Shown here: positions 1 through 34,063 of the stretch, one piece after another
How positions within the stretch are numbered: position 1 is the stretch's first letter
Layout: each line of letters opens with the position of its first letter
Assembly: GCA_029010575.1 (NCBI GenBank)
Contig: JAQXKS010000001.1
Location: 1 to 34,063 of the forward strand
From: Bacteroidales bacterium
Lineage (GTDB): Bacteria > Bacteroidota > Bacteroidia > Bacteroidales > UBA932
Length of the DNA: 34,063 bases
Direction of reading: 5' to 3'
Made by a program: the position numbers and the translations under genes
The notes under the pieces: generated by a model
The model's input: the letters and a program-made list of their open reading frames with translations, nothing else
Told to the model about the DNA's origin: nothing
Databases searched by the model: none

Positions 1-136
1 TCAGGCCAGACTTTTGCCGCCGGCTTCCTTCAGATTCCACCTCACGATGGACACCCTTGCCCTTGGCTATATGCTTCCCGTCATTAGGGCGCATTCGGGA
101 CTTTCACCCGTTAGAGCATGCCCATGCTGGGCGTAC
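1..136 (-). mobile_element. Group II intron (class IIC type), 5' part of domain I, cut by window edge
   Basis: Read on the minus strand from 136 to 1, the sequence begins GTACGCCCAGCATGGGC. It continues with GGGTGAAAGTCCC (109-97) and a long conserved block containing AAGGGTGTCC and GGAATCTGAAGGAAGC (58-23). These blocks match, from memory, domain I of bacterial IIC introns such as the Oceanobacillus iheyensis ribozyme. The 5' end is GTACG rather than the usual GTGYG. The intron lies immediately behind a terminator hairpin, the typical IIC insertion site. The reverse transcriptase/maturase ORF, domains V-VI and the 3' end would be left of the window and cannot be seen. The 5' boundary at 136 is inferred. 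Confidence 0.85.
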
Positions 137-137
137 T

Positions 138-186
138 AAAGAGAGAGTGGTTATAAGTCCGTAGACTTCTTAGCCACTCTCTTTTT
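138..186 (-). terminator. Terminator hairpin of the hutU-mutA-mutB operon and intron target
   Basis: A long inverted repeat pairs 142-150 with 174-182 (AGAGAGTGG/CCACTCTCT). An inner stem pairs AAGTC (155-159) with GACTT (164-168) around a CGTA loop. It lies 23 bases after the mutB stop. On the minus strand it is followed by only three T before the intron starts; on the plus strand it is followed by TTTTT. It probably ends the mutB transcript and served as the recognition hairpin for the group IIC intron. Confidence 0.8.
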
Positions 187-208
187 ATCTTAAAAGCGAT
201 CAAGAATA

Positions 209-2344
<2,136 letters not shown>

Positions 2345-2355
2345 ATTTCAATCAA

Positions 2356-4248
2356 TTAAAGGGGTTTGATACCGAGTTTTTCCTGATAGCCTCTGAGTGT
2401 TTCGAGAACATTGCTCTTTACACTGATGAAGTTGGTGATACCAGCGGCAGTAAGAGCATCCTTGCATGCAGGCTCACCTGCTACAACGACTATTGCCTTG
2501 TCACCGATAAGTTCAGCAATCCGTGGTGCACCTTCAGCATATTCATCATCCGAAGAACATGCCACAACAATTTCGGCTCCTGACTCAAGAGCGGCCTTGA
2601 CACCCTCTTCAACTGAAGCGAAACGGTTGTTGTCAATGATACGGATGCCGGCTACTGCAAAGAAGTTTGAAGAGAACTGAGCCCTTGCACGGCACATAGC
2701 CAGATTACCGAATGTCAGCATGAATGCCTTAGGTTCCTTTCCGCTACGGTCTGTAGCCAGACGAAGTGCTTCGAAAGCCTGTGCAGCACGATAAGGTCTG
2801 AGAGGTTCAACATCACCTTGTGCACAAGTACATCCGCAAGGCTGTCCCATAAGTGTAGGGATTTCACGGGAAACAATCTCTTTGGTAATTTCATCTGAAG
2901 CCTTTTCCAGGAAGTTAGGATACTGGTTGGTTCCCAGAAGAATATCCCTGCGTGTTGCAAGATTCTTGTCCTTCTTGTCAGATACTTCCTTGATAGCAGA
3001 CTGAATGACACCTGCCTTGAACTGTTCGATATATCCACCCTCATTTTCGATAGAGCGGAACAGGTTCCAGGCTGCTTCAGCTATCTTGGATGTAATGGTC
3101 TCTACATAGTATGAACCGGCTGCAGGGTCTACCACTTTATTAAAGCGGGCCTCCTCCTTAAGAAGGTTCTGAACATTGCGTGAAATACGGTTTGAGAAAT
3201 CTGAAGGTACTCTGTATGAGAAATCGAAAGGCACCACTTCGAGGAAATCGACACCTGCAATAGCGGCACTCATAGCTTCGGTAGTACCACGAAGCATGTT
3301 CACATAAGAGTCGTAAACAGTCTGGTTATACTCAGAAGTGGTGGCAAAGATAATCATCTTTTCAGCACACCTGCTTTCACATCCGTACTGTTCTACCACA
3401 TTTGCCCAGAGCATACGAGCAGCTCTGATTTTTGAAATTTCCATGAAATAAGAGCTTCCTATGCCAAAGCAGAAGAAGATCTTTCTGGCGATATCACTAA
3501 TCTTCAAGCCCAAATCGCTAAGACGGCTCAAGTATTCGCTACCTACACTCAATGCGAAAGCAAGTTCCTGGGTAGATGTTGCACCACAGCTGTTATAGAT
3601 GTAAGCATCTACTGCGATAGTTCTCACATGTTTATAAGGAAGCGCTATCTTCACGGTTTCTGCCAGAGCTTCGAATGACTTGTCACAGCACAGCTTTCCT
3701 GTTCTGTTGAGATAGGATACGGGGCTGAAATCGAAGTATGCCCTGACTGATTCCTTTTCCAGCCCCAGAGAATCCAGATAAGCAATAAAGTTTCTCAATG
3801 GAGCGAGATTCTTCAAGCAGCATCCGGCAAAGCTGACGGGAGTCTTGTCAAGGGATATTCCGTTAAGTAATGTTGCGAATTCGGCAACAGTGATTTCCCT
3901 GTCACCATCGATATAGAAGGTAAGAGACTCGACCCCTTTGGTAAGTCTAAGGGTTGCACTTGCATTTGCTGTAGCGAAATCATTGGCGCAGCAGCATACT
4001 CCTTCGTTAATAAACCAGTTGTTGTCTGATTTTGTACCTCTTACAAAAGGAAACTCTCCGGGTTTCTTACCCACATATTTGAGACCCTCCATATCTTCTG
4101 CACGATAGTAAGGGCGGATAGAAAATCCGTCAGGAGTCTTCCATACGAGTTTTTTGTCGTAGTCAGCACCTTTGAGATCCTTTACGATTACCTCTTCCCA
4201 CTGTGAAGTAGGAACCGGAGGAAATTCAGTAAATAATTTTTCTGCCAT
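2356..4248 (-). CDS. mutA: Methylmalonyl-CoA mutase, small (non-catalytic) subunit
   Basis: Partner of the large subunit in the heterodimeric mutase. It has 630 residues, close to the roughly 638 of the Propionibacterium small subunit. The N-terminal half is a mutase-type barrel, with FFCFGIGSSYFMEISKIRAA and the PAAGSYYVETIT region recognisable against the large subunit. The C-terminal third keeps the B12-domain fold pattern (FMLTFGNLAMCRARAQF and a VVVAGEPA strand) but has no DxHxxG motif, so it should not bind cobalamin. That is normal for this subunit. It lies between hutU (32-base gap) and mutB (11-base gap) on the same strand, so the subunits are very likely co-translated from one mRNA. 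The ATG at 4248 has no SD. Confidence 0.95.
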   Translation of the reverse strand: MAEKLFTEFPPVPTSQWEEVIVKDLKGADYDKKLVWKTPDGFSIRPYYRAEDMEGLKYVGKKPGEFPFVRGTKSDNNWFINEGVCCCANDFATANASATLRLTKGVESLTFYIDGDREITVAEFATLLNGISLDKTPVSFAGCCLKNLAPLRNFIAYLDSLGLEKESVRAYFDFSPVSYLNRTGKLCCDKSFEALAETVKIALPYKHVRTIAVDAYIYNSCGATSTQELAFALSVGSEYLSRLSDLGLKISDIARKIFFCFGIGSSYFMEISKIRAARMLWANVVEQYGCESRCAEKMIIFATTSEYNQTVYDSYVNMLRGTTEAMSAAIAGVDFLEVVPFDFSYRVPSDFSNRISRNVQNLLKEEARFNKVVDPAAGSYYVETITSKIAEAAWNLFRSIENEGGYIEQFKAGVIQSAIKEVSDKKDKNLATRRDILLGTNQYPNFLEKASDEITKEIVSREIPTLMGQPCGCTCAQGDVEPLRPYRAAQAFEALRLATDRSGKEPKAFMLTFGNLAMCRARAQFSSNFFAVAGIRIIDNNRFASVEEGVKAALESGAEIVVACSSDDEYAEGAPRIAELIGDKAIVVVAGEPACKDALTAAGITNFISVKSNVLETLRGYQEKLGIKPL

Positions 4249-4280
4249 ATTTATTGGATCTTGATGGTTAATATTGTGAA

Positions 4281-6269
4281 TTACAAAAGATTTTCATCTA
4301 CCAGATAAGGAATGGTAACCTTGAGTTCGGGAGTACGTTCCATCTCTCTGCGGATAGCGAACATAGCACCCTTGTTGCGAGCCCAACTGCGGCGAGCAAT
4401 ACCATTATTAACATCCCAGTGAAGCATCATCTTGATTCTGCGGTCGGCATCTTCACTTCCGTCGATAACCATACCGAAGCCACCGTTGATTACCTCTCCC
4501 CAGCCTACACCGCCACCGTTGTGTATAGATACCCAGGTAGCGCCTCGGAAAGAGTCTCCTATCACATTCTGAACAGCCATATCTGCTGTGAATGAAGAGC
4601 CGTCATAGATATTCGATGTCTCTCTGTAGGGCGAGTCAGTACCTGATACATCATGGTGGTCACGACCCAGTACTATAGGAGCTGAAATTCTTCCTTCGCG
4701 GATTGCGCGGTTCATTTCGAGAGCGATCTTGATACGTCCTTCAGCATCTGCATAGAGGATACGTGCCTGCGAACCAACTACGAGTTTGTTCCTTGAAGCC
4801 TCTTTAATCCAATGGATATTGTCTTCCATCTGAGGTCTGATTTCATCCGGAGCAGTCTTTGCGATCTCTTCGAGAACAGTAGCTGCTATGCGGTCTGTTT
4901 CAGCCAGGTCTTCAGGCTTTGAAGAGGTACATACCCATCTGTAGGGGCCGAATCCGTAATCAAAGAAGAGAGGTCCCATAATATCCTGAACATAAGAAGG
5001 ATATCTGAAAGTTCCGTTGGGATTGAGGATATCTGCCTTAGCTCGTGATGCTTCGAGGAGGAAAGCGTTACCATAGTCAAAGAAGTACATTCCGTTGGCT
5101 GTCAGTTTATTAATAGCAGCAACATGTCTTCTGAGAGTCTTCTGCACTTCACGTTTGAACTTATCAGGATCCTTTGCCATCATTTCGTTGGACTCTTCAT
5201 AAGTGAATCCTGCCGGATAATAGCCACCTGCCCACGGATTATGGAGAGATGTCTGGTCAGATCCCAGATCCACATCCACTCCCCTCTTTACGAGTCTCTC
5301 CCACAGATCTACCACATTACCCTGATATGCAAGTGAAACCGCCTCTTTTCTTTCACGAGCCTGCAGAGCCCTGTCGATAAGAGGATCAAGTTCTGTATAT
5401 ACTTCATCTACCCATCCCTGTGAATAACGGGTGCGGATAGCTTTTGGATTGATTTCGGCTATGATACCTACTACGCCGGCAATAACGGCCGCCTTAGGCT
5501 GTGCTCCTGACATTCCTCCAAGACCAGAGCTGACGAAAATCTTGCCCCTGTTTTCACATCCTGGCTTGCTGTGCATTCTGGCTGCATTCATAACGGTGAT
5601 AGTGGTACCGTGAACGATACCCTGAGGACCGATATACATGAAAGAGCCTGCTGTCATCTGACCGTACTGAGAAACGCCCAATGCGTTGAATTTTTCCCAG
5701 TGGTCCTTTGATGAGTAGTTAGGGATAACCATACCATTGGTCACGATAAGCCTTGGAGCATCCTTGTGTGAGGGGAAAAGTCCCATAGGATGACCTGAAT
5801 AGAGTACAAGGGTCTGCTCATCTGTCATCTCAGAAAGATACTTCATTGTCAAACGATACTGCGCCCAGTTCTGGAAAGCAGCTCCGTTACCACCGTAAAC
5901 GATAAGTTCGTCAGGGTGCTGGGCAACTGCCATATCGAGGTTATTGGAAATCATAAGCATGATTGCCGCTGCCTGTCTGCTCTTTGCGGGAAAATCGTCT
6001 ATGGTACGCGCATAAATCTTGTAATCGGGTTTGAGCCTGAACATATATATTCTGCCATATGTCTCAAGCTCTTCCTTGAATTCAGGAATCAGCGTCGCGT
6101 GATGTTTGGGGGGAAAATATCTAAGCGCATTTCTGATAGCAAGTTTTTTCTCTTCTGCTGTCAGAATCTGCTTTCTGTGTGGTGCATGATTAACTCCGGG
6201 ATCCAGAGGCTTCGCAGGGGGAAGCACATCGGGAATACCTTCAATGATTGCTTTTTGAAAATCAGTCAT
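4281..6269 (-). CDS. hutU: Urocanate hydratase (urocanase), long type
   Basis: Second step of histidine degradation: urocanate plus water gives imidazolonepropionate, with tightly bound NAD+. The 662 residues include the NAD-site glycine motifs GLGGMSGAQ and IHNGGGVGWGE, plus YGGNGAAFQNW and SQYGQMTAGSFMYIGPQGI, all characteristic of urocanase. The length and the segment GPYRWVCTS (Cys447) resemble the longer type found in Bacteroidota and animals. The Pseudomonas segment PLFCKGVGPFRW, with its essential Cys410, reads PLFFDYGFGPYRW here. No hutH, hutI or ftcD is adjacent; instead both methylmalonyl-CoA mutase subunits follow on the same strand. Transcription probably starts at the TATCTTTG promoter just upstream. 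No SD. Confidence 0.96.
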   Translation of the reverse strand: MTDFQKAIIEGIPDVLPPAKPLDPGVNHAPHRKQILTAEEKKLAIRNALRYFPPKHHATLIPEFKEELETYGRIYMFRLKPDYKIYARTIDDFPAKSRQAAAIMLMISNNLDMAVAQHPDELIVYGGNGAAFQNWAQYRLTMKYLSEMTDEQTLVLYSGHPMGLFPSHKDAPRLIVTNGMVIPNYSSKDHWEKFNALGVSQYGQMTAGSFMYIGPQGIVHGTTITVMNAARMHSKPGCENRGKIFVSSGLGGMSGAQPKAAVIAGVVGIIAEINPKAIRTRYSQGWVDEVYTELDPLIDRALQARERKEAVSLAYQGNVVDLWERLVKRGVDVDLGSDQTSLHNPWAGGYYPAGFTYEESNEMMAKDPDKFKREVQKTLRRHVAAINKLTANGMYFFDYGNAFLLEASRAKADILNPNGTFRYPSYVQDIMGPLFFDYGFGPYRWVCTSSKPEDLAETDRIAATVLEEIAKTAPDEIRPQMEDNIHWIKEASRNKLVVGSQARILYADAEGRIKIALEMNRAIREGRISAPIVLGRDHHDVSGTDSPYRETSNIYDGSSFTADMAVQNVIGDSFRGATWVSIHNGGGVGWGEVINGGFGMVIDGSEDADRRIKMMLHWDVNNGIARRSWARNKGAMFAIRREMERTPELKVTIPYLVDENLL

Positions 6270-6290
6270 ATCTATTAATATATTATCTTA

Positions 6291-6298
6291 CAAAGATA
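6291..6298 (-). promoter_or_regulatory. Promoter -7 element for hutU-mutA-mutB
   Basis: On the minus strand TATCTTTG fits the Bacteroidota -7 consensus TAnnTTTG, 21 bases before the hutU ATG. The -33 region is T-rich (the U-tract of the hpf terminator) without a clear TTTG, so strength is uncertain. Confidence 0.6.
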
Positions 6299-6318
6299 GA
6301 ATTTTTCTGTTAAAAAGG

Positions 6319-6350
6319 TAAAAAAAATGCCGGTCGCCAAGGACCGGCAT
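6319..6350 (-). terminator. Rho-independent terminator of xerC-hpf
   Basis: A perfect 9-bp stem ATGCCGGTC/GACCGGCAT (6327-6335 and 6342-6350) with a six-base loop is followed on the minus strand by a run of T. It starts 10 bases after the hpf stop and separates hpf from the hutU promoter. Confidence 0.92.
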
Positions 6351-6360
6351 GTAGTTCATC

Positions 6361-6651
6361 TTATTTTCCGAATCTTTTCTCTTTAATTTTCACGATTTGA
6401 TCCTGCAGAACATCGACGCAATCGACTACAGCATCCTCAAAAGTGTCTGCTGTCCTTTCTATCACCAGGTCATCACCGGGAATGCCCAGAATAACTTTCA
6501 CACTCTTTTTATGGTCCGGCTGCAGGGTAAGATTTACGTCACATCTTACGATGTTGTCAAAAAACTTTTCAAGCTTGCCTACTTTTTTGTTAATGAAATC
6601 AAGAAGCTTCTGATCAGCATCGAACTTGATCGATTGAATGTTAATGTTCAT
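6361..6651 (-). CDS. hpf: Ribosome hibernation promoting factor (HPF/RaiA family), short form
   Basis: Binds the 30S decoding region when cells stop growing and favours inactive ribosomes. The 96-residue protein starts MNINIQSIKFDAD and has the single beta-alpha-beta-beta-beta-alpha domain, with the late ADTFEDAVVDCVDVLQDQI helix typical of the family. It lacks the C-terminal dimerisation domain of long HPF. The ATG lies inside the end of xerC (11-base overlap) and is preceded by GGAGGT five bases upstream, an unusually good SD for this phylum. Translation therefore probably starts independently on the xerC-hpf mRNA. A strong terminator follows at once. Confidence 0.93.
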   Translation of the reverse strand: MNINIQSIKFDADQKLLDFINKKVGKLEKFFDNIVRCDVNLTLQPDHKKSVKVILGIPGDDLVIERTADTFEDAVVDCVDVLQDQIVKIKEKRFGK

Positions 6652-7603
6652 TTTTACCTCCGTTTTTTGCTCTTGGGTGAGCGGTTAAATATGTTTTTTT
6701 CAATTGTTCAAAGGAGTTGTGGGTGTATACTTGTGTCGCGGCAAGCGACGAGTGTCCCAGAACCTCTTTGATAGAATTGAGATCTGCCCCGTTGTTAAGC
6801 AGGTGCGTCGCAAAGGAGTGTCTCAAGACATGCGGAGATTTCTTTCCGCTGAAAGCATCGAGTCCGTCAAACTCCTCATGAACCATCTTATTGACAAAAT
6901 CGGGAGTTATTTCCTTTCCCGTATCTGTCAAAAAGAAAGCATCGCTCCCACACTGAGGAAAATCCTCCGTAATTCTCTTCAAATATAATAAAATTTCACG
7001 ACATACACTATCGGGTACTGGAATTTCTCTCATTTTGTCTCCTTTACCGACAATGCGAAAAACATGGCGTGCCCTGTCAAAGTCACCCCTTCTGAGCGAA
7101 GAGAGTTCCGCTCGTCTCATTCCGGTGGAATAAAGAAGCAGAATCATCATGACATTACGGTGAAAGTGGAAATCTCTGGATGAAAGAGGGGCCTCTTCTG
7201 AACCTACCCCCTTCATCTCGAAATAGTAATCCATAGATTTTTCGGTAAAAAAGGCAGGAAGCCTTGCAGGCTGCTTGGGACGTGGCACCTTCCTGATAGG
7301 ATTGGAGTCCATCACACCCTCTCTCATCAGATAACGGCAGAAGCTGCTCAGAGCACTCAGGTGCAGATTCACCGTAACAGGACTCTCACCCCTTTCCAGA
7401 GAAAAGGCTATATACCCTCTAACCATCCTGATTGTCAGCGCCTGACGGATAAGCTCATCTGTCATGTAAGCCGCGACCTGCTCCTTCGGGTACTGTTGAT
7501 AGACAAAAGAGAAAAAGGCTTCAAGGGCATCTCTGTAAATAATTGCAGTACGGGAAGAGTATCTCCTTCCTGACTCTATGTATCTGATATATTGTTCAAT
7601 CAT
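6641..7603 (-). CDS. xerC: Tyrosine recombinase XerC/XerD family
   Basis: Site-specific recombinase expected to resolve chromosome dimers at dif. From the start chosen here it has 320 residues. The N-terminal SAM-like core-binding domain spans about 1-105. The catalytic domain carries Arg163 (STGMRRAEL), Lys187 (VGKGDK), His258 and Arg261 (HVLRH), His284 (LGH) and the nucleophile Tyr293 (QVYTH), so all catalytic residues are present. The open frame extends 26 codons further upstream, but that part overlaps the promoter. MIEQYIRYIE at 7603 is the typical family start. Nearby rpsU, hpf and xerC form a housekeeping cluster, so this is a chromosomal Xer protein rather than a mobile-element integrase. 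Confidence 0.92.
   Translation of the reverse strand: MIEQYIRYIESGRRYSSRTAIIYRDALEAFFSFVYQQYPKEQVAAYMTDELIRQALTIRMVRGYIAFSLERGESPVTVNLHLSALSSFCRYLMREGVMDSNPIRKVPRPKQPARLPAFFTEKSMDYYFEMKGVGSEEAPLSSRDFHFHRNVMMILLLYSTGMRRAELSSLRRGDFDRARHVFRIVGKGDKMREIPVPDSVCREILLYLKRITEDFPQCGSDAFFLTDTGKEITPDFVNKMVHEEFDGLDAFSGKKSPHVLRHSFATHLLNNGADLNSIKEVLGHSSLAATQVYTHNSFEQLKKTYLTAHPRAKNGGKNEH
6656..6661 (-). promoter_or_regulatory. Strong ribosome binding site of hpf
   Basis: GGAGGT lies four bases before the stretch leading into the hpf ATG and inside the last xerC codons. It supports the chosen hpf start and internal initiation on the xerC mRNA. Confidence 0.75.
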
Positions 7604-7620
7604 TCCAAATAGGTTATATA

Positions 7621-7628
7621 CAAAAATA
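7621..7628 (-). promoter_or_regulatory. Promoter -7 element for xerC-hpf
   Basis: On the minus strand TATTTTTG matches TAnnTTTG, 17 bases before the chosen xerC ATG. No clear -33 TTTG is visible at the right distance. It sits back to back with the rpsU promoter. Confidence 0.5.
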
Positions 7629-7637
7629 TGCCATTTT

Positions 7638-7668
7638 TTTGGAAGAAAGAAAAAATCAAGTATATTTG
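7638..7668 (+). promoter_or_regulatory. Consensus Bacteroidota promoter of rpsU
   Basis: TTTG (7638-7641), a 19-base spacer and TATATTTG (7661-7668) fit the Bacteroidota sigma consensus TTTG-N19/20-TAnnTTTG. Transcription should start near 7675, leaving a leader of about 24 bases that consists almost only of the SD. Confidence 0.85.
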
Positions 7669-7681
7669 CGCCACTAAACAA

Positions 7682-7692
7682 AAGGAGGTGAT
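7682..7692 (+). promoter_or_regulatory. Near-perfect Shine-Dalgarno of rpsU
   Basis: AAGGAGGTGAT is fully complementary to the canonical 16S rRNA 3' tail and ends six bases before the rpsU ATG. In Bacteroidota the anti-SD is normally sequestered with the help of bS21, so an SD here suggests feedback control of bS21 synthesis. Confidence 0.9.
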
Positions 7693-7698
7693 AAAAGA

Positions 7699-7890
7699 AT
7701 GATTATTGTACCTATCAAAGAAGGCGAAAATATTGAAAAATCTTTGAAGAAATTCAAACGTAAATTCGAAAAAACCGGTATCGTTCGCGAACTTCGTAAC
7801 AGAAAGACCTTCGAAAAACCTTCTGTTAAAAGAAGAACAGAGATCAAGAAGGCCATCTACGTACAGCATCTTAGACTGCAGGACGAATAA
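7699..7890 (+). CDS. rpsU: 30S ribosomal protein bS21
   Basis: Small basic ribosomal protein near the 16S rRNA 3' end, on the small-subunit platform. The 63-residue protein starts MIIVPIKEGENIEKSLKKFK and has the lysine/arginine-rich helical pattern and the RELRNRKTFEKPSVKRR core of the Bacteroidota form. It stands alone between its own promoter and a strong terminator. The upstream SD is nearly perfect. Work on Flavobacterium johnsoniae ribosomes showed that bS21 helps occlude the anti-SD, and that ribosomes lacking bS21 can use SDs, including that of rpsU. The sequence fits the same autoregulatory loop here; this last point is inference. Confidence 0.97.
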   Translation: MIIVPIKEGENIEKSLKKFKRKFEKTGIVRELRNRKTFEKPSVKRRTEIKKAIYVQHLRLQDE

Positions 7891-7910
7891 TTGAACGGAC
7901 CTTCAATATA

Positions 7911-7947
7911 AAAAAGGAGGGTGACCAAAAGGTCATCCTCTTTTTTT
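7911..7947. terminator. Bidirectional terminator between rpsU and the surface operon
   Basis: The hairpin GGAGGGTGACC-AAAA-GGTCATCCTC has a T-run after it on the plus strand (7941-7947) and an A-run before it (7911-7915), which is a T-run on the minus strand. It can stop rpsU transcripts rightward and the eight-gene minus-strand operon leftward. Confidence 0.9.
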
Positions 7948-7979
7948 GTGGGTAGAGAGCTGCAGCGTCAGCAACTTAA

Positions 7980-10004
7980 CTATTTCACTCTGGTAAGTAC
8001 GATATCACTCTGTGCAATCATAACGTCTGCATTGCCATTGAGAAGGAATACAGCAGGTCTGTATGAGAGATTGTCGTATTCTGCCACAGGAACGCTGGCC
8101 TTAATGGTCATAGTATTCTTGTCAGCCGAGAGTTCTACAGGGAACGATGCAGGTGCAAGTGCATAAGAGTCATAGTTGCAGCCCACAAAATAGAACGCTC
8201 CATTTTCTGTATAGTTGAGCAGGTATTCATTCCTTGATGTAGGAACTGATATCTGGTCTGCGCTTCCAATTTCGAGGAAAATCTTAGGGCCGCAGTCTCT
8301 ATATGCCAATGAAGGGTATTCTCCCCAGTAAGAAGGATCGTTGGCCATCAGTTCAGCAGGAGTGACCATTTGGAAATTTGCAGCTTTATAGAAGGGGAAT
8401 CCTTCAACTACAAGTCTGTTGATAGCCCTATATTCTTCTTTGCTCAGATCGTCAAATCCCTGAGAGATGACCACAGGTTCATCTGTAAATGTAGCGGTAA
8501 CCTGATCTCCATACTCATTTCTGACATAAGCAGTATATGAAACATTCCAAGTTCCAAGAAGATCTTCGAACAGAGTTGAAGTTACCTGAGGAACATCAGG
8601 ACGTTTTTCTGTCTTGAACTGCTTTGCCACATAAGTCTCTTCACCTTCGAGTGTTCTAACACCTACCACACAGACATAATCTGTCGTTCTGTAGAGATCC
8701 TCTACACCGAACCAAATACCGTTAGGTGTCTTGATATCGGGGAATTCCTTATCGTTGAACTGTGTTCCATAAAGTGATACCAGCTCTGCATCACTCTTAC
8801 CTGAGGTCTCATACTCCGCCAGTGTCAGAACATAGCGGATAGCCTGATATGCCAGGTCATCAGCCTTCACATTGATATCCACAGCTCTGTCTTCCTGTCC
8901 GAAACGATGTTCGACAGTAACAGTAACTTCAGACTTCTTTCCACTTGAAGGAGCAGTCCTGAAATCCTTCATGAGAAGGGATACTCCGTCATCTTCACCT
9001 ACCACTGCGACATATACACGGCTGTCTGTATCAGTCTTGATATCATGTCCTGGACCCTTTCCGGGACCGTAGAGTTCATCGGAAGGACCGGTGAACATTC
9101 TTCCGCCTTCAGGAAGCATGATAATCTGTGCAATCATCGCATCATCTGCACCAAGACTGTGTGCATAATCATACCATTCAGCTGTATTTACATACACATG
9201 ATACTGTTTAACCTTATGGTCGGGAGTACATTTGACACGGCAAGTGGTAGAGGTAATGTCATAAACTTCGATATCCACAAGGGCATCAGTCGTGCTGCCC
9301 TCCTTTGTCCTGAACTTGATAATTTCAGCAGTAGATGAATTTACATCCTGAACCATGATATAGTAGGGATAAGAGGGGTAAACCTCCATCTTGGTATCGT
9401 TGTAATACTGTCCGTTTGACCACTCAAACTCCCTGTATCCGCTTTCAGGGAAACCGAAGTTGGAAAGCCATGATTCGGGAGAATCAGCGTACATATGGTA
9501 AGAAGTGCTGTCAGCAACGGAAAATTTATAAGATTTTCCTTCTCCGTTAATAGCAAATTTGAAATATGTATCACCAATTTCCAAAATAGTAATCATACCT
9601 GACTCAGAAGTGGATACTTTGAGTGTCTCTACTTTAGAATAAGTCTTTCCTTTGGAAGCGACAGCATAGATAAGATATTCAGTAGCAGGAGAGAGGTCCT
9701 TCACAGAGATGGTCTGCTTGAAGTTTGCAGGAAACTCTCCAAAATTGGAGTTGATCAGTTCCTCAGGCTTTGGTATAGCAGGAGCATCTGAGGCTATTAC
9801 TACTGAGTAACCATAATAGAGAGCATTTTCACATTCCAATGTGAATTCGATAGATTTCTGAAGCAAATTACCAGGGGTAATTGTCAGGTTAAGAGAGGTT
9901 GTGTCATCCGGATTAGGCTGAGGTTCCGGATCGGGATTGTTTCGCTTGCAGCTTGCAAAGAGAGTTAACAAAACAATCGAAAAGGTTAATAAAATCTTTT
10001 TCAT
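7980..10004 (-). CDS. Lipoprotein with Fn3-like repeats and a C-terminal beta domain
   Basis: Function unknown. The 674-residue protein has a lipoprotein signal (LFASC, Cys19) followed by a Pro/Asp-rich linker, as in surface-exposed Bacteroidota lipoproteins. Several fibronectin-III-like segments can be recognised by their LSPATEYLIYAVASKGKT and LYRTTDYVCVVGVRT type strands and spaced KTEK or RTKEG linkers. They lie roughly in residues 40-130, 225-350 and 360-475. From about 485 (LFEDLLGTWNVSYTAY) a separate domain with a lipocalin- or calycin-like opening runs to the end. It is the last gene of the eight-gene surface operon, 16 bases behind the PCMD protein, and ends before the shared terminator. 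No catalytic motif is seen. Confidence 0.85.
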   Translation of the reverse strand: MKKILLTFSIVLLTLFASCKRNNPDPEPQPNPDDTTSLNLTITPGNLLQKSIEFTLECENALYYGYSVVIASDAPAIPKPEELINSNFGEFPANFKQTISVKDLSPATEYLIYAVASKGKTYSKVETLKVSTSESGMITILEIGDTYFKFAINGEGKSYKFSVADSTSYHMYADSPESWLSNFGFPESGYREFEWSNGQYYNDTKMEVYPSYPYYIMVQDVNSSTAEIIKFRTKEGSTTDALVDIEVYDITSTTCRVKCTPDHKVKQYHVYVNTAEWYDYAHSLGADDAMIAQIIMLPEGGRMFTGPSDELYGPGKGPGHDIKTDTDSRVYVAVVGEDDGVSLLMKDFRTAPSSGKKSEVTVTVEHRFGQEDRAVDINVKADDLAYQAIRYVLTLAEYETSGKSDAELVSLYGTQFNDKEFPDIKTPNGIWFGVEDLYRTTDYVCVVGVRTLEGEETYVAKQFKTEKRPDVPQVTSTLFEDLLGTWNVSYTAYVRNEYGDQVTATFTDEPVVISQGFDDLSKEEYRAINRLVVEGFPFYKAANFQMVTPAELMANDPSYWGEYPSLAYRDCGPKIFLEIGSADQISVPTSRNEYLLNYTENGAFYFVGCNYDSYALAPASFPVELSADKNTMTIKASVPVAEYDNLSYRPAVFLLNGNADVMIAQSDIVLTRVK

Positions 10005-10020
10005 TTTATGAATTGTTTAA

Positions 10021-11685
10021 CTAGTAAATAAGTTCCATTTTGTCTACCCACAATTTGCTTTGAGACGAGCCGGTCAGGTAATCGCCCAGATAGCTTGAAG
10101 CGCATGTAATGATAATGTGGGTAGGTCTGCGATCAAGGCTCCTGTAGTCAAGGGGAATCTCCACCTGCTGCCATCCATCCGTGGACTCTGCGAGCACCAA
10201 ATGGCCAAATCCGATGATACCATCAGACTCAGAGGTGTAATAAATACCGTCGGAAGTATTTACATATACCGGAGACTCGGGGACACCCCCCATCTTCCTA
10301 TAGTCCCAATCACCGACAGAGATAGCCACCTCGCACCTATCGTTGTCACCTATGGCGACATTGTCTCCTGGAGGAATACCCTTGATTATATCCACTTTGC
10401 CGCTATGATATTTGACCCACACTCGAAGGGCCTTGGGACGGGTAGCCCAGGGACGACCGTAATTGACCGCGCCTCCCGATGTTCCCACCAGTTTGGCAAA
10501 ACGTCCGAGAAAAATATTTCCGCAAGCAAGCAGACCTACAAAATTCTTGGTCTCGCACCTTACAGAATATTCTCCATCCACCTTTTCATCTGCATCTGGA
10601 TAGGTCAGGACTATACCCAGACTTCCGGTGCCGTTCACACCGTCTGGACCTTCACCATTGCCACTTGCCCAAAATATTTCTCTACAATCTTCAAACTCAG
10701 ATGAGGGATCATACCACTTATAATACCCCTTGTTCAGGTCATTCATCTGACTCTCAGGCTTTGAGCCCGTAACCACAGAAAAGACCTCGAAACTGTTGTT
10801 GGGAAGCTGTGTGTCAGGGTCTGTTTTGAAAGAGTAGACCTCAGTCATTTCCGAACCACTATAAGCATAATATTCGTATTGAGTGTCTGGGTTCAAGAAT
10901 TTCAGATGAGCAGTAAATTCACCACCATCCGAAACGATATCTGAGCTGCTGACCGTACTCCAATCAGATCCCTCATCTTTTACCCTGTACTTGAAGCCGT
11001 TATCCATTCCTGCGACACCGACTGCAGTAATATAGGCCTCTTTGGTCCATGGATTCACACTCTTAACATTGATAGAGATATCTGACTGCTCTACGAAAAT
11101 AGTCCAATACTCATTGACATCAAAGTATGAGACTGCAAGTTCAAATGGAGTCGGATTCCCATTCTCATCACAGAAATTGAATATCTGTGTAATATCGTGA
11201 GAATATGTAGTAAGTCCCTTTGGACCCAGTTTCATTGAAGTAACTTTGACCTTACTCAGATTCACACTCTTACGCACATACGCAATAATCCTCTTATTGG
11301 CCGCATCTATTACGGTTGCACCTATCTGGCCATCCACCGTAAAATAGCGTTCCACATCCCACTTGCATGAGAATGTCCACTGATAATCCTGATATGTACT
11401 CAGAATGAATGTCTTCGGTTCACTTAGATTGTGAACGCCCACAGGATCCTCAGAGAAAGTAACGTTCTCTTTATCCACCTTAACGGAGAGAATCTTGACC
11501 TTCTTGGGATTGTAGGTCTCGTCAAGAACTACGGTAACAGTTCTCTTGTCGTTATCAATAAGAGCAGTGCCCCCATCAACATCCACAGATAAGATTACCG
11601 GAATCACCTTTGGATACGGCACATCATTCCTCACACAAGCTGCACATACAAGGAGTACTATAGCTGATAAAATATAGCGTTTCAT
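10021..11685 (-). CDS. PCMD-domain lipoprotein (putative carbohydrate-metabolism domain)
   Basis: A 554-residue predicted lipoprotein with Cys17 after a hydrophobic segment; the residue at -3 is itself Cys, a slightly unusual lipobox. Residues about 25-190 hold two Ig-like repeats of the type VKILSVKVDKENVTF. Residues about 205-290 form an Fn3-like segment ending LNPDTQYEYYAY. Residues 294-554 form a PCMD-type jelly roll (NNSFE, YYKWYDPSSEF, GTSGGAVNYGRPW, ending KLWVDKMELIY). The same module, about half identical by eye, occurs in the gene at 13226-15103. Related domains are thought to bind or process glycans, but the function is not established. Gap to the upstream gene is 12 bases. Confidence 0.85.
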   Translation of the reverse strand: MKRYILSAIVLLVCAACVRNDVPYPKVIPVILSVDVDGGTALIDNDKRTVTVVLDETYNPKKVKILSVKVDKENVTFSEDPVGVHNLSEPKTFILSTYQDYQWTFSCKWDVERYFTVDGQIGATVIDAANKRIIAYVRKSVNLSKVKVTSMKLGPKGLTTYSHDITQIFNFCDENGNPTPFELAVSYFDVNEYWTIFVEQSDISINVKSVNPWTKEAYITAVGVAGMDNGFKYRVKDEGSDWSTVSSSDIVSDGGEFTAHLKFLNPDTQYEYYAYSGSEMTEVYSFKTDPDTQLPNNSFEVFSVVTGSKPESQMNDLNKGYYKWYDPSSEFEDCREIFWASGNGEGPDGVNGTGSLGIVLTYPDADEKVDGEYSVRCETKNFVGLLACGNIFLGRFAKLVGTSGGAVNYGRPWATRPKALRVWVKYHSGKVDIIKGIPPGDNVAIGDNDRCEVAISVGDWDYRKMGGVPESPVYVNTSDGIYYTSESDGIIGFGHLVLAESTDGWQQVEIPLDYRSLDRRPTHIIITCASSYLGDYLTGSSQSKLWVDKMELIY

Positions 11686-11697
11686 ATTATCCTCGAA

Positions 11698-12465
11698 TTA
11701 TAAATGAACAGTTATTCCAAAACTAAGAGCCAGAAGGTTGAGTTTGGATTGAGCCCTGAAAGAGAGCCTGTCTCCGACAAAAACACCATCCTTGAAGCCC
11801 TTGGAGTAATTATAGGAGATATCTGCAAGACTCACTGAAGCGTAAATCGAGACATTGTTCATTGGAAAATAGACAATACCCGGACTCAGCACCAGCGAGA
11901 TCTTGTCATTGGTAGAGTATGAAGAGTGCATATCCTGAACAAAAACATCTGTCCTGGACCTGACATAACCCAAAGCGGCATCAATGAAGAAGCCCACCCT
12001 GGCCAACCTGTCAAGACCGATATATGACCTATTAAACAGGTACGCACTATAAGAAAGATACTTTGCTCTGATATTCTCAATATCGAGCGAGAAATTACCC
12101 AGCAGATCAAGTGTAGAGGCATCAATAAGACAATTGCCCGTAGAGTATTTGAAACGCAGACCCGCACTCTGGTTATTCATATAAGCAAAACCTCCCTGCA
12201 AAGAGATATCCAATATGGAAGCATTAGCTGAAGTGCCATCTAAAATAAGTAGATAATCACTATTATCCGTACTGATATTCATATAAGAGGCAGCCATACC
12301 TATCTGCCAGTCTCCCTTTGGAATAATAGTATAGGATGCCAATCTCCTTTTATGCAAGGAGTCATGTACCATAGAATCAGCGGAAGCAGCTTCCCAAGCA
12401 TGAATGTTGCCGGAAAAGATCATTAAGGCAAACAATGATGATAGTATATAGTGTATCCTTTTCAT
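11698..12465 (-). CDS. Small outer-membrane beta-barrel protein (copy 2)
   Basis: A 255-residue protein with a cleavable signal peptide (about residues 1-23, FSGNIHAWEA) and no lipobox. The rest is built of alternating hydrophobic/polar strands (GDWQIGMAASYMNIS, AKYLSYSAYLF, RVGFFIDAALGYV), and the protein ends in LSFGITVHL, a pattern typical of an outer-membrane barrel of about eight to ten strands. It is related by eye to its neighbour at 12472-13221: both share GxxxxIGxxxxYxxxxxxNxDYLLxxDGxxSN-like openings. No function is known. It might hold or export the lipoproteins of the operon; that is speculation from context. Confidence 0.8.
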   Translation of the reverse strand: MKRIHYILSSLFALMIFSGNIHAWEAASADSMVHDSLHKRRLASYTIIPKGDWQIGMAASYMNISTDNSDYLLILDGTSANASILDISLQGGFAYMNNQSAGLRFKYSTGNCLIDASTLDLLGNFSLDIENIRAKYLSYSAYLFNRSYIGLDRLARVGFFIDAALGYVRSRTDVFVQDMHSSYSTNDKISLVLSPGIVYFPMNNVSIYASVSLADISYNYSKGFKDGVFVGDRLSFRAQSKLNLLALSFGITVHL

Positions 12466-12471
12466 AGTACC

Positions 12472-13221
12472 TTATAAATAATATGCCAATCCGACACTTA
12501 TTGTCGCAAAGTTAACAGTAAGACTCGCATTTGAAATACCATCAGAGCCATATGCAACCTGATTATGGACCTGAGACGACCAGCCATAATTGAAGCCGAG
12601 CACGCCGACACTCAGCTCCAGGGCAAGATGGTTGGTCAGAAAAGCGGAAATACCGGGATTGACTCCAACAAAAATTGTATTACGCGAAGTAAAAGTTCCC
12701 TTGGTATCAGAAGCTATATAAGCGGTATTCTTCAGTCTGGAATTGGAATAGCCAATTTCCACCTGAGCAAACATGGAGAAACGACCTGAAGATCCCAACG
12801 GGATATAAGGCCTGAGCAACAATGCTCCAGAGAATTTCTGAGACAATAGAAGATAATCCTTGACACTCATAGATATCTCTGAGATAGAGAGGTTCGCACT
12901 GCTCAAATCGAGGTATGTTCTGTCATAATCAACTCTGAATCCTACCCCGACATTATTCCTGACCATATAGAGAAAATGCGGTGAAACAGAGATCGAGTAT
13001 CCATTTGAATTAATTCCATCGACAATCAAATAATTATAGTCCTTCATCGAATGATAGGAGAACTGTATATTGCCTCCGATGGTAAAAGTACCTTTGCCGG
13101 CAAAGATCCTTTCGTTCAATCGGCCATACCCTCTATCGATCCTCTGGGCATAAGCACCTGAAGTGCCTGCACCCAGAAGAACAACAGCTAAAATAATACA
13201 GAGACTTTTTCTTGTCATCAA
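12472..13221 (-). CDS. Small outer-membrane beta-barrel protein (copy 1)
   Basis: A 249-residue protein with a signal peptide ending near SGAYAQ (residue 26). It has barrel-type strands (TFTIGGNIQFSYHSM, NNVGVGFRVDYDRTYL, GRFSMFAQVEIGYSNSRL) and a final strand ISVGLAYYL with aromatic residues near the C-terminus, as BAM substrates have. It lies 4 bases after the DUF4493/PCMD gene and 6 bases before its paralogue, so all are probably translated together. The two copies look like an old tandem duplication. The first Met is followed directly by another Met; either could be used. Confidence 0.8.
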   Translation of the reverse strand: MMTRKSLCIILAVVLLGAGTSGAYAQRIDRGYGRLNERIFAGKGTFTIGGNIQFSYHSMKDYNYLIVDGINSNGYSISVSPHFLYMVRNNVGVGFRVDYDRTYLDLSSANLSISEISMSVKDYLLLSQKFSGALLLRPYIPLGSSGRFSMFAQVEIGYSNSRLKNTAYIASDTKGTFTSRNTIFVGVNPGISAFLTNHLALELSVGVLGFNYGWSSQVHNQVAYGSDGISNASLTVNFATISVGLAYYL

Positions 13222-13225
13222 TCCT

Positions 13226-15103
13226 TTATTCGTAAATTAATTCAGCATTATCCAGATAAAGTTTCGCAGAATCGCATCCGGTAAAATAGTTACCATAGAT
13301 GGATGATGCGCACGAAATGATAATATGTGTCGGATAATCTGTCATATTGCGGTACTCCAAAGGAATGGTAATCTGGCGCCATTCTCCCGGATTCACTTGT
13401 GATGTGCCACCGCTGTTTATCTTTTCATATCCGTCACCAGAGAGAGTATACTCACCATAGGCAATGGTACTTGCATCCGTAGTGAAGTCAACGAATGTAG
13501 CAGAATTGGAAGTATTTATATGTACAGGAGAATCCTTTGTTCCACCATACTGACGATAATTCCATGTACCGATAGCAATCTGGATATTGGCACAGTCGTA
13601 TGTAACATTCTTTTCAACTGTTACACCTTCAGGAACATTCTTAACGATATTGATTTGTCCTGCATTGTACTTTACCCATATTCTCAATGCTGTGGGGCGC
13701 GATGTCCATGGACGGCCGAAATTCACCTTGCCACCTGATGTTCCTTCAAGACCCGCAAACTGGCCTGTAAAGATATTGCCAGCTGCCAGAATACCTACCA
13801 AAGAAGAAGACTGGGCACATACGGAATAATTTCCGTCAACCGCATCTTCCGAAGGAGCAGTAATGACAATACCCATGGAAGCTGAACCATTTACACCCTC
13901 ACTGCCTTCACCGTTTCCGGAGCCCCAGAACATGGTTTCACCCTCAGGTACACCACATGAAGGATCATACCACTTGTAGTAGCTCTTGCCAGAAACAAGA
14001 CTGATATACTCAAAGCTGTGGTTGGGAAGTGCAGGAGCCATATCTGTAGTAAAAGAGAGAGACTCTCCGACTGTCTGGCCGTCAATCACGAGCCTGTATT
14101 CATACTCTGTAGAGGGTACAAGACCGGTAAGCACACCATCATAAAGTCCCTCACCCACGCGAGTGGCATCAGCAACCATCCACTGTGAATCCTGAGAAGC
14201 CTTATACGAAAACTTGATCAACGAAGGATCTGAATATTCAGACTCATCCACATCCGCATGAACATAAGCTCTGCCAGCCCATATTTCATATACCCTCGAC
14301 TGTGAAAGACCGGTAGAGACTGGTTCGAACACCACCATATCCTCGACAACCTCAGTAGAGTAGTCAACCATAAGATCCATACTCAGCTCACCATCCTTGA
14401 TAGTATATTTTACTGTAGTACGATAGGCCTTGCCTCCCTCCACATCAGGAATGACACCCTCCCTGACAAAGGAAGAACCATCATTTGCAAGAGTTCCAGA
14501 AAACCTCCATTTCAAAGAGGGTTCAATCTCACCATCCACAATAAAATAGCCCTCATTAGCAGAATGGGAAAGATCATAAACCAAAGTAGATGAAGAGTCT
14601 TCAAGATCCATACCTACTGTAAAGGAGAATCCATCGTTAAAATTCTCAGCCACTGTGGGATCAAAAGAGACTACAGTGACTACATTGGAAACACCCGCCT
14701 GAACCTGAACACTTGTATTCTGTCCGGCAATGATTTCGAAAGAGCTTGAGCCGAAATAACTCTTGGAGTCCCACGAAGCTTTCATCGGAGAGACTTTGGC
14801 AGCTTCACCGGCAGTAACATCCACCCTGTAAGATTCAGCAGGCAGATAGATAGCAGATGGAATTTCACTATATTTATAACTGCGGATCAACCCGCTGAAA
14901 TCACCCTTGTAGATATTGACATTGGCTTGGGACAACAACTCATCCTGTGACATCGATTTTGTCTGGGAAGACATGCAGAGACTCAGTGAAACAGAGCCCT
15001 CTCCATCACCTGGCACTACACTCCTCTGACTGCAGGAAGCAAACAGTACGGGAAGCACTGCCACAAAGTATTTAATGATATTATTTATTTTCATAAACAA
15101 CAT
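13226..15103 (-). CDS. DUF4493 plus PCMD lipoprotein
   Basis: A 625-residue protein, or 622 if the Met at codon 4 is used; the GGGAG SD is better placed for that one. The lipobox is LFASC (Cys24 from the first Met). Residues about 35-200 match the DUF4493 pattern: short strands, YSEIPSAIYLPAESYRVDV, SWDSKSYFGSSSFEIIAGQ. A beta-sandwich of the Fn3 type follows at about 270-355 (GLVPSTEYEYRLVIDGQ). Residues 359-625 are a PCMD jelly roll (NHSFE, YYKWYDPSCG, GTSGGKVNFGRPW, ending LYLDNAELIYE). It joins the two families that occur separately elsewhere in the operon. Function is unknown, with a likely surface location. Confidence 0.87.
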   Translation of the reverse strand: MLFMKINNIIKYFVAVLPVLFASCSQRSVVPGDGEGSVSLSLCMSSQTKSMSQDELLSQANVNIYKGDFSGLIRSYKYSEIPSAIYLPAESYRVDVTAGEAAKVSPMKASWDSKSYFGSSSFEIIAGQNTSVQVQAGVSNVVTVVSFDPTVAENFNDGFSFTVGMDLEDSSSTLVYDLSHSANEGYFIVDGEIEPSLKWRFSGTLANDGSSFVREGVIPDVEGGKAYRTTVKYTIKDGELSMDLMVDYSTEVVEDMVVFEPVSTGLSQSRVYEIWAGRAYVHADVDESEYSDPSLIKFSYKASQDSQWMVADATRVGEGLYDGVLTGLVPSTEYEYRLVIDGQTVGESLSFTTDMAPALPNHSFEYISLVSGKSYYKWYDPSCGVPEGETMFWGSGNGEGSEGVNGSASMGIVITAPSEDAVDGNYSVCAQSSSLVGILAAGNIFTGQFAGLEGTSGGKVNFGRPWTSRPTALRIWVKYNAGQINIVKNVPEGVTVEKNVTYDCANIQIAIGTWNYRQYGGTKDSPVHINTSNSATFVDFTTDASTIAYGEYTLSGDGYEKINSGGTSQVNPGEWRQITIPLEYRNMTDYPTHIIISCASSIYGNYFTGCDSAKLYLDNAELIYE

Positions 15104-15113
15104 TCTCCCTCAT

Positions 15114-16382
15114 TTATTCAACAATCATAACAATAGGGAAAGAAGCTTTACATCCCTGCGCATCAGTAATATTCATGGTAAATGTATGTCTTCCTCCATA
15201 TAGGGTAATAGCATCCTGAGCTGCACACAGATCAAAAGGAACCTCTGTCATGCCCACCAGTTCAGGTCCATGAGTAAAGGGAACCACCTGGAAGATAATT
15301 TCATTGTCTGGAGAAGGATTGACCAAATCAAGGACTGTTGCCCCGGCAGCAGCCACAGCTCTATTGAAATCCTCATTTGTAGAGCTTATCTCCACATTGA
15401 ACTTCTTGATGCCGTTAGGAACAGTAGCTTTGAAGAAAAGCTTAAGATCTTTTTCATCAGGTGAAGGGACATAAATGGCTCCCATATCTGTAATATCTGG
15501 ATCACATCCTGCTTCGTAATCAAATACGAAAGTCATGTCTCCATCGCCCTTAGGTGCCTGAGGATCCTCACCTATCACAGGTTCTTCTGTCTCAATACTG
15601 TTGCCCAAAACCTCGTCATCGACAAAATCATTGATAACGACATCGAATGTAGCGTCTCCCTGATCATTCACCTTCTTGACAAACTTAATCTGACGCCACT
15701 GTCTGGGCTCGAGACCGGAAATACTCTTGGTCATCTTCTGGCTCTTTCCCTCTATCGATCCCTTGAAGGTAACCACAAGAGTGGTATTTGCACCACCATT
15801 CAACGAGAAATAACCTGCTGACTTGTCATAATTGGCCTTTCCTTCACTGTAAGTCATTTTATATTCGAGCGGATATCCTGCTGCTACCTCAACAGTAGCC
15901 ACACCGTCACCGGTAACACTTGCAAGGAACTCATCACTATAACTTACAGTAACCTTGCATTGAAGAAGTGTACATGTCAATGTACCCAAAGATGTCTTCT
16001 CACCAGCCACCATAGAAAATGTTTTGGTCGCTCCATAGACGGGCTGTTCAAAAGCAGCCTGTGGAATCTCCTCAGAAACTGAGCGGGCCACAAGAACATA
16101 ATCACCTGCAGGAAGCATGACTTTATTGTCATCAGCCTTGAACTGCTCATAACTCTTCCTTAAGATGGTATTTCCATCTGCTGTATTTATCATTATTGTA
16201 TAAGATCCTCCGGCAGCAGATGAAGCCTTTGTGAAGAGAGAATCATCTGTCGTAATGGTGAAATCCGAGAGTTCGAGTGTACCATTGGGATTCTCTTCAA
16301 CTGTAATCCTGGAAGCACACGAAGAGAGGGCAAGCATCAGTGCCGCCATCAATATATATCCTGTTCTTTTATTCATATACAT
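15114..16382 (-). CDS. DUF4493 lipoprotein
   Basis: A 422-residue lipoprotein with lipobox LSSC (Cys22). The ATG at 16376 (third codon, MNKRTGY) is an alternative start that gives a more usual signal peptide. Residues about 35-235 follow the DUF4493 pattern: KVMLPAGDYVLVARS, AAFEQPVYGATKTFSMVAGE, and a later SGYFSLNGGANTTLVVTFKGS repeat ending GLEPRQWRQIKF. The C-terminal 150 residues form a further beta-rich domain (TFVFDYEAGCDPDI to FPIVMIVE) that I do not recognise. It is the third gene of the surface operon, 12 bases behind the gene upstream. Confidence 0.82.
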   Translation of the reverse strand: MYMNKRTGYILMAALMLALSSCASRITVEENPNGTLELSDFTITTDDSLFTKASSAAGGSYTIMINTADGNTILRKSYEQFKADDNKVMLPAGDYVLVARSVSEEIPQAAFEQPVYGATKTFSMVAGEKTSLGTLTCTLLQCKVTVSYSDEFLASVTGDGVATVEVAAGYPLEYKMTYSEGKANYDKSAGYFSLNGGANTTLVVTFKGSIEGKSQKMTKSISGLEPRQWRQIKFVKKVNDQGDATFDVVINDFVDDEVLGNSIETEEPVIGEDPQAPKGDGDMTFVFDYEAGCDPDITDMGAIYVPSPDEKDLKLFFKATVPNGIKKFNVEISSTNEDFNRAVAAAGATVLDLVNPSPDNEIIFQVVPFTHGPELVGMTEVPFDLCAAQDAITLYGGRHTFTMNITDAQGCKASFPIVMIVE

Positions 16383-16394
16383 ATAATTGAAAAA

Positions 16395-17132
16395 TTAATC
16401 ATTAAGTTCGATATCCTCAAGTTCGACACTCTCTATAGTATCATTGAAAGAGATAGTAATCGTTGCCCCGCCAATACCTTCCGCATCGAAAGCGAGTTCA
16501 TAGCAAGTAGCCGGTTCAAGTCCCGTATACTCTTTGGAGAAGGATTTGGTACTTCCTCCTTGAGAAGTTACATTACCGGAAACTGTAATCTTGTAGGCAT
16601 CCACGAAAGCGCCCCTGTTTTCGGATATAGGGAAAGCAATTTCATTCCCGTTACCAGTGGTAACTACAAAATCACTTGAAACAAAGTAGTTAGTGAAAGT
16701 ATTACTTCTGGTCACTTTCACAATAGAATTAGTAAGAGCAGCAGGTACAGAGACATTGGTGGTCTCACCTCCGGTCACTGTAAAAGATGAAGAACCAGTA
16801 AAGAATGGTTTGTCAAAACCCTCCTCCCCTTCAGTTCCATATGAGACAGCTGCCTCGTAGGCACCTGCAGGAATCTTGGTAGAAGAATCCCATTCTGAAA
16901 GCAGACCTTCATAGAGAGATACCCCGTCACCATCAGTAACATTAAGCGTAAAATCACCTGGAGCGGGAAGTGCAGTATAAGAGGATACAGCACCCTTAGT
17001 AATTTCCGTTACATAAATGTCATTCTCAACCGAAAATGACACCTTTCCAGACTTGTCCCCGATAGAAGAAATGTTACAAGATGTGGCAACATATAAGGAA
17101 AGTGTTAAAAAAATCGTCTTTCTTAGATTCAT
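16395..17132 (-). CDS. Short DUF4493 lipoprotein
   Basis: A 245-residue lipoprotein with lipobox ATSC (Cys19), consisting of little more than one DUF4493 unit. It shows a GKVSFSVEND opening strand, TKIPAGAYEAAVSYG, FDKPFFTGSSSFTVTGGE and a second half ending TGLEPATCYELAFDAE. It shares its layout with the N-terminal halves of the next two genes, which suggests repeated duplication of one lipoprotein module. The DUF4493 fold is thought to be related to fimbrillins, so it could be a structural subunit or a ligand-binding protein. No catalytic residues are apparent. Confidence 0.82.
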   Translation of the reverse strand: MNLRKTIFLTLSLYVATSCNISSIGDKSGKVSFSVENDIYVTEITKGAVSSYTALPAPGDFTLNVTDGDGVSLYEGLLSEWDSSTKIPAGAYEAAVSYGTEGEEGFDKPFFTGSSSFTVTGGETTNVSVPAALTNSIVKVTRSNTFTNYFVSSDFVVTTGNGNEIAFPISENRGAFVDAYKITVSGNVTSQGGSTKSFSKEYTGLEPATCYELAFDAEGIGGATITISFNDTIESVELEDIELND

Positions 17133-17144
17133 AACTGTTTAAAA

Positions 17145-18977
17145 TTAGTGAATATATATCTTTATATTATCCAAGTATAGATAATACTGAGAATTTGAAG
17201 CAATATGTTTGGTATTTCTGTCGGTACCCATCATGAACACGAACCTTGTTGCAGATGTACATCCGTTGACATCGTGAACCTTATGAGTCATCTGGGCAGC
17301 ATTGCCGCTTGAATGTCTTTCAGACTCGTAAACGACAGAACAGCTGGAGGCCATATCTCCTACATAGACACCGTCGATAGGAGAGTCCTGACTTGAAGTG
17401 TGAGTACCCAAGATATAGAAAGCCATCTTATTTCGAGAGTCATCCACATTAAGACCTGCAGGGACAACTATGGAATAATCGTACTCGAAAACGACATTGA
17501 CAGAAGAGCCCTCCTTTATGCGGGACATTGCGGGAGTATCCAGACGGCCTGCAAGTCTTTCAACCACCCACGCTCCGGACTGATAACGGGAGTTTATCCT
17601 TGCATTCTCTCCTTCGTACAGGGCAAAACGAGCTGCATTCCAGCCATTGTCAGGCATATACCCATCAAGAAGGTACCCGGTCCAGTTTCTCTCGTTACCC
17701 GTCGTATAATCATCATCCTTGCTATATGAAGCGGCACCTGAAAAATCTTCGTACAGAAGGTATGGTACATCTCCCAAAGAGATGGCAGCCATCTTTCCGC
17801 TTAAAGAGAGTGCAGAAGCGGGAATCGGAAGAACAGAAACGGTATTGGCTGTCTCGAACACCACAGTGGCCCTGCCTCCACTGACAGCAGCACAGATTCT
17901 GTCAAACTGTGCGACCTGCTCAGAACCTGTATACTCACAGTCAAATTGGAAATTCTCATAAAACTCACTATCATTATGGCTATATGAGAGCAGAAGCTCC
18001 TCACCCTCCTTTATATATACATCGGTAAGAGCCTCTCCGATATAATTGCTGCCAACATATAGTGTAACCTTTGCAGAGATGACACTCTCACTCAGGGAGA
18101 GCCTCACAGGAGTGGAGTGACCTGCAGCAAAAAATCTTCCTTCGACAGAGATAGGCTCCGCCTTAAACATCTTTTCAGCAGTATATGCAGTGACAAAAAG
18201 AGAATCGGACGAGGTAAAATCCCGGGTAGAAGGGAAGAGTCCCGCACATGCATAATTATAGCTGTCTCCTTCAGAAACAGTCAGTGCATCGGTCAGTTCG
18301 AGAACAATGGAGTTGCCACCCTCAGAGAGGATGCCCGGGGTATCCGGGGCAGTGACATCCATACTGTAATTGCCGGTAACATTGTAAGGGAGCGAAATCT
18401 CCAGTCTCCTGATGGAATCTGTTCCAAGGGGAGATCCCTCAGGCACGAAGAATCTGAACTGATGTAACAGATGATTCATATAGAGATTAAGAACTGTTCC
18501 GTTATTGCCATCTTCGATACTTCTGAGAGGTCCACCCGGAGTAGGGCTGCACACTATAATATCAGCACCTCCCGAGAGTCTGCCGTCCTGAACTTCAGGA
18601 ATGTTGAAAACGACATCTGTACCCTCTGCACTCACAGGAAGAGGAGAACACCCATAATAAGTATAGCGTTCCTCAGGCATTTCCTGTGAAAGAGTAGCAG
18701 TAAAGAGAGCACTAAAATCTGAAAAACCGTACACTGAAAACTGAACATTATTCAATATGAAATTCCCTGAAGGGTTCACCGCCCACAGGGCAAGACGATC
18801 ACCCTCACACCATACAGATGAGAGTCCGTCCTGAGAGATAATAGGCTTGGTAAGTGGCTCCGTAACTGAAAAACCCACAGTTATCGAACCATCCTTAACA
18901 GTCTCAATGCTCCTTTCTGAGCATGAAAAGAGCATGAAAACAGACAATAGGACAAAATAAATATTTCTATATTCCAT
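17145..18977 (-). CDS. Fimbrillin-like lipoprotein with a C-terminal jelly-roll domain
   Basis: First gene of the surface operon. The open frame extends to 19037, but that part would cover the promoter. MEYRNIYFVLLSVFMLFSC at 18977 gives a good lipoprotein signal (Cys19) and 610 residues. The N-terminal half resembles the fimbrillin-like (Mfa-like) family: GSITVGFSV, SSVWCEGDRLALWAVNP, YTYYGCSPLP, LNLYMNHLLHQFRFFV. The last 210 residues, from YEDFSGAASYS, look like a separate lectin-type beta sandwich ending YLYLDNIKIYIH, similar in closing motif to the PCMD proteins downstream. It may be an adhesin or pilus-tip subunit; no FimA-type assembly genes are present. Confidence 0.83.
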   Translation of the reverse strand: MEYRNIYFVLLSVFMLFSCSERSIETVKDGSITVGFSVTEPLTKPIISQDGLSSVWCEGDRLALWAVNPSGNFILNNVQFSVYGFSDFSALFTATLSQEMPEERYTYYGCSPLPVSAEGTDVVFNIPEVQDGRLSGGADIIVCSPTPGGPLRSIEDGNNGTVLNLYMNHLLHQFRFFVPEGSPLGTDSIRRLEISLPYNVTGNYSMDVTAPDTPGILSEGGNSIVLELTDALTVSEGDSYNYACAGLFPSTRDFTSSDSLFVTAYTAEKMFKAEPISVEGRFFAAGHSTPVRLSLSESVISAKVTLYVGSNYIGEALTDVYIKEGEELLLSYSHNDSEFYENFQFDCEYTGSEQVAQFDRICAAVSGGRATVVFETANTVSVLPIPASALSLSGKMAAISLGDVPYLLYEDFSGAASYSKDDDYTTGNERNWTGYLLDGYMPDNGWNAARFALYEGENARINSRYQSGAWVVERLAGRLDTPAMSRIKEGSSVNVVFEYDYSIVVPAGLNVDDSRNKMAFYILGTHTSSQDSPIDGVYVGDMASSCSVVYESERHSSGNAAQMTHKVHDVNGCTSATRFVFMMGTDRNTKHIASNSQYYLYLDNIKIYIH

Positions 18978-19002
18978 AATTAATATTAAGCCATAAGAGT
19001 GG

Positions 19003-19034
19003 CAAAAATAGAAAAAAATCAAAGTAATTAGCAA
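19003..19034 (-). promoter_or_regulatory. Promoter of the eight-gene surface operon
   Basis: On the minus strand TATTTTTG (19010-19003) fits TAnnTTTG, with TTG (19034-19032) 21 bases upstream. It lies 25 bases before the chosen ATG. This placement is the main reason for the shortened start at 18977. Confidence 0.65.
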
Positions 19035-19052
19035 CAATTGAGAAACAATTAG

Positions 19053-19060
19053 TACTTTTG
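19053..19060 (+). promoter_or_regulatory. Promoter -7 element for parE
   Basis: TACTTTTG fits TAnnTTTG, 32 bases before the parE ATG. The -33 match is poor. It diverges from the surface-operon promoter within a 115-base intergenic region. Confidence 0.5.
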
Positions 19061-19092
19061 TAGGAGATACAATTTTTATACACCATAGTATA

Positions 19093-20940
19093 ATGAGCGA
19101 AAAATTAAGAGATTACGACAGCGACGCAATAGAAACACTCGAGTGGAACGAGCACATAAGACACCGTCCCGGAATGTACATTGGTAATACCGGAGATGGT
19201 TCAATGCCTGATGACGGCATATATGTACTCGTAAAAGAGGTGATAGATAACTCCATAGATGAATTCGCGACCGGATTCGGAAAGGAAATAAGGATTACAC
19301 TCGAAAACAATACCGTCTCTGTAAGAGACTTCGGACGAGGAATCCCATTTGATAAAGTCATCGATGCCTCAAGCAATCTTATGACAGGAGGAAAATTCAA
19401 AGAGGGACTGTTCAAGAAAAGTGTCGGACTTAACGGAGTCGGACTCAAGGCAGTAAACGCCACCTCATCGTACTTCCACATAAAATCCATACGAAACGGT
19501 GAATTCTTCAGCTCCACTTTCTCCAAAGGCAGGCTGATATCAAAAGATTTCGGTACCTGCACTGAGAAAAATGGAACATTCGTGGAATTTACCGCAGACG
19601 AAGAGATCTTCAAAGGCTACAGGTACAACACCGAGTTCATAGAAACAATGGTAAAGAACTACGCCTACCTGAACACCGGTCTTTCGCTCTACCTCAACGA
19701 CACCCGTTACTTCTCCAGAAACGGGCTTCTCGACTTGGTAAATGACAATATGGCTGAAAGCCCCCTCTATCCCCCCATCCATCTTATAGGTGAAGATATC
19801 GAGATGGTGATAACACATGGAGAGAACAATGGGGAGAACATTGCCTCATTCGTCAACGGACAGAATACCACCCAGGGAGGAACCCACCTCTCGGCATACA
19901 AGGAGGCTCTGGCCAAGACCATTAAAGAACACTTCAAGAAAGACCTCGAACCCTCGGATATAAGGCAATCAATGATAGGGGCAATCTCCATCAGGATGGA
20001 CGAAGCCCCCGGATTTGGCAACCAGACCAAGACCAAGCTTACCTCCAAGGAGAAAGCATCCGGACTCTCGATGCGCAGCTTCATAGGGGACTTTGTGGCA
20101 GAGGAACTTGACAACTATCTCCACAAAAATCCCGAAATAGCATCCATAATGCTCAAGAAGATACAGGAATCTGAAAAGGAGCGCAAGGCCATCACCGGAG
20201 TCCAGAAAAACCTCAAAGAGAAGGTCAAGAAAGCGAACCTATGCAACAGAAAGTTGCGTGATTGCCGAGTACACTATACTGACAGCCGCAATCCCCTCTC
20301 GGAAGAGTCTTCTCTCTTTATCACAGAGGGAGATTCAGCAAGCGGATCAATCACCAAAATCAGAGATGTCAACACTCAGGCTGTTTTCAGTCTGAGAGGG
20401 AAACCGCTCAACTGTGTACAGAAAGGCGGTCATGAAGTCATGCACAACGAGGAGATGATACTCCTGAAGGCAGCCCTCAACATCGATGAAGACATGGATA
20501 ACCTGCGCTATAACAAGATAATAATAGCGACAGATGCCGATGTAGACGGCATGCACATCAGACTCCTGATGGTCAGCTTCTTCCTCAAATTCTACCCCGA
20601 ATTAGTCCGCCTGGGACATGTATACATCCTTCAGACACCCCTCTTCAGGGTACGCAACAAGAAAAAGAACATATATTGCTACAGCGAGGAGGAGAAACTC
20701 CGGGCAATGGAAGAGCTCGGTAAAGGACATGAAATCACACGATTCAAAGGATTGGGAGAAATTTCACCCGAAGAGTTCAAGGGATTTATCGGAGAGGATA
20801 TGAGACTTGACCCGGTAAGACTCACGATGGAGGACAAGATTGAAGACCTCCTTCAGTTCTACATGGGCAAAAATACCCCTGACAGACAGTTTTTCATTAG
20901 ACAGAACCTCAGAAGTGACCTCATATTGGAAATAGTATAA
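19093..20940 (+). CDS. parE: DNA topoisomerase IV subunit B
   Basis: ATPase subunit of the type IIA topoisomerase that separates daughter chromosomes. The 615-residue protein has the GHKL ATPase site with Glu49 and Asn53 (EVIDNSIDEF), the glycine motif GRGIP and the lid GLNGVGLKAVNA. A TOPRIM domain follows with EGDSASGS (Glu412) and DADVDG (Asp481, 483, 485), and the C-terminal tail ends with the QFFIRQNL segment. The Ala-free GTGDGS-like insert of GyrB is absent and the length fits Bacteroidales ParE (about 620) better than GyrB (about 650). parC is not nearby. Two lipid-metabolism genes follow 3 and 5 bases apart and are probably co-transcribed. Confidence 0.9.
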   Translation: MSEKLRDYDSDAIETLEWNEHIRHRPGMYIGNTGDGSMPDDGIYVLVKEVIDNSIDEFATGFGKEIRITLENNTVSVRDFGRGIPFDKVIDASSNLMTGGKFKEGLFKKSVGLNGVGLKAVNATSSYFHIKSIRNGEFFSSTFSKGRLISKDFGTCTEKNGTFVEFTADEEIFKGYRYNTEFIETMVKNYAYLNTGLSLYLNDTRYFSRNGLLDLVNDNMAESPLYPPIHLIGEDIEMVITHGENNGENIASFVNGQNTTQGGTHLSAYKEALAKTIKEHFKKDLEPSDIRQSMIGAISIRMDEAPGFGNQTKTKLTSKEKASGLSMRSFIGDFVAEELDNYLHKNPEIASIMLKKIQESEKERKAITGVQKNLKEKVKKANLCNRKLRDCRVHYTDSRNPLSEESSLFITEGDSASGSITKIRDVNTQAVFSLRGKPLNCVQKGGHEVMHNEEMILLKAALNIDEDMDNLRYNKIIIATDADVDGMHIRLLMVSFFLKFYPELVRLGHVYILQTPLFRVRNKKKNIYCYSEEEKLRAMEELGKGHEITRFKGLGEISPEEFKGFIGEDMRLDPVRLTMEDKIEDLLQFYMGKNTPDRQFFIRQNLRSDLILEIV

Positions 20941-20943
20941 AAT

Positions 20944-21513
20944 ATGAAACCCAAGACAGCAGGAAAATTATTGAAATTGCTCGGTTGGAAAGCAATGGAC
21001 CAGGCAATACCCGTAAAGAAGTGTATAATACTTGGGGCCCCTCACACTTCAGCGTGGGACTTTGTAATATCATACCTTTATTATAAATCAGTAGGTGGCA
21101 ATGCCAAAGTGATGATCAAGAAGGACTTCTTCAAAGGTCCTCTTAAGCCTTTGCTACTCTCATTGGGAGGTATACCGGTAGATCGCAGCCGTTCAGGAGG
21201 AGCATCACTTGTAAGACAGATGATACATGAATTCGAAAATAGCGACTCCTTCCAGCTCGCCATTGCACCGGAAGGAACCCGCAAGGCCGTCAAGAGATGG
21301 AAAAGCGGATTCCATACCATTGCAAAGGCAGTAGGAGTACCCGTATATCTTGGCTATTTCGACTGGGGAAAGAAAGAGGTGGGTGCCAAAGAGGAGATAA
21401 TCCTCACAGATGACCCCGAAGCGGACCTCAAACGCATCAGACAGTGGTACAAAGACAAAGGAGTAGTAGGAAAACACCCCGAAAAATTCACATGCGGGGA
21501 TGATTTGAATTGA
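20944..21513 (+). CDS. PlsC-like acyltransferase (1-acylglycerol-3-phosphate acyltransferase family)
   Basis: Predicted to transfer an acyl chain from acyl-CoA or acyl-ACP to a glycerophosphate or related acceptor. The 189-residue protein carries the catalytic HxxxxD motif as HTSAWD and the acceptor-binding motif APEGTRK, followed by RWKSGFHTIA. Only short hydrophobic stretches are seen, so it is probably a peripheral membrane protein. It lies 3 bases after parE and 5 bases before an acyl-CoA synthetase, which suggests that the two act in the same lipid pathway. Its short length is normal for the Bacteroidota branch. The exact substrate cannot be read from the sequence. Confidence 0.87.
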   Translation: MKPKTAGKLLKLLGWKAMDQAIPVKKCIILGAPHTSAWDFVISYLYYKSVGGNAKVMIKKDFFKGPLKPLLLSLGGIPVDRSRSGGASLVRQMIHEFENSDSFQLAIAPEGTRKAVKRWKSGFHTIAKAVGVPVYLGYFDWGKKEVGAKEEIILTDDPEADLKRIRQWYKDKGVVGKHPEKFTCGDDLN

Positions 21514-21518
21514 CAATT

Positions 21519-23204
21519 ATGAATATTTTACAGAAAAGCCTGAGGGAGTTGCTTGATTTCTGCGGAAAAGAATATCCTGACAATCAATTCCTCTCTTTCA
21601 TAGACGGTGAATCGTCATACACATATAGAACATTCCACAGTAAAGTGGAAGAGATCGCGTCATTACTCAACAGATACGGCATCCGTCCGGGAGAGAAGGT
21701 AGGCCTATTAGCACAGAACATGCCAAATTGGGTAGTAAGTTACTTTGCCACAGTTGGTTATGGAATGATTACAGTTCCGATGCTTCCCGATTTTTCAGAG
21801 AGCGAAGTCAGGCACATACTCAAACATTCAGGCAGCAAGGCTCTCTTTATCTCAGAGAGACTTCTCTCCAAACTCTCCGAAAAGGCAAAGGAGAGACTCA
21901 GACTCATAATACGCTGTGACGATTTCGAAGTGATAAAATCAGATACTGTCGCAAACCCGGACGAGGAGCAGCAAGGAGAAAGTGCTGTGGAACTATACCC
22001 TGCCCAGAGCATAAAATCCGAAGATCTCGCAGCAATAATCTACACCTCAGGAACAACAGGAAGCTCCAAAGGAGTTATGCTGACACATAAGAACCTGTGC
22101 GCCAACCTCTGGTCAGCACAGCAGCTGCGACCAAGTTTTGCATCAGATATATGGCTCTCAATACTCCCACTCTCACATACACTTGAGTCCAGCCTCAGCA
22201 TGATGCTTCCCATGCTTGCCGGTGCAAGCGTATACTATATAGACAAGGCGCCAACTCCATCAATACTGATGAAAGCTCTCTCCAAAGTGCGTCCCACCAC
22301 TATGCTCTCTGTACCACTAATCATCGAGAAAATATACAAGAGTGCAGTACTGCCCAAGTTCCGCTCCAACGCCATACTGAGATTCCTCTACTCTATTCCC
22401 TTGACCAGAAAGGTATTAAATAAAAAAGCAGGAAAGATGCTCATGGAGAAATTCGGAGGAAGACTCAGATTCTTCGGGATAGGAGGAGCAAAACTAGACA
22501 CCAATGTAGAACGTTTCCTGCTCGAAGCGCACTTTCCGTATGCCATAGGATACGGACTCACAGAGACATCGCCTCTTATAGCCGGTGCTATCCCGTCAAA
22601 AGTGAGGTTGGGTTCGACAGGTCCTATAGTTGAAGGAGTCACTGTAAAATTGCTCAACAAAGACCCTGAAACCGGAATAGGGGAAATATGTGTAAAGGGA
22701 GACAACGTCATGTCAGGCTATTTCGACAATCCTGAAACCACTGCATCAGTCTTTACACCTGACGGATGGTTCAGGACACACGACCTGGGGATGTTCGACA
22801 AAGATGGATGGCTCTACATCAAAGGCAGATCAAGCACTACCATCATCGGACCCAGCGGGGAGAATATCTACCCTGAAGAGATAGAAAGCGTAATAAACAG
22901 TCACGACATGGTAAGCGAATCTATAGTGACCAAAAGAAAGGGCAAACTCATAGCTCTCGTCCACTTCGACCAGGAAAAACTTAAAAAGAAACTGAGCCAG
23001 ACCTCGGACGAGTACCAAGAAAAATTCGAGAACCTCAAAAAAGAGGTCCTCGAATATGTTAACGAGAAAGTAAGCAAGTTTTCCAGACTCAGCGAAATCA
23101 AGGAACAGCTCGAAGAGTTCGAAAAGACTGCTACCAAAAAAATCAAGCGTTATAAATACAACGAAGACAAGGAATCAGGCAAGGACTCGGACAAGAAGAA
23201 TTAA
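21519..23204 (+). CDS. AMP-forming long-chain acyl-CoA synthetase
   Basis: Adenylates a fatty acid and transfers it to CoA. The ANL-family motifs are IYTSGTTGSSKGVMLTHKN (P-loop), YGLTETSPLIAGA, GWFRTHDLG and KGRSSTTIIGPSGENIYPEEIE. From ATG 21519 it has 561 residues. An in-frame TTG three codons earlier overlaps the stop of the acyltransferase gene, but the ATG is more likely. The C-terminus ends in a charged tail (KRYKYNEDKESGKDSDKKN). The P-loop and hinge are intact, so the enzyme should be active. The gene overlaps the convergent phosphatase gene by four bases at TTAA, leaving no space for a terminator. Confidence 0.9.
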   Translation: MNILQKSLRELLDFCGKEYPDNQFLSFIDGESSYTYRTFHSKVEEIASLLNRYGIRPGEKVGLLAQNMPNWVVSYFATVGYGMITVPMLPDFSESEVRHILKHSGSKALFISERLLSKLSEKAKERLRLIIRCDDFEVIKSDTVANPDEEQQGESAVELYPAQSIKSEDLAAIIYTSGTTGSSKGVMLTHKNLCANLWSAQQLRPSFASDIWLSILPLSHTLESSLSMMLPMLAGASVYYIDKAPTPSILMKALSKVRPTTMLSVPLIIEKIYKSAVLPKFRSNAILRFLYSIPLTRKVLNKKAGKMLMEKFGGRLRFFGIGGAKLDTNVERFLLEAHFPYAIGYGLTETSPLIAGAIPSKVRLGSTGPIVEGVTVKLLNKDPETGIGEICVKGDNVMSGYFDNPETTASVFTPDGWFRTHDLGMFDKDGWLYIKGRSSTTIIGPSGENIYPEEIESVINSHDMVSESIVTKRKGKLIALVHFDQEKLKKKLSQTSDEYQEKFENLKKEVLEYVNEKVSKFSRLSEIKEQLEEFEKTATKKIKRYKYNEDKESGKDSDKKN

Positions 23205-24046
23205 TATTCAATCTCGAGTTGGCCTACATATTCTCCTTGTGCGCCTGCCTGTACTATCACGACATCCTTTCCTGCTCTGTTCTTATAGATCTTCTCGCTC
23301 TTAAGGAAAGTGTGGGAGTGGCCGCCGATAATTATGTCTACATTCTCTGTCTTCTGGGCCAGATTGATATCGGAGAGCTGATCAGGATAACCCGAATAGC
23401 CGATGTGTGTCAAGGCAATGACCAGATCGCATCCAAGCTCATTCCTTAATTTGAGTGCAGTAGCATCTGTCACCTGATATGCGTCCTTATAGACCATACC
23501 CTTGACATTCTGTTTTGCAACCAAAGTCTTCAGGTCTGTAGTAATACCGAAAATACCGATCTTGAGTCCTCCCCTTTCAATGATTACATATGGCTTTACA
23601 ATATCTCTCAAGGGAGTATCTGTAAAGTCATAATTGGCACACACCGTGGTATATCTGGCATTCTTGAGCCTTCTTGCCAGCTCGTCCAGACCATTGTCAA
23701 ATTCATGGTTACCCAAAGTTACCACCTCGTAGCCAAGTTCATTCATAACCTGCACCTCAAGGTCTCCCTTGAAAATGGTAAAATAGGGAGTACCCTGATT
23801 ATAGTCGCCCGCATCAAGAATCAGAACATTCTCATTCTCAGCCTTGATTCTGGCAAAAAACTCAGCCCTCTGATGAACTCCGCCCTTTCCGATACCATTT
23901 CCGGAACGGATCTCTTCAATCTGGGAATGAGTATCATTGGTATGCAGAATAACCAGCTTCCTTGCATTCGCATCAAGCGAACAAGATATAATTACCAAAG
24001 CAGACAACAGCCCCTTCAAAACACTATTTCTTATTTTTCTTTCCAT
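23201..24046 (-). CDS. Secreted metallophosphatase, N-terminal half of a split 5'-nucleotidase
   Basis: Calcineurin-like metallophosphoesterase of the UshA type, likely acting on nucleotides outside the inner membrane. In 281 residues the dimetal site is complete: Asp38 and His40 (HTNDTH), Asp81 (DAGDYNQG), Asn113 and His114 (GNHEFDNG), His214 (THIGYSG), His243 and His245 (GGHSHTF). The signal segment has Cys22 in ISC and could be a lipobox. The substrate-specificity domain of UshA is missing and is encoded by the gene upstream, which overlaps by 23 bases. AAGGAG lies 11 bases before the ATG. The gene order is C-terminal domain first, the reverse of the order in one-chain enzymes. Confidence 0.9.
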   Translation of the reverse strand: MERKIRNSVLKGLLSALVIISCSLDANARKLVILHTNDTHSQIEEIRSGNGIGKGGVHQRAEFFARIKAENENVLILDAGDYNQGTPYFTIFKGDLEVQVMNELGYEVVTLGNHEFDNGLDELARRLKNARYTTVCANYDFTDTPLRDIVKPYVIIERGGLKIGIFGITTDLKTLVAKQNVKGMVYKDAYQVTDATALKLRNELGCDLVIALTHIGYSGYPDQLSDINLAQKTENVDIIIGGHSHTFLKSEKIYKNRAGKDVVIVQAGAQGEYVGQLEIEY

Positions 24047-24803
24047 TGTTTTTCTTCTCCTTTTCCAACACTATTCTTGAATCACCTGAATTATCAAGCA
24101 CCACTCCTTTGGCAGAGAGTTTCTTGAGATAGTCAGCTACAAGGTCCCTAATTACAATACCGGTTCTGGTGATGGATACTGCATCATCAGCGATATGAAA
24201 ACGGTCCCCGCCATCAAGCAGAAAATCAATGGTGGCCAAATTGTACAGAGCCTCATCATCAAGAGGCTTGCCACCGATAAGACACGATGTCATCTCTTTT
24301 CCCTTGACAGTTATCTGCACTCCGCCAAGAGCTTCGAATTTTCCATTTGATGCGAACCGTTTCAGGATCTTCTTGATACTTTTACCCTTTATCTGAGCCA
24401 CAACGAGACAATTTTCAAACGGGAACACCGAATATACATCATAAAGACGGACCGCACCTTTTGGGAAAGCCGACCTGATACCGCCGAAGTTCGTCAAAGA
24501 GAGAGTTGGGTAATCATTGTCAATATAAGGAATAGCTCCATCCAAAAGCACATCAGCAGCAAGATTGGATAGGGCTCCTTCTGGCTGCCCCTTGTCAATC
24601 TCCTCAGAAGAGTAGATGAGAATCTCCATCATTGAGCCCATAGCCTCTTGGTGGTCAGCAATGATCTTATCAATCGGAAAAATTCTCTCACTCCTGTAAG
24701 TAGAGTCCATAGCAACCCTCTTCCAGGTTATCTTAAATCCCTGTCCCCAAATAATAGACGACGAGCAGGATAATAGAGCAATAAGCAATAGTTTTCTTCT
24801 CAT
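24024..24803 (-). CDS. 5'-nucleotidase C-terminal domain protein (other half of split enzyme)
   Basis: A 259-residue protein matching the C-terminal substrate-binding domain of UshA/CD73-type 5'-nucleotidases: SNLAADVLLDGA, TNFGGIRSAFPKG (the NxGGxR element that contacts the nucleotide), FPFENCLVVAQIKGK and FLLDGGDRF. The N-terminal signal is either Sec-cleaved after WGQ or a short lipobox at Cys13. A lysine-rich tail follows EKEKKNN. AAGGAG precedes the ATG by about seven bases. It follows the ABC permease by 12 bases and overlaps the metallophosphatase by 23. It should only be active with its partner, which holds the metals. Confidence 0.88.
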   Translation of the reverse strand: MRRKLLLIALLSCSSSIIWGQGFKITWKRVAMDSTYRSERIFPIDKIIADHQEAMGSMMEILIYSSEEIDKGQPEGALSNLAADVLLDGAIPYIDNDYPTLSLTNFGGIRSAFPKGAVRLYDVYSVFPFENCLVVAQIKGKSIKKILKRFASNGKFEALGGVQITVKGKEMTSCLIGGKPLDDEALYNLATIDFLLDGGDRFHIADDAVSITRTGIVIRDLVADYLKKLSAKGVVLDNSGDSRIVLEKEKKNNGKKNKK

Positions 24804-24815
24804 CAGGCACTCCTT

Positions 24816-26165
24816 CTAGTATTTAAGCCATTTAAAAATATCTTTCCATGTGTATTTGGTACCTGACATAAGAATACCAACCCTGTAAATCTTGGCAGCG
24901 CCCCAGATTACAATAGCAATGGTAACCACCAACAGACCGATTGAAAGGATAAGTTCCCACATGGGTACACCGCCCTCAAAAGGAATACGAGCCATCATAA
25001 CCATAGGAGAGGTCAGAGGGAAGAGCGAGCCCCAGAACGAGAGGGAGCTGTCGGGGTTCTGGAATACCTGAATCATAATGAACATACCGATAATCAGAGG
25101 GATGGTAATAGGAAGCACCAGCTGATTGGTATCTGCTTCGTTATCGACACATGAGCCCACAGCTGCAAACATCGATGCATAGAGCAGATAGCCCAGAACG
25201 AAGAAGATTATGAAACATACTATTATGTAGAGCCAGTTTACGCCGAGGATTGAATTTATGAAGGTCTGCGGACCTGAGCTTTCCAGCATCTGGTTTGCCA
25301 TACCCTGTGCATCCATACCTACCATATTAGTCATCTGCGACATGGCCTCAGGATTGCCTATGAGATCCTGCCCCATAATCGCAAATCCGCCGAATACCAG
25401 CAACAAAGTCAGTATTACCCATATAAAGAACTGTGTGAGAGCTACACTGGCCACTCCGATAATCTTTCCCATCATCAGCTCGAAAGGCTTCACGGAAGAG
25501 ACTATCACCTCGACTATCTTGTTGGATTTTTCGTTGATGACACTTGTCATAACCATGTTTCCGAACATTGTGACAAACATGTAAATAATGAAACCCATGA
25601 TAAATGAGACTCCCATGTTAACCTCAACGCTTGCCTGCTTCTGACCACCTTTATCATTAATGATGAACGAATTGATTTCAACATTAGTCTTGAGTTCATC
25701 CATCATCTTTTTGAAATCTGGAATATCATACTGTGCTATCTTGTACTCTTTGACAATATCCTCAGCCATCGAGGTGATTTCACCGGTTACGGAGGCGTTC
25801 AGCTGGCGTGAAGAGTAGGTGATTACCCTCATATTTCCCTGTTCATCCAGTGCAGAGAAAGCCACAAGAGCGTCCACTCCGAGAGAATCAAGCTTCCCCT
25901 TAAGGTAGTTGACATCGTCAATATCACTTTTGACATACTCTATCTTCTTGGTATTATGAAGATTATCTGCAACTATGCCGGAATTGTCGACCACCGCGAT
26001 GCGGGTCACATTGTTATCCAGGTCTGACATCATAATCAGAGAAGGAGCAATACAAAGCGCAGCAAAGAGAATCGGAGTTATTATAGTAGTCAGAATAAAG
26101 GATTTCTTCTTAACTCTGATAGAAAATTCACGGCTGATGACCAACCAGGTCTTTTTGAAATTCAT
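24816..26165 (-). CDS. ABC transporter permease, NatB type
   Basis: A 449-residue ABC-2 family membrane protein. One transmembrane helix lies near residues 22-45, then a large extracytoplasmic domain of about 150 residues. At least five helices follow from about 185 on (MGFIIYMFVTMFGNMVMTSV, FFIWVILTLLLVFGG, IIVCFIIFFVLGYLLY, and others). The segment NEKSNKIVEVIVSSVKPFELMMGKIIG is characteristic of the NatB/YhaP group. An AGGAGG seven bases before the ATG makes a strong ribosome site. It sits 14 bases behind the ATPase gene, and the two should form a homodimeric exporter. The substrate is unknown; NatAB in Bacillus exports sodium, but that cannot be assumed. Confidence 0.9.
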   Translation of the reverse strand: MNFKKTWLVISREFSIRVKKKSFILTTIITPILFAALCIAPSLIMMSDLDNNVTRIAVVDNSGIVADNLHNTKKIEYVKSDIDDVNYLKGKLDSLGVDALVAFSALDEQGNMRVITYSSRQLNASVTGEITSMAEDIVKEYKIAQYDIPDFKKMMDELKTNVEINSFIINDKGGQKQASVEVNMGVSFIMGFIIYMFVTMFGNMVMTSVINEKSNKIVEVIVSSVKPFELMMGKIIGVASVALTQFFIWVILTLLLVFGGFAIMGQDLIGNPEAMSQMTNMVGMDAQGMANQMLESSGPQTFINSILGVNWLYIIVCFIIFFVLGYLLYASMFAAVGSCVDNEADTNQLVLPITIPLIIGMFIMIQVFQNPDSSLSFWGSLFPLTSPMVMMARIPFEGGVPMWELILSIGLLVVTIAIVIWGAAKIYRVGILMSGTKYTWKDIFKWLKY

Positions 26166-26179
26166 AACTGTTCCTCCTG

Positions 26180-27100
26180 TTATTTCTGATTGTTAGACTT
26201 GACTAATTTGATAAAGATATCATTCATGCTCGGAATAAGTTCCCTGTAAGAGATTACATCCACACCTGAGGCTACAATGTCGGATAGAATCTTTGATGAG
26301 TGTGTACCACTAACGACATCCGCCACCGCCCTTCTCGAGCCTTTGAATGTATCCTCTTCCACCACCTTGACAACGTCAGAAACAATATTGAGTTCACCCT
26401 CTCCTCGGAAAAGAATCTCTATCTTACTGCCACCATGCTCTCTACGAATGGTATCTACAGGACCTGTAACCACCAGATTAGACTTGTTGATAAGGGCTAT
26501 ATTGTCACACAGAGTCTCTACCGATTCCATATTGTGGGTCGAGAGGATAATGGTAGCCCCTTCATCCCTCATCTTGAGCACTTCATCCCTTATCAGCTGC
26601 ACATTGACAGGGTCAAAGCCGGAAAAGGGCTCGTCGAGAATCAGAAGATCAGGCCTATGAAGGACAGTGGTAATAAACTGAACCTTTTGAGCCATACCCT
26701 TGGAAAGTTCCTCGACTTTCTTGTTCCACCAGCCTTCAATACCGAACTTTACAAACCATTTCTTAAGTTCAGCCAGCGCCTGAGCATTACTAAGGCCCTT
26801 AAGACGTGCCAGATACATCGCCTGATCGCCGACCTTCATTTTCTTGTACAGTCCGCGTTCTTCAGGGAGATATCCTATATGGTAAACATCATCCGGATCG
26901 AGAGGACGGCCATTGAAAAAGACCTCTCCCGAGGTAGGGATGGTAATCTGGTTCATAATTCTAATCAATGTAGTCTTACCCGCACCATTAGGACCGAGCA
27001 GACCGAAAACAGTCCCTTTGGGGACATCTATGGAGACATCGTTAAGTGCAGTGTAATCACCGAACTTCTTAACTATGTTCCTGCAGGAAATTGTATTCAT
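26180..27100 (-). CDS. ABC transporter ATP-binding protein, NatA type
   Basis: A 306-residue cytoplasmic ATPase with Walker A GPNGAGKTT (about residues 36-44), signature LSKGMAQ, Walker B LLILDEP with the D-loop SGFDP, and the switch His in LSTHNM. The C-terminal 90 residues (IEILFRGEGELNIV and on) form a regulatory domain of the kind found in NatA/BcrA proteins. It is the first gene of natA-natB-nucleotidase halves and has its own promoter with no SD. An unrelated large antisense frame overlaps it and is not believed to be a gene. Confidence 0.92.
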   Translation of the reverse strand: MNTISCRNIVKKFGDYTALNDVSIDVPKGTVFGLLGPNGAGKTTLIRIMNQITIPTSGEVFFNGRPLDPDDVYHIGYLPEERGLYKKMKVGDQAMYLARLKGLSNAQALAELKKWFVKFGIEGWWNKKVEELSKGMAQKVQFITTVLHRPDLLILDEPFSGFDPVNVQLIRDEVLKMRDEGATIILSTHNMESVETLCDNIALINKSNLVVTGPVDTIRREHGGSKIEILFRGEGELNIVSDVVKVVEEDTFKGSRRAVADVVSGTHSSKILSDIVASGVDVISYRELIPSMNDIFIKLVKSNNQK

Positions 27101-27126
27101 ATCAGTAAATCAATCAATCAATTGCG

Positions 27127-27134
27127 CAAAGATA
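27127..27134 (-). promoter_or_regulatory. Promoter -7 element for the ABC/nucleotidase operon
   Basis: On the minus strand TATCTTTG fits TAnnTTTG, 26 bases before the ATPase ATG. TTG at 27152-27150 is only 15 bases upstream, so the -33 match is imperfect. Confidence 0.55.
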
Positions 27135-27141
27135 ATTATTT

Positions 27142-27738
27142 TTACTTATCAATGTACAGCTTTAGACGTTTTGCCTTCTGAATAGGCAGAACCCCTTCTC
27201 TAACAAGCATATCCACACTTAAAGAATCCCTTTTACAGAATTTTCTGAGCCTTACAATACCTTTTGCCGCATAGCTTCCAATATACGGATGAGCAGCCAA
27301 CGAATCTGCAGATAGTCTCCACAGATCAATCCGCTTGACAGAAGAGGGTTCCACATAGACGCGTCCTTCTATTCTGGAGAACTTCTCCGGATCAATTCCC
27401 CTGATATCCATAAGCTGTGTAATATCTGCATAAGTCCCCCACAACTTTTCACGATAAAGCAAAATCTGCTTCGCGAAATATGGACCTATTCCAGGCAGAG
27501 ACACCAGCTCTGCACTGTCTGCACTATTGAGCTCGACCATATCCCACTTCCAACCGTCATAATCATTCCTTTTCTGAATCAAGTCGACAGGAGAGGCACC
27601 GTAGAGTACCTCCCTCATGAAAAAGAAAAGCTGCAGTGAAAGCAACAGAGCTACCATACCCACGACAGAACGGTCCAACGTCGAACGGCTCAAACACCAG
27701 CTACTCTTCTTCTTCTCCTGATTTTTTCTTCCCTTCAT
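27142..27738 (-). CDS. Membrane-anchored helix-hairpin-helix protein
   Basis: A protein of 198 residues from the ATG at 27738. An in-frame TTG five codons upstream is less likely, because GAGGGG lies well placed before this ATG. It has a basic cytoplasmic N-terminus, one transmembrane helix (about residues 25-45, VVGMVALLLSLQLFFFM) and two helix-hairpin-helix units. The first is VELNSADSAELVSLPGIGPYFAKQI, a ComEA-type signature read in parts; the second is near AHPYIGSYAAKGI. HhH motifs bind DNA backbone, so a role at the membrane in DNA uptake or handling is possible but unproven. It overlaps the end of rsmI by 38 bases. Confidence 0.83.
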   Translation of the reverse strand: MKGRKNQEKKKSSWCLSRSTLDRSVVGMVALLLSLQLFFFMREVLYGASPVDLIQKRNDYDGWKWDMVELNSADSAELVSLPGIGPYFAKQILLYREKLWGTYADITQLMDIRGIDPEKFSRIEGRVYVEPSSVKRIDLWRLSADSLAAHPYIGSYAAKGIVRLRKFCKRDSLSVDMLVREGVLPIQKAKRLKLYIDK

Positions 27739-28402
27739 TGCCTTTCCCCTCAATTATAAAAACTATTTCACCCTTTGGCTCATGCTCAGCATACCATTGG
27801 GCAAGTTCGGAGAGCGTGCCGCGTCTCGTCTCTTCATGAACTTTACTAATCTCCCTTGAGACAGAACATCTTCTCCCACCTCCCATAACCTGCGCCATCT
27901 GGGAGAGAGTCTTTGCAAGACGGTAGGGCGACTCATAGAAAATCATTGTCATATCCTGCTCGGCCAGTTTGGCGAGCTTGGTCTGACGGCCCTTCTTGAC
28001 AGGAAGGAAACCCTCAAATACAAAACGGTCAGTCGGAAAGCCCGAGTTCACAAGAGCAGGAACAAAGGCAGTAGGTCCTGGAAGAGTGGATACCTCGACA
28101 CCGCACTCGACAGCCGTGCGCACCAGCAGAAAACCCGGGTCGGAGATGGCAGGAGTACCGGCATCAGAAATTAGAGCAATATTCTGTCCCTCCACCAGCC
28201 TTCGGCATACCGACTCTACCCTTGCATGTTCATTGAACTTGTGGTGGGACTCCATTCTCGTTTCGATACCGAACCTCTTCAGCAGCACCGAACTGGTCCT
28301 GGTATCCTCAGCCAGAATCAGGTCCACGCTTTTCAAGACCTCTATTGCCCTGAAGGTCATATCCTCAAGGTTACCCACAGGGGTAGGAACAATATACAAC
28401 AT
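27701..28402 (-). CDS. rsmI: 16S rRNA (cytidine1402-2'-O)-methyltransferase
   Basis: Methylates C1402 in the ribosomal P site using SAM. The 233-residue protein has the tetrapyrrole-methylase fold signatures PTPVGNLEDMTFRA, LAEDTRTSSVLLKRF, ALISDAGTPAISDPG, PGPTAFVPALVNSG, FVFEGFLP and FYESPYR. The C-terminal helical domain of the approximately 285-residue E. coli enzyme is absent, which is common in Bacteroidota. The tail is very acidic (GEEEE). The ATG shares one base with the stop of the upstream gene (TGATG) and is preceded by AAAAGGAGG, so translation is probably coupled. The next gene overlaps by 38 bases. Confidence 0.95.
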   Translation of the reverse strand: MLYIVPTPVGNLEDMTFRAIEVLKSVDLILAEDTRTSSVLLKRFGIETRMESHHKFNEHARVESVCRRLVEGQNIALISDAGTPAISDPGFLLVRTAVECGVEVSTLPGPTAFVPALVNSGFPTDRFVFEGFLPVKKGRQTKLAKLAEQDMTMIFYESPYRLAKTLSQMAQVMGGGRRCSVSREISKVHEETRRGTLSELAQWYAEHEPKGEIVFIIEGKGNEGKKKSGEEEE

Positions 28403-28821
28403 CAGACAAACCTCCTTTTAACGATCATATAGAAAAGATAGACAGCCTGTGACGACTCATCCCACTCAGGAAAAGTTTCACGCATCTCCTTGACCACACT
28501 CTTGAAATCTTCCATCTCATTTATTCGCTCGGCGGTAAGCCTGAACTGGTCCTCATCGCCATCAAAGAGCTCTTGAGTAAAGAAATTCAAATCCGCCTGA
28601 CTCATGGCATCCTCAATATTATCTATCCTTCCTTCGACCGGATCATCCATCCAAGAAGTCTCCGTCTTCTGAAGACTCTCTCCTGCACCAATTCTCTCCT
28701 TCAGATATGCAACTTCACTCTTGAGGATAGATATCTCATTGAGCATAAACGCCATATCTCTCTGATACCTGTCAATAATAACATCAAAAGCACTCTTTAA
28801 TTCTGAAACATTCTCTCTCAT
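28402..28821 (-). CDS. Conserved hypothetical coiled-coil protein, rsmI partner
   Basis: Not recognised beyond being a protein that I recall in this position in Bacteroidales. It has 139 residues from ATG 28821; a GTG codon directly before is possible. It is cytoplasmic, without signal or membrane segments. The N-terminal half, about residues 8-48 ([18 protein letters not shown] onwards), looks like a coiled coil. The C-terminal half is acidic and helical and ends in a [20 protein letters not shown] segment. It is the first gene of an operon with rsmI and the HhH protein, coupled by a TGATG junction, so a role in ribosome modification is plausible but unsupported by motifs. Confidence 0.75.
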
Positions 28822-28835
28822 CACAACTTTTTAAT

Positions 28836-28843
28836 TATTTTTG
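28836..28843 (+). promoter_or_regulatory. Possible promoter -7 element for tdk
   Basis: TATTTTTG fits TAnnTTTG, 47 bases before the tdk ATG. No good -33 element is seen, so this is tentative. Confidence 0.4.
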
Positions 28844-28855
28844 TCAAAATTTACG

Positions 28856-28872
28856 GACATGCCAGACATGCC
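28856..28872 (+). repeat. Tandem 8-base repeat in the tdk/rsmI divergent region
   Basis: GACATGCC occurs twice with one base between (28856-28863 and 28865-28872), within the 69-base region separating tdk from the rsmI operon. The repeats lie close to both predicted promoters and could be a regulator site, although so short a repeat may be chance. Confidence 0.4.
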
Positions 28873-28877
28873 GAGTA

Positions 28878-28910
28878 CAAAAGTACAGAAATGTTTTCAG
28901 AAAAAGCAAA
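28878..28910 (-). promoter_or_regulatory. Promoter of the hypothetical-rsmI-HhH operon
   Basis: On the minus strand TACTTTTG (28885-28878) fits TAnnTTTG, with TTTG (28910-28907) 21 bases upstream. The -33 half lies inside the first codons of tdk, so the two transcription units overlap. The -7 element also sits in a GTAC-AAAA-GTAC inverted repeat. Confidence 0.6.
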
Positions 28911-29460
28911 AAAACCGGGATGCATCGAAGTTATATGCGGTTCGATGTTTTCCGGCAAGACAGAAGAACTCATAAGACGACTCAGAAGAGCGCAATTCGC
29001 GAATCTGAAAGTTGAAATATTCAAGCCTCGCGTAGATGTCAGATACTCTGACACGGAAGTCGTTTCACACGATTCCAATTCAATATTGTCCACACCGGTA
29101 GACAACTCTGCAAGTATTCTCCTGCTGGGTTCAAATGTAGATGTGGTAGGAATCGATGAAGCCCAATTTTTCGATGTAGGGATAATAGATGTATGCAGAA
29201 AACTTGCATCTGGCGGTGTACGCGTTATTGTTGCAGGATTGGACATGGATTATATGGGAGAACCATTTGGTCCGATGCCCGCGCTCATGGCTGTGGCAGA
29301 CTATGTGGATAAAGTTCACGCAATATGCGTAAAATGCGGAGACCCAGCACTCCATTCCCACAGACTCACACACGGCAAGAACCTTGTAGAACTGGGAGAG
29401 CGCCAGAGCTACGAACCCCTTTGCAGACACTGTTTTAACAATGCCAATTCCAATTCATAA
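28891..29460 (+). CDS. tdk: Thymidine kinase, type II
   Basis: Salvage enzyme phosphorylating thymidine with ATP. The 189-residue protein has Walker A GSMFSGKT (residues 17-24), the Walker B-like DEAQFF with the catalytic base Glu90, and the lasso and zinc site with Cys146 and Cys149 (CVKC) and Cys178 and Cys181 (CRHC). These are all four ligands expected in type II kinases. The [14 protein letters not shown] stretch is typical. The gene diverges from the rsmI operon and is followed 3 bases later by the CNNM-type transporter, so the two are probably co-transcribed. Confidence 0.97.
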
Positions 29461-29463
29461 TAT

Positions 29464-30759
29464 ATGGAAATAGTCATAATACTGATACTCATCCTTCTCA
29501 ACGGAGTACTCTCAATGTGTGAAATAGCACTCGTGAGTGCACGCAAGACCAGCATCTCCGCAGACGCCAAGCGAGGGAGCAAATCGGCAAAGACAGTCCT
29601 GAAAATCACAGATAACCCCAATCGTTTCCTCTCCACCATACAGATAGGAATAACCCTCATAGGCATTCTGACGGGTCTCTTCTCCGGTGAAGCAGTGGCA
29701 GATGACCTGGCCGCAGTACTTGCAAAGTGGGGATTGTCGCAGACAATTGCCTACGACATTGCACAGGTCACCATAGTCATAATAGTAACATATCTCACCC
29801 TCATACTGGGAGAGCTGGTGCCCAAACGAATCGGCATGAGTTCCCCCGAAAATATTGCAAAGAAGGTTGCAGGTCCTATGATGGTAATCTCATGGATAGC
29901 ATCACCCCTTGTATGGATACTTGACAAAGGAACTGAACTGTTTGTCACCATCTTCCGTATCTCTGAGAACGAGACCAAAGTAACTGAAGAGGAGATAAAG
30001 TCAATGATTGCCGAAGGAGCTGAGGACGGAGAGGTGCAGGAGGTGGAACAGGATATAGTTGAACGCGTTTTCTCACTGGGAGATAGGAAAATCGAATCCA
30101 TCATGACCAGCCGTAACGAAATCGTGTGGCTGGACATCAGCATGACACGGGATGAAATCTACAAGACGGTAAGCGAACATCTCTTCGAAGTTTACCCAGT
30201 AGGTAACGGCTCATTGGACGAAATAATCGGAGTAGTCTACCTCAAGGACCTCTTTGTAAAGATCAGCGCAGAGGATTTCGACCTTGGAAAAATGCTCCAG
30301 AAGGCACAGTACTTCCACGAATACACAGATGTCTTCAAAGTGCTTGAACAGATGAAACAGCTTCAGGTGGCTTACGGGCTCATCTGCGACGAATTCGGAG
30401 TATGTCAGGGGATTGTGACACACAAGGACCTACTCGAAGGTCTTGTCGGCACTGTCGACAGTGAGAGCGAACCCGATATCATCGAGCGAAAGAACGCAGA
30501 GGGATGGTTGGTAAGCGGCCAGTGTCCCTTCTACGACTTCCTCGAATACTTCAATCTCGAAGAGCTGGAAGAGGACAACGACTACAATACCATCGGCGGA
30601 CTCATCCTCGAGCTCATGGAGCACATCCCCTCATCGGGAGAGAGCGTCTCATGGTACGACTTTCACTTTGAAGTAATAGATATGGACGGAGCAAGAATAG
30701 ACAAAGTGCTCGCCACCAGAATCCCTAAACAAGAAGAAAACATACAGGAAGAAAAATGA
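29464..30759 (+). CDS. CNNM/CorC-family membrane protein (hemolysin C-like), DUF21-CBS-CorC_HlyC
   Basis: A 431-residue inner-membrane protein of the family linked to magnesium or cobalt efflux. The DUF21 domain (about 1-185) has three to four helices, with the N-terminus starting directly in one (MEIVIILILILLNGV). It includes RFLSTIQIGITLIGILTG and LTLILGELVPKRI. The acidic linker EEEIKSMIAEGAEDGEVQE leads to a CBS pair (about 205-330) and a C-terminal CorC_HlyC domain (about 345-425, EGWLVSGQCPFYDFLEYF). Despite the hemolysin name, it is unlikely to be a toxin. The start ATG overlap (4 bases) with the next gene suggests coupling. Confidence 0.92.
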   Translation: MEIVIILILILLNGVLSMCEIALVSARKTSISADAKRGSKSAKTVLKITDNPNRFLSTIQIGITLIGILTGLFSGEAVADDLAAVLAKWGLSQTIAYDIAQVTIVIIVTYLTLILGELVPKRIGMSSPENIAKKVAGPMMVISWIASPLVWILDKGTELFVTIFRISENETKVTEEEIKSMIAEGAEDGEVQEVEQDIVERVFSLGDRKIESIMTSRNEIVWLDISMTRDEIYKTVSEHLFEVYPVGNGSLDEIIGVVYLKDLFVKISAEDFDLGKMLQKAQYFHEYTDVFKVLEQMKQLQVAYGLICDEFGVCQGIVTHKDLLEGLVGTVDSESEPDIIERKNAEGWLVSGQCPFYDFLEYFNLEELEEDNDYNTIGGLILELMEHIPSSGESVSWYDFHFEVIDMDGARIDKVLATRIPKQEENIQEEK

Positions 30760-31436
30760 AAAAAATATTATCAATCACACTGACGGCACTATTGTGCCTG
30801 ACCATGTCGGCACAGAAGGCCACGCTCGACACCACAGGCTATTGTCCCATAACCAAAGGCCTGACACTCAAATATGCCAATTACGATGAAAAAGGCAATC
30901 TTACGGGCTACTACATCTCTAAGGTAACATCTATAGATGGAAACCTTACCAAAGGCAAGGTTGTCTTCGACCAGAGCTTCTACGACAAGGATAACAAGGC
31001 CCGTTTCACAGACAACAGTCTCATTATGGAGGTTACCGTAGGAGAAGAAGAGTACACAATATCAAAGATGAGCAGCCTGTCGATGCTGATGAAGGTACAG
31101 GATGACATCTCCAAGGGCGATGCAAGCTCCATCCCCACTACCCTTTCTACAGGACAGACCATCGCCGACGGCAAGATCAAGATCAAGGCAGGCGCTGCAG
31201 GAGCCACCATCACCACCACAGGCAGGAAGGTGGCAGAGAGAAAAGAGATCACCACCAAAGCCGGAACATTCGATGCATACCTAATTAAAGAGACACAGTA
31301 CACCAAATCCATCGGAACCAAGGAGGAGAGGCTGGAAAGCTGGTATGTCAAGGGCATCGGTTGCATCAAACAGAGAGTCTATGACAAGAAAGGCAGACTT
31401 ACACAGAGCCAGGAACTAATTTCGATAACCTATTAA
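30756..31436 (+). CDS. Secreted hypothetical protein, DUF3108-like
   Basis: A 226-residue protein with a signal peptide (about 1-20, LLCLTMSAQK) and a mature part made of beta strands (GLTLKYANYDEKGNLTGYY, KVVFDQSFYDKDNKARFTD, TKEERLESWYVKGIGCIKQ). The closing ESWYVKGIGCIKQRVYDKKG resembles DUF3108/TapB-like periplasmic proteins of Bacteroidota. I cannot give a function. Its start overlaps the transporter gene by four bases (ATGA), so the two are translated together. The region around 31170-31210 encodes an Ala/Gly/Thr-rich stretch (AGAAGATITTTG). Confidence 0.75.
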   Translation: MKKILSITLTALLCLTMSAQKATLDTTGYCPITKGLTLKYANYDEKGNLTGYYISKVTSIDGNLTKGKVVFDQSFYDKDNKARFTDNSLIMEVTVGEEEYTISKMSSLSMLMKVQDDISKGDASSIPTTLSTGQTIADGKIKIKAGAAGATITTTGRKVAERKEITTKAGTFDAYLIKETQYTKSIGTKEERLESWYVKGIGCIKQRVYDKKGRLTQSQELISITY

Positions 31437-31448
31437 TCTATACATTCC

Positions 31449-33722
31449 ATGATAATCAATAAAATAAAATATGCTTCGGCGCTACTTGCCGCAATATCAC
31501 TCGCCTGCCCCGTCACAGCACTGGCAGAACAGACAGAACAGACAGATCCACAGCCACAGAAAGTACAGGCAAAGGGCAAACTCACCCTTGAGGACATCTT
31601 CCGCGACAAGAAATTCAACGCCAAGGGAATCCTCTCCCTCCAGTGGGACGAGACAGGAAAAGGCTATTACACCCTTGAGCCCGATGCCTCAGGAGAGGGA
31701 CACGAACTTATACACACAGATATAGAAAGTGCTAAAAAGAGTGTCATCATCAGCGGAACGACATTCGACATCCAGGACTACAGCTTCTCTGCTGATATGA
31801 CCAAAGCTATTCTATACACCAACTCGCAAATAGTGTGGAGAACAGCTAAAAGAGGCGAATACTACCTCTATGACCTGACAGAGAAAACCTGCAGAAAACT
31901 CGGAAAAGAAGAATTCGAGCCATCACGCATGTCGTTCGCCAAATTCTCACCCGACGGAACCAAAATCGCCTACCTTTACAAGAACAATATCTATACTGAA
32001 AATGTCTCTGACGATGAAATAACACAGCTCACATACGACGGCAGCGAGATAATCATCAACGGAGACTTCGACTGGGTATACGAAGAAGAACTCGGACTTC
32101 ATGACGGCTTCCGCTGGAGCCCGGACAGCAGGCATATTGCCTACTGGCAGTTCGACACCGAAGGAACCGGTACATTCTACATGGTAAACAACATCGACTC
32201 CATATACTCTGAAATCATTCCACTTCCCTATCCGAAAGCCGGAACCACCAACTCAGCCTGCAGAATAGGAATCGTAAACGCAGATGGAAAAGAGCATACG
32301 CGCTGGCTGGATATACCGGGAGATCCACGCGAGCACTACCTTGCGAGAATGGAGTTCATACCAGGTGAATCTCGACTGATAATCCAGCAGCTCAACAGAC
32401 TTCAGAACACCAACAAAGTATTCTGTGCAGATGCCCTAACATGCGAAGTAACCCCCTTCTTCGAAGACCACGAAGAGACATTCCTCAATGTCTACAACAC
32501 TCTCAAATGGGGAAAGAAAAACAGCTACTTCACATGGATGAGCGAAAAAGATGGCTATAGGACACTCTACAGAGTCTCATCCGACAGATCAAAAATAACA
32601 CCCATTACAGGAGAGTTCGACATCCTCTCTGTAGATAACATCGACACAGAAAAAGAGTATGTCTACTACACCGCGACACCTGACGTAGTTACAGATTCTT
32701 ACCTCTTCAGAAGCAAGATCCGCAAAAACGGCAAGGTGAGTGTGGAGAGACTCACTCCAGAAGGAGAAGCAGGCTACCATACATACAACATCAGCCCGGA
32801 CAGCAAATATGCAGTTCACTCATTCAGCAGTAATGAAACTCCCACACGCTACGAGCTCATAAGTCTTCCTGACCACAAAGTAATCAGAGTACTTGAAGAT
32901 AACGAAGAGGTAGCCGAGAACTTTGCGGCAGCACAGACATCACCCAAAGAGTACTTCAGGGTAGACATAGGAGAGACCCAGCTCGACGGATGGATGATAA
33001 AACCGGACAATTTTGACCCTTCACAGAAATACCCCACAATCTTCTACATATACGGAGAGCCAGCCAGCAGTACCATACTCAACAAATGGTCAGGCCCCAG
33101 AGAGATGTTCGAAAAATTCCTTGCACAGCAAGGCTACATAGTAATAAGTGTCGACCCCAGAGGAACCAACAATCCCCGTGGCAAGGAGTGGAGAAAATGC
33201 GTATACGGAAAAGTGGGCATAATCCCCCCTGCAGACCATGCCGCAGCAGTGGAAAAACTCAAGGAGACCTATCCGTACATAGACGCAAGCAGAATCGGAG
33301 TATGGGGATGGAGCGGTGGCGGCTCATCCACAGCACACCTTATGTTCAAATACCCTGACATCTACTCTACAGGTATCGCTGTTGCCGGTGTCTACTCACA
33401 GTACCTGTACGATACCATATATCAGGAGAGATATATGGGACTCCCTTCCACCAATCCTGAAGGATTTCACAACGGATCACCCATCAACTTCGCCAAGAAT
33501 CTCAAAGGGAATCTCCTCCTAATCCATGGAACAGGCGATGACAATGTGCACTACCAGAGTACTGAGATGCTTGCCAACGAACTCATCAGACAGAACAAGT
33601 TCTTCTACATGATCTCCTATCCTATGAGAGCGCATAGCATCTACGAAAGGGAAAACACCTCCCTTCACCTTTACCGTTCAATGTTCAAGTATTGGCTCGA
33701 AAAACTTCCTGTAAATGAATAA
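31449..33722 (+). CDS. Dipeptidyl peptidase IV (S9B family)
   Basis: Serine peptidase releasing X-Pro dipeptides from peptide N-termini, exported to the periplasm. The 757-residue protein has a signal peptide ending near ALA (residue 26), an eight-bladed propeller domain (about 60-490) with the Glu-Glu motif in DWVYEEE (Asp208-Glu214) that binds the free amino group, and a hydrolase domain. The catalytic triad is Ser622 (GWSGGG), Asp697 (GTGDDNVH) and His729 (RAHSIY). The nucleophile elbow has Gly where human DPP IV has Tyr (GWSYGG); I believe this variant is common in the phylum. It starts 12 bases after the secreted hypothetical gene. Confidence 0.94.
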   Translation: MIINKIKYASALLAAISLACPVTALAEQTEQTDPQPQKVQAKGKLTLEDIFRDKKFNAKGILSLQWDETGKGYYTLEPDASGEGHELIHTDIESAKKSVIISGTTFDIQDYSFSADMTKAILYTNSQIVWRTAKRGEYYLYDLTEKTCRKLGKEEFEPSRMSFAKFSPDGTKIAYLYKNNIYTENVSDDEITQLTYDGSEIIINGDFDWVYEEELGLHDGFRWSPDSRHIAYWQFDTEGTGTFYMVNNIDSIYSEIIPLPYPKAGTTNSACRIGIVNADGKEHTRWLDIPGDPREHYLARMEFIPGESRLIIQQLNRLQNTNKVFCADALTCEVTPFFEDHEETFLNVYNTLKWGKKNSYFTWMSEKDGYRTLYRVSSDRSKITPITGEFDILSVDNIDTEKEYVYYTATPDVVTDSYLFRSKIRKNGKVSVERLTPEGEAGYHTYNISPDSKYAVHSFSSNETPTRYELISLPDHKVIRVLEDNEEVAENFAAAQTSPKEYFRVDIGETQLDGWMIKPDNFDPSQKYPTIFYIYGEPASSTILNKWSGPREMFEKFLAQQGYIVISVDPRGTNNPRGKEWRKCVYGKVGIIPPADHAAAVEKLKETYPYIDASRIGVWGWSGGGSSTAHLMFKYPDIYSTGIAVAGVYSQYLYDTIYQERYMGLPSTNPEGFHNGSPINFAKNLKGNLLLIHGTGDDNVHYQSTEMLANELIRQNKFFYMISYPMRAHSIYERENTSLHLYRSMFKYWLEKLPVNE

Positions 33723-34062
33723 CAGATATAATATAGAATCACTCTCGCCGGTATGGGCAAAAGAGCTCAACTGCGCCATCACTGTATGTGATAAGGAGGG
33801 TATCGCTCTCTATCAGAACGATAAATCAATCAAAACAAACGGTAATGTCATCGGTACAAATATCATAGGATGCCACTCACCCCGTTCAGTAGAAATCATA
33901 AAACGTCTACTGACGGGGGAGTCAAACTCCTACACCATAAGCAAAAAAGGAGAGAAGAAACTGATCTACCAGACTCCCTGGTACGACAAAGGGGAGATTG
34001 CAGGGCTTGTCGAATTTTCAATCGTCATTCCCGAAGAGATGCCCCACTACGACAGGGGCTAA
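33715..34062 (+). CDS. Stand-alone PAS-like domain protein
   Basis: A 115-residue protein, complete, with a TAA stop at 34060-34062. Its N-terminus (ELNCAITVCDKEGIALYQND) and the GTNIIGCHSPRSVEIIKRLL segment match the PAS variant found at the C-end of DUF438 proteins, where GCHPPKS is typical. The end (TPWYDKGEIAGLVEFSIVI) fits the last PAS strands. There is no signal peptide and no enzymatic partner domain, so it should be a cytoplasmic sensor or ligand-binding protein. It overlaps the end of the dipeptidyl peptidase gene by eight bases, so the two are translationally linked. Confidence 0.8.
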   Translation: MNNRYNIESLSPVWAKELNCAITVCDKEGIALYQNDKSIKTNGNVIGTNIIGCHSPRSVEIIKRLLTGESNSYTISKKGEKKLIYQTPWYDKGEIAGLVEFSIVIPEEMPHYDRG

Positions 34063-34063
34063 T

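Follow-up and report, generated by a model that had tools for sequence, protein, structure and literature searches.

An eight-gene operon of a Bacteroidales bacterium (GCA_029010575.1, contig JAQXKS010000001.1), lying in the 34,063-nucleotide stretch that was analysed and that we call the window, encodes small outer-membrane barrels and, probably on the cell surface, pilin-like and sugar-binding-like lipoproteins. The evidence supports a conserved, co-oriented gene set that combines fimbrillin-related with PCMD jelly-roll domains, and in which a PCMD lipoprotein is genomically coupled to a small outer-membrane barrel. Because a similar row of genes recurs in the same order in many relatives, it looks like a real, unstudied surface structure. 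The reading we favour, with confidence about evenly poised between acceptance and doubt, is that the products would form one cell-surface assembly in which small barrels carry the PCMD and fimbrillin-related lipoproteins, and which would work, by analogy, like Bt1926–Bt1927 of Bacteroides thetaiotaomicron.

The eight open reading frames occupy positions 7980–18977, all on the minus strand, as a first-pass annotation had described them, and are numbered here from P8, the first gene, to P1, the last (table). The intervals between them are, in that order, 12, 12, 10, 7, 6, 12 and 16 bases. The range is thus 6–16 rather than the 4–16 originally given; the value of 4 is obtained if the TTG at 13221 is the start of P4, the first barrel gene. 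Ratios of dN/dS lie between 0.05 and 0.21 across the eight genes. Inspection of the translations bears out six lipoprotein signals (lipoboxes) and two proteins with barrel-type ends. The stretch assigned as terminator folds better than 200 of 200 shuffled versions of itself (z −3.5). The proposed single promoter is the sequence TTG-N21-TATTTTTG, which we take to be the Bacteroidetes-type promoter consensus, 26 bases upstream of the first ATG. It is the only match on the minus strand within 7900–19100, so that no second match splits the gene set, but shuffled sequences are expected to contain 0.65 matches and it is therefore weak evidence for a promoter.

Features of the operon and its flanking signals in the window.
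Feature	Position	Strand	Description
P8	17145..18977	-	Lipoprotein; N-terminal half fimbrillin-like; no family over cut-off for the C-terminal part
P7	16395..17132	-	DUF4493 lipoprotein, 245 aa
P6	15114..16382	-	DUF4493 lipoprotein, 422 aa
P5	13226..15103	-	DUF4493+PCMD lipoprotein, 625 aa
P4	12472..13218	-	Small outer-membrane barrel A, 248 aa
P3	11698..12465	-	Small outer-membrane barrel B, paralogue of P4
P2	10021..11685	-	PCMD lipoprotein with conserved N-terminal tether
P1	7980..10004	-	Lipoprotein without assigned family; variable passenger of the operon
Promoter-type match TTG-N21-TATTTTTG	19003..19034	-	Pattern match
Intrinsic terminator	7911..7947	-	Hairpin with T tail; folding against shuffles

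Conservation of gene order had been set beforehand as the check on this operon, and the result favours it. Order was counted in 67 loci, this one included, for which the barrel had been the sole ground of selection. In 65 of the 67 the gene directly after the barrel gene or genes encodes a PCMD lipoprotein, and a DUF4493+PCMD protein precedes them directly in 50; in 49 of those 50 a further DUF4493 gene comes before the DUF4493+PCMD gene. (Gene calling missed the barrel of one locus, L184, which is visible by its Pfam coordinates.) Strong barrel matches occur in 34 of 393 genomes of the order, spread over 13 family codes, and matches of any strength in 35 of 149 genomes of the family, the source genome being counted in both. 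The order is limited as evidence in one respect: genes for DUF4493 and PCMD proteins are found elsewhere without this barrel, and in the same genome, on contig C35, they stand without a barrel. That the genes are chance neighbours we regard as extremely improbable, and reject. Some relatives (L060 and L064) do keep only the barrel and PCMD genes, and P1 varies among relatives, so that the conserved set does not include P1; chance neighbourhood is nevertheless contradicted by the order conserved across the 67 loci. A recent mobile island was also considered and rejected: parE is the first opposite-strand upstream gene in 20 of the 32 family loci that have such a gene inside the fetched stretch.

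The domain assignments hold up well. DUF4493 (PF14900) scores 104–118 bits in P5, P6 and P7 against a Pfam cut-off of 27, and PCMD (PF13201) scores 113.3 bits in P2 and 101.9 bits in P5 against a cut-off of 28. P1 matches no Pfam family over cut-off. Nor does P8 by itself, and the description of P8 as fimbrillin-like is upheld by profiles of its relatives; profile comparison succeeded only once these were aligned. In a single pairwise comparison by hhalign its N-terminal half matches fimbrillin Mfa_like_1 (PF13149) at 97.3% over 222 columns, the profile of the P8 family matches PDB 4k4k at 4e-4, and one of eight aligned P8 members has a Pfam match. The C-terminal half is not supported as a PCMD domain (hhalign 0.06%, single pair). 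DUF4493 itself remotely resembles the pilus anchor Mfa2 (hhalign 89.9% over 114 columns, single pair), while P8 does not (0.5%, single pair), and a search of DUF4493 against PDB by sequence gave nothing convincing. The fimbrillin match of the first gene and the apparent remote likeness of DUF4493 to Mfa2 are, as profile comparisons suggest them, new here.

These likenesses raise the possibility, which we doubt but give some weight, that the operon builds a fimbria. As with type V pre-pilins, a surface protease would cut the DUF4493 and P8 subunits after T-K/R; they would then polymerize by donor strand exchange, with the PCMD proteins and barrels forming the base or tip. According to an excerpt of PMC11316588, the pilins of type V are lipoproteins whose maturation is carried out by gingipains. 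Beside the homology of P8 to fimbrillin and the resemblance of DUF4493 to Mfa2, a fimbria is favoured by the motif [TS][KR][ASGD], which lies 10–70 residues past the cysteine in 60/72 DUF4493, 34/50 DUF4493+PCMD and 21/31 DUF4493+PCMD+PCMD proteins, where shuffles give 0.22–0.24; among PCMD-only proteins it is found in 1/57 (shuffles, 0.19). However, Pfam and NCBIfam profiles find no protease and no fim/mfa cluster among the eight genes, and DUF4493 is mostly fused to PCMD or contained within larger proteins, unlike a repeating stalk. Compared with type V pili (FimA–E, Mfa1–5), then, the operon shares fimbrillin-related lipoproteins, a T-K/R motif past the anchor and a remotely Mfa2-like domain, but it lacks a fim/mfa cluster and has PCMD domains and small barrels instead. 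The same profiles find no transporter, and confirm that SusC/SusD, pilus-assembly and hydrolase families are absent from the eight genes. The earlier view, which counted this operon among neither the classic polysaccharide utilization loci nor the classic operons for type V pili, stands, although the link to fimbrillins is stronger than was claimed.

The barrels are less easily placed. P4 has a Pfam OMP_b-brl match under cut-off, and P3 has no Pfam family over cut-off. No NCBIfam model matches P4 at E up to 1; across the barrels the NCBIfam matches are weak, mainly to the TDE1717 family, and all under cut-off. No model named for BT1926 is listed for 38 barrels, and the library may hold none. 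A PDB sequence search with the barrels returned no informative match. In an alignment of 93 barrels the alternation pattern fits eight strands, in proteins of about 250 residues.

PCMD genes away from this barrel tend to have a barrel of another kind. In 40 loci selected for such genes, a second-type barrel directly adjoins 31 of 47 PCMD-only genes, on the same strand, and all 24 aligned second-type barrels have a match to OMP_b-brl_2 of Pfam with E no higher than 0.1 (4.7e-37 for the best). Twenty-two PCMD-only genes have no directly adjoining barrel, four of these lying at a contig end. By Pfam coordinates alone, an OMP_b-brl_2 barrel lies beside 7 of 11 non-operon PCMD genes among the matches listed from seven genomes, each of which has 7–18 such barrels as background. 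PCMD and mini-barrel thus look like a recurring pair, a pairing described here for the first time. Compared by hhalign, the two barrel families score 25.6%, which does not show a relation between them; as both have weak PF13505 matches, they may nevertheless be related.

A conserved tether also follows the lipid cysteine of the barrel-linked PCMD proteins, another feature new here. The pattern C..N[DE][ILVMP] occurs in 44/61 PCMD partners of the first barrel versus 3/81 and 2/81 among DUF4493 proteins. In three loci (L066, L137 and L138) the PCMD protein paired with the first-type barrel is short and lacks the tether, and the tether may reflect descent, not docking. The export signal of surface lipoproteins in this phylum is a short C-x-K-(D/E)2 carried by the lipoprotein itself in the excerpted account of PMC5080379. 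A loosened form, Cx[KRQNS][DE][DE], occurs in 17/30 second-barrel partners, but in only 3/61 first-barrel partners, 9/81 and 8/81 DUF4493 proteins, and 0/6 P8-type proteins. That surface export depends on this signal counts against the barrels being export partners that carry cognate lipoproteins across the outer membrane. The tight pairing of neighbouring barrel and lipoprotein genes speaks for such a role, but DUF4493/PCMD lipoproteins are also found without a barrel, and an eight-strand-sized barrel leaves little space for a protein to go through. We consider export by the barrels unlikely.

PCMD proteins of known structure (PDB 3hbz, 4jrl, 4het and 3s30) match the PCMD profile at E 1e-35 to 3e-31. 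The first-pass label of 'glycan-related' has its basis in the paper on BT2081, whose excerpted text proposes Asp259 and Asp338 as catalytic residues, gives a PUL/SusC context for BT2081 and its paralogues, and names no small barrel (PMC2954218). When we mapped these positions by column onto 71 PCMD-only domains from the operon loci, position 259 was Asp in 3 and position 338 was Asp in 58; they are Asn and Asn in P5, and Glu and Asp in P2. Since Asp259 is so rarely kept, a hydrolase role is unlikely, and we reject it for this operon. Positions 202, 206 and 340 are aromatic in 67, 68 and 68 of the 71. The proposed catalytic Asp is not conserved and the aromatic positions of the pocket are, a distinction drawn here for the first time. 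A jelly roll with such a pocket, like the name of the domain and the context of BT2081, suits an accessory for glycan capture or uptake; but Asp259 is scarcely retained, the eight genes include no SusC/SusD, hydrolase or transporter, and ten neighbouring genes, scanned as far as 26165, include no SusC/SusD, also unlike a polysaccharide utilization locus. We think a glycan accessory quite unlikely. Unlike in the BT2081 type, PCMD occurs in this operon in fusion with DUF4493 as well as alone, and the operon is longer and brings a barrel family of its own.

We return, then, to one surface assembly on small barrels, the part of the original interpretation that conserved order and the second PCMD–barrel pairing support; that the barrels anchor or export lipoproteins is the part we would still word as 'may'. 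Surface lipoproteins are partnered with outer-membrane barrels in SusCD and BtuB–BtuG as well, whose barrels are large TonB-dependent transporters, whereas those here have about 250 residues. The closer parallel is Bt1926, a small barrel predicted to be 8-stranded and encoded beside the surface lipoprotein Bt1927 (excerpts of PMC12578637 and PMC12228718), which is switched by an invertible promoter (excerpt of PMC12548429). The likeness is one of gene arrangement, and the barrels are likened by description, not sequence. An invertible promoter of the Bt1927 type was rejected for this operon: the published 19-bp repeat is absent from the genome assembly (87% complete), and the promoter has no long inverted repeat, only a 12-nt inverted pair nearby, 521 nt apart. 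A Bt1926 homologue sought by way of the published repeat led to recombinases and large surface proteins, and to no barrel that could be named Bt1926.

In such an assembly the lipoproteins would be flipped to the cell exterior, and the PCMD lipoprotein would dock, through its tether and PCMD domain, onto extracellular loops of the barrel, which would serve as the anchor in the membrane or as a scaffold at the base. The fimbrillin-like P8 and the fusions of DUF4493 with PCMD would stack outward, presenting aromatic PCMD pockets that may bind a glycan or some other surface ligand. The assembly would then work as the surface-layer lipoprotein Bt1927 does with Bt1926, the barrel that putatively anchors it, except that the subunits here would be derived from fimbrillins. 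More speculatively, and we put this forward only tentatively, PCMD may be a docking-and-display module for mini-barrels, at least two distinct barrel families each being paired with PCMD surface lipoproteins across Bacteroidales; here the pair would be the base of a fimbrillin-derived organelle, and a barrel oligomer its membrane ring.

We know of no established role for either DUF4493 or PCMD, and their fixed order in many Bacteroidales families makes of them one testable system. The repeated pairing of PCMD with barrels leads to the hypothesis that some small outer-membrane barrels of the phylum hold surface lipoproteins. If true, this would give a way to approach adhesion and coat formation in these bacteria, as well as the access of phages to them.

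The eight genes include a set whose order is conserved in many Bacteroidales relatives, and within it a PCMD protein is paired with a small outer-membrane barrel. The operon begins with a fimbrillin-like lipoprotein (P8) and continues through two DUF4493 lipoproteins (P7 and P6), a DUF4493+PCMD protein (P5), barrels A and B (P4 and P3) and a PCMD lipoprotein (P2), to a lipoprotein that is a variable passenger (P1). Pfam places DUF4493 in P5, P6 and P7, and PCMD in P2 and P5, well above cut-off; its OMP_b-brl match to P4 is weak, and its search of P1, P3 and P8 found no family above cut-off. P3 and P4 are paralogues with 25% identity. The open-licence literature yielded no paper for the phrases DUF4493, PF14900, PF13201 or PCMD domain; PCMD as a single word occurs in PMC13079829. 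A promoter-type match, the sole one of its type in the region, lies 26 bases upstream of the first gene, and the operon terminates at a strong hairpin. A divergent parE-like topoisomerase gene lies upstream in this genome (1.76 Mb; 87% complete). The small downstream gene we take to encode ribosomal protein S21. A tyrosine recombinase gene lies past the terminator; among the fetched family loci, strong homologues lie in the sister's and just two others, so nothing ties it to the operon.

Coordinates of the operon and its downstream neighbours in the window
Feature	Position	Strand	Remarks
Operon	18977 -> 7980	minus	eight genes, intergenic gaps 6-16 bases
Small gene, read as rpsU	7699-7890	plus	convergent with operon, downstream; below ORF-list length
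Tyrosine recombinase gene	6641-7681

The P4 barrel is 94% identical in the sister genome, and is present in 35 of 149 family genomes (the window's own included) and 10 of 25 genera. We called genes in fetched neighbourhoods with home-made profiles for barrel, PCMD and DUF4493. Among 76 loci, two from one genome, 67 had a barrel at E below 1e-20. The first-pass annotation had taken the genes to belong together, and their order bears this out: a PCMD protein directly follows the barrel or barrel pair in 65 of the 67, a DUF4493+PCMD protein directly precedes it in 50, and in 49 of those 50 the next gene further before carries DUF4493. The 17 loci that deviate from one of the first two rules include contig ends, shortened forms with barrel and PCMD only (e.g. 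L060 and L064) and short-PCMD forms (L135, L137 and L138). The nine loci without a strong barrel (L139-L147) have generic small barrels, and no PCMD gene in the stretch shown. At order level, a barrel profile built from family members matches 80 of 393 genomes, strongly (E below 1e-50) in 34, own genome included, spread over 13 family codes; the neighbourhoods retrieved came from 31 of the strongly matching genomes and from 13 of the 46 with weaker matches.

The ends of the operon vary. The first gene in relatives usually encodes DUF4493+PCMD+PCMD or DUF4493+PCMD, and is of P8 type in the window, the sister, L034-L037, L131 and L134. P1 has a close match in only two of 149 family genomes, and distant matches in eight more. 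Barrels are single in 41 of the 67 loci and double in 26, and the 26 second copies form one clade (support 0.93, approximate tree). The operon adjoins parE in 20 of the 32 family loci that have an upstream opposite-strand gene, which favours its having been inherited in a constant position. Loci L111, L123 and L108 are variants with two additional DUF4493-containing genes downstream of the PCMD gene. The window's genome has a second cluster, on contig C35 (L154 5854-10067), of three consecutive DUF4493 or DUF4493+PCMD proteins; no barrel was found adjoining it.

As a control for the PCMD–barrel link, we picked by hand, from a list, 40 loci whose PCMD genes lie apart from the first (P4-type) barrel. 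A second type of small barrel directly adjoins, on the same strand, 31 of their 47 PCMD-only genes. The other 16 count against the pairing; three have the barrel one gene further away. The second-barrel model was built from neighbours selected by position and length, and so Pfam served as an independent check: OMP_b-brl_2 matches 24 of 24 aligned second barrels (E up to 0.1, best 4.7e-37). By Pfam coordinates alone, among the matches listed, a barrel lies next to seven of 11 non-operon PCMD genes in seven genomes having 7-18 such barrels each; at L184 these coordinates reveal a barrel overlooked by the gene caller. No protein in the loci matched both barrel models, and hhalign gives 25.6% between the two families, yet both have weak PF13505 matches (7/38 first, 12/24 second). 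They are separate families, perhaps remotely related. Loci L206, L208 and L209 contain trios: a PCMD protein without a recognized lipobox, a PCMD lipoprotein, then an OMP_b-brl_2-type barrel.

An alignment of 93 barrels shows conservation and alternation consistent with eight strands. Near P4 106-122 and 217-225 (alignment numbering; e.g. Q217 90%, G225 79%) it has conserved segments that we read as loops and infer to lie outside the membrane. Between the sister genomes, dN/dS is 0.05-0.21 for all eight genes; variation is greatest in P8 (87% identity) and barrel B (86%). Synonymous divergence is 0.10-0.70, versus 0.10 for parE. In the comparison with L033, it is 2-7 times that of parE in seven operon genes and as low as parE in P7, suggesting possible recombination within the operon.

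Eight aligned P8-type proteins match 24 Mfa_like_1 domains at 97.3% over 222 columns (alignment-to-alignment), and one of the eight matches PF13149. A search with their profile picks out PDB 4k4k, a protein with a putative role in cell adhesion, at 4e-4; this entry is also the top match of the Mfa_like_1 profile. P8 is taken, on these similarities, as fimbrillin-like. DUF4493 (40 domains) is probably Mfa2-like: against 26 Mfa2 domains it scores 89.9%, across 114 columns (60.5% and 46 columns with only six Mfa2 sequences). Against Mfa_like_1 it gives 2% and 15%. P8 versus Mfa2 gives 0.5%, and the barrels, a true negative control, 1.7%. Contig C52 of the window's genome has an Mfa2 match at 27283-27741, within a 998-residue open frame.

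BT2081 is a relative with a solved structure. Through its alignment, pocket residues named in the part of PMC2954218 consulted were mapped onto 71 PCMD-only domains from operon loci. Phe/Tyr occurs at position 202 in 67, and at 206 and 340 in 68 each; 36 have Tyr at position 261. Of the two Asp residues, Asp259 is kept in three and Asp338 in 58. At these two positions the window's P5 carries Asn twice and P2 carries Glu and Asp; neither protein has Tyr261. From this pattern—aromatics kept, Asp259 rare—a binding rather than catalytic role would follow.

Most PCMD-only partners of the first barrel share the start C-[IV]-x-N-D-[ILM]-P-Y-P at the cysteine. A loose form occurs in 44 of 61 with a recognized lipobox (several non-matches are misplaced cysteines, others real variants), and in 3/81, 2/81 and 1/30 of other groups. 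Second-barrel partners frequently begin C-I-K-D-E or similar; Cx[KRQNS][DE][DE], in 17 of 30, is close to the export signal C-x-K-(D/E)2 published in PMC5080379 (in excerpt). DUF4493 proteins have a T/S-K/R motif, mostly 22-45 residues past the cysteine.

Bt1926, a small barrel of Bacteroides thetaiotaomicron, is described as the putative anchor of the surface-layer lipoprotein Bt1927 (PMC12578637), and PMC12228718 describes a superfamily of oligomeric 8-stranded barrels, to which we liken the operon barrels without assigning them to it; PMC12118408, PMC11316588 and PMC12548429 were also consulted (all five in excerpt). By analogy with Bt1927–Bt1926 and this superfamily, the operon lipoproteins would be located at the cell surface, where the PCMD protein may dock on the barrel and the lipoproteins may stack outward.
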